The position numbers were made by a program, and so were the translations under genes. A DNA stretch of 64,000 bases. Source: Pelistega sp. GTDB lineage: Bacteria > Pseudomonadota > Gammaproteobacteria > Burkholderiales > Burkholderiaceae_B. The stretch spans positions 31,167 through 95,166 of the forward strand of contig JAUNUI010000010.1 of NCBI GenBank assembly GCA_030538255.1, written 5' to 3'. The notes below the pieces were generated by a model. It had not been told where the DNA came from, did no database searches, and saw only the letters and a program-made list of their open reading frames with translations. Below are positions 1 through 64,000 of this stretch, piece after piece. Positions within the stretch are counted from its first letter, which is position 1. Every line of letters starts with the position of its first letter.

Positions 1-258
1 ATTTGCAGGTCCCCCTTTAGGAGCGAGAGCGCCCCCAGTGCTCAGCTAAAGGGTTGGCTTGAATTTACCCCAAGCTAGTTTGTCGCACTAGTTGCCTCTT
101 ACTGAGTGCGGCAAAGAGCTAATCCGTAGTAGCAAACTTTAATTAGCATTCTTCCTCTTATGTTAATGAAAAGTAATTCCCTGTCTATTACGGATTGGCG
201 CGAAGAAAAGAGATATGGTATTGTTAGTCATTGTGTAAATAAAAATAAGGAAACATCA
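1..258. other. Leader region upstream of ppk2 with two inverted repeats
   Basis: No gene is supported here. Two inverted repeats are visible: CCCTTTAG (13-20) with CTAAAGGG (46-53), and TGTCGCACT (81-89) with AGTGCGGCA (106-114, one G-U pair). They could be a structured 5' leader of ppk2 or the end of a transcript entering from outside the window. There is no U-tract, so neither is called a terminator. An in-frame ATG exists at 160, but its extension looks unlike PPK2 proteins, so this stretch is treated as untranslated. Confidence 0.3.
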
Positions 259-1158
259 ATGGCTAAGAATTCGAAAAATGGCTTTAAACCAGGTTTTTCA
301 GATCGTTATCGCATAGAAGACGGTAGTAAGTTTGTACTCGCAGAGCAATCTACTGAGCCTGCGATCAAATTCAATAACGGCGATGCTAAAGAATTATTAG
401 AAGATATCGTTGAAGAAATTTCAGAATTGCAAAATAAGCTCTATGCTGATAATAAGTGGGCCTTATTGTTAGTCTTTCAGGCCATGGATGCGGCGGGTAA
501 AGATTCCACTATCAAGAATATTCTCACAGGCGTGAATCCACAAGGTGTGGATGTGTTTTCATTCAAGGCGCCAAGCACTTTAGAGCAGGATCATACCTAT
601 TTATGGCGTACTGACTTGGTGGCACCTGAGCGCGGCAAAATTGGTGTCTTTAATCGCTCTTACTATGAAGAGACCTTGGTCGTGCGCGTGCACCCAGAGA
701 TCTTGGCTAAACAGCACTTAGATAAGTCATTGATTACCGAGAATATCTGGCATGAACGCTTTGAAGATATTCGCCACCGGGAGAAGCACTTACGCCGCAA
801 TGGGACAGTTGTCTTGAAGTTCTTCTTAAATATTTCTCGTGCAGAACAGAAGCAGCGCTTTCTTGATCGTATTGATCGCCCACAGAAGAATTGGAAATTT
901 GAAAAAGCCGATATCCATGAACGCCAATTCTGGAATGATTATATGCACGCCTATGAAGAGACCATTCGTCACACAGCGACTGAAGAAGCGCCTTGGTATG
1001 TCATACCAGGCGATAGCAAACCATTTGCACGCTTAATGGTTGCGGATGCGGTACATCAGGCTTTAGAGAAGTTAGATCTGAAGTATCCAGAACTGCACCC
1101 AGGTGAGTTAGATTATTTGGCCCAGTGTCGTCAGATCTTGATGAATGAGAATGACTGA
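259..1158 (+). CDS. ppk2: PPK2-family polyphosphate:nucleotide phosphotransferase
   Basis: Cytoplasmic kinase that transfers phosphate between polyphosphate and nucleotides. The 299-aa product has the PPK2 P-loop MDAAGKDST at residues 76-84, the NPQG segment at 93-96, the IGVFNRSYYEE block at 128-138 (Walker B/lid region) and the late KFFLNIS and APWYVIP blocks, all in family order and at normal length. I chose the ATG at 259 because an AAGGAAA ribosome site lies just upstream. The ATG at 160 would add 33 residues with no family resemblance. Nucleotide preference (ADP- or AMP-type) cannot be read from sequence. The last codons and stop lie inside the first unit of a roughly 70-bp tandem repeat that continues downstream. 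Confidence 0.93.
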   Translation: MAKNSKNGFKPGFSDRYRIEDGSKFVLAEQSTEPAIKFNNGDAKELLEDIVEEISELQNKLYADNKWALLLVFQAMDAAGKDSTIKNILTGVNPQGVDVFSFKAPSTLEQDHTYLWRTDLVAPERGKIGVFNRSYYEETLVVRVHPEILAKQHLDKSLITENIWHERFEDIRHREKHLRRNGTVVLKFFLNISRAEQKQRFLDRIDRPQKNWKFEKADIHERQFWNDYMHAYEETIRHTATEEAPWYVIPGDSKPFARLMVADAVHQALEKLDLKYPELHPGELDYLAQCRQILMNEND

Positions 1159-1310
1159 TTGTCATGAATGATAATGAGGGATTCTTGATGAGTGAGACTG
1201 ACTAAATCGCATGGATGGGAATGACTGATTGTCATGAATGGTAATGAGTGCCTCTTGATGAGTGATACTGGCTGAATGATTGATAAATGGCAATGACTGA
1301 TTGCGAGTAG
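1149..1310. repeat. Tandem repeat of about 70 bp beginning in the ppk2 3' end
   Basis: The phrase GAATGACTGATTGTCATGAA starts at 1149 and again at 1219, and a third partial copy (AATGACTGATTG) starts at 1292. Units also share CTTGATGAGTGA about 40 bp in. Periods are 70 and 72 bp. The first unit contains the final codons and stop of ppk2, so the array arose by duplicating the gene end. Units have diverged by point changes. Confidence 0.8.
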
Positions 1311-1548
1311 GGTGTTTAAGTTCTGGCGCTTTCTGTTTTTAGATGGGGGTAGGGGCCGAGTGGGAGTGAGGATAGTAAGTATTTCTATGCGTGAGAGCTC
1401 GGCTAAATGTTGTATAGTAGTTTGATAAAAATTTGGATCGACTATCACTGTATATGAACAATTTCATGAGTCTACTTTTGATTCTAAATCAGTCTTTGAG
1501 TATTCAATTTAATTGCTCAATAAATCCATACCAGTCTAATCTAGGCAT
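1311..1548. other. Intergenic stretch, nothing recognised
   Basis: Between the tandem repeat after ppk2 and the terminator of the convergent tRNA gene. Only short open frames occur and none has coding character or a ribosome site. Confidence 0.5.
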
Positions 1549-1585
1549 AAAAAAAGCACTCATCAATTAAGATAAGTGCTTTTTG
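1548..1585 (-). terminator. Intrinsic terminator of tRNA-Asn
   Basis: AAAAAAGCACT (1550-1560) pairs with AGTGCTTTTTT (1575-1585). Read on the minus strand this is a GC-capped hairpin followed by a T-run, directly downstream of the minus-strand tRNA gene. The A/T arms make it potentially bidirectional, so it may also stop ppk2 transcripts. Confidence 0.8.
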
Positions 1586-1592
1586 AATTCTT

Positions 1593-1668
1593 TGGCTGCC
1601 CAAACTGGGTTCGAACCAGTGACCTGCGGATTAACAGTCCGTCGCTCTACCGACTGAGCTATTGGGCA
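1593..1668 (-). tRNA. tRNA-Asn (anticodon GTT)
   Basis: 76-nt cloverleaf on the minus strand. The acceptor arm TGCCCAA pairs perfectly with TTGGGCA, followed by discriminator G and an encoded CCA (1593-1595). The D-loop has AGCTCAGTCGGTAGAGC, the anticodon loop CTGTTAA gives GTT, and the T-arm carries GGTTCGAACC. It is followed by a T-rich terminator hairpin. Confidence 0.97.
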
Positions 1669-2167
1669 ACTAATAAAAATATAATTATGACCGATTTTTT
1701 ACTTGATTGCAAGTTTTTTGCATATTTTTGTTGTAAAACAACAAATTCTTACTTAATCTGCTAATTAAATTAAGGATTTCCTCTTCTTTAATATGCTCTA
1801 TTAAGATCTCCATAGGCCTAAACCAAGATATTCATAATAGACTGATTAAGAGCAGAAACTTATCAGATCAATTGACCGATTCATCTATATTTCTGTCAAG
1901 AACGAAATAATAACATAGCTAGGATTTAATGCAAGTGTTTTTTGATGAGAAATTAAAATCATATGTAGGATCGTGTTGTTTGGATTGGGGGTGACTTTGT
2001 TTCACCATGATGAATTCTATGAGGCACGCTCAGTAAGACATGATATATTTATTATAAAGTTCTAGAGACTATCGGCGATGTACAGATTATTCTTGATTCC
2101 TTTGCTGATAAGTCATGTAGTTACACTGAGAATTGAAGCAAAAATAGGAAACTACTAGGAGTTTGAA
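1669..2167. other. AT-rich intergenic stretch, nothing recognised
   Basis: About 500 bp between the tRNA 5' end and the next plus-strand gene. No coding frame, RNA gene or repeat was recognised. It should hold the tRNA promoter (minus strand) and that of the following unknown gene. Confidence 0.4.
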
Positions 2168-3352
2168 ATGACGAGACCTACAGGGCAAGGCAATCAACAG
2201 TTTGTTAACCCCTCTAAAATAAATAATATAAGGTTTAGTTGTGGCGCGTTGCAGGGTGATTTTGAGTCGCTTTTGCCTTTTTTCTTTGTGGCTTGGCCTG
2301 GCGCAATGTATCAAAATTTTAGATTAAGAATGAGCAAAAAGGAAAAAGGTTTATTCACATTAGGAGAAAAACATGAAAATTCGAATAGCTTTACTCCTTA
2401 TCTTGGATTTTTATTGCCAATAGAAGCTTGTCGAGATATTAGAATAAAACAAATTTTTCGAGAAATCCCTTCAATAATCAATTCTGCGTCTTTGGCTTTA
2501 TCAGATAGACGTGTCAAAGTCCAAGAAAAACTTGATAAAGCATTTAATCAAGAAGTTAAGTTGGTAAGCCATGAAATGCTTAATAATTTTTTTCAGCTTG
2601 AACCAAGTGTTGCAATTTTCCAATACTTAAACCAGTGTTTTGAATATATTACTGAACTTCAAATTGATAATGGATATATAGAAATCATTAGCTTGGAGCG
2701 TTTTCCTTGGGATAATTATGGTGAACTTATAGAGTGGAAATATAGATTGCCAATGCCGACAGATGTGGGAATGAGAAGACTAGAAAATTTGAGCGTCTAT
2801 TTTGTATGTGGCAATGTTTTTAAAGCAGTTGATTTATTTTCAATAGCTAGAGCAGATGATAGAGAGTTGGGTAGACCTACAGAAATCCCTCTTAAGTGGT
2901 TCAAACTAGATCCGAACATTAAGCCTGCTGACTTCAAGATTAGATTTGAAGCTATAGATTGCTATGGTTGGATAGATCTTCATATAACATTTGAGGATTG
3001 TGAACTGATAGTGAACTTATCAGAGGTGTATAACCCTTTTTATAGTTTATTGACATTTGGGCAAGAAGTAGCTGAGGGTGATTTACCTATTCAGATAACA
3101 ATTGATGAAGAAAGTTGGGAAACCGTCTTAAGTGTGTTTAACACTGGTAATTCAACGCTAATTTTTATTCGAGCAGCAAAGAAGTATACTGGTGAAATAT
3201 TTATAGAAGGTGTTGTAGATCGTAAGCTTTTTGCATCCGCATTGCGAGCGGAATTGATACGGTTTTTTAATGATGAGTTTGATCCTGCGTTGTGGGACTC
3301 CTACGAACCAGATGAAGATGATCCAAATCCTATTAGTATCACTAAAGAATAA
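2168..3352 (+). CDS. Hypothetical protein, 394 aa
   Basis: I do not recognise this protein. The ATG at 2168 has a good ribosome site (AGGAG, 7 nt upstream). The product is soluble-looking, with no signal peptide or clear membrane span, and mixes charged and aromatic residues. The C-terminus is strongly acidic (repeated Glu/Asp around residues 370-388). Codon use is AT-richer than in neighbouring housekeeping genes, which suggests acquisition. It opens a patch of unusual small genes reaching to 5902 that includes an ADP-ribosylglycohydrolase. Immunity or anti-toxin proteins often occur in such patches, but that is only a contextual guess. Confidence 0.7.
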   Translation: MTRPTGQGNQQFVNPSKINNIRFSCGALQGDFESLLPFFFVAWPGAMYQNFRLRMSKKEKGLFTLGEKHENSNSFTPYLGFLLPIEACRDIRIKQIFREIPSIINSASLALSDRRVKVQEKLDKAFNQEVKLVSHEMLNNFFQLEPSVAIFQYLNQCFEYITELQIDNGYIEIISLERFPWDNYGELIEWKYRLPMPTDVGMRRLENLSVYFVCGNVFKAVDLFSIARADDRELGRPTEIPLKWFKLDPNIKPADFKIRFEAIDCYGWIDLHITFEDCELIVNLSEVYNPFYSLLTFGQEVAEGDLPIQITIDEESWETVLSVFNTGNSTLIFIRAAKKYTGEIFIEGVVDRKLFASALRAELIRFFNDEFDPALWDSYEPDEDDPNPISITKE

Positions 3353-3435
3353 GTGCTTAATCACCCATGGATTACTTCAGCAAAAGAGTGAGTTATTTTT
3401 CTCAATACAATCTGATAAATTTGGTAGAGTGATCA

Positions 3436-3530
3436 ATGATTTACTTAATCGTCGGTGGTGACTTTGATGCTTTGGGTGTGGACATATACTCAACTAAGGT
3501 TATAGTGATACGCCTCATTTGGATATTTGA
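3436..3530 (+). pseudogene. Internally deleted copy of the 5597-5902 membrane-protein gene
   Basis: The first 72 nt are identical, apart from one G-to-A change, to the start of the gene at 5597. The sequence then jumps to the last 23 nt of that gene. The missing part corresponds to 5669-5879 (211 bp, not a multiple of three) and is bracketed by the tetranucleotide AGTG in the intact copy, so the junction is a microhomology deletion that also breaks the frame. The near-identity implies a recent copy. No functional product is expected. Confidence 0.9.
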
Positions 3531-3569
3531 TGTATTTTAGAATCTTAGATATTTTGAGGCGTATCTTTC
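3507..3569 (+). terminator. Terminator-like inverted repeat after the pseudogene
   Basis: GATACGCCTCA (3507-3517) and TGAGGCGTATC (3555-3565) form a perfect 11-bp inverted repeat with a 37-nt spacer, followed by TTTC. The left arm is the end of the former reading frame. The intact gene at 5597 has only a shortened version of this structure. Confidence 0.5.
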
Positions 3570-3677
3570 AGTTTACAAATATGTCAATTAACAATTCTGT
3601 AAGAGGGCGATATAAGATTTGCTCATTTGATGTAAAAGAATTAAAGTTTACTGTATAGATACTTGGATTATATTCTT

Positions 3678-4091
3678 ATGAGTAAATTGGAGTTTGAAAT
3701 AATCGTGGGTGATTTCCCTAGTGGTACCGCGCATATTGAGGATAGGTGCATTATTTTCCCACAGGAATTACGCTCTGATATCGATCGAGATTGGGCTGGT
3801 ATACAGCGTCTTGATATATTGCGCCTAGACGAACCCCTGGACAAGCTTGAGTCGCAACGTAGTTTTGTTCATATTGTTATGTTTGCAGTTCTCGGCAGTC
3901 TGTTCTATGGTGTTGTGGGTTTGTGTATTGGTATTATGTTAGGTTTTTTCATCAAAAAAGAGAAGGCAGGAGACGTGCACTTTTATGCTAAATTTGATGA
4001 TGGGCGTGATTTTTATGCAAGAGCACAGCTTAAGGTTTATCGTAAGCTTGAGCAATTAAGTATGCCAAGTCATCGTAAGACTAAAACCTAA
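3678..4091 (+). CDS. Small predicted inner-membrane protein
   Basis: 137-aa protein of unknown function. The N-terminal half (1-70) is polar with beta-like stretches. A hydrophobic glycine-containing segment at about 74-96 is long enough for one or two spans, followed by Lys/Glu residues and a C-terminal domain with the pattern FDDGRDFYARA (about 106-116). The neighbour at 5597 has the same layout: glycine-rich membrane segment, lysines, then an FKDGR phrase. The two may be distant paralogues. The start is uncertain: I use ATG 3678, while TTG 3663 would add five residues, and neither has a strong ribosome site. Base composition and context suggest accessory DNA. Confidence 0.65.
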   Translation: MSKLEFEIIVGDFPSGTAHIEDRCIIFPQELRSDIDRDWAGIQRLDILRLDEPLDKLESQRSFVHIVMFAVLGSLFYGVVGLCIGIMLGFFIKKEKAGDVHFYAKFDDGRDFYARAQLKVYRKLEQLSMPSHRKTKT

Positions 4092-4337
4092 TGAGTGTTT
4101 AACTGGCTCCCTATATCGTATTTATTCGTCTATTGCTGATAATTGGCTTTAGCTTAATGTATTCTAGATAAATGATAATCTGTAGTATAAGTCTTCTGAA
4201 AAAGGTTACTTAAAATAAAATATATTGTATTTCCCGATAAATATTTTAAATTTTATCTATTGATAACATTGAATTCTAGTAATTAAAGCTTAAAATGGTA
4301 AAATTGTAGTTCTAATACTAGAATTTTGGAGCTGGAT
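4092..4337. other. AT-rich spacer, probable promoter region
   Basis: About 245 bp of very AT-rich sequence before the 68-aa gene. Several TAAAAT/TATAAT-like words are present, but none has a convincing -35 partner. No open frame is supported. Confidence 0.3.
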
Positions 4338-4544
4338 ATGAATGATAAAAATGAGTGGGGACTTGGCTCTCGTTTTGTCAATGGCGAAGGTGGAATTATT
4401 GTCCACTCATCTAGTGATGAAAATGAAAGCGACGGTTGGTTTATCCCCCCTGGATCCACGTTCGCCGAAAACGGTGAATTAATCGTTCCACCTGGTTATA
4501 TTTTTAATGAAGAGACTGAAACCTATTTTAAGGAGTCTGAGTGA
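4338..4544 (+). CDS. Small acidic protein coupled to ADP-ribosylglycohydrolase
   Basis: 68-aa protein with no family I recognise. The ATG at 4338 is preceded by GGAG at normal spacing, so I prefer it to the upstream TTG at 4326. The sequence is acidic, and its middle contains two similar phrases: IPPGSTFAENGE and VPPGYIFNEETE. Its stop codon overlaps the GTG start of the ADP-ribosylglycohydrolase gene (GTGA), so the two should be translationally coupled. That tight coupling suggests a joint function, for example a partner or specificity subunit, but nothing in the sequence proves it. Confidence 0.7.
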   Translation: MNDKNEWGLGSRFVNGEGGIIVHSSSDENESDGWFIPPGSTFAENGELIVPPGYIFNEETETYFKESE

Positions 4545-5425
4545 ATCAGCTAAGCGAATGGGCGAGAGGTTGTTTACTGGGGCTTGCTGTTGGTGATGCA
4601 CTAGGTACCACCTTAGAGTTCACGCAAAGAGACAGTCAACCGCATCACACAGAGATGCTTGGTGGTGGCTTCTATGATCTTAAGCCAGGTCAGTGGACAG
4701 ATGACACGGCCATGGCTCTCGCTTTGGCAAATAGTCTAACGAACTGCGAGGGGTTTAATCCTAAGGATGTTTTAGACTGTTTTCTAGCTTGGCTAGATAG
4801 CGGTGATTATTCATGCACGGGTCTCTGCTTTGATATTGGTAATGCTACCCTAGCATCTTTAACAGCTTATCGTCGTACGGGGCAAGTTAGTCCTGTTATG
4901 GATTCTGCAGGTAATGGCTCGTTGATGCGCCTTGCGCCTGCTGTTATATTTGCCAAGAGTCGTGAAAGCGCTGTTCGATTAGCTGTTGAGCAAAGTGAGT
5001 TAACACATGGTGCCGCACAAGCCGTCCAAGCCTGCCAACTGTTCGCTGAGATGCTTTGGGATGTGCGCGAAGGTGCTGACAAAGAACATGTGCTGAGAGC
5101 TAGAAACTGGGAAGGTGATGCAGCAATTGCCGCCATCGCAGCAGGTGCGTGGAAAAATAAATCTCGCAAAGAAATATCGTCATCGGGCTATGTGATTCAC
5201 ACACTTGAAGCCGCATTATGGTGTATTTCTCAAGCGGAAAGCTTTGAGCAAGCCCTTATTATGGCTGTGAATCTAGGTGATGATGCTGATACAGTTGGTG
5301 CCGTTACAGGTCAACTAGCCGGAGCACTCTGGGGCGTCTCTTCTATTCCTAAACGATGGCTTGTACCTCTTGCTTGGAAAAAGGACATCTTAAAAATTGC
5401 AGATCAATTGTCCTCTGTAAAGTAG
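4541..5425 (+). CDS. ADP-ribosylglycohydrolase (DraG/ARH family)
   Basis: Hydrolase expected to remove ADP-ribose from modified proteins, nucleic acids or small molecules using a binuclear metal centre. The 294-aa product has the family hallmarks: GDALG at 18-22, the metal-binding TDDT motif at 53-56, an SAGNGSLMR block near residue 126, and the C-terminal GDDADTVGAVTGQ block at about 244-256 carrying the second set of metal-ligand Asp residues. It starts at a GTG overlapping the stop of the 68-aa gene. DraG itself reverses nitrogenase modification, but no nitrogenase context exists here. A protective role against an ADP-ribosylating toxin or phage-defence effector is possible and unproven. 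Confidence 0.9.
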   Translation: MNQLSEWARGCLLGLAVGDALGTTLEFTQRDSQPHHTEMLGGGFYDLKPGQWTDDTAMALALANSLTNCEGFNPKDVLDCFLAWLDSGDYSCTGLCFDIGNATLASLTAYRRTGQVSPVMDSAGNGSLMRLAPAVIFAKSRESAVRLAVEQSELTHGAAQAVQACQLFAEMLWDVREGADKEHVLRARNWEGDAAIAAIAAGAWKNKSRKEISSSGYVIHTLEAALWCISQAESFEQALIMAVNLGDDADTVGAVTGQLAGALWGVSSIPKRWLVPLAWKKDILKIADQLSSVK

Positions 5426-5596
5426 AATATGTTTTGCTAGTATTTTAGATAAATATTTACCTGTTTAGTTTAGAATGACTTTCTAATTCATACGTTTATC
5501 TATATTCGCGTAATATAAGCGATGAGTTTTATGACTATTTAATAGCACCTTTACGATGATGGTTACCTTGCTTTTTGTTAGCTTTCGAGGAGAAAA

Positions 5597-5902
5597 ATGA
5601 TTTACTTAATCGTCGGTGGTGACTTTGATGCTTTGGGTGTGGGCATATACTCAACTAAGGTTATAGTGGGCAATGAAATTCTTGACCGCTCTGAAATCGT
5701 CGCAAATTTCCCAGTCAAACAGGAAATTGAAGAGAAGTTTAGCTACCCATCCGCTGCACTTGGCTTAGTAGCATTTGGCCCATTAGGTCTTTATCTTGGG
5801 TCTTTGAATAGCAAGATAAAGTCTAAGTATCATGTGGCTATTGTTTTTAAAGATGGTCGGCGTGCTATTGTGGAGAGTGATACGCCTCATTTGGATATTT
5901 GA
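5597..5902 (+). CDS. Small predicted membrane protein, intact copy
   Basis: 101-aa protein of unknown function with a strong ribosome site (GAGGAG) before ATG 5597. A beta-like N-terminus (IYLIVGGDFDALG) is followed by a glycine-rich hydrophobic segment at about 53-70 that may be a short membrane hairpin, then lysines and YHVAIVFKDGRRAIVES. The layout matches the 3678-4091 protein. A truncated copy lies at 3436-3530, so this gene has been duplicated within the patch. Its final codons form a short inverted repeat with the sequence just after the stop (GATACGC 5879-5885, GCGTATC 5904-5910). Confidence 0.75.
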   Translation: MIYLIVGGDFDALGVGIYSTKVIVGNEILDRSEIVANFPVKQEIEEKFSYPSAALGLVAFGPLGLYLGSLNSKIKSKYHVAIVFKDGRRAIVESDTPHLDI

Positions 5903-5924
5903 TGCGTATCAACACATCAGCAAA

Positions 5925-6848
5925 CTACCCTCCCGTGTACCCCTCCAGCTGATTCTCCACATTAAATTCCGAATACAACTCAGTAATAATAGTGAGGAGT
6001 TTTTTCAATGGCTCAGACTCATCCATCTGGCGCATGCTTAGAATAATCGGCGACACGGCATTGAGATCTTTAATTTCTCTAAACAGGATATCTTTGCGCA
6101 GCATGCCGTAGAGCGTATTGGGTACGATGCTAATGCCTTCACCAGCAGCAACTAAGCCAAGGGCGACTTGTAGCTCACGAACCTCAATCAATTGCTGTGG
6201 CTTAATCGCATGGTCGGCGAATATACTCAAGACCTGATCAGCGAAGCTAGGTCGCGGATGCTTAGGAAAGATAATCAGCTTCTCATCCACTAAATCAATC
6301 AAGCTTAACGCTTCGGTGCTGTGTGCTAAGCGATGATTTGGGGGAAAAGTGACCATTAGTTTTTCATGGCGTAAGACAATGCGACGCACCAAGGGGTCTT
6401 CCATACGTAAGCGCCCGAACCCTGCATCAATACGTCCTTCTTTTAAGGCGATGATTTGTTCCATGGTGGTCATTTCATGCAAGCTAATATTGACATTCGG
6501 ATTGGCTTGGCGCCAACGATAAATCACTTGTGGCAATAAACCATACAAGGTTGAAGAGACAAAACCAATCGATAAATCATGCTCAACATGGCTGATGCGC
6601 TGAGTCATGGCTTTCAAGTCTGCAGCTTTGGCTAAGAGCTGTTGAGCATGAGCGTAGAAGAACTGGCCTGCCTCGGTCATCTTCAGAGGGCGTGTGCCGC
6701 GCTCAAATAAGGTTACACCTAGCTCTTCTTCAAGTTGTTGAATTTGTCGACTGAGCGGAGGTTGCGCGATAAACAGCTTTTCCGCAGCACGCGTGAAGCT
6801 TTGTTGTTCGGCAACGGCAATAAAATAGCGAAGATGTCTTAGTTCCAT
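5925..6848 (-). CDS. catR: LysR-type regulator CatR, cis,cis-muconate-responsive
   Basis: LysR-family transcriptional regulator of 307 aa: N-terminal winged HTH (residues about 1-60, with FTRAAEKLFIAQPPLSRQIQ as the helix-turn-helix) and a periplasmic-binding-like effector domain from about 90. It is divergently transcribed from catB, the classical arrangement for CatR/CatM/BenM, which activate catechol-ortho-cleavage genes with muconate as co-inducer. A consensus operator lies just before its own start, consistent with autoregulation. The assignment as catR rests on context and overall similarity. Confidence 0.88.
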   Translation of the reverse strand: MELRHLRYFIAVAEQQSFTRAAEKLFIAQPPLSRQIQQLEEELGVTLFERGTRPLKMTEAGQFFYAHAQQLLAKAADLKAMTQRISHVEHDLSIGFVSSTLYGLLPQVIYRWRQANPNVNISLHEMTTMEQIIALKEGRIDAGFGRLRMEDPLVRRIVLRHEKLMVTFPPNHRLAHSTEALSLIDLVDEKLIIFPKHPRPSFADQVLSIFADHAIKPQQLIEVRELQVALGLVAAGEGISIVPNTLYGMLRKDILFREIKDLNAVSPIILSMRQMDESEPLKKLLTIITELYSEFNVENQLEGYTGG

Positions 6849-6854
6849 GGCTCT

Positions 6855-6869
6855 ATACCTATTGGGTAT
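6855..6869. promoter_or_regulatory. CatR/BenM-type operator ATAC-N7-GTAT
   Basis: ATAC at 6855-6858 and GTAT at 6866-6869 are separated by exactly 7 nt, matching the ATAC-N7-GTAT site known for CatM/BenM regulators. It sits 6 nt upstream of the catR start and about 95 bp upstream of catB, suited to repressing catR and activating catB. Confidence 0.65.
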
Positions 6870-6961
6870 TAAACAGATACTAAAAGGGTGTTTGCATTCA
6901 CAAATTAGCTAGGGTATCGTTAAGAGATTATTAAATTACCCAATAAATATACTAAAAAGCT

Positions 6962-8071
6962 ATGATTAAGTCTATTGAAACACTATTAGTAGATATTCCT
7001 ACGATTCGCCCTCATAAATTATCGGTGACAACGATGCGTACGCAGACGCTGGTGCTCGTGCATATGGTATTTGAGGATGGTATTGAGAGCTGGGGCGAGG
7101 CAACAACCATTGGTGGTCTTAATTACGCTGAGGAAAGTCCTGCAGCCATTAAAACCAATATGGATACCTATATTACTCCTTTATTGCTGCAAGAACAGCC
7201 TAAAAATGTCGCCCAAGCGATGTTATTGCTTGAGTTGCATATTAAGGGCAATCGTTTTGCTAAGAGCGCAGTTGAAACCGCACTACTTGACGCGCAAGCG
7301 CAACGCCTTGGTGTACCGATTAGCGAGTTACTTGGTGGTGCGATCCATAGCGAACTGCCCGTTGCTTGGACTTTAGCCAGTGGTGATACCGTTAAGGATA
7401 TCGCTGAGGCTGAGAAGATGATCAGTGATCGTCGCCACCGTATCTTCAAACTGAAAATCGGCTCGAATCCAGTGCAAGATGATGTTAAGCATGTCTTAGC
7501 GATTAAAAAGGCCTTAGGTGATGAAATTAGCGTACGCGTTGATGTTAACCAAGCCTGGACGGAACTTGAAGCGATGCGCGGTATTCAGCAACTGCAAGAT
7601 GGTGGTGTTGATCTTATCGAACAACCTGTTGCGGCGACGAACCGCAATGCGATGAAGCGTCTAACGGATCATTTCGCTGTGGCGATTATGGCTGATGAAG
7701 CCGTGCTTGGTCCAAATAATGCATTTGAGTTAGCCGCAGGTCATTACGCTGATGTATTTGCAATTAAAATTAATCAAGCTGCTGGTCTACGCAATGCAGC
7801 GTTAGTCGGTCAGATGGCTGCTGTCGCGGGTATTGATTTATACGGTGGTACGATGCTTGAAGGCTCTATCGGCACCTTGGCCTCAGCGCAAGTTTTTGCT
7901 ACTTTCCCCAACCTTGCTTATGGCACAGAACTGTTCGGTCCACTCTTGTTGACCGATGAAATCATGGCTGAGCCATTGCAGTACCGTGATTTTATGTTGC
8001 AATTGCCACAAGCACCAGGTTTAGGTATTGCGGTCGATAAAGAGAAAGTCTACAAGTTACGTACTGCTTAA
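6962..8071 (+). CDS. catB: Muconate cycloisomerase
   Basis: Converts cis,cis-muconate to muconolactone in the catechol branch of the 3-oxoadipate pathway. The 369-aa protein is an enolase-superfamily muconate-lactonizing enzyme: N-terminal capping domain, then a TIM barrel with the KLKIG catalytic lysine segment near 163-167, RVDVNQAW near 191, EQPV near 220 and MADEAV near 242 as metal-ligand strands, and KINQAAGL. Transcribed divergently from catR and followed 18 bp later by catC, then the CoA-transferase and enol-lactonase genes. No catA (catechol dioxygenase) is in the window, so the upstream step must be encoded elsewhere. Confidence 0.95.
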   Translation: MIKSIETLLVDIPTIRPHKLSVTTMRTQTLVLVHMVFEDGIESWGEATTIGGLNYAEESPAAIKTNMDTYITPLLLQEQPKNVAQAMLLLELHIKGNRFAKSAVETALLDAQAQRLGVPISELLGGAIHSELPVAWTLASGDTVKDIAEAEKMISDRRHRIFKLKIGSNPVQDDVKHVLAIKKALGDEISVRVDVNQAWTELEAMRGIQQLQDGGVDLIEQPVAATNRNAMKRLTDHFAVAIMADEAVLGPNNAFELAAGHYADVFAIKINQAAGLRNAALVGQMAAVAGIDLYGGTMLEGSIGTLASAQVFATFPNLAYGTELFGPLLLTDEIMAEPLQYRDFMLQLPQAPGLGIAVDKEKVYKLRTA

Positions 8072-8089
8072 ATTATTAGGAGTTATATT

Positions 8090-8380
8090 ATGTTGTTTCA
8101 CGTTCGTATGGATGTCAATATTCCATTGTCTATGCCTAAAGAGCAGGCTGATAAAATCAAGGCTGATGAGAAGGCCTATTTCCAAACTCTGCAGAAGAGT
8201 GGTCAATGGCGTCATATTTGGCGTATCGTTGGTCAATACTCGAACATCAGTATCTTCGATGTGGAGAGCTGTGAGAAATTGCATGAGTTACTTGGTCAAT
8301 TGCCATTGTTCCCATACATGGATATTGAAGTGATGCCATTGTGCCGTCACCCGTCTTCAATGCACGAAGACGATCGCTAA
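8090..8380 (+). CDS. catC: Muconolactone delta-isomerase
   Basis: Isomerises muconolactone to 3-oxoadipate enol-lactone. The 96-aa protein has the normal family length and start (MLFHVRMDVNIP) and the conserved WRIVGQYSNISIFDV core. An AGGAG ribosome site precedes the ATG. It lies 18 bp behind catB, so the two are co-transcribed, and a hairpin about 120 bp further may end part of the transcripts before the CoA-transferase genes. Confidence 0.95.
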   Translation: MLFHVRMDVNIPLSMPKEQADKIKADEKAYFQTLQKSGQWRHIWRIVGQYSNISIFDVESCEKLHELLGQLPLFPYMDIEVMPLCRHPSSMHEDDR

Positions 8381-8498
8381 GCAGCTAATGCGAGCGAGTG
8401 TCTCATTAAGTCGTTAAGTCGAGTGAACAAGCATCTTTATGCCAGTCATCAAGCAATTAATATGCTTGCTACCACGCAGACTAACACGATACTAAAAG

Positions 8499-8534
8499 AT
8501 GACCTTGGATTCGCATTCAAGGTCATTTCGCGTT
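8499..8534 (+). terminator. Hairpin between catC and pcaI
   Basis: ATGACCTTG (8499-8507) pairs perfectly with CAAGGTCAT (8518-8526), followed by TTCGCGTTTT. The U-tract is weak and interrupted, so this is either a partial terminator or an mRNA-stability element between catBC and pcaIJD. Confidence 0.5.
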
Positions 8535-8634
8535 TTATAAATAAGTTTTTTGATTCTACTTGCACCTGAACATAGATTCAGATTGATACAGAAGTGCTAA
8601 AGAAATCATCTCACCGAATGGAAAAGGAAAACCC

Positions 8635-9306
8635 ATGATTGATAAATCAAGCTTGAGTATGCAGGAGGCAATCGCCAAGATTCACGACGGCGCAACCGTC
8701 CTGATTGGTGGTTTTGGGACAGCAGGTCAACCTGCTGAATTAATCGATGCCTTAATTGCCCATGGCGCTAAGGATCTTACTATCGTGAACAATAATGCGG
8801 GTAATGGCGATATTGGTTTAGCTGCTTTATTGAAAGCAGGGCAAGTCAAGAAAATCATTTGTTCATTCCCACGTCAAGCCGACTCGTATGTCTTTGACGA
8901 ACTTTACCGCGCAGGTAAAGTTGAGTTAGAGTTGGTTCCTCAAGGTAATCTTGCAGCACGTATTCAAGCAGCGGGTGCTGGCTTAGGTGCGATTTTCACG
9001 CCTACAGGTTTTGGTACTTTATTAGCTGAAGGTAAGGAAACTCGCGAAATCTCAGGTAAGAACTATGTGCTTGAATATCCAATCTGTGCGGATTTTGCGC
9101 TGATTAAAGCGTTCAAAGGCGACCGTTGGGGTAACTTGGTGTACAACAAAACGGCACGTAACTTCGGCCCGATTATGGCCACAGCAGCAGCCTGCACAAT
9201 TGCTCAAGTAGAAGAAGTGGTTGAGTTAGGTCAGTTGGACCCTGAACATATTATTACACCAGGTATTTTTGTTAAACATGTTGTTGAATTGAAAAAGGGA
9301 GCCTAA
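8635..9306 (+). CDS. pcaI: 3-oxoadipate CoA-transferase, subunit A
   Basis: Alpha subunit of the succinyl-CoA:3-oxoadipate CoA-transferase, which activates 3-oxoadipate before thiolytic cleavage. The 223-aa protein has the glycine-rich CoA-binding loop GGFGTAGQP near residues 26-34, the NNAGNG segment near 57, and the FTPTGFGT block typical of class I CoA-transferase alpha subunits. AAGGAAA precedes the ATG. The partner subunit follows after 2 bp. Called pcaI from context; in catechol-only clusters the same gene is named catI. Confidence 0.92.
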   Translation: MIDKSSLSMQEAIAKIHDGATVLIGGFGTAGQPAELIDALIAHGAKDLTIVNNNAGNGDIGLAALLKAGQVKKIICSFPRQADSYVFDELYRAGKVELELVPQGNLAARIQAAGAGLGAIFTPTGFGTLLAEGKETREISGKNYVLEYPICADFALIKAFKGDRWGNLVYNKTARNFGPIMATAAACTIAQVEEVVELGQLDPEHIITPGIFVKHVVELKKGA

Positions 9307-9308
9307 TC

Positions 9309-9965
9309 ATGACTTACCAACGTTTAAATCGTGAGCAAATTGCCCAACGTGTTGCGCAAGATATCCCTGAAGGTTCATATGTTAACTTAGGTATCGGCTT
9401 GCCAACTAAGATTGCTAACTATCTTGATGCGGATAAAGAAATTTTCCTTCATAGTGAGAATGGTTTATTAGGTATGGGCCCAGCGCCTGATGAGGCTAAC
9501 CGTGATCCAGATCTGATTAATGCAGGCAAGGAATTTGTGACCTTATTAACCGGTGGCGCTTACTTCCATCATGCGGATTCTTTCGCTATGATGCGTGGCG
9601 GTCACTTGGATATTTGTGTATTAGGCGCTTTCCAAGTCGCTCAGAATGGTGACTTAGCTAACTGGCATACTGGTGCCCCTGATGCAATTCCAGCGGTAGG
9701 TGGTGCGATGGATCTGGCTGTTGGTGCGAAGAAAGTATTCGTGACTATGGATCATGTGACCAAGAAAGGTGAGCCTAAATTAGTTCAAGCGTGTAACTAT
9801 CCTGTAACTGGCCTGAACTGCGTTAGCCGTATCTATACGGACTTGGCAGTTATCGATGTGACAGCACAAGGTTTTGTAGTGCTTGAAATGGTTGAAGGCT
9901 TGTCTTGGGAAGAGTTGCAATCACTCACCGGCGCGCCATTAATTGATGGTCGCGCTAAAGCATAA
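9309..9965 (+). CDS. pcaJ: 3-oxoadipate CoA-transferase, subunit B
   Basis: Beta subunit of the 3-oxoadipate CoA-transferase. The 218-aa protein carries the class I active-site motif SENG with catalytic Glu50, after the VNLGIGLPT strand-loop, and the GGAMDLAVGAKKV block near residue 136. It follows pcaI by 2 bp and precedes pcaD by about 20 bp, so it sits in one operon. catJ is the equivalent name in catechol clusters. Confidence 0.93.
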   Translation: MTYQRLNREQIAQRVAQDIPEGSYVNLGIGLPTKIANYLDADKEIFLHSENGLLGMGPAPDEANRDPDLINAGKEFVTLLTGGAYFHHADSFAMMRGGHLDICVLGAFQVAQNGDLANWHTGAPDAIPAVGGAMDLAVGAKKVFVTMDHVTKKGEPKLVQACNYPVTGLNCVSRIYTDLAVIDVTAQGFVVLEMVEGLSWEELQSLTGAPLIDGRAKA

Positions 9966-9986
9966 GAAAACATAAGGAAAAAGAAC

Positions 9987-10769
9987 ATGTTAGTGAAAAC
10001 ACAAGATGGTAATCGCTTGAATGCTCAGTCTTTCGGTGATGAAAGTGCTCAGGCGATCATTTTCTGTAACTCCTTGGGTACTGATTATCGTATGTGGCAG
10101 CCACAGATTGATGCCTTATCATCAAGCTACCGTGTGATTGCTTATGATACTCGTGGTCATGGTCAATCAAGTGCTGACGGACAGGGTTGGACTTTAGACA
10201 ATCTAGGTCAAGATGTCATTGCTGTATTGGATTCTTTTGGAATTGATAAAGCAGTGTTCTGTGGTATTTCTATGGGTGGCTTAACGGGCCAATGGTTAGC
10301 CATCAACCGCGCGGACCGCTTTGAGCATATTGTGGTGTGTAACACAGCAGCTAAGATCGGTAACCAACAAGCCTGGCTTGAGCGCGCAGAATTAGTCCGT
10401 ACTCAAGGTATGGATCCAGTCGCCGATAGCGCAGCATCGCGTTGGTTTACTGCTGAATATAGCGAGCAGAATGCCGATAAAGTCAATCCATTAATTGAGA
10501 CATTGCGTGCTACTTCAGCAGAGGGCTATGCGAAGTGTTGTGAGGTTTTAGCCGTGGCTGATTTACGTGCTGAGTTAGTGAGCGCGAAAGTACCACTGAC
10601 TTCTATTGGTGGCGAGTTCGACCCGGTGACCACTATAGCGGATGCACAATGGATTGCTGAACAAGTCGCTGGCGCTAAATTAGTCAGCGTTCCTGCTTCG
10701 CATATCAGTAATATTGAGGCTGAAGCACAGTTTACTGCGGCGATTACAGCGGTTTTACAACAAAGCTAA
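9987..10769 (+). CDS. pcaD: 3-oxoadipate enol-lactonase
   Basis: Alpha/beta hydrolase that opens 3-oxoadipate enol-lactone to 3-oxoadipate, linking catC to pcaIJ. In the 260-aa protein the nucleophile elbow GISMGG places Ser95, the acid is probably the Asp of GGEFDP near 211, and the catalytic His is in ASHISN near 238. The N-terminus is typical of PcaD. An AAGGAAAAA ribosome site precedes the ATG. Last gene of the cluster, followed by a strong terminator. Confidence 0.93.
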   Translation: MLVKTQDGNRLNAQSFGDESAQAIIFCNSLGTDYRMWQPQIDALSSSYRVIAYDTRGHGQSSADGQGWTLDNLGQDVIAVLDSFGIDKAVFCGISMGGLTGQWLAINRADRFEHIVVCNTAAKIGNQQAWLERAELVRTQGMDPVADSAASRWFTAEYSEQNADKVNPLIETLRATSAEGYAKCCEVLAVADLRAELVSAKVPLTSIGGEFDPVTTIADAQWIAEQVAGAKLVSVPASHISNIEAEAQFTAAITAVLQQS

Positions 10770-10791
10770 ACGCCTTGTATGTAGACATCAA

Positions 10792-10840
10792 ATAAGCCCT
10801 TAGTGATTTTTGATGAGAAATTCACTAAGGGCTTTGTCTT
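10792..10840 (+). terminator. Terminator of the cat/pca operon
   Basis: AAGCCCTTAGTGA (10794-10806) pairs with TCACTAAGGGCTT (10822-10834), followed by TGTCTTT. Long perfect stem directly after pcaD. Confidence 0.85.
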
Positions 10841-10867
10841 TATAGGAAGGTCAAGCGATTTTGTAAG

Positions 10868-10960
10868 GCTAAAACTTCATAAGTGAAGGGATGCAGCGCC
10901 GATAGAGCAGCTCAGCCGATGCGCAAGAGCTAAAACTTCATAAGTGAAGGGGTGTAGCGC
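10868..10960. repeat. Two-copy direct repeat, period 61 bp
   Basis: GCTAAAACTTCATAAGTGAA starts at 10868 and again at 10929. The similarity continues through GGG(A/G)TG(C/T)AGCGC. It lies between the pcaD terminator and the convergent DyP peroxidase gene. No hairpin or coding role is evident. Confidence 0.75.
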
Positions 10961-11031
10961 AAAATTGGTCGCCTCAAAACTTGCAGGCGCAACTAAGCTG
11001 ACAAGAACAACTAAATTGGCAGGCGCATCTA

Positions 11032-11937
11032 TTATGCACGTAAATTCTGTAAGCGCTCCACACTAGGTGCGTAGTAATAAGCCCCTGAGATTGCCGTAGT
11101 TAGATGCGTTAAGATTAAATCAATCTTGCCGTCAGTCTCACCGAACATGCTCAGAAGCTGGGCTTCGATATTGTGCAAGCGACTACAGTAGGCGACAAAC
11201 ATCAAGCCGTGTTCACCAGTGAGCTGACCATAGGGTAGACTGCGGCGTAGAATTTTTAAACTCACCTCATCTTCCTTAAGATCCGTGCGATGCAAATGCG
11301 AGTCCTCAGCACGGTCGTCTAACTCTTCATCGCTGTCTTTAGTTCGACCAATGCAAGTCTCTTGTTGTTTTAAGTCGCTATGTGACCATTTCTTCAGGTC
11401 ATGACGATATTTCTGGAACAAGACGTAGCTACCACCAGCATCATCTAAACCGTCCGCGATCACCGCGGCTGGTGCTCGGTCATCATCTTTAGGGTTTTCT
11501 GTACCATCAACAAAACCATCATAGCCTCGGTTCTCAATTAAGCGATAGCCATGGGTTTCGTGAGCAACTTGCCAGATGCCTTCAAAAGCCTCAACAACCG
11601 CCTGCGCAAGACCCATCGTGACATCTTGGCGTAGTGATTGAATATGGATCATTAAATCGTGCTGAGTTGCTGGTGCTAGCCCATTACCAAGAGGACTGAA
11701 CGGTTTAAGCTCTTTAGCTTCGAGAGGGCGATTAAAGCTTTGCCATAGTTCTGAGCCAAAGCCTATGGTTAGACCGATTAAGGTTTCTGGGAATCGCGCT
11801 TGGAAAGATTGCGCTGCACGTAGACTCTTATGACACGCGTCTTGTAGTAAAGCGGCTTTATCCGCAATAAGATCGGCTTCAATAAACACACCTGATTTAC
11901 AATCATCAGGTAAGATGGCGGATTGTGGGTGATTCAT
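11032..11937 (-). CDS. Dye-decolourising-type heme peroxidase (DyP/YfeX-like)
   Basis: Heme peroxidase of the DyP superfamily, 301 aa. The diagnostic GFVDGTENP motif is at 141-149 with distal Asp144. The likely proximal heme-ligand His213 lies in DSHLHRTDL, and the distal Arg in ILRRSLPYG near 231-237. No Tat or Sec signal is present, so it is cytosolic or encapsulin-associated, and no encapsulin gene is next to it. AAGGA precedes the ATG. Substrate unknown: dyes, porphyrins and peroxides are family possibilities. Confidence 0.92.
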   Translation of the reverse strand: MNHPQSAILPDDCKSGVFIEADLIADKAALLQDACHKSLRAAQSFQARFPETLIGLTIGFGSELWQSFNRPLEAKELKPFSPLGNGLAPATQHDLMIHIQSLRQDVTMGLAQAVVEAFEGIWQVAHETHGYRLIENRGYDGFVDGTENPKDDDRAPAAVIADGLDDAGGSYVLFQKYRHDLKKWSHSDLKQQETCIGRTKDSDEELDDRAEDSHLHRTDLKEDEVSLKILRRSLPYGQLTGEHGLMFVAYCSRLHNIEAQLLSMFGETDGKIDLILTHLTTAISGAYYYAPSVERLQNLRA

Positions 11938-12088
11938 TGATTATCCTTAAACTTTAAAATATAGTTATACTTGCATATATGATTCACTATTATAGCGCTG
12001 TTTATTGGGCCTCGACGTAAAACCGCGTCTTATAGGGTGGTGAGAGCCTCAATAACTAGGGCGCATAAGAGGCAGGAGTTAGCATAGA

Positions 12089-12126
12089 TTAAGCGCCCAA
12101 CACACAAAAATGCATAGGGCGCTTAA
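12089..12126 (-). terminator. Hairpin after the sulfur operon
   Basis: TTAAGCGCCC (12089-12098) and GGGCGCTTAA (12117-12126) form a perfect 10-bp inverted repeat 26 nt beyond the stop of the minus-strand DUF2892 gene. There is no strong T-run, so termination efficiency is uncertain. Confidence 0.5.
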
Positions 12127-12151
12127 ATAAGGAAGATCGCGATACTTCGGT

Positions 12152-12349
12152 TTATTGCTTTTTCAATGGGCAGCTAGAAAGACCGAAAATTTTATAGAGT
12201 GGGCACGAGCCGATAAGGCCAGTTACCAATGGGATAACCCCAATCCAACCCCATGCGCCAATAGTTCCTGCTAGGGTTAAGCCAATCAGTAAAGCACCGA
12301 CGAAGATACGAATAAGACGATCAATAGAGCCTAGGTTTGTTGTGAACAT
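12152..12349 (-). CDS. DUF2892 (YgaP-type) small inner-membrane protein
   Basis: 65-aa protein resembling the membrane part of YgaP. It starts MFTTNLGSIDRLIRI, typical of DUF2892, then has two hydrophobic segments (about 14-31 and 33-50) with an SCPLYKIFGL cysteine motif near the end and a second SCPL. I use the ATG at 12349 because AAGGAAAA lies just upstream; the longer frame overlaps the rhodanese gene and looks non-coding. It is last in an operon with a rhodanese-TM protein and an ArsR regulator, suggesting a role in sulfane-sulfur handling at the membrane. Confidence 0.85.
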   Translation of the reverse strand: MFTTNLGSIDRLIRIFVGALLIGLTLAGTIGAWGWIGVIPLVTGLIGSCPLYKIFGLSSCPLKKQ

Positions 12350-12368
12350 AGTATTTTCCTTGTTGAGA

Positions 12369-12890
12369 TTAAGAAGAGGTAGGGCGATTATTCCATGGCA
12401 TGATGGCGAGCATTCTGGCCATCGCACATGTACCACTGATGCCCGCAAAGAGTAAGCCAGCACCGACAAAGCCACTTAGCCAAAAGAAGTTAGGCGAGAC
12501 GTAAAAACCGAGTAGAACACCAATTAAAATTAAAGTACCCGCGGCAATTTGCACTTGGCGCATAATTTCAATCGGTTGGGAAGCATCTTTACGTAGTTCA
12601 AGACCAGCTTTCTCCCAAGCTGAAATACCACCTTCTAAGATATACGCTTCGGTGCAGGCTTGACTTGCTGTGCCTAGTGAAGCTTGATTGGTCTGAGTAC
12701 GCATACCCGAACCACAGGTAAAGATCACCACCTTATCTTGCGCGACAGTCCCTTGTTTAAGTTGATCAACAGGTAGCGATTGAGCACCAGGAATATGTTG
12801 TCGTGCAAATTCAGCAGGGCTACGAATATCAACAATCACTGCGCCTTGCTGAATAAGATTTTGTGCTTCTTGGGGGGTAATTTTCTTCAT
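12369..12890 (-). CDS. Rhodanese with C-terminal membrane hairpin (YgaP-like)
   Basis: 173-aa sulfurtransferase. The N-terminal rhodanese domain (about 1-100) has the catalytic Cys59 in the loop CGSGMRT. The C-terminal half holds DUF2892-like membrane segments at about 112-130 and 134-152, anchoring the enzyme in the inner membrane with the rhodanese in the cytoplasm, as in E. coli YgaP. Upstream is an ArsR gene with two cysteines in BigR/YgaV positions; downstream is a second DUF2892 protein. Expected role: transfer or detoxification of persulfide sulfur. Confidence 0.92.
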   Translation of the reverse strand: MKKITPQEAQNLIQQGAVIVDIRSPAEFARQHIPGAQSLPVDQLKQGTVAQDKVVIFTCGSGMRTQTNQASLGTASQACTEAYILEGGISAWEKAGLELRKDASQPIEIMRQVQIAAGTLILIGVLLGFYVSPNFFWLSGFVGAGLLFAGISGTCAMARMLAIMPWNNRPTSS

Positions 12891-13013
12891 AGCTTCAAAA
12901 TTCTCAATTTAATATATATAAAACACAGTATATTTTTAGCAAAAATATAAGGCAAATCTTTAGTGAAATGTCTTGCTGATTAAGGGCAAAAATCTGTGCA
13001 AACGTATTTAAGG

Positions 13014-13322
13014 TTAAGGACAGAATATTTCTTTAAGAGTACTTAATACCTTGGCGACATTCTGATCCGCGATAAAGTAATACATATGCTGCGCATCTCT
13101 GCGCTTATCTACCAAACCCTCTTCACGCATCTTGGCAAGATGTTGTGATAAGGCTGATTGGCTTAAATCAATCTCTTCAAGTAATTGGCTCACGGTCATT
13201 TCGCCACGTTCAATGAGCAGACATAGCACGAGTAAGCGTGACTCATGTGCGAGTGCTCGTAAAAAGGCAGTGGCTTCTTTAGCGCCTTGAGCTAAGGCTT
13301 CAGAAAGTAATTGGTCTGACAT
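13014..13322 (-). CDS. ArsR-family regulator, BigR/SqrR/YgaV-like sulfur sensor
   Basis: 102-aa winged-helix repressor with recognition helix DLSQSALSQHLAKMREEGLV. Two cysteines are visible, Cys34 in LLVLCLLIERG and Cys101 near the C-terminus. Their spacing (67) is almost the same as in BigR and SqrR, where the pair forms a persulfide or tetrasulfide bridge that releases DNA. The metal-binding motif of classical ArsR (CVC) is absent. With the rhodanese genes downstream and the palindrome upstream, I infer a sulfane-sulfur-responsive autorepressor. Confidence 0.85.
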   Translation of the reverse strand: MSDQLLSEALAQGAKEATAFLRALAHESRLLVLCLLIERGEMTVSQLLEEIDLSQSALSQHLAKMREEGLVDKRRDAQHMYYFIADQNVAKVLSTLKEIFCP

Positions 13323-13351
13323 TTATATTAGGTCTGCTTAATTTAGGTTTA

Positions 13352-13373
13352 TCTAATATTAGAGTATTCTAAT
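13352..13373. promoter_or_regulatory. Double palindromic operator upstream of the ArsR gene
   Basis: TCTAATATTAGA (13352-13363) is a perfect 12-bp palindrome. Its right half is also the left arm of ATTAGA-GTAT-TCTAAT (13358-13373), a second perfect inverted repeat. The block lies 30 bp upstream of the ArsR start, between it and the alcohol dehydrogenase gene, and resembles AT-rich BigR/YgaV operators. Confidence 0.65.
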
Positions 13374-13405
13374 CTTGAAGTCAAGAGGAGGGTTTAAGAT
13401 GAATC

Positions 13406-14464
13406 TTATTGCTCTTCTTTCAATGAGGCCATATCAATGACAAAGCGATATTTCACATCACTCTGCAACATACGCTCATAGGCTTCGTTAATTTCTTGCA
13501 TACGAATTAACTCAATATCTGAAGTGATATTGTGCTGTCCGCAGAAATCAAGCATTTCTTGGGTTTCAGCAATCCCGCCAATTAATGAGCCGGCAATACT
13601 GCGACGTCCCATGATGAGGGGTGTTGTGCTGATGGTCGGCTCTAGCTTATCAATTAAACCGACTAATACTAAGGTGCCATTAATGTTTAATGTAGATAAG
13701 TAGGGCTTAAGATCATGCTGATAGGGGACCGTATCGATAATCACATCTAAGCTTGCGGCGACTTGTTTCATCTGTGACTCATCTGTTGAAATCACCACAT
13801 GATGAGCGCCGAGTTGCTTGGCGTCTTCTTCTTTGCCAGGAGAGCGACTAAAGAGGGTAACTTCAGCCCCCATGGCATGCGCCAGTTTCAAGGCCATATG
13901 ACCTAGACCGCCTAAACCAACCACTCCGACCTTAGTGCCAGGACCAACCTGCCAATGACGCAATGGAGAGTAGGTGGTGATGCCAGCGCAAAGTAGTGGA
14001 GCAGCACTTGCTAGATCGAGGTTTTCAGGAACCATTAGCACAAATTTCTCCGAGGCTACCATGCGTTCGCTATAGCCACCAAAGGTACGGGTCTGATCCT
14101 GACGATCCAGATCATTGTAGGTGCCAGTAGCACCCTCCGAGCAGTATTGCTCTAGATTGTTTAAACAATGTTGGCAGTGCTGACAGGAGTCTACCAAGCA
14201 GCCTACAGCCACAGCATCGCCCACCTTAAAGCGAGAAACCTTAGCGCCTACACGACTGACTCGTCCGACTAGCTCGTGACCTGGAACCACTGGGTAATGC
14301 GTGCGCCAGTCACCATAGACATGGTGTAAATCTGAATGACAGACACCGCAAAACAGGATGTCAAACTCTACATCATCATCACGTAAATCGCGGCGCTCAA
14401 AATGAAATAATGAAAGACGTCCTTTGGCCTGATGACATGCATAGCCTTTGGTGGGTGTACTCAT
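13406..14464 (-). CDS. Zinc-dependent alcohol dehydrogenase (YahK/AdhC-like)
   Basis: NAD(P)-dependent medium-chain alcohol/aldehyde reductase, 352 aa. Catalytic zinc ligands are Cys42 (FCGVCHSDLH) and the GHE of residues 62-64. The structural zinc site is the cysteine set around 94, 97, 100 and 108. The cofactor-binding loop GLGGLG is at 183-188. The overall sequence fits the cinnamyl-alcohol-dehydrogenase subgroup (YahK, AdhC). AAGGAG precedes the ATG. Probably monocistronic. The physiological substrate is unknown. Confidence 0.92.
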   Translation of the reverse strand: MSTPTKGYACHQAKGRLSLFHFERRDLRDDDVEFDILFCGVCHSDLHHVYGDWRTHYPVVPGHELVGRVSRVGAKVSRFKVGDAVAVGCLVDSCQHCQHCLNNLEQYCSEGATGTYNDLDRQDQTRTFGGYSERMVASEKFVLMVPENLDLASAAPLLCAGITTYSPLRHWQVGPGTKVGVVGLGGLGHMALKLAHAMGAEVTLFSRSPGKEEDAKQLGAHHVVISTDESQMKQVAASLDVIIDTVPYQHDLKPYLSTLNINGTLVLVGLIDKLEPTISTTPLIMGRRSIAGSLIGGIAETQEMLDFCGQHNITSDIELIRMQEINEAYERMLQSDVKYRFVIDMASLKEEQ

Positions 14465-14566
14465 CGTGTGCTCCTTAATGTGGTGGATGAGGGCTTCATT
14501 TACCAGTGGTTGTGACAGAAAATTAGGATTAACTTACAGCTATTTGAAATTTTGGGTTTTGAACAT

Positions 14567-14671
14567 ACTGTGCAAGTGCTCGCCGCCATGAATTAGAGCT
14601 AACTGTATAAACACTCGCCGCCATGAATTAGAGCTAACTATACAAACACTTGCAGTCATAACATTAGGGCT
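14567..14671. repeat. Three-copy tandem repeat, period 35 bp
   Basis: Units start at 14567, 14602 and 14637. The first two share GCCGCCATGAATTAGAGCTA; the third is more diverged. It lies between the start of the alcohol dehydrogenase gene and the 3' end of the NmrA-like gene (both minus strand). Confidence 0.8.
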
Positions 14672-14712
14672 GAATAATAAGCGTTCAAGGGACTGATATG
14701 TAGATCAGACTC

Positions 14713-15300
14713 TTAAAGTGGCTTACTAACACCTAAGCTTTCACGCACTTCGGTATGTGGCTTAAGGATTAGATTTAGAATTAAATCGGCTAAGCTTTTC
14801 ATCGATACATTCATGCCTTTGAAGGTATCGTTACGGCGAGTAACTTGATAATTGACATCCTCTTCATTGGTAAACCAAGCTGGTCGAATGAGGGTATAGT
14901 CTAAATCAGAGGCCTCAATTTCAGCAGCAGACTCACGGTAAGGATCAAGAATAGCGCCATAATTAGCACCAATGACTTCGTCATAGATGCCCATTGAGCT
15001 AATAAAGATAAGACGCTTTAGACCCGTTGCGTGCATCGCTTGAATAATGCTTTGGGCTTGATCTTTAAGATCGCCACTAAGGCTAGCAAACACGATATCT
15101 TGACCTTGCATCGCTTGCGCTAACTGAGCTTGATTGAGCACATCACCGTCAATGACCTGACAGCGTTCAGGATTGGGATTCTGTAGACGCTCAGCATTGC
15201 GCAAATAGAGCGATAATTTGGCATCGCTATGTTCTAAAAAATAGGCCGTGCAGACCCGAGCTAGATTACCGTTGGCGCCCAGTATCAGAATATTCGGCAT
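14713..15300 (-). CDS. NAD(P)-binding NmrA/atypical SDR protein
   Basis: 195-aa Rossmann-fold protein with the N-terminal dinucleotide-binding signature GANGNLAR at about 8-15. It resembles YwnB/NmrA-like SDR proteins: FISSMGIYDE near residue 99-108 and YTLIRPAWFTNEE near 134-146. These are often reductases or redox sensors; the substrate cannot be told. AAGGAA precedes the ATG. Flanked by tandem-repeat intergenic regions on both sides. Confidence 0.85.
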   Translation of the reverse strand: MPNILILGANGNLARVCTAYFLEHSDAKLSLYLRNAERLQNPNPERCQVIDGDVLNQAQLAQAMQGQDIVFASLSGDLKDQAQSIIQAMHATGLKRLIFISSMGIYDEVIGANYGAILDPYRESAAEIEASDLDYTLIRPAWFTNEEDVNYQVTRRNDTFKGMNVSMKSLADLILNLILKPHTEVRESLGVSKPL

Positions 15301-15622
15301 GGTTTTTCCTTCTTACTTTTCAAAAATTTTTTCACATTTTATTATACGAAAAAGCGGCAAGGAAAGAGTAGAATCAAGGCAATTGCGCAAGAAGCATCTG
15401 TTATTGTTTGGTTTCTATGCTTGATGCTCAGGATTAAAGCGTTTATTACGCAAGCAATTGATATCTGGTGTTGTTTGGTTTCTATGCTTGTTGCTCAGGG
15501 TGACTTGTGCATAAAATGCCTTTTGCGTAATTTTACGAGAGACAAATAATAAAAAACCCATCATTTTTTGTATGTCTTTAAAACTAGTTGGCTTAGTGCG
15601 GCAAGATTCGCCGCGACTTTTT
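15301..15622. repeat. Intergenic region with two-copy direct repeat (period 67 bp)
   Basis: TTGTTTGGTTTCTATGCTTG starts at 15404 and 15471 and is followed in both by (A/T)TGCTCAGG. The rest of this 320-bp gap between the NmrA-like gene start and the LysR 3' end shows no supported gene. Confidence 0.75.
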
Positions 15623-16483
15623 CTATAGAGGTTTTTTAGAGCGGGTATTCTCAACCATAAAGTCAATAAAAGTACGTACCTTCGCTGTCAGATATTTGCG
15701 GCTGGTGTACACAATATAGATTGTGGGGTTTAGATTAGGAGGGGAGTCTGGTAGTACATCGACTAGCTCACCACTACTCATATAATCCTGGGTTAACCAG
15801 TCAGGTAGGAGCGCAATGCCCATACCAGCGAGCGCCATCTCACGGGTCATCAAGGTGTCGTTACTGTCAGCGATAACGCGAAAGGGTGTTTCGGTATCCG
15901 TGTAGTTGGCAGCAATACCAAAGTGGTGGCGCAAATCATCCAGGCTTTTAGGGACGCCATTGCGTTGCAAGTATGTTGGACTGGCCACATAGCGAAACTT
16001 CACGCGTGTTAGGGGTTTGGCAATTAAGGTGGGCTCTAATGTACGCGTGGCACGAATCGCTAAATCAAAACCTTCGGCAACGAGGTTCGTGTGTTTGTTC
16101 TCAAAATAGACGGAGAGATGAATATCAGGATAAAGTTGCTGAAACTTCGCCAAGAGCCTCACGAAGTAGGGCGTGCCGCAGATAAGGGGGACGGTCATCT
16201 TTAACGTGCCGCGGGGTGTTAGGGTGCCTTGCTGGATTTCAAGTTCGGCATTATCTAAGGTTGCTAGGGCCTCAACACATTGTTGATAATAGTGTGAACC
16301 CGCCTCGGTCAAACTGAGTTTGCGGCTGGTACGATTCAGTAGCTTGACTTGTAAGCGCTGCTCTAATCGGCTGATATGTTTGCTCGCCATGGCGGTTGAT
16401 ATATCTAGCGATTCGGCAGCAGCGGTAAAGCTTCCTAAACGTACGACACGACAAAATACGCGAATGCTTTGTAATGAGTCCAT
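15623..16483 (-). CDS. LysR-family transcriptional regulator
   Basis: 286-aa LysR-type regulator. The HTH at residues about 17-37 (FTAAAESLDISTAMASKHISR) and the effector-binding domain (about 90-280) fit the CrgA/DsdC-like subgroup common in Burkholderiales. The adjacent NmrA-like gene is on the same strand downstream, so it is not a classic divergent target pair. Target genes and ligand are unknown. Confidence 0.9.
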   Translation of the reverse strand: MDSLQSIRVFCRVVRLGSFTAAAESLDISTAMASKHISRLEQRLQVKLLNRTSRKLSLTEAGSHYYQQCVEALATLDNAELEIQQGTLTPRGTLKMTVPLICGTPYFVRLLAKFQQLYPDIHLSVYFENKHTNLVAEGFDLAIRATRTLEPTLIAKPLTRVKFRYVASPTYLQRNGVPKSLDDLRHHFGIAANYTDTETPFRVIADSNDTLMTREMALAGMGIALLPDWLTQDYMSSGELVDVLPDSPPNLNPTIYIVYTSRKYLTAKVRTFIDFMVENTRSKKPL

Positions 16484-16658
16484 AATTCTATAATCCTTTG
16501 TGGCTAGCCTAAACCTTAAGTCTGCTTCAAGTTTATTGAGTAAATATCACGCCGCCTGTGCAAAGTAAGAGTTGTATCCTACCTTAGACTTGCTTCAAGT
16601 TGAACCAATACAAAACAAGTCAGGATCCAAAACTGTGCTTACTGAACGCAAGGCTGAT

Positions 16659-17081
16659 TTAAACCCAGTGCTGCGCGATCGCAATAATAAATAGGTAGCG
16701 GCCAGTTTTGGCGATGCTTACCAAGAGTAGAAAACGCCAAAAGGGCTCTTTCAATACGCCAGCGATCAATGTGATTGGGTCGCCAATAAGCGGCATCCAG
16801 CTCAGAAGTAAGGCAGGTGCACCGTAACGTGCATAACGTTCTTGTGCTTTAGCCAATTGCGCAGGCTTGACGGGGAACCAAGAACGATGCTTATAACGCT
16901 CTAAGTATTGCCCTAAATACCAATTTACGCAAGAGCCAAGTATATTGCCTGCACTAGCAAAGCCCAAAAGGAGGGGGATAGAATAATGACCTTGTATGCT
17001 CATGGCAAGCAAGAAGGCTTCAGATTGCAGAGGCAGAAGTGTTGCTGCCCCAAAAGCGGTCGCAAATAAAATCAACAGCAT
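16659..17081 (-). CDS. YqaA-family (SNARE-associated/DedA-like) membrane protein
   Basis: Polytopic inner-membrane protein of about 140 aa with the YqaA layout: a hydrophobic N-terminus with ATLLPLQSEAFLLA, a GNILGSCVNWYLGQ segment near 45-58, then a WMPLIGDPITLIAGVLK segment near 95-111, typical of the VTT/SNARE-associated family. These may handle phospholipid translocation. The start is ambiguous: I use ATG 17081, while TTG 17096 is in frame, and a 13-bp tandem repeat spans both with no clear ribosome site. Confidence 0.85.
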   Translation of the reverse strand: MLLILFATAFGAATLLPLQSEAFLLAMSIQGHYSIPLLLGFASAGNILGSCVNWYLGQYLERYKHRSWFPVKPAQLAKAQERYARYGAPALLLSWMPLIGDPITLIAGVLKEPFWRFLLLVSIAKTGRYLFIIAIAQHWV

Positions 17082-17251
17082 AAAAATAAAGGGCAAAAAT
17101 AAAGGGCAAAGAAATAAATGACTTATTTCACTTGCCCTAGACTAACAATGCACAGTTTGTATGCCTTATGCCATGCCCCTTTCTCGTCTATTAAATACGC
17201 AGTAGAAGGACCTTGGCACACGGACTAACGCAGTGCAATACGTAAAGCCTA

Positions 17252-17476
17252 TTATTCTTGCTCTGCGTCAGCTTTGCGTAAAATGACATAAAGCTGATCT
17301 TTTAAATGTAGTTTTTGTTTTTTCAACTCTTCAATCTCATCAAGACCACTCGTTACAGGACTTTGTTCGAGGCGGATGATTTTGTGATCAAGTTCATTGT
17401 GCTCTTCGAATAAACGAGAAAAGCGAGCATCTTCATTTTTTAAACGAGAAATAAGATCGCGGTATTCTGGAAACAT
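17252..17476 (-). CDS. DUF465 (YdcH-like) small coiled-coil protein
   Basis: 74-aa protein. MFPEYRDLISRLKNEDARF is the characteristic DUF465 start, followed by the HNELDHKI helix and an ELKKQKLHLKDQLY helix, so it should be an all-helical hairpin. AAGGAG sits just upstream of ATG 17476, which is why the longer upstream extension is rejected. Function is unknown in the family. Confidence 0.9.
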   Translation of the reverse strand: MFPEYRDLISRLKNEDARFSRLFEEHNELDHKIIRLEQSPVTSGLDEIEELKKQKLHLKDQLYVILRKADAEQE

Positions 17477-17739
17477 GGGTTCTCCTTGGAGTTTTGTGTG
17501 CAATGTGAAGTAGAAACAATCAGCCAAGCAATATATAAATAAAGCATGAAATGGTTCGATTCCTTCTGTTTTTATTATAACCTAGGCTCGTTTCCAAAAA
17601 CTATGTATACGTCTTTTAAGAGCGGAATTATTTAGCTGCTCTGAGTGAGCAATAAGGGTTTTTTGGGGTGGATGTATTTATCAATCTTTTGGGCTTGGCC
17701 TGCTGTTTAAGATAGAATGAAGTATATTCCAAAAACAGA

Positions 17740-18396
17740 ATGATTATTATGAATCCTGAGCAAATCAATCGAAGACCCTTGGCCAGTCGTGGTACGCGTT
17801 GGGCGCAAGCAATCGCAGCCTATCTAGCTCGCTTAGATGTGCCAACACCGAATCAAATTTCCATATTAAGTATATTCTTTGCTTTGATTGCGTTCTTAAT
17901 TTTGGTTTTTTGGCCAACGATTGCTGGTTTGATTTGTGTTGCTTTGTGCATTCAATTACGTCTGCTGTGTAATTTATTTGACGGTATGGTGGCGCTAGAA
18001 GGTGGTAAGAAAACCTCAAGCGGCCCTTTGTATAACGAAATCCCAGATCGAGTAGCCGATACTTTCTTTATTATTGGCTTAGGCTATTGCATCGATCAGG
18101 CCTGGTTGGGCTACTTGGGGGCATTGTTCGCCATGGCTACGGCCTATCTTCGCACCTTAGGAGGCTCCTTAGGTTTGCCTCAGCGTTTTACGGGACCTAT
18201 GGCCAAGCCTCATCGCATGGCCTTATTAACTGGGGCTTGTCTTATGGGAGCCTTAGAATCGCATTTGTGGCATAGCGATTATGCCTTATGGGTAGCCGCG
18301 ATTGGTATCGCTTTGGGCTCACTTTTAACGTGCTATATTCGCACTCGAGATATTGCTGCTGAGTTGCGCCTGCAAGCACAAGGAGAGAACAAGTGA
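17740..18396 (+). CDS. CDP-alcohol phosphotransferase-like membrane protein (YnbA-type)
   Basis: 218-aa polytopic membrane protein of the CDP-alcohol phosphatidyltransferase superfamily, which joins a CDP-activated lipid or alcohol to a head-group alcohol. The family motif runs from Asn78 to Asp107: DGMVA at 81-85, Gly95, then Asn99, Asp103 and Asp107. Compared with the usual D-x2-DG-x2-AR-x8-G-x3-D-x3-D, the first and third Asp positions are Asn78 and Asn99, and the Arg after Ala85 is Leu. E. coli YnbA-type proteins carry similar changes. It overlaps the plsC-like gene and is followed by a CdsA-like gene, together resembling ynbA/ynbB. An alternative start is ATG 17749. Confidence 0.85.
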   Translation: MIIMNPEQINRRPLASRGTRWAQAIAAYLARLDVPTPNQISILSIFFALIAFLILVFWPTIAGLICVALCIQLRLLCNLFDGMVALEGGKKTSSGPLYNEIPDRVADTFFIIGLGYCIDQAWLGYLGALFAMATAYLRTLGGSLGLPQRFTGPMAKPHRMALLTGACLMGALESHLWHSDYALWVAAIGIALGSLLTCYIRTRDIAAELRLQAQGENK

Positions 18397-19064
18397 TTGC
18401 TTCCTTTATTTCAGCGTTGACACGTCTCTTGATTGGAGCGTACCCCTACTGGCGTCAATCGTGTCCTAGCCATACGCAACGCATCTATTTTGCCAACCAT
18501 ACGAGTCATTTAGACACCTTGGCAATTTGGTCTTCCTTGGGGCTTGAGTATCGCCGCAAAACACGTCCTGTAGCCGCCAAAGACTACTGGGGTAAGGGTG
18601 GATTGCGTGGATTAATCGCTCATCAAGGCTTAAATGTAGTGTTGCTTGAACGTGGGGGTAAGTTTGAAGACCCGCTCGTGCCCTTGTATGAGGCCTTGGA
18701 TCAGGGTGATTCATTAATTATTTTTCCTGAAGGTACTCGTCGTGATGCTGTATTGCCCACTGAGTTTAAATCAGGGATATATCATTTGTCTCGTCGCTAC
18801 CCTGAGCTTGAATATATTCCAGTCTACTTAGATAATACTCGGCGAAGTTTGCCAAAAGGCGCTTTTTTGCCCTTGCCATTTACTTGTAAAGTCAACTTTG
18901 GTCCCGCTTTACCAATAATTGAGAACGAAAGCAAAATGGACTTTTTGCATCGTGCCCGAGAATCGGTGATCGCCTTGTCTCTGCCACTCACACAAGCAAG
19001 TGAGCGGGCGAGCATAGCACCCAGTCTAGCATCAGAGATTCTAGAAGTAGACGAGAAGGAATAA
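18393..19064 (+). CDS. PlsC-family acyltransferase
   Basis: 1-acylglycerol-3-phosphate O-acyltransferase-like protein, 223 aa. The catalytic NHTSHLD motif (His36, Asp41) and FPEGTR motif at 111-116 are intact, with no large N-terminal extension. The GTG start at 18393 overlaps the stop of the preceding gene (GTGA) and follows an AGGAGAG site, so translation is coupled. Lying between a CDP-alcohol transferase and a CdsA-like gene, it probably makes the phosphatidic-acid-like substrate that the CdsA-like enzyme activates. Confidence 0.9.
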   Translation: MIASFISALTRLLIGAYPYWRQSCPSHTQRIYFANHTSHLDTLAIWSSLGLEYRRKTRPVAAKDYWGKGGLRGLIAHQGLNVVLLERGGKFEDPLVPLYEALDQGDSLIIFPEGTRRDAVLPTEFKSGIYHLSRRYPELEYIPVYLDNTRRSLPKGAFLPLPFTCKVNFGPALPIIENESKMDFLHRARESVIALSLPLTQASERASIAPSLASEILEVDEKE

Positions 19065-19067
19065 AGG

Positions 19068-20021
19068 ATGAACTTGATATACGAAGCCTTAAGTAGCGTG
19101 CCACCTAAGTTCTGGTGGGTATTAATGGGGATAGTGTTTTTCCTCACGGTTGCCACGGTGATTGGCCGACGTTTAGCGCAAAACAACAATAACGAGGTCA
19201 TGATCAATTTAAATCAACGCATTAATGCATGGTGGGTCATGGTGGCTGTGTTAGTGGCTTGCTTTATTTTTGGCACAACAGCGACCTTAATCCTGTATGC
19301 CTTATTGTCATTTTTTGCCTTGCGTGAGTTTATGACCTTAACCCCAACTGTACGATCTGATTATTGGGCGCTAGTTTTTTGCTTTTATGTGGCAATTCCT
19401 GTTCAATATCTTCTGATTGGCAGTGATTGGTATGGTTTGTTTGTCATGTTCTTACCTGTTTATGGTTTCCTCTTATTGCCTGCGATTCAAGCATTATCGG
19501 GTGATACCGATGGTTTTTTTGAACGTATCGCTAAAATCCAGTGGGGGATGATGCTTACCATTTACTGCTTAAGCTATGCTCCTGCCTTATTATTACTGGG
19601 TAATGTTGAACACCCGGGACAAGGTTTGATGCTCTTGCTCTATCTGGTTTTAGTGGTGCAACTAAGTGATGTCTTTCAATATGTGGTGGGTAAATTATTT
19701 GGTAAACATAAAATAGCGCCGCGCGTTAGCCCCAATAAAACCGTCGAAGGTTTTATTGGGGGCGGTCTAATGGCTGTGGCATTAGGTACAGGTTTATGGT
19801 GGATGACACCATTTAGCATGGCCCATGCCGCCTTGTTCTCTTTACTTATCGTTATTTGTGGATTTTTTGGTGGTTTATCACTTTCAGCCGTGAAGCGTAG
19901 TCTGGGTGCTAAGGACTGGGGTACGATGATTTCAGGTCATGGAGGTATTATGGATAGGATTGATTCCATCTTATTTGCTGCCCCTGTATTTTTTCACTTG
20001 GTGCGCTATACCTATTATTAG
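19068..20021 (+). CDS. CdsA-like phosphatidate cytidylyltransferase (YnbB-type)
   Basis: 317-aa multi-spanning membrane protein that should make CDP-activated lipid from CTP and phosphatidate. The C-terminal CdsA signature is present: SAVKRSLGAKDWG followed by SGHGGIMDRIDS (about 272-302), preceded by the RVSPNKTVEG block near 220. It starts 3 bp after the PlsC-like gene, with AAAGG before the ATG. This is probably a second, non-housekeeping CdsA working with the YnbA-like enzyme next door. The exact lipid product is unknown. Confidence 0.9.
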   Translation: MNLIYEALSSVPPKFWWVLMGIVFFLTVATVIGRRLAQNNNNEVMINLNQRINAWWVMVAVLVACFIFGTTATLILYALLSFFALREFMTLTPTVRSDYWALVFCFYVAIPVQYLLIGSDWYGLFVMFLPVYGFLLLPAIQALSGDTDGFFERIAKIQWGMMLTIYCLSYAPALLLLGNVEHPGQGLMLLLYLVLVVQLSDVFQYVVGKLFGKHKIAPRVSPNKTVEGFIGGGLMAVALGTGLWWMTPFSMAHAALFSLLIVICGFFGGLSLSAVKRSLGAKDWGTMISGHGGIMDRIDSILFAAPVFFHLVRYTYY

Positions 20022-20063
20022 CCTGTACTTTTTTTAGTTTTTGCTAGGAAGAAAAGTGTATGA

Positions 20064-22651
<2,588 letters not shown>

Positions 22652-22673
22652 TAATTAGTGTGAGGAGAGTCTA

Positions 22674-22958
22674 ATGCCTGCTTATTTAATTGCTCATATC
22701 GATGTTCAGAAACCAGCTCAATACGAACAGTATCGAACATTATCCACTTTAGCAATGCGTGCCCATGATGTGAAAGTTTTGGTACGTGGTGGCGAGGCTA
22801 AGGTGCTTGAAGGTAAGGATTTGAAACGTACGGTGATTATGCAGTTTCCTTCGATGAAAGCAGCGCAGGCTTTTTATGATTCTTATCAGTACCGCCGTGC
22901 CCGTAATGCTCGCGAAGGCGCAGCGGAAGTGGATATGACCATTGTTCAGGGTCTTTAA
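22674..22958 (+). CDS. DUF1330 protein
   Basis: 94-aa dimeric alpha/beta-barrel-type protein: MPAYLIAHIDV start, a VLVRGGEAKVLEG strand-turn, and the QFPSMKAAQAFYDSYQY(R)R block near 62-79 are all standard DUF1330 features. Function unknown. GAGGAG precedes the ATG. Conserved between kdsA and eno in many Burkholderiales. Confidence 0.92.
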   Translation: MPAYLIAHIDVQKPAQYEQYRTLSTLAMRAHDVKVLVRGGEAKVLEGKDLKRTVIMQFPSMKAAQAFYDSYQYRRARNAREGAAEVDMTIVQGL

Positions 22959-24513
<1,555 letters not shown>

Positions 24514-24524
24514 GAAGTTAATGT

Positions 24525-24905
24525 ATGCGCTTGTTGTTTTTAGTTCTGATTTTAGCGTGTGCCGCTATCCAATACCCGTTATGGATGGGTGAGTTTGGTT
24601 ACGCGCGCGTGCAGGAGTTAAATCAGCAATTAGAGCAACAGCGCCAAGTCAATCAAGCTATGATTGCGCGGAACAATGCGCTTCTGGCAGAAATTGAAGA
24701 CTTGAAGACGGGAACGCAAGCCTTGGAAGATCGTGCTCGCTATGAGATGAGTATGATTGACCGAGGTGAGACCTTGGTGCGTATTTTGACGCCGAATGAA
24801 GATCCTCCTGTCATCCCAATTCAGGTGGCGCCGCCAGGTCCCAGTGCTGCACCAGCAACGCCAGCCAGTAATAAGCCAGCGACAAATACTCGGCAAGCTA
24901 ACTAA
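24525..24905 (+). CDS. ftsB: Cell division protein FtsB
   Basis: Bitopic divisome protein forming the FtsQBL complex. In the 126-aa product an N-terminal membrane helix (about 2-18) is followed by a periplasmic coiled coil rich in Gln/Glu/Asn (about 28-65) and the DRARYEMSMIDRGETLVRIL segment typical of FtsB. The last 30 residues are Pro/Ala-rich, an extension common in betaproteobacteria. Co-transcribed with eno. Confidence 0.92.
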   Translation: MRLLFLVLILACAAIQYPLWMGEFGYARVQELNQQLEQQRQVNQAMIARNNALLAEIEDLKTGTQALEDRARYEMSMIDRGETLVRILTPNEDPPVIPIQVAPPGPSAAPATPASNKPATNTRQAN

Positions 24906-24940
24906 GTTAGACTTAAATAAACAAGTGCTATCTATGAACT

Positions 24941-24990
24941 AGCCCCCAAAGTTAGCCTTAAAAAATCTAATATTTTGGGGGGCGTTTTTA
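24941..24990. terminator. Terminator after ftsB
   Basis: GCCCCCAAA (24942-24950) pairs with TTTGGGGGGC (24974-24983), followed by GTTTTTAT. It ends the pyrG-ftsB operon and lies between convergent genes. Confidence 0.85.
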
Positions 24991-25016
24991 TGATGGTACA
25001 GAGTGTATAAGTAAAC

Positions 25017-25130
25017 GGCTTAAAATTTATCAAAGACTGCCGTAAGATTTATCAAAGCTCGCCGTAAAACCCATCAAATATAGTCGTAAAACCTATCAGA
25101 TATCAGCCGTAAAATCCCATCCTTTATAGT
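25017..25130. repeat. Five-copy degenerate tandem repeat, period 22-23 bp
   Basis: Units start near 25017, 25040, 25062, 25084 and 25107 with consensus CCGTAAAACCYATCAAAYATAG. The last unit, CCGTAAAATCCCATCCTTTA, recurs with two changes at 63156-63175, so this is also a dispersed word. Confidence 0.75.
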
Positions 25131-25174
25131 GGGGGTGGATGTCAAATTTACTCGCTTAATCAATTTAAAGCGGA

Positions 25175-26083
25175 TTAGAACGGAAAGTCTGGGCGGCTAT
25201 AATGCTCTTTTAGGAAGTCGACAAAACTGCGAGTGCGTTGTGCGGTATGTTTGCGATCAGGTAGCATAGCGTAGATGCCATTAGCAGGTGCAGCATAGTT
25301 GTCAAGTACGGTGACAAGACGTCCTGCCTCAATTTCTGCCCCAACTTCCCACCAAGAACGCCAAGCTAAACCTAAACCATCAAGGGCCCATTCTAATAAA
25401 ACACTGCCGTCGGTGCATGAAAGCTTACCAGCAGGTTTAATAGCGATTACTCTTTGCTTATTCGGATCTTTAAATAACCAGCCACGTTGCTGTGTACCTT
25501 CGGCGCCGAATGTTAAACATTGGTGGTGTAGTAAATCTTGCGGCACCTTGGGCTTGCCATGACGCTCGAGATAACTTGGTGAGGCCACCACCACACGACG
25601 ATTCTCCGCTAAGCGAATAGCCACCAATTGGGAATTCTCTAAATCACCAATACGAATAGTGCAGTCATAACGCTCTTCGATAATATCCACCACACGATCA
25701 GTCAGATTAAGTGATATATCAACCTCAGGATGTTCTTGGCTAAATTGGGCTAATAGTGGTGCGACATATTTGCGACCAAAGCCAGCAGGAGCAGATAAAC
25801 GTAAGGGACCACGTATGCTTGCCTTGCCTTGCGACACTAAAGCTTCACTTTCTGCTAATTCACGTAAAAGGCGCTGTGCCTCTTCAAGGAAAATCTCACC
25901 TTCAGGTGTTAGTTGTTGAGTTCGAGTGGTACGAGTAAGCAACTTGACACCTAGGCGGTCCTCAAGTGACTCCAGCCGTCTACCCATCATAGCCGCAGTA
26001 ACTTGTGCTTTGCGTGCTGCCGCAGAAATTGAGCCATTAAGAACAATAGACACAAAGCTTTCGAGCTGGGTAAATCTATCCAT
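25175..26083 (-). CDS. LysR-family transcriptional regulator
   Basis: 302-aa LysR-type regulator starting MDRFTQLESFVSIV. The HTH is at about 17-37 (ISAAARKAQVTAAMMGRRLE) and the effector domain at about 88-295 with SAPAGFGRKYVAPLLAQF, a common Burkholderiales subgroup (DsdC/CrgA-like). I use ATG 26083; the 19-residue upstream extension is not LysR-like. The nearest upstream gene is over 400 bp away on the same strand, so targets cannot be inferred. Confidence 0.9.
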   Translation of the reverse strand: MDRFTQLESFVSIVLNGSISAAARKAQVTAAMMGRRLESLEDRLGVKLLTRTTRTQQLTPEGEIFLEEAQRLLRELAESEALVSQGKASIRGPLRLSAPAGFGRKYVAPLLAQFSQEHPEVDISLNLTDRVVDIIEERYDCTIRIGDLENSQLVAIRLAENRRVVVASPSYLERHGKPKVPQDLLHHQCLTFGAEGTQQRGWLFKDPNKQRVIAIKPAGKLSCTDGSVLLEWALDGLGLAWRSWWEVGAEIEAGRLVTVLDNYAAPANGIYAMLPDRKHTAQRTRSFVDFLKEHYSRPDFPF

Positions 26084-26551
26084 GATGATGTCGCGTATGG
26101 TGAAGGTTAGAAAAATACTATTTGTATAGGAGCTAATCACTAATCAAGGGATTAAACGAATAGCCTGTCAAGTAATGTATTGAATAAGTCAATTAACGCA
26201 TTCATATTAATGAGGTGATTATCAATGCATATCCCAATAGAGCCTAATTGGACCTAGGGAGGGGAAAAGAGTATTGTTATCAACGGAGTGTCGCAAAGCA
26301 TCATTAATGTACTCAGCACGGCAGAGGAAGAAAAAATTCTTAAGTGAGCTCATTGCTTACGGTTCCCTCCTTAATAGCGTTGAATGATACGAATCAGCTT
26401 ATTTGTTTAATATGAATTTTGCTAAAATAATTTATTCTAGATACGTGTATTTTGCACTTTTATTAGCTATTAATCAAGACTTAGTTTCGTAAATGAATGT
26501 AAGTCATGTTAGTGATTTTATTGCAATATATATCTATAAGACTATCTTTAT
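26084..26551. other. Intergenic region with a short coding-like remnant
   Basis: About 470 bp between two minus-strand genes. On the plus strand a frame from about 26274 to a TGA at 26346 reads INGVSQSIINVLSTAEEEK, which looks protein-like but has no start or recognisable family. It may be a decayed gene end. Nothing else is recognised. Confidence 0.25.
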
Positions 26552-27175
26552 TTAAGTTTGAATCTTTTGGTAGAGGCGACTTAGACGAAATAAGCGGTCG
26601 CGTTTGAAGAGTCCGGTAATCGGTTCTAGGGCTCTGCCAATATTCACATGATCAATTAATGCCTGTTCAAATAGCTTGCTAAATAATGCCTGGTGATCTG
26701 GCCATAATAGGCTTAGATACTGATCCGGTGTGTAGAGTAATAGATTGCGTTGACGTAGTTCGGTACGATGAAAGTCTTTAATATTCCAAGTGAGGATTGC
26801 GCATTCTTTATTGGGAAAGCGTTGTTTAGCCGCCATTGCGCAGGCAATCACGTGCCAATCTTTGCTATCACTATGTTTAAGTCCCCGTTCAAATTCAGTT
26901 ACCAAGCCCATATTTGCGGCAGGAAATTGTTCTTGCATTAATTGCCATTCTTGTGCCACAACTTCAGGCTCCACTTTCCAGATGCGTGGCGCATTGCGTT
27001 GCCATTCAATACCAATATAATCGCCCCATATGGGCGTGCAGAGTTTGGCCTGAGCTAAGCGTAAGACTAAATTACGCGTTAAGGTATGCATTAGCACACA
27101 GGTGTCAAGAACCACGAGTTCAGGGATAACTTGAGGAAGGGGCGTGATGCTAGGTGTAAGACGGCGTCGCGACAT
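26552..27175 (-). CDS. PIN-domain protein, putative ribonuclease
   Basis: About 207-aa protein with PIN-type features: the first acidic strand LVVLDTCVLM, a DSKDWHVIACAMA segment in the position of later acidic residues, and the strand CAILTWNIKDF. PIN proteins are mostly Mg-dependent RNases, often toxins, but no antitoxin gene lies next to it: the 290 bp upstream hold only a tandem repeat and the downstream gap no gene. I take ATG 27175 (MSRRRL); ATG 27223 would add 16 residues. A C-terminal extension (about 150-207) is Leu/Arg-rich. Family subgroup uncertain. Confidence 0.75.
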   Translation of the reverse strand: MSRRRLTPSITPLPQVIPELVVLDTCVLMHTLTRNLVLRLAQAKLCTPIWGDYIGIEWQRNAPRIWKVEPEVVAQEWQLMQEQFPAANMGLVTEFERGLKHSDSKDWHVIACAMAAKQRFPNKECAILTWNIKDFHRTELRQRNLLLYTPDQYLSLLWPDHQALFSKLFEQALIDHVNIGRALEPITGLFKRDRLFRLSRLYQKIQT

Positions 27176-27223
27176 GGTTGAGCGCAATATGACTGAATGA
27201 ATAGTGATGTGTGAGTCTAGCAT

Positions 27224-27433
27224 AAGTCTTTTGATGCTGTACGCTGCCTATCAGTGCTCAGTGAACTAAACCTAGCGAATCAAGCTCAGTGAATTAAGCT
27301 CAGTGAATACAACTCAGTGAATCAAGTTCAGTGAACTCAGCATGAGCCAACGTAAGTATGAGTGAATGCCTCTATAAAATCTTACTAGATTGTAATTGTC
27401 TACATGAATTTCTAAAAAAATTCAAGTCAAGCT
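27224..27433. repeat. Degenerate 13-15 bp tandem repeat upstream of clpB
   Basis: Units with the core CTCAGTGAAT occur at about 27282, 27296, 27311 and 27324, with outlying copies from 27252 (GCTCAGTGAACTAA). They lie between the divergent PIN gene and clpB. No regulator-site symmetry is evident. Confidence 0.7.
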
Positions 27434-27461
27434 ATTGAAAAGTTAAATTTATACCTCATAT
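27434..27461 (+). promoter_or_regulatory. Heat-shock (sigma-32-type) promoter of clpB
   Basis: A TTGAAA -35 at 27435-27440 is followed 13 nt later by CCTCATAT at 27454-27461, close to the RpoH consensus CTTGAA-N13/14-CCCCATnT. It lies about 55 bp upstream of the clpB start, where a heat-shock promoter is expected. Confidence 0.6.
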
Positions 27462-27514
27462 ATCTTTTATTCGAGCGCACACTGCGCTTACACAAAATTT
27501 TAAGGGAAATTATT

Positions 27515-30091
27515 ATGAGATTTGATAAGTTAACCACCAAATTTCAACAAGCTTTAGCCGATGCGCAAAGCCTAGCAGCCCGCAATGACAATCAATATAT
27601 TGAAGCCACCCACGTCTTAGCCGCTATGTTGGAAGATGCGGACTCTGGCGCAGGTAGTTTGTTAGCGCGAGCCGGCGTACAAGTAAATCGTTTGCGTCAA
27701 CGCCTAGATGAGGCGATTACGGCGTTACCGCAAGTCCATGGTGAAGGCGCAGAAATTCAAATTAGTCGCTTCTTAAACCAACTCTTAGTGCGCACTGACA
27801 AAGAAGCAGCGCAACGTGGTGATAATTTTATTGCTAGTGAATTGTTCTTGTTGGTGTTGGCGGATGATAAGGGGCCAGCGGGTGATATGTTGCGTGAATC
27901 AGGCTTACAGAAGAAGGCCTTGGAAGCGGCGATTGAAGCTGTGCGTGGTGGCAGTAATGTGACTGACCAAGAGGGTGAGTCGAACCGTGAAGCCTTGAAG
28001 AAATACACGATTGATTTAACCGAGCGTGCGCGCATGGGTAAATTGGACCCTGTGATTGGCCGTGATGATGAGATTCGCCGTGCTATCCAGATTCTCCAAC
28101 GTCGTACCAAGAACAATCCTGTGTTGATTGGCGAACCAGGCGTGGGTAAGACTGCGATTGTTGAGGGCTTAGCGCAGCGTATTGTGAATAATGAAGTGCC
28201 TGAGTCTTTGCGTGGTAAGAAAGTATTATCACTCGACTTGGCAGCGCTCTTAGCGGGTGCAAAATTCCGCGGTGAGTTTGAAGAACGTCTGAAAGCTGTG
28301 CTTAAAGAATTGTCTCAGGATGAAGGCCAGAATATCGTCTTTATTGATGAGATTCATACCATGGTGGGTGCTGGTAAGGCTGAAGGTGCCATGGATGCTG
28401 GCAATATGTTAAAGCCTGCTTTATCGCGTGGTGAGCTGCATTGTATTGGAGCGACTACCCTAGATGAGTACCGTAAATATATTGAGAAAGACGCCGCTCT
28501 TGAGCGCCGCTTCCAGAAAGTCTTAGTGGGTGAGCCTGACGTTGAATCAACCATTGCCATCTTACGTGGCTTGAAAGAGCGTTATGAAATTCACCACGGT
28601 GTAGACATTACCGACCCTGCGATTGTGGCGGCTGCTGAGTTAAGTAATCGTTATATTACCGATCGCTTTTTACCCGATAAGGCGATTGACTTAATCGACG
28701 AAGCGGCTGCACGTATCCGTATGGAGATTGACTCTGAGCCTGAAGTGATGGACCGCTTAGACCGTCGTATCATTCAATTGAAGATTGAGCGTGAGGCTGT
28801 GCGTAAGGAAACCGATGATGCTTCTAAACGTCGCTTGCAATTGATCGAAGAGGAACTTGAGAAACTGCAACGCGAGTATGATGACTATGCTCAAGTATGG
28901 AAAGCGGAAAAAGCCTCCGTACAAGGGACTCAGTCGATTCGTGAAGAGATTGAACAAGTCCGTGCGCAGATGGCAGAGTTCCAACGCAAGGGCCAATTTG
29001 AACAATTAGCCGAGTTGCAATATGGCAAATTACCACAATTGGAAGAGCGTCTTAAAACTGCGGAGAGTAGCAGCGATAAGGAAACCACCTTATTACGTAC
29101 TGAAGTCGGTGCAGAGGAAATTGCGGAAGTGGTCTCACGTGCAACTGGAATTCCCGTGGCGAAGATGATGCAGGGCGAACGCTCTAAATTACTCGCGATG
29201 GAAGAGCAATTACATAAGCGCGTGGTTGGACAAGATGAGGCTGTGAACTTGGTCGCGGATGCAATTCGTCGCTCACGTGCTGGTCTTTCTGACCCAAGCA
29301 AACCGTATGGCTCGTTCTTATTCTTAGGCCCGACTGGTGTAGGTAAGACCGAACTGACCAAGGCTTTGGCAAACTTCTTATTCGACTCCGACGAGCACTT
29401 GGTGCGTATCGATATGAGTGAGTTTATGGAGAAGCACTCGGTGGCTCGCTTAATTGGTGCGCCTCCAGGCTATGTGGGCTATGAAGAGGGCGGTTATTTA
29501 ACGGAGGCTGTGCGTCGCAAACCGTATAGTGTCATCTTGCTAGATGAAGTTGAAAAAGCCCACCCCGATGTGTTCAACGTCTTGCTACAAGTCTTGGATG
29601 ACGGTCGCTTAACCGACGGTCAAGGTCGTACAGTTGACTTTAGAAATACCGTGATTGTCATGACCTCGAATATTGGTTCACACCAAATTCAAAGCATGGC
29701 GAACGAACCCTATGAGGCGATTAAGGCAGTGGTTTGGGAAGAGTTGAAAGACGCATTCCGTCCAGAGTTCCTTAACCGGATTGATGAAGTTGTGGTCTTC
29801 CATGGCTTAGACAATAAGCATATTGCCAATATTGCTCGCATTCAATTGGCGCGTTTAGAGCAACGCTTAAGCGCACAAGAGATGCACCTTGTTGTAAGTG
29901 AAGAAGCTTTAGAGAAAATTGCTGAGAGCGGATTTGATCCTGTGTTCGGTGCCCGTCCTCTGAAACGAGCAATCCAGCAGATGATTGAAAATCCATTATC
30001 TAAGCGAATTCTTGAAGGTGAATTTGCCGCTGAAGATACGATTCTGGTGGATCGTCAAGGCGATGAGTTAAGCTTTACGAAAAAGGCCTAA
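27515..30091 (+). CDS. clpB: Disaggregase ClpB
   Basis: Hexameric AAA+ chaperone that resolubilises protein aggregates with DnaK. The 858-aa protein is complete: Clp N-domain (1-145), first ATPase with Walker A GEPGVGKT near 205-212, the coiled-coil middle domain (about 410-525) that contacts DnaK, and the second ATPase with GPTGVGKTE near 606-614, ending in the D2 small domain. Substrate-threading loop residues occur in [10 protein letters not shown] and [14 protein letters not shown] precedes the ATG. A sigma-32-like promoter is upstream and a terminator directly follows. Confidence 0.98.
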
Positions 30092-30138
30092 TGAGCGCTT
30101 TGTTAAGACCCAAACGTAGTTGATAACTTATAGATAAC

Positions 30139-30180
30139 TAGACCTGACCTTGAGAGATATTCAGGGCAGGTCTTTTTTAT
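30139..30180 (+). terminator. Terminator of clpB
   Basis: AGACCTG (30140-30146) pairs with CAGGTCT (30167-30173), extended by a short imperfect inner stem, followed by TTTTTTAT. Confidence 0.85.
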
Positions 30181-30431
30181 AACAGGTTTTTTTATAAGGG
30201 GTCTTTTTTCTAAGTTTTTATAACTCAGGTCTTGTTTGCAGAGCTAGTGATCTTTTATTCAAGATTTCTCTTTTTTCAAATAAAGTTCTTGTAAATCTTA
30301 AGGCGTTGCATGTAGATCTTGAGAGGCGTATTCTCTTGACTTATTCTGTGACCCTTTCTCCTTAATTGCTTAGGCAAACTTTTAGTCTATAATAAGCACT
30401 TAATTTAAGTCCAAACCCTAAAGGAAAGCGC
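30181..30431 (+). promoter_or_regulatory. Intergenic region with ubiK promoter
   Basis: TTGCTT (30366-30371) and a perfect TATAAT (30388-30393) are spaced 16 bp apart, 38 bp upstream of the ubiK start. The remainder is T-rich without other recognised features. Confidence 0.55.
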
Positions 30432-30671
30432 ATGATTAATCCCAGTCAATTTTTTGAAGAATTCTCTAAGAACGTTCAGGACTTAATTGCTAAAAGTCCA
30501 GCAGCGGATATTGAGAAGAACGTTAAGTCATTTATGGCGCAAGGTTTTGCGAAGATGGATCTGGTAACACGCGAAGAGTTTGATATCCAACGTGAATTAG
30601 TTGATAGCCTACGTCAACGTGTTGAGCAGCTTGAAGCGAGCATCGCTGCACTTGAGCAGAACGACAAATAA
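30432..30671 (+). CDS. ubiK: Ubiquinone biosynthesis accessory factor UbiK (YqiC/BMFP)
   Basis: 79-aa protein of the BMFP/YqiC family, which helps assemble the Ubi biosynthetic complex. N-terminal amphipathic part (1-40, FFEEFSKNVQDLI), then the conserved FAKMDLVTREEFDIQRELV segment near 39-57 and a C-terminal coiled coil (LRQRVEQLEASIAALEQ). AAAGGAAAG precedes the ATG. Confidence 0.93.
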   Translation: MINPSQFFEEFSKNVQDLIAKSPAADIEKNVKSFMAQGFAKMDLVTREEFDIQRELVDSLRQRVEQLEASIAALEQNDK

Positions 30672-31091
30672 ACGTATCGCCATCATGCACGCTATGCGGA
30701 CAAGATGTGTGCACCATACATGTTAATAACAGGAATATGTGCACAAGGCGCAAAGCTTACATAGCAACATCGTGTGTGTACAAGAGGAATAAGCCTAATA
30801 TAGCAACCGTGTGTAATGAATTAGCGGAATAAGCCTTAGCTACCGAGAGTACGTATATCGACGAGCTGAGTACGCCTTGCATAGCAAGAGCATGTATGTA
30901 TTCCTGACGTAGAGCCCCCAGAGCCTCAATATAGTAATCATGTGGCTGGGGGTTTTATTTTGCTTTCTACAAAATGTCCGATTTATATCATTGAAGCAAG
31001 TAAAATAACCTGTATAGAAAACTGATGATGTGCGACTATACTTGTCTAATAAGCAGATTTGTCTTCATTATTGAAGAAATAAGGGGGCATT
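30672..31091. repeat. Intergenic region with degenerate repeats and a terminator
   Basis: The word ATAGCAA recurs at 30761, 30800 and 30881 within imperfect repeats of about 39 bp (shared GTGTGT and GGAATAAGCCT words). A terminator follows at 30912-30958. The last 130 bp before the efflux operon are AT-rich and presumably contain its promoter, which I cannot pin down. Confidence 0.55.
30912..30958 (+). terminator. Terminator downstream of ubiK
   Basis: AGCCCCCAGAGCC pairs with GGCTGGGGG (one two-base bulge), followed by TTTTATTTT. A strong stem isolating ubiK from the export operon. Confidence 0.8.
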
Positions 31092-32513
31092 ATGCCAGTT
31101 CAACAGCCTCGGCTGAATCGTATCTTTTCACTTCCATCAAGCGTGCTGTTTGCAGTGATGCTAAGTGCATGCCAGACTCCTACGCCTTATCAAACTGCCG
31201 ATGTTGCTTTGCCTGCAGAGTATCCCACCCAAACTCAGGAGCCCAGAGCGGTCTTAGCGTGGCAGGATTATGTGAATGACCCAAGTTTAGTGCAATTGGT
31301 GAATTTAGCCTTAAATCATAATCATGACTTGCAAATTGCCAGTCTACGGATTGCTGAAGCGCAGGCCGCTTATGGTATCCAACGCGCAGACTTATTGCCG
31401 ACATTAAGCGGTAGCGTGGGTTTTGAACGAACACGTAGTCCCGCCGATTTATCGCCTAGTGGTCAAGCCATAATTGCCGAAAACTATTCCGTTGGTATAG
31501 GCTTGAATCAATGGGAATTGGATTTCTGGGGGCGTGTGCGCAGCTTGAATGAAGCGGCTTTGCAGCAGTTTTTTGCGACCCAGTGGAACCAACAAGCGGT
31601 ACGCAATAGTATTATTCAGCAGACAGCACAAACCTATCTTCAATTGTCTGAACTTGAGAAGCGGATTTTCTTTGCGCAGCGCTCAGTGCAGAATTACCAA
31701 AACTCGGTACGTATTTTTAAGCGACGTTACGAGGTTGGTGCGAGCTCCAAAGTTGAATATGTGCAGGCACAAACTTTATTAACGAATGGCCAAACCTTGG
31801 TCTCGCAATTACAGAGTGTGAAGGAACAAACAGCGAATTTCTTGGTGCAATTAGTTGGGCAACCAGTACAAGTCCCTCAGCCCCAGTTAGATGCGATTGT
31901 ATTTAAGACCGCCGTCTTACAGACTGGTTTGCCTTCAGAGTTATTATTGAATCGTCCTGATATCCGTGCCGCTGAAGCACAGCTGCAATCAAAGCACGCG
32001 AATATTCATGCTGCACGGGCGGCTTTTTTCCCGCGTATTGCTTTAACGAGCAACCTTGGTACAGTGAGTGCAGACCTAGATGGTTTGTTCCACTCAGGTA
32101 GTGGCATGTGGTCATTCACGCCAAGTATCAGTATTCCCATTTTTACGGCAGGTCGCCTGCGCAACAATCTTGTTTTAGCCGAAGTGCGTCGAGATATTGC
32201 CGTGCAAGAGTATGAGAAGGTGGTGCAGAATGCTTTTCGTGAAGTATCTGATGGCTTAGTCCAAGTGAAGCGCCTAGGTGAACAACTGCGTTTGCAGAGT
32301 ACGGGTTTAGAAGCTTTCCGTGAAGCGGCACGTCTAGCCCAATTGCGTTACGATAGTGGGGCGGTAGGTTATTTAGATGTCTTAGATGCTCAGCGCAGTC
32401 TGTTAAGTGCTGAGCAACAATGGATTCAAACTCAGAGTGCCTTATTGAAGGCCTATGTTGATCTGTATATTGCGCTTGGTGGTGATAGTCATCAGACTCA
32501 GCTCGCGCAGTAA
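31092..32513 (+). CDS. Outer-membrane efflux lipoprotein (NodT/OprM-type)
   Basis: 473-aa outer-membrane factor. The signal peptide ends in the lipobox LSAC with Cys27 as lipidation site. Two OEP repeats follow, each with long periplasmic helices (for example VNLALNHNHDLQIASLRIAEAQAAYGIQ and the RPDIRAAEAQLQ block near 290). It should form the trimeric exit channel for the HlyD/RbbA/YhhJ inner-membrane transporter encoded directly downstream (33 bp). Confidence 0.93.
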   Translation: MPVQQPRLNRIFSLPSSVLFAVMLSACQTPTPYQTADVALPAEYPTQTQEPRAVLAWQDYVNDPSLVQLVNLALNHNHDLQIASLRIAEAQAAYGIQRADLLPTLSGSVGFERTRSPADLSPSGQAIIAENYSVGIGLNQWELDFWGRVRSLNEAALQQFFATQWNQQAVRNSIIQQTAQTYLQLSELEKRIFFAQRSVQNYQNSVRIFKRRYEVGASSKVEYVQAQTLLTNGQTLVSQLQSVKEQTANFLVQLVGQPVQVPQPQLDAIVFKTAVLQTGLPSELLLNRPDIRAAEAQLQSKHANIHAARAAFFPRIALTSNLGTVSADLDGLFHSGSGMWSFTPSISIPIFTAGRLRNNLVLAEVRRDIAVQEYEKVVQNAFREVSDGLVQVKRLGEQLRLQSTGLEAFREAARLAQLRYDSGAVGYLDVLDAQRSLLSAEQQWIQTQSALLKAYVDLYIALGGDSHQTQLAQ

Positions 32514-32546
32514 ACACGCAAATAATAAATTTAAACCTAAATAAGT

Positions 32547-33605
32547 ATGAATATTAAGAAAATATCTTTTATTGGCATTATTGTGATTATTGGGATGTTG
32601 GCCTATCTGTCTTGGCAGAAGATGCAAGTCCCCGATATGGAAGGTATCGTAAGTGGTAATGGACGAATTGAGGCTACGGAAATTAATATTGCCACGCGTA
32701 TACCTGGCGAGTTACAAGAGCTGTATGTCCAAGAGGGTGAGTTTGTTGAACCCGGGCAGCGCCTAGCGAGTATTAAGACAGCAAGCCTAGAAGCGCAGTT
32801 ACGTGAGGTCCAAGCGCAGAAGCGCCAAGCGGAGAGTACCGTAGCGAATGCGAATGCCATGGTGGCCATGCGCGAAAGTGAGAAGGCAGCGGCTGAGGCG
32901 GTGGTTGAACAGCGTCGTACTGAATTGATCGCGGCACGAAATCGTCTGTCTCGTACTGAGGTTCTGGCGAAAGAGGGTGCCGCTTCACGCCAGCAGCTCG
33001 ATGATGAGCGAGCTGATGTGAAACGTGTGCAAGCCGTACTCAGTGCTTCACGTGCTCAAGTCAATAGCGCCGAGAGTGCGATTTTGGCGGCGCAAAGCCA
33101 AGCCTTGAGTGCACAATCACAAGTCGAAGCGATTGAGGCGACGATCGAGCGCGTGACCGTGGATATTGATGATGCGGTGCTTGTCTCACCCTTGAGAGCG
33201 CGCGTGCAGTTTCGTGTGGCCGAAGTAGGTGAGATGGTACCTGCGGGTGGTCGCGTGATGAATCTAATCGATTTATCCGATGTCTATATGACCTTTTTTA
33301 TTCCCGAAACTGTCGCTGGTCGTATTGCCTTGGGGACTGAGGTACGGATTGTTCTGGATGCGGCGAAAGATGTCGTGGTGCCAGCGACTGTCTCATTCGT
33401 GGCGGACAAAGCGCAGTTCACCCCTAAGACGGTGGAGACCGAAGTGGAACGTCAGAAGCTGATGTTCCGCGTTAAAGCCAAAGTTGCGCCAGAATTACTG
33501 AATAAATATATTGAACAAGTCAAGACGGGTCTACCAGGCATGGCCTATATTAAGATTGATGAGCAGAAAGCTTGGCCGCCTTTTTTAGAGAATATCGTTA
33601 AGTGA
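32547..33605 (+). CDS. HlyD-family periplasmic adaptor (YhiI-like)
   Basis: 352-aa membrane fusion protein: a single N-terminal membrane anchor (about 5-24), a biotinyl-lipoyl half near 45-80 ([21 protein letters not shown]), a long Ala/Gln/Glu-rich coiled-coil hairpin (about 85-205), then the second lipoyl half and beta-barrel. It couples the ABC transporter to the outer-membrane channel. Its stop overlaps the start of the ABC gene. The arrangement equals E. coli yhiI-rbbA-yhhJ plus an added channel gene. Confidence 0.93.
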
Positions 33606-36550
33606 TGCAGCCAAGGACTTCCACGCCTACCACGCCTGCCACGCCGACTGCTTTAGTGGCCAGAGTCGAGGGTGTCAGCCACTCTTACGGTAAGGTTCAG
33701 GCTTTAGACAATATCTCTTTAGACTTGCCAGCCTCGTGCATGATTGGTTTGATTGGCCCCGATGGAGTCGGTAAATCGACTTTGCTAGGACTCTTAGCGG
33801 GCGCCAAAATTATTCAAGAAGGGCAGGTGCATGTCTTGAGTGGTGATATGCGTGATAAACGTCACCGCGACAAAGTCTGCCCCTTGATTGCCTATATGCC
33901 CCAAGGCTTAGGTAAAAATCTGTATAAAACCTTATCAGTAGAAGAGAATCTGCAATTTATTGGGCGCTTATTTGGTCATGATGCACAAGAGCGGCGTAAG
34001 CGCATTGATGATCTCACCAAGAGTACGGGTCTATATGATTTCTTAGATCGACCAGCAGGGAAATTATCGGGCGGCATGAAACAGAAACTGAGTTTGTGTT
34101 GTGCCTTAATCCATGATCCTGACTTCTTAATTCTGGATGAGCCGACGACTGGAGTTGACCCCTTGGCACGTTCGCAATTCTGGGACCTGATTAATCGCAT
34201 TAGAGCGGTACGTCCACAGATGAGTGTGATTGTGGCTACCGCTTATATGGATGAGGCGCAAGGTTTTGACTGGCTGGCCATGATGGACGACGGTAAGGTC
34301 TTGAAGACGGGTACGCCTCAAGAATTATTAAGCCTGACACAGAAAGATAATCTGGAGGACGCCTTTATTGCCTTGCTTCCTGAAGAGAAGAAACAAGGCT
34401 ATGAGCCCGTTGTGATCCCCCCCTTGCCAGCATCAAGTGAAGCAGGCCATGCCTTAGAAGCGCAAAACTTAACCGTACGATTCGGTGATTTTACCGCTGT
34501 GAATAAGGTGAATTTTCAAATCAAGCGCGGCGAGATTTTTGGCTTTCTCGGCTCGAATGGTTGCGGCAAATCAACCACGATGAAAGTCTTAACGGGGCTC
34601 TTAGAGGCCAGCGAAGGCCAGGCTTGGTTATTTGGCCAGCCCGTAGATAGTCGCGACTTGAGTACACGTCACCGTGTCGGCTATATGTCGCAGGCCTTCT
34701 CGCTCTACAGTGAGTTGACGATTACGCAGAACTTGGTGATGCACGCTAAGTTATTTCACGTGCCTAAGGAGCAAATTCCTGAGCGCGTACAAGCCATGTT
34801 AGATCGCTTTGATCTGCAGGAGGTGAAGGATAGCTTACCTGATGCCGTCCCCTTAGGGATTCGCCAGCGTCTATCACTGGCGGTAGCACTCGTGCATAAC
34901 CCTGAAATTCTTATTTTAGATGAACCAACCTCAGGTGTGGACCCCATTGCTCGCGATAATTTCTGGCGTTACTTAGTGCATCTATCACGTGACGAAGGGG
35001 TTACTATCTTTATCTCGACGCATTTTATGAATGAGGCGATGCGTTGCGATCGTATGTCCATGATGCATGCAGGGCAAGTCTTAGACAGTGCGGCACCAGC
35101 TGAACTGATTAAAAAACGTGGCACGAAAACCCTGGAAGAAGCCTTTATCGCCTATCTGATTGATGCGGGGGCGGGGACTGAACAAGCACCTAGTGCCGAT
35201 AGTAGCCAAGTAGAAGGTGCTAGTTTAGTGCAAGATAATATGCAAGTGGAAGGAGTGATTGCTGGAGGGGATAATCAAGTAAAAGCTACTGTGCAAAACT
35301 CAAGCGGAGCAGAAAACTCGCAGGCAAGTGCAAATCAAGTGAAGCAGGTGGGTATAGCAAGGGCTGAGAGTGAGCACAGTATAGAACAGTCAATGGCGCA
35401 GGCCTATACCCAGCATAGGCGTACAAACTTTAGCTTGCGCCGCCTTTTAAGTTTCTCTTGGCGTGAAGCTTTAGAATTAGCGCGCGATCCGATTCGTGCC
35501 ACCATGGCTTTATTGGGTTCAATTATCTTGATGTTGGTGATGGGCTATGGCATTACCATGGATGTGGAGGATCTGAGTTTTGCTATCTTAGACCGAGATC
35601 AAACGACTACAAGCATGAACTATGGTTTAAGTCTATCCGGCTCACGTTACTTTCTAGAGAAGGAGCCGATCACCAGTTATGATGATATTGATAAGCGCAT
35701 GCGTAATGGTGATATTAGTCTAGCGATTGAAATCCCACCGAATTTTGCGCGAGATATTGCGCGCGGCGAGAATGTGAAAATTGGTGCTTGGGTGGATGGT
35801 GCTATGCCCTCTAGAGCTGAAACCGTCTTAGGCTATGTGCAAGGTATTCACTCACATTGGCTGATGCAAAGAGCCAGTGAGCAAGGAGTTCATTTAGCGC
35901 AGAATCAGGTGAGTGTAGAAACTCGCTTTCGCTATAACCCTGATGTTCGCAGCTTACCTGCCATGGGGCCCGCGGTAATGCCCTTATTGCTCTTGATGAT
36001 TCCAGCCATGCTCTGCGCGCTTTCTGTAGTGCGTGAGAAGGAATTGGGCTCAATTGTGAATCTGTACGTCACCCCAGTGACACGGGCTGAGTTCTTATTA
36101 GGTAAGCAATTACCGTATATTATTTTGGCGATGGCGAATTATTTACTCATGGTCTTATTGATTGTGGTCTTATTTGATGTGCCGATGAAGGGCAGTTTCT
36201 TTACCTTAAGTTTGGCCGCCTTGTTATATGTTATCTGTTCAACTGGTTTAGGACTCTTATTCTCATCAATGACCAAGAGCCAGATTGCTTCGATCTTCCT
36301 GACCATGATTGGTACCATGTTACCCGCCACTCAGTTCGCCGGCTTGACGAATCCTGTGAGTACTCTAGCAGGTTTTGGTCGCTGGTTTGGTGAGGTATAT
36401 CCTGCTACCCATATGATAAGCGTAAGCCGCGGTGTCTTTAATAAGGCTTTGGAGTTACAGGACTTAAGCGCTTCAATCTGGTCCTTGGCCTGGGCCATCC
36501 CTGTGATTATCATTGTGGCGATTCTTGCCCAGAAGAAGCAGGAGCGCTAA
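33602..36550 (+). CDS. rbbA: RbbA-like tandem ATPase/ABC-2 permease fusion
   Basis: 982-aa protein with two ABC ATPase domains fused to an ABC-2-type permease. Domain 1 has Walker [10 protein letters not shown] (52-60), signature LSGGMKQK and Walker [13 protein letters not shown] (about 176-187). Domain 2 has Walker [10 protein letters not shown] near 318 and Walker [13 protein letters not shown] near 437, but its signature is degenerate ([10 protein letters not shown]), as in RbbA. A Gln/Ser/Ala-rich linker of about 85 residues (520-605) precedes the permease, which has a large extracytoplasmic loop. E. coli RbbA was described as ribosome-associated; the operon here instead argues for export. 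GTG 33602 or ATG 33605 may be the start. Confidence 0.9.
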
Positions 36551-36551
36551 G

Positions 36552-37679
36552 ATGTGGTCGAAAAAACTTAAAAACATTTATCAATTAGGCACTAAGGAAC
36601 TATGGAGTTTATGGCGTGACCCCATCATGCTGATCTTAATTCTCTATACCTTTACCTTCTCCGTCTATGTGTCTTCAACCGCTATTCCAGAAAGTTTAAA
36701 TCTGGCACCAATTGCGATTGTGGATGAGGACCAGTCCAGTCTATCTAGACAGATTTCAGGGGCGTTTATCGAGCCATACTTCTTGACTCAAACCACGGAA
36801 TTGTCGGTGATGGATGAGGGTATGGATGCGGGCAACTTCACCTTCGCTCTTGTGATTCCTGTCGGCTTTCAAGAAGATGTCTTGGCAGGTAATGCTGCAT
36901 CAATTCAGCTCAACGTGGATGCAACGCGCATGAGCCAGGCCATGAGTGGTAGCGGTTATATTCAACAGATCGTGATGGCCGAAGTGAATCAATATTTAGA
37001 GCGCCAACGTAAAGAGACGGTGTTGCCCATTGAGTTAGAGCTACGCACACGCTTTAATCCAACCCGTAATACGGTATGGTTTGGCAGCATTATGCAAGTG
37101 ATTAATAATATTACGATGCTCTCGATTATTCTGACGGGGGCGGCATTGATTCGTGAGAAAGAACATGGCACGATTGAGCATCTCTTGGTCATGCCAGTGA
37201 CCGTCTTTGAAATTATGATGGCTAAAGTATGGTCAATGAGCTTGGTGGTCATGTGTGCCTCTTTCCTGTCGATTAAGCTGGTAGTGGAGACTTTACTGAA
37301 CGTGCCGATTGAGGGCAGTTTGCTCTTGTTTTTTATGGGGACTTTGCTATCCTTATTTGCCATGACCTCATTAGGTATTTATCTGGCCACGGTCTCTAAA
37401 TCCATGCCACAGTTTGGTCTTTTAATGATGCTCGTGATGATGCCCCTGCAGATGTTGTCAGGGGGTTCAACTCCGCGCGAAAGTATGCCAGAATTAGTCC
37501 AACACGTGATGATGATTGCGCCCACCACGCACTTTGTTGAGTTGGCGCAAGCTATCCTATACCGGGCGGCAGGGCTTGATGTAGTGTGGCAACCCTTTTT
37601 ATTCTTAGCGTTAATCGGCGCCTTATTTTTCTTTATTTCATTGCGCCATTTTGGTAAAACAATTCATACGATGACGTAG
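36552..37679 (+). CDS. yhhJ: ABC-2-type permease (YhhJ-like)
   Basis: 375-aa membrane protein: one N-terminal span (about 22-42), a large periplasmic loop (about 45-185), then five to six C-terminal spans with the ABC-2 signature LIREKEHGTIEHLLVMPVT near 208-226. It begins 1 bp after rbbA, so I use ATG 36552 rather than a longer overlapping frame. It probably pairs with the RbbA permease half. Its last codons lie in the first unit of a roughly 56-bp tandem repeat. Confidence 0.93.
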   Translation: MWSKKLKNIYQLGTKELWSLWRDPIMLILILYTFTFSVYVSSTAIPESLNLAPIAIVDEDQSSLSRQISGAFIEPYFLTQTTELSVMDEGMDAGNFTFALVIPVGFQEDVLAGNAASIQLNVDATRMSQAMSGSGYIQQIVMAEVNQYLERQRKETVLPIELELRTRFNPTRNTVWFGSIMQVINNITMLSIILTGAALIREKEHGTIEHLLVMPVTVFEIMMAKVWSMSLVVMCASFLSIKLVVETLLNVPIEGSLLLFFMGTLLSLFAMTSLGIYLATVSKSMPQFGLLMMLVMMPLQMLSGGSTPRESMPELVQHVMMIAPTTHFVELAQAILYRAAGLDVVWQPFLFLALIGALFFFISLRHFGKTIHTMT

Positions 37680-37795
37680 CTAAGAATTATTTTTATCTGC
37701 GTCATTTTGATAGTTCAATTTATACGATGACATAACTGAGAATCCTTTTTCATAACGTCATTGGCTTACATAATTCATACGAAGACGTTGGTGGA
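37661..37795. repeat. Three-copy tandem repeat, period 55-56 bp, from the yhhJ 3' end
   Basis: AATTCATACGATGACGTAGC at 37661 includes the yhhJ stop. AATTTATACGATGACATAAC at 37717 and AATTCATACGAAGACG at 37772 are later copies. The units have decayed but keep shared TTTTTAT/TTTTTCAT and GTCATT words. Confidence 0.8.
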
Positions 37796-37803
37796 GACGA
37801 ACC

Positions 37804-39480
37804 ATGGTTTATAAGACTGATGCACAAATTGCTCAAGAAGCTGTGATGCAACCGATTCAAGCAATTGCGGCTAAATTAGGTTTAGGTGCTGAACAAATTC
37901 AGCCTTACGGTCACTATAAAGCCAAGGTCTATCCTCCCGACATCTATCAAAAACCTGCCGCACAAGGGAAATTAATTCTGGTCACGGCGATTAACCCAAC
38001 CCCTGCAGGCGAGGGCAAGACGACGGTATCGATTGGTTTGGGCGATGCTCTACAACGCTTAGGCAAGTCCGCAGTTATTGCATTGCGCGAACCTTCATTA
38101 GGCCCTGTGTTCGGGATAAAAGGTGGAGCTGCGGGTGGCGGCTATGCGCAAGTGCTACCGATGGAAGATATTAATTTACACTTTACCGGCGATATGCATG
38201 CGATTGGTGCGGCGAATAATCTCTTGGCCGCGATGATTGATAATCATATCTATCAAGGTAATGAACTGAATATCGATCCTAAGCGCGTGGTGTGGCGTCG
38301 TGCAATAGATATGAACGATCGGCAACTGCGTAATCTGATTAGTGGTTTGGGTAAGTCCACGGATGGGGTGGTGCGTCCCGATGGCTTTGATATTACGGTC
38401 GCCTCTGAAGTCATGGCTGTCTTTTGCCTAGCGAGTGATTTACAAGACTTAAAGCAGCGCTTAGGTAATATGTTAGTGGCCTATACCCGTGATGGGCAGC
38501 CTATTTATGCACGTGATTTACAAGCGCATGGAGCCATGACGGTTTTGCTTAAAGAAGCATTGCAGCCGAATTTGGTACAGACCATCGAAGGCACGCCAGC
38601 CTTTTTACATGGTGGGCCTTTTGCGAATATTGCCCATGGTTGCAATTCAGTGATCGCAACTCGTGTTGCTTCGCATCTGGGTGATTATGTTGTGACGGAA
38701 GCGGGTTTTGGTGCCGACTTAGGTGCGGAGAAATTCTGCGATATTAAGTGTCGCTTATCAGGCTTAAGACCTGATGCCGCCGTGATTGTGGCGACTATTC
38801 GTGCTCTCAAATATAATGGTGGTGTCTCTCGTGAAGACTTGGCACATGAAAATTTGGAGGCTTTGGAAAAAGGTCTACCGAATTTACTCAAGCATATCCG
38901 CAATATGAAAGAAGTATTCGGCCTTCCTGTCGTGGTGGCCTTGAATCATTTTGTCAGTGATACCACGGCAGAATTAGAGATGGTGCAAGCCGTCTGTGCT
39001 GAGTATGGCGTGACCGTCGCCTTAACTGATGTCTGGGCTAAGGGTGGGGCAGGTGGTGAAGAACTTGCACAGGCCGTCTTGAATGTCTTAGCGCACGATC
39101 CAGCCCAGTTCCGTTATGCTTATGCCGATGATTTAAAAATCGAAGAGAAAATCCGTGCCATTGCTCGCCGAGTGTATGGTGCCGATAATGTGGACTTCAC
39201 CGCCGAGGCTTTAGAAGACTTAAAGACCATAGAACAACTTGGCTTTAACCATCTACCAGTGTGTATGGCGAAGACTCAATACTCCTTAAGTGATAATCCT
39301 AAACTCTTGGCCTGCCCAGAGAACTTTAGGATCACTGTGCGTGGTTTGACAGTGGCGGCAGGCGCTGGTTTTGTTGTGGCCTTATGTGGCGCAATGATGC
39401 GCATGCCAGGTTTGCCGAAGAAACCTGCAGCGCATAGCATTGATGTCGATGACTCAGGTGTTATTCAGGGCTTATTCTAA
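37804..39480 (+). CDS. fhs: Formate-tetrahydrofolate ligase
   Basis: ATP-dependent synthesis of 10-formyl-tetrahydrofolate for one-carbon metabolism. The 558-aa protein is full length with the nucleotide loop TPAGEGKTT (66-74), the [21 protein letters not shown] block near 94-114, and [13 protein letters not shown] near 300-312. GGAGACG precedes the ATG. Appears monocistronic, with no folate riboswitch-like structure recognised upstream. Confidence 0.97.
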
Positions 39481-40040
39481 TCTGCTATGCTGCTTGTGGG
39501 TTCGCTATTCAAATTAAAACGATCGCTGTTATTTAAAAGCTATTCGAGTGTAAACATGACCTTGCTGCATCAAGATAAATATGCAACGAGCGTGATTCAG
39601 GTTTATTTTAGGTGCAGTTGCAGCATATTTATGTACTAATCACTGAATATTAAGGCAAGATTTGTAACTTTGAGACAGAGCTGAGTTGATGCGCTTGTAT
39701 CGGAGTTTAAATTTTTATGTGCGTATTTTTTTACTTGGACTGGGGTGGGGTATCTTTTATCGTAGGTGCTAAAGATTAAGCAACTGCAAGTTGATGCCTG
39801 ATCAGCGTTATATGGCTTAAATTTTGCATAAGATTTTTTTCAATACTTGAGTGTTTAAGTAATCTGTAAGATGATGTAAAACACGTATTAGTCTATGAAA
39901 TGGGCTTTACTGATAAAAAATGTCTATGGTATAGTTGTTACATATCAGCAGCTTGCTTAGGATTTAAACTAAGTTCCTCGAGTGAGTTGTAGCGCCTAGT
40001 TTTGACTTAGTGGCCTGATAAACCAATTAAGGAGAATATT
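39481..40040. other. 560-bp intergenic region upstream of the DUF1328 gene
   Basis: No gene or RNA recognised. A possible promoter for the small gene downstream is TTTACT (39906-39911) with TATAGT (39930-39935), 18-bp spacing. The distance from there to the start codon (over 100 nt) leaves room for a long 5' leader. Otherwise nothing stands out. Confidence 0.35.
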
Positions 40041-40199
40041 ATGTTGCACTATGCTGTAGTCTTTTTCGTTATCGCTATTATTGCAGGTATTTTAGGGTTT
40101 GGTGGTATTGCAGGTAGTGCCGTCGGAATCGCTAAAATTCTATTTTTCATCTTCCTCGTGATTGCTGTGCTTTCATTTATCTTTGGACGAGGGCGCTGA
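40041..40199 (+). CDS. DUF1328 (YtjA-family) small membrane protein
   Basis: 52-aa protein, almost entirely hydrophobic: [20 protein letters not shown], then a GGIAG(S)A loop, [19 protein letters not shown] and a basic end. This is the standard two-span DUF1328 layout. AAGGAG lies at ideal spacing before the ATG and a strong terminator follows, so it is a single-gene transcript. Family members are often stress-induced in proteobacteria; function unknown. Confidence 0.93.
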
Positions 40200-40265
40200 G
40201 TGATTTAGCGTATTGTGAGTCATGAGTGATTTCCTGTCTTTTTCGCATTCATGACAGAGCATTGA

Positions 40266-40300
40266 AGAATACCTCGTCGTCTGGGCGAGGTATTTTTTTG
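40266..40300 (+). terminator. Terminator of the DUF1328 gene
   Basis: AATACCTCG (40268-40276) pairs with CGAGGTATT (40286-40294), followed by a run of T. Confidence 0.9.
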
Positions 40301-40423
40301 CGCTTCAGTCTAAGTGCCGTAATCGGCAGGCTGAATAAGCACGCCATTTGAGCGAGGTCGTTTTTTATGTCAATCTATGTCCGTAGTCTATAACAAGCTG
40401 TCGAATCTAGGTAGAGGCGTCAA

Positions 40424-40732
40424 TTAAATCAGTCTCACTAAGGCCGCCGTCAGCACACCACAGCTAATCGCTAATAAGGGCTTTTTCACCAGGAGCATCA
40501 TGATCAAGGTCACTAATAAGGCGAGTCGAGCACCAGTATCACCCATGACGGCAATAGGAGTGAGTAGAGCGATTAATACAGATCCCGACATAGCCTGAAT
40601 AAATTGCCTAACACGCTTACCAATCGGGACGAAGGACATGATATAGACGCCGCCCCAGCGAGTTGCTAGGGTCACAAGACCCATAATTACAACGACGATG
40701 AGGGCGCCAGCACCTGCGATATCAATATTCAT
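40424..40732 (-). CDS. azlD: AzlD-family branched-chain amino acid exporter subunit
   Basis: 102-aa membrane protein with four hydrophobic segments, of the AzlD family that pairs with AzlC to export branched-chain amino acids. RWGGVYIMSFVPIGKRVRQFI near 26-46 and SVLIALLTPIAVMGDTG near 52-68 are typical. Its ATG overlaps the azlC stop (TAATG), so it is translationally coupled. Confidence 0.9.
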   Translation of the reverse strand: MNIDIAGAGALIVVVIMGLVTLATRWGGVYIMSFVPIGKRVRQFIQAMSGSVLIALLTPIAVMGDTGARLALLVTLIMMLLVKKPLLAISCGVLTAALVRLI

Positions 40733-41451
40733 TATTTGGCTCCATCATTAATGAGGACGCCGGTGATACCGCCAGCAAGTGTGCCAACAATAATATGGCT
40801 ATTTTCTGGTAGATACCAGTACGCTAGAAGTGAAGAGATGCCTGCAACTCCCCAGATAAATAGCACGCGCAGATTCTTCTCGCCAGCTACTACCATGGCA
40901 AGTAGGAAGCAGGCCATAATCATATCTAAGCCAAAACTCTTGGGGTCACTAATAATATTGCCGAAAGAGGCGCCAAGCCAGGTACCAATCACCCAGAAAA
41001 GCCAGAGTGCAAAACCTCCCCCAAATACAATACCAAGTCCTGGTTGGCCGCGGCTGAAGGCTTGCATTGCCATGGCCCAGTTGGCGTCGGAGGCGAATAG
41101 GGTGATGCCGTAGCGTTGACCGACAGGTAGATGGCGCAACCATGGGTAAAGAGTGGCACCCATGAGAAGATGGCGTGCATTGATAGCAAATACGGTGACG
41201 ATTAAAGGCAGCAATGGTACCTGTGTGCCCCATAAATCCAAGGCGGCAAATTGCGATGCGCCAGCAAAAACCAGCGCACTCATAAGAAGAATAATTAGGT
41301 GATCTAGTCCCTGCTGTGCCGCTGCCAGACCGAATGCGGCACCGAAGGCCGTGACAAACAGAGAAATGGGTAGGAGTTGTTTAAAACCAGCCCAAATTAA
41401 AGTTTTATTGATACGATGCAGCGCAGCCGAGGACTCTGTAGTTTTTGTCAT
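40732..41451 (-). CDS. azlC: AzlC-family branched-chain amino acid permease
   Basis: 239-aa inner-membrane protein with several spans and the AzlC signature around FAGASQFAALDLWG (about 62-75) and NARHLLMGATLYPWL (about 92-106). Works with AzlD, encoded immediately downstream. A weak GGAAT ribosome site precedes the ATG. No Lrp-type regulator is adjacent. Confidence 0.93.
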   Translation of the reverse strand: MTKTTESSAALHRINKTLIWAGFKQLLPISLFVTAFGAAFGLAAAQQGLDHLIILLMSALVFAGASQFAALDLWGTQVPLLPLIVTVFAINARHLLMGATLYPWLRHLPVGQRYGITLFASDANWAMAMQAFSRGQPGLGIVFGGGFALWLFWVIGTWLGASFGNIISDPKSFGLDMIMACFLLAMVVAGEKNLRVLFIWGVAGISSLLAYWYLPENSHIIVGTLAGGITGVLINDGAK

Positions 41452-41911
41452 GTCTTGTATTCCTTTAGATCCTGTTTCCTGCTATTCCTGCTGAACGTAT
41501 TCATACGCTGATTTCTTTAAATTCAATTTCGCTATTCTGCCTTAGTTTTGAGGTTTAGAGAAGTGTAGCAGTGATTTCGATGAGTGTTTTGTGATAACTA
41601 AGTTATTAAGTCTATGTGTCATTAGGGCTATGTGTTGATGGCGTGATTCCTTAATGATAAGCTTTAAGTGCATAGTGGTAGTTTCCTAGTGGAAAGGTTA
41701 GGGGTGTTGAGCGCCTATTATCACGTTCGAACCGTGCGTCCACTATGTATTCAAATTACACTTGTCTATCCCACTCCGTCAATTCTTGTCTTATTAGCGT
41801 AAGAAACCAGCGCATTTCTACGCATGGATAATCATTCGCAGTTTTAAGCCTCGCGCCAAATGAAACTGGCATACTCATTTACGCAGTTTTAAAATTATGA
41901 AGAGGCGAAAG
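41452..41911. other. Intergenic region between divergent azlC and comM
   Basis: About 460 bp. No gene is supported. It should hold both promoters, but none matches consensus well enough to call. No tRNA or repeat recognised. Confidence 0.35.
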
Positions 41912-43540
41912 ATGAGTCTGGCAGTTTTGTATAGTTGCGCTTTAATGGGGATGAGTGCGCCACGGGTTTGTGTGGAGGTGCATCTTAGCGCAGGTCTGCC
42001 AAATATGACGATTGTTGGCTTACCTGATGCGGGCGTCAGGGAAAGTCGCGAGCGGGTGCGTTCGGCAATTGATACCAGTGGCTACGAGTTCTCGCCTGGG
42101 CGTTTTACAGTGAACTTGTCGCCGACCGCCTTGCCTAAAGAATCAGGACGCTTTGATTTGCCGATTGCTTTAGGGGTCTTATTGGCCACGGGACAAGTAC
42201 GTATTAGAGCTGAGCGCCTGGCTAGCTTAGAACATACCTTCTTTATAGGTGAACTCTCTTTGACGGGCGTGTTAATTCCTGTACAAGCCCCATTAATTAT
42301 TGGCCTATCGATTTATCGTCAATATCCCGATGCGGTACTTGTTATGCCTTATGAGGATGCGCAAGTGGCGGCACGGATTGAGGGCTTGAAGGTAATCGGT
42401 GTGCGTACCCTACAAGAGGCAGTGAGTTATTTGCGTGATGCACAGAGTGTCCAAGCCATGTTGAGTGAGAGTTTGTCTACGGATAGCCAATTAGCTGACA
42501 CGCAGAATGCGGGGAGAACTCAGCAAACAGGGCAAAACCCACAAGCAGGGCAAATCCGGCAAGTGGGAAATTCACCCATTTGCTCGCACCAAGATGCTGA
42601 ATCTTTATGCTTATCGGATATTCGCGGCCAAGCTGAGGCCTGTCATATCCTTGAAGTGGTAGCCAGTGGTGGGCATGGTCTTTTGCTATCAGGTTCCCCT
42701 GGGGTGGGTAAAAGTATGTTGGCGAATCGGTTGCCGACCTTATTGCCCAAGCTTAGTACGCAACAATCACTTGAAGTTATGGCCTTACAGAGTATCTCGC
42801 GGCAGAACCTTAGCCATACGGACTTGCCTTTTTCCCAAGCCGTACCTTTTCGTGCGCCACACCATTCGGCCTCTATGGTGGCCTTGGTTGGTGGGGGTCC
42901 GAATGCTAGTCCAGGTGAAATCAGTATGGCCCATCATGGGGTCTTATTCTTAGATGAATTACCCGAGTTTGATCGGCGTGCTTTAGAGGCTTTGCGTGAA
43001 CCCTTGGAGCGTGGTGAGATTGTGGTCACACGGGCTAAGCGCTCCCAAGTCTATCCGGCACGCTTTCAACTGATTGCTGCGCATAACCCTTGTCCTTGTG
43101 GCTATTTAGGCCATCCCGATAAGCCCTGCGTGTGTACCCCTGATGCTATTCATCGCTATCAGAATAAGCTCTCAGGGCCTTTGTTAGATCGGATTGATGT
43201 GCATTGGCATGTACGTCCAGTCGAGAAAGATTGGATCCGTCAAGCACCAGCGGAGAGCTCTGCACAGGTTCGAGCCCGTGTTATGGCCTGCCGTGAGCGA
43301 CAATATGCACGACAAGGCTGCTTGAATGCACATATGAATGAGAGCCAGATTGGGCAATATTGTGTCTTATCACCCCCTATACAACAGTTATTAGAGAACT
43401 CAATAGCACGCTTTGCTTGGTCAGCGCGGGTGACGCATCGTGTCTTGAAAGTTACGCGAACCATTGCTGATATGCATGAGCATAAGCAAATCACGGAACA
43501 AGACTTCTTGCAGGCAGTGTCTTGTCGCCCCGAGCGCTAG
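41912..43540 (+). CDS. comM: YifB/ComM-family Mg-chelatase-like AAA+ ATPase
   Basis: Hexameric helicase-like protein that promotes branch migration during natural transformation. The 542-aa product starts MSLAVLYSCALMGMSAP and contains the N-terminal Lon-like fold (GLPNMTIVGLPDAGVRESRERV), Walker A GSPGVGKSM near 261-269, Walker B VLFLDELPEF near 343-352, and an NPCPCGYLG zinc-like segment near 393-401. I use ATG 41912, preceded by GAAGAGGCG; ATG 41897 overlaps that site. A Gln/Gly-rich insert of about 35 residues near 190-225 is longer than usual. The gene is intact, but its last 41 codons and downstream DNA are duplicated beyond a brnTA cassette. Confidence 0.93.
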   Translation: MSLAVLYSCALMGMSAPRVCVEVHLSAGLPNMTIVGLPDAGVRESRERVRSAIDTSGYEFSPGRFTVNLSPTALPKESGRFDLPIALGVLLATGQVRIRAERLASLEHTFFIGELSLTGVLIPVQAPLIIGLSIYRQYPDAVLVMPYEDAQVAARIEGLKVIGVRTLQEAVSYLRDAQSVQAMLSESLSTDSQLADTQNAGRTQQTGQNPQAGQIRQVGNSPICSHQDAESLCLSDIRGQAEACHILEVVASGGHGLLLSGSPGVGKSMLANRLPTLLPKLSTQQSLEVMALQSISRQNLSHTDLPFSQAVPFRAPHHSASMVALVGGGPNASPGEISMAHHGVLFLDELPEFDRRALEALREPLERGEIVVTRAKRSQVYPARFQLIAAHNPCPCGYLGHPDKPCVCTPDAIHRYQNKLSGPLLDRIDVHWHVRPVEKDWIRQAPAESSAQVRARVMACRERQYARQGCLNAHMNESQIGQYCVLSPPIQQLLENSIARFAWSARVTHRVLKVTRTIADMHEHKQITEQDFLQAVSCRPER

Positions 43541-43624
43541 GTGAACAATAAACCTGCTTAAGTTTAATCAGCTTATATTCTTCAAAAAGTATAAGCCTTC
43601 ATATATCACCCTGAGCGCTAAGGT
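43418..43624. repeat. comM-end direct repeat, left copy
   Basis: Covers the last 41 codons of comM and about 85 bp beyond. It matches 44274-44473: the coding part differs at roughly 11 of 123 positions, and the downstream part is more diverged but shares GTGAACAATAAACC, AAAAAGTATAAGCC and CTAAGGT in order. Confidence 0.9.
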
Positions 43625-43705
43625 GTTTTGCAGGAATGCGTACTTATATTTTTTAAAAGCTTTACGTAACTACAAAACGAAACTACAATTTACACTAAGC
43701 GTACA

Positions 43706-43983
43706 ATGGAACTTGAATGGGATGCTGATAAAGCAGCACGAAACCTGAAAAAACATGGTGTTTCCTTCGAGGATGCCAAGTTTGTATTCTATGATTATGG
43801 GCGGATTGAAACCTACGATGGTCGGGATGAACACGGAGAAGACCGTGGGGCACGATTGGTTTTGTCTATTCCGTTGTCCTGTATGTAGTCTATACCATTC
43901 GAGATGAGGACACTGTCCGCCTTATCTCTGCGAGGAAAGCCGATGCCAAGGAAACAAAGCAATATTGTCAAGCGAACTCTTGA
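43706..43983 (+). pseudogene. brnT: Frameshifted brnT toxin gene
   Basis: BrnT-type toxin (RelE-fold RNase of the BrnTA system). The first about 49 codons read MELEWDADKAARNLKKHGVS and continue to GEDRGA. The reading frame then runs out at 43888, but the +2 frame continues as TIGFVYSVVLYVVYTIRDED and LISARKADAKETKQ, the normal C-terminal half including the ISARKA motif, to a stop at 43981. So one net base is missing or extra at about 43840-43865. The repaired gene would be about 92 aa, normal for BrnT, and would overlap the brnA start by 41 bp. Confidence 0.85.
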
Positions 43984-44263
43984 CTTAAAGAAAGAGCCTC
44001 AATTGAGTGCCAAGCAAAAAGCGCGACTTGATACTGTGGCCTTAATGCCAGATGAGCAGATCGATTACAGCGATGCGCCTAAACGAGTTGATGCAGTATG
44101 GATGAAAGCGGCAGAGCAATTACCTCAAGCTAAAAAACAAATCACCTTGCGTATTGATGCCGATGTGTTGGCATTCTTCAAAGGCACTGGAGCACGGTAT
44201 CAGTCCCGTATGAATGCTGTTCTGCGCTCTTACGTTGAGGCGCACAAAAGTAGCGCGAAATGA
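43943..44263 (+). CDS. brnA: BrnA-family antitoxin
   Basis: 106-aa antitoxin. A basic N-terminus (MPRKQSNIVKRTL) and central disordered region precede the C-terminal DNA-binding part KKQITLRIDADVLAFFKGTGARYQSRMNAVLRSYV (about 67-101), a ribbon-helix-helix segment diagnostic of BrnA. ATG 43943 lies inside the end of brnT, as in functional brnTA operons. The antitoxin frame looks intact while the toxin is frameshifted, so this may be an orphaned antitoxin. Confidence 0.88.
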   Translation: MPRKQSNIVKRTLDLKKEPQLSAKQKARLDTVALMPDEQIDYSDAPKRVDAVWMKAAEQLPQAKKQITLRIDADVLAFFKGTGARYQSRMNAVLRSYVEAHKSSAK

Positions 44264-44273
44264 GCCATTCACC

Positions 44274-44473
44274 TGGTCAGCGCGGGTGACACATCGTGTC
44301 TTGAAAGTCGCGCGAACCATCGCTGATATTCATGAGCATGAGCAAATCACGGAACAAGACTTCTTACAGGCCGTAGCTTGTCGGCCTGAGCGCTAGGTGA
44401 ACAATAAACCCGATTACCTTGAATAATAGGTTCTTAAAAAGTATAAGCCCTTATAATCGCCTTGCGTACTAAG
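44274..44473 (+). pseudogene. Duplicated comM 3' fragment, right copy
   Basis: Contains codons for the last 41 residues of ComM (from WSARVTHRVLKV to RPER and stop at 44396) plus about 77 bp of downstream sequence. It differs from the intact comM end by a few replacements (Thr to Ala, Met to Ile, Lys to Glu, Ser to Ala) and silent changes. It has no start or ATPase part and cannot function. It flanks the brnTA cassette on the right. Confidence 0.9.
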
Positions 44474-44484
44474 GTACTAGAGCA

Positions 44485-45393
44485 TCACTTCCGATTCGAT
44501 AACAGCAAACCAATCGCAATTGCACTAATCCCGATGAGGTGATAGCTATGGATAGCTTCATTCAAAAATAGAGCAGAGAGCAGTACGCCGAACACGGGCA
44601 TTAAGTGAATCGATAAGCCTGCACGTACTGGGCCGACGCGAGCTACTGCGAAGGTATACAGTAAATACGCCACCACCGATGGCAGAATACCGACATAAGC
44701 CAGTGCCAAGATGGATTCAGTACGCCACACAATCTGTGCGCCTGTGCTGAGTTCCCATAGACAGAAGGGCAGCAAGCAGAGAATCGCGATAATAATTTGT
44801 GCCCCCATTAAGCCAGTACGGTTAATCGAAGTAGGGATGGCTTTTACCCATAAGGTATAGAATGCCCAACAAACCATGGCGGTAAAGACCAGCACATCGC
44901 CTGGATTGAAGGCTAGCTGTAATAAGCGTGATACGTCACCATGCAGAATAATCGTGAGCACGCCGATTAAGGATATGCTTAAGCCCAAGAGCTGCATGAA
45001 CTGGAGTTTTTGCCGATAGAATGCGCAGCCGATCATCACAATCAGTACAGGGATGCATGAGTTTAAAAGTAAAGCATTGTTCGTGGTGGTGCTGTGCAGC
45101 CCTGCATAAATTAAGGTATTAAAAGAAGCTACCCCGACAATCCCTGTACCCATCACGAGCCAGCGATGCTGCCAATAGAGACGCCAATCGCGCTGCATGA
45201 GTTTCCAGGCGAATGGCAGAATAATCAAAAGTGCAATCACCCAGCGACCGAAAGATAAGGTCATGGGTGGAATGTCATTGCGTACCGCACGCCCCACCAC
45301 AAAGTTGCCTGCCCACAACAGTGGTGGAAGAACCAGTAAGGGGAGGGTATTGAGCCATGAGTGGTTTACTTGTTTGAGGCTTGATGAAGACAT
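44485..45393 (-). CDS. EamA/DMT-superfamily transporter
   Basis: 302-aa inner-membrane protein with about ten hydrophobic segments in two EamA repeats (PPLLWAGNFVVGRAV at the start of repeat 1; FTAMVCWAFYTLW at the start of repeat 2). Drug/metabolite-type exporter, substrate unknown, often amino acids or nucleosides. No strong ribosome site precedes the ATG. Convergent with the comM/brnTA block. Confidence 0.92.
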   Translation of the reverse strand: MSSSSLKQVNHSWLNTLPLLVLPPLLWAGNFVVGRAVRNDIPPMTLSFGRWVIALLIILPFAWKLMQRDWRLYWQHRWLVMGTGIVGVASFNTLIYAGLHSTTTNNALLLNSCIPVLIVMIGCAFYRQKLQFMQLLGLSISLIGVLTIILHGDVSRLLQLAFNPGDVLVFTAMVCWAFYTLWVKAIPTSINRTGLMGAQIIIAILCLLPFCLWELSTGAQIVWRTESILALAYVGILPSVVAYLLYTFAVARVGPVRAGLSIHLMPVFGVLLSALFLNEAIHSYHLIGISAIAIGLLLSNRK

Positions 45394-45679
45394 TAGAACG
45401 TGAATGCAAAAATAGGTATGGCAATGATTGGAAATGCTAGCTATACATAGTTAATGGATAGAACAGGCGTGAACATGCTTGGCAAAAACTAGGCAATGCT
45501 AGATAAGGCTAGGCATGATTATACCTTAGCCAGTCGGAATAGAGACTTATCTTATTGGCGGGGCTCTGTTTGGGTAGCCATGGTTCATTATTAACCTTGG
45601 CTCGCACGTGCGGCTCGTCTATGGTCTTTGCCTTGTGCGCTTAGCTAGTTGATGGCAATGATAGCAGGCGCAGGGGTGC
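45394..45679. other. Intergenic stretch, probably decayed DNA
   Basis: No recognisable gene. It precedes the kup fragment and may contain more of that gene decayed beyond recognition. Words such as GGCAATGCTAG recur in degenerate form. Confidence 0.3.
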
Positions 45680-45868
45680 GAGCTAGATCCAATGGTGTGT
45701 AGTTATTTCATTTCCAGAGAAACGATTATTCCACGTGCCGGCACGTCGATGCCACTGTGGCAGGCGAAAGTTTTCGCTCAACTCCATCGCAATGCTAGTT
45801 CTGTCGCTGATTTTCTTAAACTACCCAGTGGCTCGGTTTTGGAGTTGGGGGCTAAAGTAGATTACTAG
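45680..45868 (+). pseudogene. 3' remnant of a kup potassium transporter gene
   Basis: The frame reads ELDPMV, then SYFISRETIIPRAGT, MPLWQAKVFAQLHRNA and ending LPSGSVLELGAKVDY with a TAG at 45866. These phrases match the C-terminal cytoplasmic tail of KUP potassium uptake proteins (SRE(T)xxPRxGTxMxLWxxxxFxxxxRNA, then xVxELG). Only about 62 codons remain of a gene normally over 600 codons, and an in-frame stop lies just upstream (45662). It is a gene relic between two minus-strand genes. Confidence 0.8.
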
Positions 45869-45952
45869 TGCGACCTTATGCTTTATTGCGCTAAGTTGCG
45901 GTATCTTTGCGAGATGAAAAGACATAGTAATTGCATTAGTTTGAGTGTCGTC

Positions 45953-47908
45953 TTATTCTTTCTGTGCTGCTGGGCTCTCATAAGGTGAGTGAACAATAAT
46001 ACGGGTTTCACCTGGTTCTGAGTATATTTCTAACCAGCCCGCTAGGCGCTCTAAGCGCCGTTGCATACTGCTCATCCCAACACTAATGCCTGAACGCATA
46101 ATATCATTGACCTGAAAACCAACCCCATTATCAATAATATTCAGCTCGATCTCATCTTCTTTGACAATGCAGCGAAAGGTGACTTCACTGGCTTGACTAT
46201 GCTTGATCACATTGGTCAGGGCTTCCTCGGCAACACGATATAAGGTGAGGCATTGAATTGCGCTGGGTGTAGACACCCACTTAGAGTCAACTTCCCAGTG
46301 TAATTTAATCTCAATATCATCAAAAACCTGGATAAAGCGATTACGTAAGGGGGCTAACCAATAAATCGGATTGCTAGGAAGCTTAGTTTGGCTTTCTGAA
46401 AAACTATCAATAATTTGTCGTAAGTCATTGCGTAATAGACTGAGAATTGATAAGGTTTGCTTATTATTTAAGGGCTCTTTAGCGTTCGATACTTCGAGAA
46501 TAGAGCGAACGATTGAGCTACCCAATCCATCATGCAAGTCATGTGCAAGATTGAGACGCTCTTTCAGTTGATTGTTTTTAATGCTCAGTTGATGGCGGTT
46601 ATTAAGTGTTGCCTCCAACGCTTGTTCAGCGGCAAGAATCTTTTGGTGAAGCTCATCATTAAAGTCTTCAATCTTCTGTAAACTTTGCGTCAATCGCATG
46701 GCTAAAATAATACTTAAAAAAATCGCAAACACCAGCGAGGTATAGGGCAAGACAAGCGAAATATTACCCAACATATGAAACAATGATAGTACGGAGATAG
46801 TACTTAAAATTAGACAGGTAATTAAGGTAATGGCAAGTAGCCAGAGCTCAACTTGACGAGTCTGAAAACACAGGTGACTGACAAAAATGCTATTAATGCA
46901 AAAAATAATAATTGAGGCGTAAAATACAAATAATAAAGTGCTATGGACAAGATCGAATGGAGCCAACCAAATAGTGGCGCTTAATACCAAGCATAAGGCG
47001 AAGAATAGCTTCTCTACCCGTGGAAATCGCTTATTGAGAAAGCGCCATGAGAATATAGCAAAGCAGAAGGTATAGCCTAAAAATAGAACGACGTTAAGTT
47101 TGGTGAAGCTAAGGGTATTGCTAAAAGGCGCTGTTTCTGTAATCAGCGTATTGGCAATAAACGCAACCCAGAAAATTGAGGTTAAGGTATACCAGCCATA
47201 AGCCACTTCTTGGCGGCGAAATAACCAAATACAAGTACACACCATGCCTAAGGTAATCGAGAAAATAATATTCAGATAGTAAATTGTGCGTTGATTCCAT
47301 TCGGTCTGCTTATAGAGAGCATTAATCTCATGCAATGAGCCGAAGGTGATATTACCTAAACCAGGTGAAGTGATGAAATCACCCACGACGCGTACATACA
47401 GCTGATTGATCGCATCAGTTTTGAGGGTAGCAATTGGCAAGGTCAGATAACGCGGTACATTCCAACTGCGCGAAAGGGGCTCTGTAAGATGCGAATCAGT
47501 CCATAGAAGATGCTCATTAATCCAGACACTACCCGCCATATTGATGCCACTAATCAGTAAGGCCAGTGGCTCAGTAGGTGGCTTACTACATTCTGCATGC
47601 CAGTCAATGCGATACCAAGTAACGCCAGTGTAGCTAGGCCAGCGTTTTGTCCAGATATCGGGTAATGTTACCGCTTGCCATTCGGCCTTAAGGTGTGTAT
47701 CAAAGCTTGCGGGTGATTCAGCATCTGTGCGGGTGACGTAGATACCGTCCATCCTAGGTGTACAGGTTTTTGAGTCTTGGGTAGAATCATGCGCGATCGT
47801 TAGTCCCTCAAGCGGCGCTAAGGTCTGGGCTTGGGCCAGAGCCCAGAGACTTGGCCCGATGATAAGGCTCATCAACAAGAGAAGAGAGTGGATCGAATAG
47901 CGCATCAT
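45953..47908 (-). CDS. Sensor histidine kinase with 7TMR-DISM-like sensor
   Basis: 651-aa membrane kinase. A signal peptide (to about 28) precedes a periplasmic beta-sandwich domain (about 45-175) resembling 7TMR-DISM extracellular domains (GVTWYRIDWHAE, SGINMAGSVWINE). About seven membrane spans follow (200-410). The HisKA_3 dimerisation helix carries LAHDLHDGLGSS with the phospho-His near 455-459, and the HATPase domain has NVIKHSQAS and DNGVGF. This is NarX/UhpB-class architecture. It follows the response-regulator gene by 15 bp; both are divergent from the giant autotransporter. Confidence 0.93.
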   Translation of the reverse strand: MMRYSIHSLLLLMSLIIGPSLWALAQAQTLAPLEGLTIAHDSTQDSKTCTPRMDGIYVTRTDAESPASFDTHLKAEWQAVTLPDIWTKRWPSYTGVTWYRIDWHAECSKPPTEPLALLISGINMAGSVWINEHLLWTDSHLTEPLSRSWNVPRYLTLPIATLKTDAINQLYVRVVGDFITSPGLGNITFGSLHEINALYKQTEWNQRTIYYLNIIFSITLGMVCTCIWLFRRQEVAYGWYTLTSIFWVAFIANTLITETAPFSNTLSFTKLNVVLFLGYTFCFAIFSWRFLNKRFPRVEKLFFALCLVLSATIWLAPFDLVHSTLLFVFYASIIIFCINSIFVSHLCFQTRQVELWLLAITLITCLILSTISVLSLFHMLGNISLVLPYTSLVFAIFLSIILAMRLTQSLQKIEDFNDELHQKILAAEQALEATLNNRHQLSIKNNQLKERLNLAHDLHDGLGSSIVRSILEVSNAKEPLNNKQTLSILSLLRNDLRQIIDSFSESQTKLPSNPIYWLAPLRNRFIQVFDDIEIKLHWEVDSKWVSTPSAIQCLTLYRVAEEALTNVIKHSQASEVTFRCIVKEDEIELNIIDNGVGFQVNDIMRSGISVGMSSMQRRLERLAGWLEIYSEPGETRIIVHSPYESPAAQKE

Positions 47909-47923
47909 GCCCGACTGTAGACC

Positions 47924-48625
47924 TTAAATTAAACCAATTTCGCGTGCCTTACTAATGGCCTTGGTGCGATTACTAACGGCTAGTTTACGATAGACATGAC
48001 GAATATGCGTCTCAACTGTGTGCTTTGATAGGAAAATATGCTCCGCAATTTCTTGATTGCTTAATCCTGATGCCACTAAAGTGAGAATTTGGTGTTCACG
48101 CTCAGTGAGATTAACGTCTTGTGCCTCATGCAGGTCTTGGGGAGAATGAGTACTTAGACTTTGTTCAGAAGTGATGGTAGCTGTATTGTTCTTAACAGGT
48201 AATTTATTCAGAATATGACGCGCGATAAAAGGATCAATTGGTGCACCACCTTTCAAGATGCTGCGAATTGAGACCTTGAGCTCAATATCATCACGCTCCT
48301 TCAGAATATAACCCGTAGCCCCTGCTTGTAAGGCCTCAATAATCATCTCCTCGGTACTCCAAGCAGAGATCACCAAAATAGGAATATCAGGACGCACCTT
48401 GCTGAGTAAGTCGATAATGGAAATACCACTGCCATCAGGCAGACCGAGATCAATCAGCGCTAAGGCAATGTGTTGTGCATCAAGATCATTTTGTGCTTCG
48501 GTGACGGAGCTTTTGAAAAATAAATCACTGGCTTGGTAGCCAATATCTAGCAGAATAGCCTGCAGACGCTGCTGCATAAAGCTGTCGTCTTCAACCACCA
48601 ATACGGGTGCAATTAAATTAATCAT
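47924..48625 (-). CDS. NarL/LuxR-family response regulator
   Basis: 233-aa two-component regulator. Receiver domain 1-125 with acidic pocket VVEDD (11-14) and phospho-acceptor Asp59 in LALIDLGLPDGSG. A linker (about 140-170) leads to a LuxR-type HTH (about 170-230: LTEREHQILTLVASGLSNQEIAEHIFLSKHTVETHIRHVYRKL). Cognate kinase encoded 15 bp downstream. The next gene, across a 570-bp divergent region, is the 8.1-kb autotransporter, its most obvious candidate target. Confidence 0.95.
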   Translation of the reverse strand: MINLIAPVLVVEDDSFMQQRLQAILLDIGYQASDLFFKSSVTEAQNDLDAQHIALALIDLGLPDGSGISIIDLLSKVRPDIPILVISAWSTEEMIIEALQAGATGYILKERDDIELKVSIRSILKGGAPIDPFIARHILNKLPVKNNTATITSEQSLSTHSPQDLHEAQDVNLTEREHQILTLVASGLSNQEIAEHIFLSKHTVETHIRHVYRKLAVSNRTKAISKAREIGLI

Positions 48626-49195
48626 TAAAGTCTCTCTTTAAGGTGATTGCTCTCATGTGGCTCTCGTTCATACAGTTTGTTCACATAGTATTAAGCAACT
48701 CTCGTTCACGCAGGGGGGGAGCTTTACATTTCACTTCCGTCTGCATATTAATGAGTAACTCGTACTTATTGTAGTTTCTTTGCTTATTAGTTTTGCCTTC
48801 ATGACAATTGCGCCATTGGGCAAATTTGAGTGTCTTGTATGACGGCTTAAGTCATTGTATGGAAAACAACAAGAAAACAAAATCACTATTTCTAGTGATT
48901 TTCAAGCAAATGTAAAAATGTTTTAATTTTTGGCATGTTCTGAGACATTTGCAAAAAGCTTTTATAGAAATTAGTTTCAATAGTTGAGGCTAATTGATAG
49001 CAAATCGCTTGTAGATTCAATTAAATACTTTAGGGAAACACAAGCTTCCTTAATTTTGTGAAGGTCTCGTTCTATATACATTTCGCTACTTTTCCTAGAA
49101 GAGCATCTAAGGCAGATAAAACTAGCCATAGATTGCCGCTGTAAACTTCGCTTCTCTCTTAAAAAGTGCGCTAATCAAACCAATGAGGTTATCCC
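48626..49195. promoter_or_regulatory. Divergent control region, two-component system / autotransporter
   Basis: 570 bp without a gene. CTCTCGTTCA occurs twice (48661-48670 and 48699-48708), 38 bp apart, near the response-regulator start. AATCACTA-TTTC-TAGTGATT (48881-48900) is a perfect 8-bp inverted repeat near the middle. Both are candidate binding sites or, for the hairpin, a short terminator-like structure. Nothing else, and no reliable -10/-35 pair, is called. Confidence 0.45.
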
Positions 49196-52100
49196 ATGAA
49201 TAAGACTTATCAACAACTTACACATACTGCTTTGGCCCAAAAAACAAGCGGCGCTTTTCAAATAAAACCGATAGTCCTTCTTATTCAACTAGCATTCAGC
49301 TTGAGTGCTATACCTGCTTTTGCACAAGCACAGACTTGCGTAGTATCAAATTGTAGTATTAGTGGTGATTACACAAGCGCAGTAGACTTAAGTCACTTTG
49401 CCGGGAAGGATGGTGTCAAAGAAGGTGCAAATTCTGAGATTCGTGCAGGTAAGTCGGGAGCCTCGATTAAGCTAACAACAGCAGCAGACACCTCTGTCTC
49501 CCAAGCGCTGAATCGGCCAGCGATTACTATCAATACCAAAGGGGGGCATGGGGCGCCAAAGACTGATAACGTGAGAAAGCATGGCGGACGCGGAGGCAAT
49601 GCGGGTAGTGTTGAACTTTCATTGCAACATAAGGTGAACCTAAGTTCAGCGGGTCAAGGTATAGTGATCAATGCGCAAGGCGGAAATGCGGCAGGATACT
49701 CTATTGATAGTGATCGTATTCCCGGAGGTTCGGGTGGATCCGTACATATCAAACAAGCGACACAAAGTAGTCTCGTCGCTAATCGTCAGCCCATGAACTC
49801 AAGCCTAGGTATAACAAGAGAAGTTATTGATATCAATACCAGTGGTGGTAATGGCGTACAAGGTATGCAAGAAGGCATAACGAGTCTTGATGATGGATCC
49901 AAAGCAGGGAATGCGGGTAACGTCACGCTTGACTTACAAGGGCAGCTGGATTTGCAATCCTCTACTGCGGGTCTTATAAAAATTGTGAGTAATGGCGGCA
50001 ATGGGGGCTCTGTTGACCATGCAATTACGGCTAGGCGTCATTATGCTGGAGAGGCGGGTGTGGGCGGTTCTCAAACCGTCATTCTAGGGCAACAAGGGAA
50101 AAGTAGTCAGATGCTTACCCAGGGTTCCTCTGTTGCGGCAATCGATATGGTGAGTGCGGGCGGTAGAGGGGGGGACTCTAGGAAAGGCTCGGTTGGTAAA
50201 GAGTCCAAAGCAACGAGTGGCGGTAAGGGAGGTGACCTTAGTTTAACGCTTAAGCATATGGATGTAGAAACGAAGGGAGCTCATAGTAGCGCTCTGGTTT
50301 TGCGTAGTCGTGGTGGTGTGGGTGGTGGTCCTGGGGATGGTAGCGACAAGACCCCTCAACATCTGCGCGGTGAAGGTGGAGCAGGGGGAAATATTTCTGT
50401 TACTCTGGATGAGTTTACGGATATTCAGACAGCAGGTGTTAACAGTGATGGGATACATGCTTATTCTGCAGGTGGTGGTGGTAGTCGAGGAACTGATGGA
50501 ATTATCACGGCGGGCAATGGTGCTCGAGGTGGTAGGGGAGGTGATATTACGATTCAAAGTTTGGCGCATATCCAAACCAGGGGGCAAGAATCGAATGCGA
50601 TTTATGTGGAGAGTTCAGGAGGCTCTGCGGGTGATGGTGGCTCAGCAACTTTTGGTCATGGTGGCGCTGGTGGCCGTGCCGGTATGGGGGGCAATGTTCA
50701 GATTAGCTCGAATGGTGCTTTAGAAACGAGCGCTAATGACGCCCATGTGATTCTGGCGCAAAGTATTGGTGGAACCCGTGGTGAAATTACTCAGGCTGAT
50801 GTTAAGAGAAAAAATAACGATGATACCTATAGCTTAGGTGGGGTAGACCATACCTCAGACAATGATAAAGCATCAGCCGCTCAAGTCATTATTAACAATA
50901 ATAATTATGTGACGTCTAAAGGCAATAATGCCTCTGCGGTATTAGCCCAGAGTATTGGCGGTGGCGGTGGTGCAGGTGGCTCTAGTTTTGGCTTTGTGGC
51001 AATTGGCGGTAGGGCGGGAGCTGGTGGTAACGGCGGTGAAGTTCGGGTAAATAATCATGGATTTATGAGTACGCAAGGCAATTCCTCTGCGGTTATTGTC
51101 GCGCAAAGTATTGGCGGTGGCGGTGGCCTAGGCGGAAGAGCTGGCAGTGTTGGTGTGTTACTCCCCAGTGTGTCAATAGGCGGTGCTGCTGGTGGCGGGG
51201 GTCATGGTGGTAGAGTCGAGGTAGATAATCAGAATAGTCTCATCAGTAGCGGTGATTCTTCAGCTGCCATTCTCGCTCAGAGTATTGGTGGTGGCGGTGG
51301 TATCGGTGGTAATGTTAAGGGTGTCGGCGCATTTCAAATAACGAGTTTTGCCTTAGGTGCTTCAGGAGGCAGGGGTGGGGACGCGGGTACAGTGTCTGTG
51401 AAGAATACTGGCACAGCGACCACAGTGGGCGCCAACTCTCATGTCTTGATAGCGCAAAGCATTGGCGGCGGCGGTGGCATGGGCGGGAATTCAAGCTCGG
51501 TCTCAGGTGCTAATTTAAATAGTATTGTTCTCGGCGGTCGTGGTAGCGTGGGTGGCAAGGGAGGTGATATTCACTTGACGAATGAAGGGCAATTACTCAG
51601 CACAGGGGCGGAAAGTCATGCTGTATTTGCCCAAAGTATTGGCGGCGGTGGTGGCGCGGGAGGATCAGCGGCTAACTTAAGTGTTGTAGGCTTTCCTGCG
51701 GGTACTTCAGGGCAACAAGTGACCAGTCTGATTTCAGTCGGTGGTAAAGGTGGCCAAGGTAACCAGGGCGGTTCAGTACGCTTAGACAATCAGGGTACTA
51801 TTCGTACCACAGGCAATGACTCAACCGCCGTGCTTATGCAAAGTATTGGCGGTGGCGGCGGTAAGGGTGGTGGTGCCAGTGCTAGTACGATTGAAATTCC
51901 ACGGGGTGATTCTTTGACCCTTAAAGTGGCTGTTGGTGGCTCTGGTGGTAAGGGTAACGCAGGTGGGAATGTACACTTAGATAATTCAGGGAGCATCGAG
52001 ACCGCAGGACAACTCTCATCGGGCATTGCGTTGAAAAGCATTGGTGGCGGTGGGGGTGATGGCGCAGTCGGCTCTACCAATGGTTTTGTTTATAGTGGCA

Positions 52101-55100
52101 ATGGTGCGATTGACAAAGCCACCGCCGCGAAGACTCGCTATGAGTTAGTTGCGGCGGTCGGCGGTAGTGGTGGCGATGGGGATGTCGGTGGGAAGCTTAG
52201 CCTAAAGAATACAGGTCAGATTAAGACTTATGGTGATATTTCTCCCGCTATTCTGATGCAGAGTATTGGTGGCGGTGGTGGTCAAGGGGCTGCCTCACAT
52301 GCGGATTCCACTAAGCATGGGCGTGGTATTACCTTGGAAATTGGTGGCAATGGTACCAAAGGCAGTCACGGCGGTAAGGTTGAGCTAGATAACCATGGCA
52401 GCATTATTACGTATGGGCGCTTATCGACAGCATTACATGCGCAAAGTATCGGCGGTGGTGGTGGTACGGGTGGTTCGACGGGTGCCTCAGCCAGTGCGGC
52501 AGAGAAAGCGATGTATGACTTGAATAAACAAATCGTTGATGAAACGAAAAAGGCGCAGGATATCGGTACTAAGTATCAAGATTATGTGAATAAGGCCTTA
52601 GAAAAAGTCATTGCCCAACCTGCTAAAGACAAGACTGAAGAGAAAACAGGGAAAAAAACCGAGTCGCCTGAGAAGAAGTTTGATCTTAAAATTGCCTTAG
52701 GTGGTCAAGGGGGAAATGGTGGTGATGGTGGTGAAGTGACCTTAACGAACCAGAACTTGCTGAGCACTGAAGGTGATTTAAGCACCGTGATATTGGCACA
52801 AAGTATTGGTGGTGGTGGTGGTAGCGGGGGTTCCGCCTCAGCCACCAGTACGGATGCTAAAGCCACACAGATCAATCTTGCGCTAGGTGGCTCTGGTGCT
52901 GGTGGCGGCATGGGTGGTGCTGTGACGGTGAATAACTGGCATACGATTAGTTCATCAGGACTGTCTAGCCAGGGTATTATTGCCCAAAGTATCGGCGGCG
53001 GTGGCGGTCATGGTGGTAGTAGTGAGGTGGACTCAGCTAAGACAGAGCAAAGCCAGATTGGACTGTCCTTAGGTGGTCGCGGCGGTCGTGCAGGTGATGG
53101 CAGCCAAGTTGTGGTTAAAAACACCAAACTTATAGACACACGAGGTGATTTGAGTACTGCTGTTCTCGCGCAAAGTATTGGTGGTGGCGGTGGTAGTGGT
53201 GCTGCTGGCAAAAGCAATAGTAAAGAAGCGAAGAGTGTCACTGTTAATCTAAGTCTAGGTGGTTCTGGTGGGACAGGCGGCAAAGGTGGGCAGGTGATTG
53301 TGCAAAACTTCGATACGATTAATACCGTAGGCAATCTCAGCTATGGTGTGGTCGCGCAAAGCATTGGCGGCGGTGGTGGTCATGGTGGCGCAAGTAGTAG
53401 CACTTCAGGCAAGAGTGAGAAGAATCAAGTGACGCTGGCTCTAGGCGGCAGTGGCGGCTCGGGTGGAGAAGGTGGCAAGGTTGAGGTGAAAAATGAGAAA
53501 TATATTCAAACGGCTGGCCATCAAAGTATTGCAGTCTTGGCCCAAAGTATCGGCGGCGGTGGCGGTAGTGGTGGTGCCACCATCACCAATGGCGCCGAAA
53601 GTAAAGAGCAACAACTAAGTGTTACCTTAGGTGGCTCTGGTGGCAGTGCAGGACGTGGTGGTGTTGTGAAGATTGATAGTCTTCACAGTATCCATAGCGC
53701 TGATGCACAAGCGATTGTGGCACAAAGTATTGGCGGTGGCGGCGGTGTCGGTGGCTCTGCTGAGGCTACGCTAGAAGGTCAAAAAGAAACCGCGAGCAAA
53801 ACCACAGTCGGCTTAACGCTTGGCGGATCGGGTGGCTCAGGCGGTAATGGCGGTAGTATTGAAATTAATCATTGGAATCAACGCTTAAGCTCTAATGCCT
53901 TGGCTGGCTCTGTTGTACTCGCGCAGAGTATCGGTGGTGGCGGTGGCAGCGCTGGCTTTTCTCAGCTTAAACAAGAAGGTAAGACAGAGACTTCTCTGGC
54001 TATTGCCCTAGGGGGCAAAGGCGCAGCAGGAGGCCATGGTGGCGAAGTGAAGATTAATAATGATGGTGAGGTCTTAGCGACACGTGGCTCCACCATGGGA
54101 ATTGTGGCACAAAGCATTGGCGGCGGTGGTGGTAATACTAACTTTACCCAAAGCACAGGCAATCAAGCCAAGAGAAGCATGAACATTGCGCTTGGTGGGA
54201 CGAGCGGTACAGCAGGCGAGGGTGGTACGGTGCGCGTGAATCAAATCGCACCGCAGTTGATGCAAACCATGGGGATTGGGATTTTAGCGCAGAGTATTGG
54301 TGGCGGCGGTGGCCTAGTGTCAACCGCTGTCGCCAATGCAGCGAGTAGTTCAGGTTTTGCCATGAATCTTGTACTGGGAGGTAGTCGTGACAATGAAGAA
54401 GCTCACGGTCATGGTGGCCAGGTTAATGTCCTTGTTAAGAATGCTGGCATTAAAACCCAGGGTAATTACGCCTCTGCCGTCGTCGCGCAAAGTATCGGTG
54501 GTGGTGGTGGATTAATTGACTTAAGCAACCGAACGGTGAATCAGCGAAGCAATGTGGAGAAATTACAAATCGGTGGTATCAAGGCTCAAGGTGATGGTCA
54601 AGTCGTGAATGTTAATTTGGAGACAGGTCTGACCACGCTTGGTAAAAATAGTCATGGTATTGTTGCTCAAAGTATTGGCAGTGGCGGTGGTTTGGTGATT
54701 GCCGATGGTATTAACTTGCCGTCTTCTATGCGTGTTGGTGGAAAAGAGACGAATGCTCATGCGAATTCGGTGAATATCAATCTCAATGCGAATGCACGCA
54801 TTCAGACAGTAGGCGATGGGAGTTACGGTATTGTGGCGCAAAGTATCGGCGGTGGTGGCGGTCTAGCGGCAGATACGTCTAATCTGGATCTTACCGCCTT
54901 GCGTAAGAACTTGAAAGAGAACGATGGCGGCAAGAGCAAAAGCAAGGGCGGTGATATTCAGATGAAGATTCAAGGGTATATCGCCACCATGGGTCGCAAT
55001 GCGCAAGGTATTTTTGCACAAAGTATTTCTGAAGGTGGGGGCTTAAGTTCTTGGGGAATGGGTTCACAATCCTTGAGTTCAAAAGGTCATGCAGGTGAAA

Positions 55101-57322
55101 TTAAGATTGAGTTAAGCCGTGGCGCCAGTGTTAATGCTGTTGGTTCAGGTAGTATTGGTATCGTCGCACAAACCATGCTGGCATCGGACAAGCGCATACA
55201 AGTGACGCTCGATCAAAGTAGCATCAAAGCCAGAACGGGTGTCTATCTGATTGGTGGCGATAAGCATAGTAATCTCACATTGCGAAATAGCTCGCTGATA
55301 GAGGCAGAGACTGCTTTGCGGATTAATAGCAATCAAAATGTACACTTGAATCTTGAGAGTGGATCAACCATTCGTAGTCAGTATCTCTTACGTTCGGAGA
55401 ACAATGGCGAAACGAATGAAAAAGAGACCCATATTAATTTACATTCTGGCAGCTTCGCTTCAGGTAGTATTCTTACAAATGATCCACGCCGTAAAGTTAC
55501 CGTTAATAATTCTGGCTTTATTGATTTAGGGCCGATTTGGGATTTAGGTGAGCAGGGCGTGCTGAACGTTAACAACGGTGGTGGTATTAATGTAGCAGGT
55601 AGTTCGTTCGGCCACACGGATTTACGCGGTAAGGGATATATGCATCTCAATAAGGGTGCGCGTTGGGTGCTTGATGCTGACTTTGCGAATTCAAGGTATG
55701 ACCATATAACGGCGTATACCTATGTCAAATTGCATGATGGCAGTAGAATGGAGGTCAATCCTCGTACCTTGGTTCCTGGTAAAGTGGCCACCGTGCTCAC
55801 AGTGCACGCCAATGATTTTAAACATAACGGGCATAAGCTTGATGTGCAAAAAAACTTCCAAGTCGTGCATTTTGGAGGTAGTAACTTATATCAATATGAG
55901 CGCTGGCATGGTCCGAATAATACTTTAGTTATTAAACCTAAGGCTAATTTTACGGGAACAAAATATTTCTCTAGTCTAAATGAGGATCAACAAAGTGTTG
56001 CTCGTTATTTACAAAATACCTGGGAGAATGAGGCTCGTCGACAAGAGCAACAACTTGCCGCCACCTCCCGCATGGCGATTCAGGAAGAACAAGCTGAGTC
56101 TACGACGATGGCAATGAGTTCACGGATGGCTGTTCAGGAACAAGGGACTGAGCTAACATCTATGTTAATGCGCTCTGGCGCAAGCTTAGCGCAAGAGACT
56201 AATACGGCGAATGTCGCTATTTCGCCGTCAAGTTCGCCGTCAAAGTTGGGCGCTGAAACTGTTACGACCTTAGCGCAAGAAGCAGAGCACGTTCAGCCTG
56301 ATCGTAATGACTTATATGGTTTTTATGCCCAATTAGGAGATGCAGATACAACAAGAGAGTATGCTGATGTACTGAATAATGTCGCCTCTGATGCCATATT
56401 TGCCCCTGCGGGTATGATGCCTATGCATAACCGCCAATTTGTGAACAAGATGTATAGTTGCGACCTCAGTAATGGTCAAGCTGTGAAGAATGGCAATACC
56501 TGCCTATGGTTAGATGGTCGTTACAATAAATCAAGTATGGATCGTGATTCTGAAGATCTCGGCTACAGAATGACTTCACGCATTGTCCAAGTCGGTGGCG
56601 AGTATCAATTCAATCCGAACTGGTCAGCGGGTGCTTCTTTAGGCTTTGACCATCTGGATGTGAACGCTAAAAATATTGCCATCAGCACTAAGGGCGATGC
56701 GATTGTTGGTGGTGTCTTTGTTAAGCATACAGAAGGACAGAGAGAGTTAGCGGCATCTCTAAGTACTATGTATGCTTCTTATAAGACCAAACGGAATATT
56801 AATTTACCCACTGATCAATTAATCGCCAATAGCAAGTGGAAATCCTGGTTGCATTCCTTGAATTTACATGCAGGCTATACCTTCCCATTGGCTCGGGGAT
56901 ATATTAAGCCGAGCTTGGACCTAAGCTTAATGCATCAACGTAACCCTGCCTATCAGGAGAAGGATGCGGGAGCACTTAACCTTCATGTGGCTAAAGAAAG
57001 TCAATGGACTGTTATGGTGAGTCCACAAGTGGAAGTCTCACAAACTTATGAGAGTGGTAACTATCAGATCCGTCCTTACGCCAGTGTCGGCGCGAGTTGG
57101 ATGTCAAATAAAGACTGGAATTCACGCATGAGGTTGGAAGGCGGTAGCCAAGACCATTGGATCAATATCAAGAGCGATCTGCCGAATGTAGTTGGTAATG
57201 CCAAGGTGGGTCTGAATGTGATGCATGCCAAGGGCCTTGATGTCAACCTAGAGTACTCACATCAATGGGGTAAGCGTTATCGTTCATCAACAGGATGGTT
57301 GAAAGTTGGTTATCAATTCTAG
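49196..57322 (+). CDS. Giant glycine-repeat autotransporter (type Va)
   Basis: 2708-aa secreted/surface protein. An extended signal peptide (about 1-45, cleavage likely after AFA or AQA) is followed by a passenger rich in Gly/Ser/Asn. From about 515 to 1960, some two dozen units of 60-85 residues each contain (V/I)(L/V)AQSIGGGGGxGG followed by a beta-rich stretch (xVxLGGxGGxGGxGGxVxVxNxGxIxTxG). Unit ten carries a Lys/Glu-rich helical insert (about 1100-1165). A pertactin-like beta-helix region (about 1960-2250), a linker with Gln/Glu/Ala, and a C-terminal 12-strand barrel (about 2410-2708, ending KVGYQF) follow. Probably an adhesin or biofilm protein. GAGG precedes the ATG. Confidence 0.95.
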   Translation: MNKTYQQLTHTALAQKTSGAFQIKPIVLLIQLAFSLSAIPAFAQAQTCVVSNCSISGDYTSAVDLSHFAGKDGVKEGANSEIRAGKSGASIKLTTAADTSVSQALNRPAITINTKGGHGAPKTDNVRKHGGRGGNAGSVELSLQHKVNLSSAGQGIVINAQGGNAAGYSIDSDRIPGGSGGSVHIKQATQSSLVANRQPMNSSLGITREVIDINTSGGNGVQGMQEGITSLDDGSKAGNAGNVTLDLQGQLDLQSSTAGLIKIVSNGGNGGSVDHAITARRHYAGEAGVGGSQTVILGQQGKSSQMLTQGSSVAAIDMVSAGGRGGDSRKGSVGKESKATSGGKGGDLSLTLKHMDVETKGAHSSALVLRSRGGVGGGPGDGSDKTPQHLRGEGGAGGNISVTLDEFTDIQTAGVNSDGIHAYSAGGGGSRGTDGIITAGNGARGGRGGDITIQSLAHIQTRGQESNAIYVESSGGSAGDGGSATFGHGGAGGRAGMGGNVQISSNGALETSANDAHVILAQSIGGTRGEITQADVKRKNNDDTYSLGGVDHTSDNDKASAAQVIINNNNYVTSKGNNASAVLAQSIGGGGGAGGSSFGFVAIGGRAGAGGNGGEVRVNNHGFMSTQGNSSAVIVAQSIGGGGGLGGRAGSVGVLLPSVSIGGAAGGGGHGGRVEVDNQNSLISSGDSSAAILAQSIGGGGGIGGNVKGVGAFQITSFALGASGGRGGDAGTVSVKNTGTATTVGANSHVLIAQSIGGGGGMGGNSSSVSGANLNSIVLGGRGSVGGKGGDIHLTNEGQLLSTGAESHAVFAQSIGGGGGAGGSAANLSVVGFPAGTSGQQVTSLISVGGKGGQGNQGGSVRLDNQGTIRTTGNDSTAVLMQSIGGGGGKGGGASASTIEIPRGDSLTLKVAVGGSGGKGNAGGNVHLDNSGSIETAGQLSSGIALKSIGGGGGDGAVGSTNGFVYSGNGAIDKATAAKTRYELVAAVGGSGGDGDVGGKLSLKNTGQIKTYGDISPAILMQSIGGGGGQGAASHADSTKHGRGITLEIGGNGTKGSHGGKVELDNHGSIITYGRLSTALHAQSIGGGGGTGGSTGASASAAEKAMYDLNKQIVDETKKAQDIGTKYQDYVNKALEKVIAQPAKDKTEEKTGKKTESPEKKFDLKIALGGQGGNGGDGGEVTLTNQNLLSTEGDLSTVILAQSIGGGGGSGGSASATSTDAKATQINLALGGSGAGGGMGGAVTVNNWHTISSSGLSSQGIIAQSIGGGGGHGGSSEVDSAKTEQSQIGLSLGGRGGRAGDGSQVVVKNTKLIDTRGDLSTAVLAQSIGGGGGSGAAGKSNSKEAKSVTVNLSLGGSGGTGGKGGQVIVQNFDTINTVGNLSYGVVAQSIGGGGGHGGASSSTSGKSEKNQVTLALGGSGGSGGEGGKVEVKNEKYIQTAGHQSIAVLAQSIGGGGGSGGATITNGAESKEQQLSVTLGGSGGSAGRGGVVKIDSLHSIHSADAQAIVAQSIGGGGGVGGSAEATLEGQKETASKTTVGLTLGGSGGSGGNGGSIEINHWNQRLSSNALAGSVVLAQSIGGGGGSAGFSQLKQEGKTETSLAIALGGKGAAGGHGGEVKINNDGEVLATRGSTMGIVAQSIGGGGGNTNFTQSTGNQAKRSMNIALGGTSGTAGEGGTVRVNQIAPQLMQTMGIGILAQSIGGGGGLVSTAVANAASSSGFAMNLVLGGSRDNEEAHGHGGQVNVLVKNAGIKTQGNYASAVVAQSIGGGGGLIDLSNRTVNQRSNVEKLQIGGIKAQGDGQVVNVNLETGLTTLGKNSHGIVAQSIGSGGGLVIADGINLPSSMRVGGKETNAHANSVNINLNANARIQTVGDGSYGIVAQSIGGGGGLAADTSNLDLTALRKNLKENDGGKSKSKGGDIQMKIQGYIATMGRNAQGIFAQSISEGGGLSSWGMGSQSLSSKGHAGEIKIELSRGASVNAVGSGSIGIVAQTMLASDKRIQVTLDQSSIKARTGVYLIGGDKHSNLTLRNSSLIEAETALRINSNQNVHLNLESGSTIRSQYLLRSENNGETNEKETHINLHSGSFASGSILTNDPRRKVTVNNSGFIDLGPIWDLGEQGVLNVNNGGGINVAGSSFGHTDLRGKGYMHLNKGARWVLDADFANSRYDHITAYTYVKLHDGSRMEVNPRTLVPGKVATVLTVHANDFKHNGHKLDVQKNFQVVHFGGSNLYQYERWHGPNNTLVIKPKANFTGTKYFSSLNEDQQSVARYLQNTWENEARRQEQQLAATSRMAIQEEQAESTTMAMSSRMAVQEQGTELTSMLMRSGASLAQETNTANVAISPSSSPSKLGAETVTTLAQEAEHVQPDRNDLYGFYAQLGDADTTREYADVLNNVASDAIFAPAGMMPMHNRQFVNKMYSCDLSNGQAVKNGNTCLWLDGRYNKSSMDRDSEDLGYRMTSRIVQVGGEYQFNPNWSAGASLGFDHLDVNAKNIAISTKGDAIVGGVFVKHTEGQRELAASLSTMYASYKTKRNINLPTDQLIANSKWKSWLHSLNLHAGYTFPLARGYIKPSLDLSLMHQRNPAYQEKDAGALNLHVAKESQWTVMVSPQVEVSQTYESGNYQIRPYASVGASWMSNKDWNSRMRLEGGSQDHWINIKSDLPNVVGNAKVGLNVMHAKGLDVNLEYSHQWGKRYRSSTGWLKVGYQF

Positions 57323-57798
57323 GCTGACCTTGAGCGCTTGTTCATGAGCGCTTGTTCAGAAAGCATATAAAGCTCAGGCTGAAATTAAATTAGCAGTACG
57401 TTGTTTTAAGGAATAATTCCCCCGAGCTGAGCGTGTCCAAGATCTCCGCTATTGGAAAATTTGGCACGCTTTTTTTGGCTTTGTTGCGTGTTTCTCTCTT
57501 TAATATGTTGCTTTATCTGCATCACTTAGCCAGTTTTATCAATTAAATCATTAAGATACTAGACATAATATAAAAAATCGGCTTATAATAATGGTCTTTG
57601 CTAGCAGTATCGTAGGCCAATATTAATAAGGTTCGACCGATCACATGCTTGCAAGATATATGTTGAAATACATGAACGTATTATGGAAATACATGAACGT
57701 ATTGTAGAAATACATAAATATATCGTCGACATAAGGGTTTTACAAGACCAAGAATTTCTTTTGGCACCTTTAGTCACATTGCAATTTTAGGTAGAATC
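57323..57798. repeat. Intergenic region with two tandem arrays
   Basis: A perfect 14-bp duplication TGAGCGCTTGTTCA occupies 57331-57344 and 57345-57358, right after the autotransporter stop. Three 21-bp units (consensus GAAATACATGAACGTATTRT) start at 57665, 57686 and 57707 in front of rpmI. A terminator lies between. infC and thrS, which precede rpmI in many bacteria, are not here. Confidence 0.8.
57429..57478 (+). terminator. Terminator of the autotransporter gene
   Basis: AGCGTGTCCAA (57430-57440) pairs with TTGGCACGCT (57461-57470) with one bulged base, followed by seven T. Confidence 0.75.
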
Positions 57799-57996
57799 AT
57801 GCCAAAAATGAAAACCAAAAAAAGCGCGTCTAAGCGCTTTAAGGTTCGCGCAAGCGGCTCTATTAAGCGTGGTCAAGCGTTCAAGCGCCATATTTTGACC
57901 AAGAAAACCACTAAAAACAAGCGTCATTTACGCGGTTCAACTGCTGTTCACGATTCAGACGTGGCATCAGTACGCGCCATGATGCCTTTTGCTTAA
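57799..57996 (+). CDS. rpmI: Ribosomal protein bL35
   Basis: 65-aa ribosomal protein: [20 protein letters not shown] start and the [17 protein letters not shown] core are exact family features. First gene of rpmI-rplT; rplT starts 12 bp later. The usual upstream infC is missing from this locus, so rpmI has its own control region here. Confidence 0.98.
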
Positions 57997-58008
57997 TAGG
58001 AGAATAAT

Positions 58009-58368
58009 ATGCCTCGCGTAAAACGTGGTGTCACCGCACATGCTCGTCATAAGAAAGTAATTGCCGCTGCCAAGGGTTTCCGTGGTCGTCGTGGTAACGT
58101 GTTCCGTGTTGCTAAGCAAGCGGTAATGCGTGCTGGTCAATATGCTTATCGTGACCGTCGCAACAAAAAACGCACTTTCCGTTCTTTATGGATTACTCGT
58201 ATTAACGCTGCTGTTCGTGAACATGGCGTAACATACAGCGTGTTCATTGCTGGTTTGAAGAAAGCAGCCATTGAGCTCGACCGTAAAGTACTAGCCGATA
58301 TGGCTGTTAACGACAAAGCAGGTTTTGCTGCTGTTGTTAAACAAGCTAAATCAGCCCTAGGTGCTTAA
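58009..58368 (+). CDS. rplT: Ribosomal protein bL20
   Basis: 119-aa ribosomal protein: [17 protein letters not shown] start, basic N-terminal extension with [20 protein letters not shown], and the [15 protein letters not shown] segment. Cotranscribed with rpmI; AGGAG precedes the ATG. Followed by a terminator hairpin before pheS. Confidence 0.98.
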
Positions 58369-58401
58369 TCACTACTAGTTTCTAGTATTGATGTACTAAA
58401 C

Positions 58402-58441
58402 CCACAAGCGGGGCTCAATTTGGGCTCCGTTTGTTTTTTTA
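58402..58441 (+). terminator. Terminator/attenuator between rplT and pheS
   Basis: ACAAGCGG (58403-58410) pairs with CCGTTTGT (58428-58435, one G-U), enclosing an inner GGCT stem, and runs into eight or more T. It lies only 15 bp before the pheS ATG, so it may act as an attenuator; no Phe-rich leader peptide was recognised. Confidence 0.75.
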
Positions 58442-58455
58442 CGAATGGAAATTTC

Positions 58456-59478
58456 ATGACGCAATCTCTTGATGATCTAATTCGCCAAGCCCAAGATAAT
58501 TTTGCTGCTGCACCTGATGCCGCTAGTTTAGAGAATGAAAAAGCAAAATTCCTTGGTAAAAGTGGCAGCATTACCGCTTTAATGAAAGGCTTAGCGCAAC
58601 TGTCCCCAGATCAAAAGCGAAGCGAAGGTGCTCGCATTAACCAAGCGAAACAGGCTATTGAGCAACTTTTAAAAGAACGTCGTGATGCGTTTGCCTTGGC
58701 TGAGCTAAACCAACGTCTCGCCGCTGAAACCATTGATGTGACCTTACCTGGCCGTGGCGTCAATACCGGCGGTATCCATCCTGTGATTCAGACGTGGCAG
58801 CGTATTGAAGAAATTTTCCGCTCAATTGGCTTTGCTGTAGCCGATGGTCCAGAAATTGAAAATGACTGGATGAACTTCACAGCACTGAATAACCCAGAAA
58901 ATCACCCAGCTCGTTCGATGCAAGATACCTTCTATGTGGATATGCAAGACGAGAAGGGCTTACCTTTATTATTGCGTACGCATACCAGCCCGATGCAAGT
59001 GCGTTATGCCCGTATGCATAAACCACCGATTAAAGTAATCGCACCAGGCCGTACCTATCGTGTGGATAGCGATGCCACTCACTCACCGATGTTCCATCAG
59101 GTTGAGGGCTTATGGATTGATGAGAATATCTCCTTCGCCGATCTTAAGGGTGTGTATACGAATTTCCTCCGCGCCTTCTTCGAAACTGATGATTTGTGCG
59201 TGCGCTTCCGTCCCTCATTCTTCCCCTTTACTGAACCTTCGGCTGAGATCGATATGATGTTTACCTCGGGTCCAAACCAAGGTCGCTGGCTCGAAATCTC
59301 GGGCTCAGGTCAAGTGCATCCCGTGGTAATTCGTAACTATGGCTTAGACCCAGAAAAGTATGTCGGCTTTGCTTTCGGTTCAGGCATTGAGCGCTTGACG
59401 ATGTTGCGTTATGGCGTGAATGACTTACGTCAGTTCTACGAAGGTGATTTGCGTTTCTTACAGCAATTCAATGTTTAG
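58456..59478 (+). CDS. pheS: Phenylalanyl-tRNA synthetase alpha subunit
   Basis: 340-aa class II synthetase subunit carrying the aminoacylation site. N-terminal coiled-coil arm (1-90), then motif 2 around [10 protein letters not shown] and motif 3 around [14 protein letters not shown] near 312-325. I use ATG 58456; an upstream in-frame ATG at 58420 lies in the terminator hairpin. Pairs with pheT. Confidence 0.98.
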
Positions 59479-59511
59479 TAGTATAAACTTAAATTAAATC
59501 GGATAATTATT

Positions 59512-61917
59512 ATGTTCGTCTTAGAATCCTGGTTGCGTGAGATGGCAAATCCAGCGTTAACAACAGATGAGTTAGCGCATAAATTAACCATGGCCGGTCT
59601 TGAAGTAGAAGGGGTTGAGCCCGTGGCTCCCGCTTTTACAGGAATCGTGGTGGCACATATTGTTGAGGTCGCCCCACATCCTAACGCCGATAAATTACGT
59701 ATTTGTAAAGTTGATGATGGCTCAGGCGAGCTATTGCAAATTGTCTGTGGCGCACCGAATGCGGCGCAAGGGATGAAAGTACCTCTAGCGCGTATTGGTG
59801 CGGTATTACCTGGCGACTTTAAAATCTCCAAAGCGAAAATGCGGGGCGAAGAATCGTTCGGTATGCTTTGCTCAGCACGTGAATTAGGGATTTCTGAAGA
59901 TCACGGTGGTCTATTGGCGCTTGCTGAAGATGCGACAATCGGTCAAGATATTCGTGAGGCTTTGCAGTTAGATGACAGCGTCTTTGAAATCAAATTAACC
60001 CCGAACCGTGCTGATTGCTTATCGGTCTACGGTGTCGCACGTGAGGTGAGTGCTTTAACCGATGCGCCCCTCAAGCAATTTGATTTTAGTCCAGTGACTG
60101 TGAGCATTCAGGATACCTTGAAAGTGAATGTACATGCGCCTGACTTATGTGGTCGCTTTGCGGGTCGTATTATTCGCGGTGTCAATGCCAAGGCAGACAC
60201 CCCAGATTGGATGAAAAAGCGTCTTGAGCGCGCAGGCCAACGTTCGGTGTCTATCTTAGTCGATATCTCTAACTATGTGATGTTGGAACTTGGTCGTCCA
60301 ACCCATATGTTTGACTTGGGTAAGATTCAGGGCGAGATTAATGTACGCTGGGCCAAGAAGGGTGAGAGTCTTAAACTCTTGAATGAACAAACGGTTGAGC
60401 TAGATGATGATGTCGGCATAATCTGCGCAGGTGATACGATTGAAAGCTTAGCGGGCATGATGGGTGGTGAAGCCACTGCCGTAAGCTTAGAGACACAAGA
60501 TGTGTATGTTGAAGCGGCTTTCTGGTACCCAGAAGCGATTGCTGGTCGTGCGCGTCGTTATAAATTTGCTTCTGAAGCAAGCCATCGCTTTGAGCGTGGT
60601 GTGGACTTCAATAATGTCGTTGAACACCTCGAATATATTAGTGCTTTAGTCTTAGCGCTTTGTGGTGGGCAAGCAGGTCCTGTCGATGATACCGTGGTGA
60701 ATCTGCCAGTGCGTAAGCCTGTTAGCATGCGCTTAGCACGTTGCCAAAAAATCCTTGGCGTACCTGTTAGCGCGGAACAAGTTGCGAATATCTTCACCCA
60801 GCTCGGTCTGCCTTTTGTCCAAGAAGATAATGTCTTTACCGTAACACCGCCTTCATATCGCTTCGATATTGAAATTGAAGAAGATTTGATTGAGGAAGTA
60901 GCGCGTATTTATGGTTTTGAGAATATTCCTGATGTAGCGCCAATCGTGCCTGCCGTGATGTTGCCAAGCAATGAAACGCAACGTAGTGAGCATGATATGC
61001 GTCATGCCTTAGCCGCGCAAGGTTATCAAGAAGTGGTGAACTTCAGCTTTGTGGAGCGTGCTTGGGAAGAGAAGTTGATGGGCAATTCTGACCCGATCGC
61101 TTTATTAAATCCGATTGCGAGCCAATTAGCGGTGATGCGTTCTGGCCTGATTGCTGGTCTGGTAGCGAATATTGAGCACAATGCTAAGCGCAAGCAATCG
61201 CGTGTTAAGGTCTTTGAGCTTGGCCGCGTGTATCGTCGTGACAGCCAAGTTCAAGATGGTGACTTAAGCGTAGCGAATGTGAATCAACCGCTACATATCG
61301 CGGGTGCCTCTTGGGGCCCAGCGCAAGCTGAACAATGGGGCTTGAGTGTGCGCCAAGTCGATTTCTTTGACGTGAAGAAAGAAGTAGAGAATCTCTTCGG
61401 CCAGAAGGCTGCCGCTCTACGCTTCGCCGCAAAAGAGCATCCTGCCTTACACCCTGGTCGTAGTGCCGAGATTCGTCTTGATGGTCAAGTGATTGGTTTT
61501 ATTGGTGAGTTGCATCCGCAGTGGGTTCAAGAGTATGATTTAGTTCATGCGCCCGTGGTCTTTGAAGTGACAGTCGATTCATTGCGTACTCTAGATTTAC
61601 ATGCACCGAAAGAGTTGTCGAATCAACCACGTGTGACACGTGACCTCGCGATTTGGGCACCGAATACGCTAACCGTACAAGCCTTATTTGATGCCTTGGC
61701 GCAAGCCAAAGCCAATGATGCGGACCTCGGTCTCATTCAAGAAGCGTCTTTATTCGATATCTGGAAAGACAGTAAGAGTGATAGCCAAGAGCGTAGCTTA
61801 GCATTCCACTTCGTTCTGCAAGACCCTGCAGTAACCCTAGAAGATGCACGCGTTGAACAATGCATGAGTAAAGTATTAGCCACATGGGTGAATGCTTTCG
61901 GTGTGCGTCAACGTTAA
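59512..61917 (+). CDS. pheT: Phenylalanyl-tRNA synthetase beta subunit
   Basis: 801-aa subunit forming the alpha2-beta2 enzyme. Domain order visible: N-terminal part starting MFVLESWLREMANP, tRNA-binding EMAP-like domain (about 40-150, VVAHIVEVAPHPNADKL), B3/B4 editing domain (about 210-390), B5 domain (about 405-470), catalytic-like fold, and the C-terminal anticodon-binding FDX-ACB domain (about 705-800). Located 33 bp after pheS and 12 bp before ihfA. Confidence 0.98.
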   Translation: MFVLESWLREMANPALTTDELAHKLTMAGLEVEGVEPVAPAFTGIVVAHIVEVAPHPNADKLRICKVDDGSGELLQIVCGAPNAAQGMKVPLARIGAVLPGDFKISKAKMRGEESFGMLCSARELGISEDHGGLLALAEDATIGQDIREALQLDDSVFEIKLTPNRADCLSVYGVAREVSALTDAPLKQFDFSPVTVSIQDTLKVNVHAPDLCGRFAGRIIRGVNAKADTPDWMKKRLERAGQRSVSILVDISNYVMLELGRPTHMFDLGKIQGEINVRWAKKGESLKLLNEQTVELDDDVGIICAGDTIESLAGMMGGEATAVSLETQDVYVEAAFWYPEAIAGRARRYKFASEASHRFERGVDFNNVVEHLEYISALVLALCGGQAGPVDDTVVNLPVRKPVSMRLARCQKILGVPVSAEQVANIFTQLGLPFVQEDNVFTVTPPSYRFDIEIEEDLIEEVARIYGFENIPDVAPIVPAVMLPSNETQRSEHDMRHALAAQGYQEVVNFSFVERAWEEKLMGNSDPIALLNPIASQLAVMRSGLIAGLVANIEHNAKRKQSRVKVFELGRVYRRDSQVQDGDLSVANVNQPLHIAGASWGPAQAEQWGLSVRQVDFFDVKKEVENLFGQKAAALRFAAKEHPALHPGRSAEIRLDGQVIGFIGELHPQWVQEYDLVHAPVVFEVTVDSLRTLDLHAPKELSNQPRVTRDLAIWAPNTLTVQALFDALAQAKANDADLGLIQEASLFDIWKDSKSDSQERSLAFHFVLQDPAVTLEDARVEQCMSKVLATWVNAFGVRQR

Positions 61918-61929
61918 TAAGAGGAAATT

Positions 61930-62250
61930 ATGGAAGACCTGAACAAAACCCTAACCAAGGCCGAATTAGCAGAGATGTTATTTGATCTTGTTGGCTTAAA
62001 TAAGCGCGAAGCGAAAGACATTGTGGATACTTTTTTCAAAGAGATCCGCGAAGCCTTAGCCAGCGGAGATAGCGTTAAACTCTCTGGCTTTGGTAATTTC
62101 CAAGTGCGCGATAAACCAGCGCGTCCTGGTCGTAATCCTAAGACCGGTGAAGTGATCCCCATTGCGGCCCGTCGCGTAGTGACATTTCATGCGAGCCAGA
62201 AATTAAAATCAAGCATCGATAATCCTGAAGAAATGTTTGAGGAAATTTAA
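61930..62250 (+). CDS. ihfA: Integration host factor alpha subunit
   Basis: 106-aa DNA-bending histone-like protein. [24 protein letters not shown] start, the [25 protein letters not shown] arm and [16 protein letters not shown] segment are diagnostic of IhfA. AGAGGAAAT precedes the ATG. Standard pheT-ihfA neighbourhood; a terminator follows. Confidence 0.97.
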
Positions 62251-62298
62251 TCGGCTGTATAGTGAGTGGGGCGTTTAAGCTGCTCCCACGAGTGTGAC

Positions 62299-62334
62299 GA
62301 ACCCCATTAGTGTGATATTGATGGGGTTTTATTA
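62299..62334 (+). terminator. Terminator after ihfA
   Basis: AACCCCAT (62300-62307) pairs with ATGGGGTT (62321-62328), followed by TTATTAT. Ends the rpmI-to-ihfA transcription unit. Confidence 0.85.
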
Positions 62335-62628
62335 TGTTCGGAAAAATTGCATACGTGCGCTAACGGAGCGGAACTGAGCGAGGCAGCTTTCTGTGTAAGT
62401 TGAAGGCATTATCGTAGATTGTAGAGTGGCGCAGAGTAGGTAGCTGGTAGGGAGATAAGGGCCAATATCTGAACGAGAAATGAGAAAATAAATTGCTGAA
62501 ACATCTCCAACTAGCCGAAAAATGCCTTTCTTGGCAAAAAGCTACAATTAATCACAGACATAGAGACTAAATTTAAGGTAGAATGCTAGCTAGTAATCAA
62601 TTGAAATTTAATTTGTCTTGGTAGAATT
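62335..62628. other. Intergenic region upstream of the merR-type gene
   Basis: About 290 bp with no gene. AT-rich words before 62629 should contain the promoter, but no pair of boxes is convincing. No operator symmetry was identified. Confidence 0.3.
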
Positions 62629-63021
62629 ATGACTCAAACTGAACTTATAGCAACAGCCACTCTGCCACCGATCCCAGCTAAGCGCTACTTCACGATTGGT
62701 GAAGTGTCTGAACTGTGCAATGTCAAGCCCCACGTCCTACGATATTGGGAGCAGGAGTTTACCCAGTTAAGTCCGGTCAAGCGTCGCGGTAATCGCCGTT
62801 ATTATCAGCACCATGAAGTCCTATTAATTCGCAAGATCCGTGACTTGCTTTATGAGCAAGGCTTTACCATTAGTGGCGCACGTAATCGCTTAGGTGACAC
62901 ACGCGATACCAAGCACGATGTCGAAGCCTCAGCCGTACGCTTAAGTGCGCAAGAGATGCAGAATCTACGTGCTGAATTAAATCAGGTATTAGCGGAGTTA
63001 GATAAGTTATTGTTGGCTTAG
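62629..63021 (+). CDS. MerR-family transcriptional regulator
   Basis: 130-aa regulator. The N-terminal winged HTH is clear: RYFTIGEVSELCNVKPHVLRYWEQEF (about 19-44), then RRGNRRYYQHHEVLLIRKIRDLLYEQGFTI, followed by a short coiled coil (about 100-128). No metal-binding cysteines are present at the C-terminus. This MerR subtype commonly follows ihfA in betaproteobacteria; its ligand and targets are unknown. Confidence 0.93.
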   Translation: MTQTELIATATLPPIPAKRYFTIGEVSELCNVKPHVLRYWEQEFTQLSPVKRRGNRRYYQHHEVLLIRKIRDLLYEQGFTISGARNRLGDTRDTKHDVEASAVRLSAQEMQNLRAELNQVLAELDKLLLA

Positions 63022-63031
63022 TAGGCCCATG

Positions 63032-63120
63032 ACTGATTGAGCCAGCTGCAAGTGATTTATGTGCCTTCAACAGATTGAGTCATCCGCAAGTGATTTATGT
63101 GCCTTCAACTGATTGAGCCA
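63032..63120. repeat. Tandem repeat, period 38 bp, after the merR-type gene
   Basis: Units start at 63032, 63070 and 63108 (third partial). The first two share GCAAGTGATTTATGTGCCTT and the phrase A(C)NGATTGAG. Located 11 bp after the stop. Confidence 0.85.
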
Positions 63121-63155
63121 TCGCTTGCTATCTTATAACTCCTTATTAGAACTCA

Positions 63156-63179
63156 CCGTAAAATCCTGTCCTTTAGGGT
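63156..63179. repeat. Dispersed word shared with 25107-25130
   Basis: CCGTAAAATCCTGTCCTTTA here and CCGTAAAATCCCATCCTTTA at 25107 differ at two of 20 positions. Both lie a short distance beyond the 3' end of a minus-strand gene. Could be a short dispersed element or chance retention of an older repeat. Confidence 0.55.
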
Positions 63180-63185
63180 AGAGCG

Positions 63186-64000
63186 TCAATGTTTTGGTAG
63201 ATGCGAAATAATGTCTGGTATCTTCGTAATAGCATAGAGGATAAATAGGCTAAGGAGAGTGATGCTAATACAGAGTATTGCCCGTATTACCCCCCATTTC
63301 TTATGCGTCACAACCGCCCCTGTTTTCTCATCCCATAGGGTTATTCCCTTATTTTTTAGGCGGAAATAACTCAGTATTTGTGTAATGATCGGTAGTAAGG
63401 GGAGATTAAGTGCGCAACCAAAAAATAGCATATAAAAAGTGCGCTTTAAGCTTGTTGAAAATTTTAGTTTCTGGCCATCAGCGGCTAAAACTTTAATGCC
63501 AAAACAATATTTAGCAGGTGTTGTACCAAAGCAACTGAGAAAGATGCTCTCAATAATGATAAAAGCAAGAGCAATAAATAGCAAAAATGTGGTAAGGAGC
63601 AATATAAATTTAATCAGCGCCGTTGATTTGTCAGATGATATGCTCAATATGATTTGGCCTAGCAGAGAGATGATAAAAAAGGCTAGGAGTAAGAATACCC
63701 ATGTGTCTACCAAACGAGCAAAGAATCGTCGCCAAGGGTGGGTAGAGTGGTAAGGAGGTTTGCCTAGAGGGTTCTTATTATGTTGCATATTGGCGTTATC
63801 TTGATTCGCTTTCTTAGCGTCAGGAGTCGAGCCGCCACCAAATTGCAGACTGGCACTTTCTTGGTTCACTATATTAACGTCAGAAGTCGAGTCGTCACCA
63901 AATTGCATGCCAAAGTTATCTTGGCTAGATTTGTTAGCGTCAGGAACGTAAGCGTCCGTAGAACACACATTGAAACGGTCCTGGAAATGCGTGAAGCTAA
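63186..64000 (-). CDS. RDD-family membrane protein, 5' end beyond the window
   Basis: RDD-domain protein. RRFFARLVDTWVFLLLAFF holds the Arg/Asp pair, followed by spans at about 119-142 and 180-205 and the GTTPAKYCFGIKVLA block. The reading frame stays open to the window edge, so the start may lie outside; GTG 63968 is the first in-window candidate. Upstream of the membrane part, three units of 20 residues ending in GMQ, SLQ and NMQ (each with S/N-Q-(D/E)-x-A and STPDA-like phrases) form a 60-bp coding tandem repeat. RDD proteins are proposed transporters or channels; function unknown. Confidence 0.85.
   Translation of the reverse strand, partial: SFTHFQDRFNVCSTDAYVPDANKSSQDNFGMQFGDDSTSDVNIVNQESASLQFGGGSTPDAKKANQDNANMQHNKNPLGKPPYHSTHPWRRFFARLVDTWVFLLLAFFIISLLGQIILSISSDKSTALIKFILLLTTFLLFIALAFIIIESIFLSCFGTTPAKYCFGIKVLAADGQKLKFSTSLKRTFYMLFFGCALNLPLLPIITQILSYFRLKNKGITLWDEKTGAVVTHKKWGVIRAILCISITLLSLFILYAITKIPDIISHLPKH

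What the first reader, a model, noticed from the sequence alone, without database searches (positions are those of the whole stretch)
43418..44473. brnTA cassette trapped between two diverged copies of the comM 3' end
The last 41 codons of comM and about 80 bp beyond are present twice in direct orientation, 856 bp apart, with only brnT-brnA between them. comM stays intact. The copies differ by roughly 9% in the coding part and more downstream, so this is not a fresh tandem duplication: one copy probably arrived with the cassette from a related strain. The layout resembles elements that restore the gene end they enter, but no integrase is present. comM is a known island entry site in Acinetobacter (AbaR), though there the insertion is internal.
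Basis: partly seen in the sequence, partly recalled or inferred. Interest (0 to 1): 0.72.

Follow-up and report, generated by a model that had tools for sequence, protein, structure and literature searches.

The report
Toxin-antitoxin pair between comM end copies
A small plasmid-type toxin-antitoxin gene pair, its toxin gene broken, sits between two different versions of the tail end of the DNA-uptake gene comM, most likely left there by ordinary recombination with DNA from a relative; a similar arrangement was seen in a few other bacteria.

Summary
The last 41 codons of comM (123 nt, stop included) recur 856 nt downstream at 111/123 identity, and similarity runs on about 84 nt. Only brnTA lies between. 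The brnTA block is 79% identical to brnTA of plasmids (mostly mobilizable), and the plasmid-like sequence stops 2 nt after the brnA stop, within 8 nt of the second comM end. Eight of 12 coding differences are synonymous, which fits two alleles better than a decaying duplicate. No conspecific genome was reachable and outgroups give no polarity, so which copy is native stays open. The architecture is rare but recurs: intact comM plus a second downstream comM end in 4 of 343 other Burkholderiales genomes with a comM-tail match; one, of another family, holds a different BrnT pair between the ends. A control (mfd) gave 0 of 384; the contrast is marginal (P = 0.049; 0.10 without one doubtful case). 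The duplicated length differs in each case, which argues against a fixed attachment site. Best reading: homology-assisted insertion (single crossover of a trimmed circle, or one homologous plus one illegitimate joint), an experimentally known route, with comM's tail regenerated as a by-product.

The parts
41897..43540 (+). comM (ComM/YifB, Mg-chelatase-like ATPase), intact, 547 aa
43418..43540 (+). comM 3' end, copy 1 (last 41 codons, stop included), in frame with comM
43541..43624 (+). downstream stretch of copy 1, 64/79 ungapped columns identical to that of copy 2
43660..44265 (+). plasmid-like brnTA block, 79.1% identical to plasmid brnTA (limits of the blastn match)
43661..43689 (+). promoter-like site; the stretch around TACAAT also resembles the plasmid sequence before brnT (consensus match only; 3 found in the region against 2.2 expected)
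43706..43888 (+). brnT, N-terminal piece (60 aa, PF04365 positions 1-43 of 77)
43846..43980 (+). brnT, C-terminal piece in another reading frame (45 aa, 71% to plasmid BrnT)
43943..44263 (+). brnA antitoxin gene, intact (106 aa, PF14384; 84% to plasmid BrnA)
44274..44396 (+). comM 3' end, copy 2 (orphan); it may start at 44268, where codons F-T-W resemble F-S-W or F-A-W of other ComM (by eye)
44397..44475 (+). downstream stretch of copy 2, reaching nearly to eamA
44485..45393 (-). eamA-type transporter gene, right-hand neighbour

Best explanation
Two diverged alleles of the comM end were brought together by homology-assisted insertion of a DNA piece from a related bacterium. That piece carried a comM 3' end, the stretch behind it and a brnTA pair of plasmid type. 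It entered either as a trimmed circle by one crossover in comM, or as linear DNA by one homologous and one illegitimate joint. Both routes leave comM complete, the foreign pair behind it, and a leftover comM tail of arbitrary length further on. No dedicated mobile element is needed. Shown: the anatomy, the plasmid kinship of brnTA, the mainly synonymous divergence, recurrence with variable edges elsewhere. Inferred: direction of transfer, donor, and which of the two routes. brnT has lost its frame, so the pair is probably a relic with a surviving antitoxin.
For: 8 of 12 coding differences are synonymous; P(at most 4 non-synonymous of 12) = 0.002 if all changes were random (kappa 2). The plasmid-like block ends at 44265, within 8 nt of copy 2, so cassette and tail share a junction. 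Other genomes show intact comM, cargo and a second tail with other duplicated lengths: about 28 codons (G281), 60 (G1000), 92 (G494), 127 (G282). G494 holds a different BrnT pair (its BrnT 48% to the plasmid type). Of the other 20 genomes of G494's genus, 18 showed one comM end over roughly 400 nt, two only short pieces, and none a second end. In E. coli, 56 of 60 recombinants of a trimmed plasmid gave the PCR sign of a partial duplication of the target gene, and 14 sequenced ones confirmed it at 109-950 bp (PMC3240628, section 12 read).
Against: Polarity is not resolved here nor in G494. A model in which half the changes fell on a free-drifting copy is not rejected, P = 0.20. The coding versus non-coding difference in divergence is not significant (P = 0.09). 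No donor holding comM end plus brnTA was found in plasmids or phages, nor, by a 23-nt exact pattern only, in viral contigs. One comparable case, G281, may be a plain local duplication. Competence genes of this genome other than comM were not searched.
Confidence: 0.6

Rival explanations
1. Old local tandem duplication of the comM end that diverged in place, with brnTA arriving later between the copies.
For: A model with half of the changes neutral is not rejected (P = 0.20). G281 looks like a recent case: 147/150 identical copies with an IS110 transposase gene between them.
Against: 8 of 12 changes synonymous and no stop in the orphan copy (no stop is expected in over half of random draws, so that part is weak). 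brnTA would have had to land within 8 nt of copy 2 by chance.
Confidence: 0.2
2. Relic or satellite of a site-specific element that carries its own comM end and restores the gene on entry, the recombinase lost or acting in trans.
For: comM is a proven target of Tn6022-like and Tsy elements (PMC10293859, passages). In G586, G681 and G955 a comM fragment starts at one conserved place (CGYLG codons) beside an HTH gene.
Against: No recombinase between the copies. The duplicated stretches of G000, G281, G282, G494 and G1000 start at different codons. No plasmid or phage record matched comM end plus brnTA.
Confidence: 0.12
3. Scar of a Tn6022/Tsy-type insertion into comM that was later repaired by recombination, leaving cargo and the old tail.
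For: In 9 fetched loci of 9 genomes (G270, G319, G482, G503, G526, G555, G644, G728, G773) the comM tail piece has about 197-223 codons and starts, in eight of them, some 16-26 codons before the Walker B codons, as expected for internal splits; two of these sit at contig edges.
Against: The leftover here has 41 codons, not about 215, and no transposon gene is seen between the copies.
Confidence: 0.05

Closest known systems
Homology-facilitated illegitimate recombination and single-crossover insertion of trimmed DNA (PMC3240628; passages and section 12 seen)
   Same: Foreign DNA flanked by a partial duplication of the target gene, of variable length (109-950 bp there; 84-462 nt of coding sequence here and in relatives).
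   Different: Laboratory plasmid at lacZ of E. coli, by conjugation; here natural, between diverged alleles, with no selection known.
AbaR/Tn6022 and Tsy elements in comM (PMC10293859; passages seen)
   Same: Same target gene; they leave a comM 3' portion behind cargo.
   Different: They use TnsF, hit the Walker B region and split comM; here comM is whole and no transposase or recombinase lies between the copies.
3'-end islands such as SGI1 at trmE (PMC8409611, start of abstract in the listing) and phage 21/e14 at icd (recalled, no call)
   Same: Entry at a gene's 3' end; for phage 21/e14 the entering DNA supplies a replacement end (recalled).
   Different: They carry an integrase and use one fixed site (recalled); not met here.
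brnTA of plasmids, for example pKPC-cd17 (L161, typed IncP,IncU, MOBP, mobilizable)
   Same: brnT-brnA order, overlap and promoter stretch; 79% nucleotide identity.
   Different: In L160 and L161 the pair follows traI and brnT is annotated whole; here it follows comM and brnT is broken.

Membership tests
Homology-assisted insertion (single crossover or HFIR) | Foreign insert flanked by a direct partial duplication of a resident gene | tested here: met
Homology-assisted insertion (single crossover or HFIR) | Arbitrary, not fixed, length of the duplicated stretch across events | tested here: met
   about 28, 41, 60, 92, 127 codons in G281, G000, G1000, G494, G282
Homology-assisted insertion (single crossover or HFIR) | Empty site in conspecifics and identified donor allele | not testable with these tools
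   one genome per species held; closest genus relatives at 58-62% ComM identity
Homology-assisted insertion (single crossover or HFIR) | Microhomology at the illegitimate joint (often, not always) | tested here: inconclusive
   donor sequence beyond the joint unknown; joint lies between 44265 and 44274
Site-specific gene-end-restoring element | Integrase or other recombinase inside | tested here: not met
   only brnT pieces and brnA between the copies
Site-specific gene-end-restoring element | One fixed insertion point | tested here: not met
   different left edges in each comparable genome
Tn6022/Tsy comM elements | comM split near the Walker B codons | tested here: not met
   comM whole; the extra fragment is the last 41 codons
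brnTA type II toxin-antitoxin | BrnA antitoxin with PF14384 | tested here: met
   E 3.7e-18
brnTA type II toxin-antitoxin | Open BrnT reading frame | tested here: not met
   two pieces in two frames
brnTA type II toxin-antitoxin | RNase toxicity neutralised by BrnA | not tested
   bench question

The most novel reading that the evidence does not exclude
The comM tail is a recurrent landing place for small selfish or defence cassettes. Transformable bacteria keep adding TA or dGTPase genes behind comM through homology-assisted insertion, and each event regenerates comM, so the very gene that helps integrate foreign DNA is spared and marked by a stub of its old tail. Two BrnT pairs of different make in two families would be convergent cases of this.
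Probability: 0.15. Interest if true: 0.6.

Novelty: new member of a known kind. Interest (0 to 1): 0.4.

Why it matters
If right, a duplicated gene tail of arbitrary length is a readable scar of homology-assisted gene capture in nature, a process that I know mainly from laboratory assays. The scar can be searched for in any gene, and the divergence between the two tails helps to date and source the donor. At comM it would show that DNA can be added next to a transformation gene without breaking it, unlike the comM-disrupting transposons already described.

Tried and rejected
Polarity by outgroups: G003-G006 share A at one differing residue (as copy 2) and M at another (as copy 1); no answer (tails, by eye). 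Polarity in G494 with 17 sister-species ends: mixed. A donor in plasmids or phages: the plasmid matches listed cover brnTA only (25 of 172 records shown), phages none. Viral contigs: BrnA query gave one 43% relative; a 23-nt pattern over the comM end gave none. Conserved synteny: none of eamA, azlC, azlD or the two-component genes beside comM was found next to comM in six genus relatives and one other family member, within the 4.7-9 kb stretches fetched. RNA families (43000-45500) and tRNAs (40000-49000): none. Papers: searches (comM with brnT, insertion hotspot, natural transformation, duplication, toxin-antitoxin) listed nothing on duplicated comM ends, judged by titles and abstract starts; one search found no paper; only PMC10293859 (passages) and PMC3240628 (passages, section 12) were opened, and the library lacks most subscription journals. 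Assembly artefact: unlikely for the repeat, open for the brnT break.

Rows dropped before counting: of 12 other Burkholderiales genomes with two or more Mg_chelatase_C hits, G107, G395, G410, G580, G587 and G614 had a weak second hit on another contig, G332 had two overlapping hits of what looks like one broken comM, and G526 had hits on different contigs. In the class sample G678, G679, G744 and G865 had weak hits elsewhere, G920 looks like one broken comM, and G681 had no intact comM on its contig. In one search, L054 and L056 gave a 40% hit about 5.5 kb upstream of comM, not counted as a second tail.

Full report
What is there. By the named relatives of its ComM (Advenella at 56-57%, then other Alcaligenaceae) it is an alcaligenacean. 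comM is intact and ends at 43540. Its last 123 nt recur at 44274-44396 with 111 matches, and the 84 nt behind the stop recur with 64 of 79 ungapped columns identical. The downstream similarity alone scores 63 against at most 25 in 1000 shuffles, so it is real. Three searches of the assembly found two comM ends and no third.

What lies between. A BrnT-type toxin gene and a BrnA antitoxin gene. BrnA is whole. brnT is not: the N-terminal 60-aa ORF covers positions 1-43 of 77 of the family profile, and the rest matches in another frame. Intact brnT genes are annotated in plasmids. The block 43660-44265 aligns at 79.1% with plasmid brnTA over 606 nt in the best of 172 plasmid records, of which 129 are typed mobilizable; the example L161 is typed IncP,IncU, MOBP. 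The plasmid-like sequence ends 2 nt past the brnA stop. Copy 2 starts at 44274, possibly at 44268.

How the copies diverged. Of 12 coding differences 8 are synonymous and 4 not; dS 0.36, dN 0.045. If all 12 were random, 4 or fewer non-synonymous has P = 0.002 (kappa 2). If half fell on a free-drifting copy the result is unremarkable, P = 0.20. Non-coding divergence is higher but not significantly (P = 0.09). The longest identical tract is 25 nt, so loss of the cassette by recombination between the tails should be slow (inference). The data favour two alleles that diverged while both were working comM ends, without proving it.

Which copy is native. Not answerable here. Seven genomes of the genus are held including this one, and none of the other six gave a BrnA match. 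Two differing residues point opposite ways (by eye).

Is it unique? In 268 genomes of the family, 192 gave a match to the comM tail; besides the window's genome only G180 and G253 showed two matches, and these lie on different contigs. In 399 Burkholderiales genomes drawn evenly, 344 had a Mg_chelatase_C match. Apart from the window's genome, 12 had two or more hits, and 4 of 343 had an intact comM with a second comM end downstream on the same strand and contig: G281, G282, G494, G586. In a class-wide sample of 369 genomes, 320 with a match, one further such genome was found, G1000; G281 was in that sample too. The control, the C-terminal domain of mfd, matched in 384 of 399 genomes drawn the same way (the handles listed coincide); two genomes had a second hit, both weak (E 0.004 and 0.009) and inside other open frames of 579 and 801 aa, so 0 of 384. 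Fisher 4/343 against 0/384 gives P = 0.049, and 3/343, leaving out G586 for the reason below, gives P = 0.10. That is marginal and rests on one control gene. In a further 121 comM loci (74 named contigs, 29 of the family, 18 of G494's genus; 7 with under 1 kb of downstream sequence), two short second tails were seen downstream (L046, 16 residues; L039, 13 residues), and no BrnT.

What the other cases hold. G494: a BrnT gene (PF04365, E 7e-27; 48% to plasmid BrnT) and a small partner ORF without a match in Pfam, PADLOC or NCBIfam, then a 257/267 comM tail with one in-frame stop. G282: an HD-domain gene matching the PADLOC dGTPase model (E 5e-122; it may equally be a housekeeping dgt), then a 322/357 tail. 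G281: an IS110 transposase gene, then a 147/150 tail with flank. G1000: two small genes on the other strand, one GspG-like below the curated cut-off, then a tail with 152 of 181 columns identical. G586: about 16 kb with what look like two transporter operons (one binding-protein ORF checked), then a tail at 338/440. The duplicated stretch starts about 28, 92, 127, 60 and 154 codons from the end in G281, G494, G282, G1000 and G586, and 41 in the window. In G494's genus 21 genomes were searched with the comM-brnT-tail DNA; of the other 20, 18 showed one comM end over roughly 400 nt, two only short pieces, and none a second tail. Sister alleles did not tell its copies apart.

A separate kind. In G586 (twice), G681 and G955 the fragment starts at the same conserved codons (CGYLG) with an HTH gene on the opposite strand against it, which looks site-specific. 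G586 may therefore belong there and not with the window.

Mechanism. Variable length, no recombinase, diverged copies and a cassette that shares its junction with the leftover tail are what homology-assisted insertion leaves. The experimental precedent is in E. coli: 56 of 60 recombinants from a trimmed plasmid gave the PCR sign of a partial duplication of the target gene, 14 sequenced ones confirmed it at 109-950 bp, and the authors explain it by single crossover of a circular molecule that had lost part of its homologous stretch; 4 of 60 appeared to be HFIR, and 3 of those 4 had no homology at the joint (PMC3240628, section 12). The same paper's introduction says HFIR generally brings a deletion (passages); that makes the single-crossover route the better fit here. 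The choice between the routes is not shown.

Comparison. Tn6022 and Tsy use TnsF to hit the Walker B region of comM (PMC10293859, passages); the window fails that test. Gene-end-restoring islands need an integrase and a fixed site (recalled); both were tested and not met. The thing works like a homology-assisted capture and is filed so with moderate confidence.

Verdict. Real, uncommon, mostly explained by a known process; the recurrence at comM with a second BrnT pair of different make is the part worth following.

Noticed in passing
L163 (G586), L167 (G586), L171 (G681), L179 (G955): A comM 3' fragment starting at the conserved CGYLG codons abuts an HTH gene on the opposite strand; in L171 a second, truncated HTH-comM tail follows in tandem. 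In L179 one neighbouring gene matches E1-E2 and two match mad8 defence models. It may be a comM-associated insertion unit distinct from Tn6022/Tsy; no literature search was made for it.
   Followed up: partly
L169 (G526), L172-L178 and L180 (G503, G319, G482, G270, G644, G555, G728, G773): comM tail pieces of about 197-223 codons, starting near the Walker B codons, as expected for internal splits by Tn6022/Tsy-like elements; the transposons themselves were not looked for. L175 also holds a piece with codons 1-39 about 1.7 kb upstream.
   Followed up: partly
L164 2867-4708 (G281): An IS110-type transposase gene lies between 98% identical comM tails, and the 15-nt CACCTTTTTGCTGCA occurs at both inner junctions.
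   Followed up: no
window 3435-3507 and 5596-5668: Two 73-nt direct repeats, 99% identical, 2161 nt apart, flanking an ADP-ribosylglycohydrolase-like gene at 4541-5425 (named by eye).
   Followed up: no
window 49196-57322: A 2708-aa protein with many QSIGGGGG repeats and a barrel-like end, looking like a giant autotransporter (by eye).
   Followed up: no
L131 (G155): Second-closest BrnA in the family search (72%), with BrnT-like C-terminal motifs appearing twice around a masked stretch (by eye).
   Followed up: no
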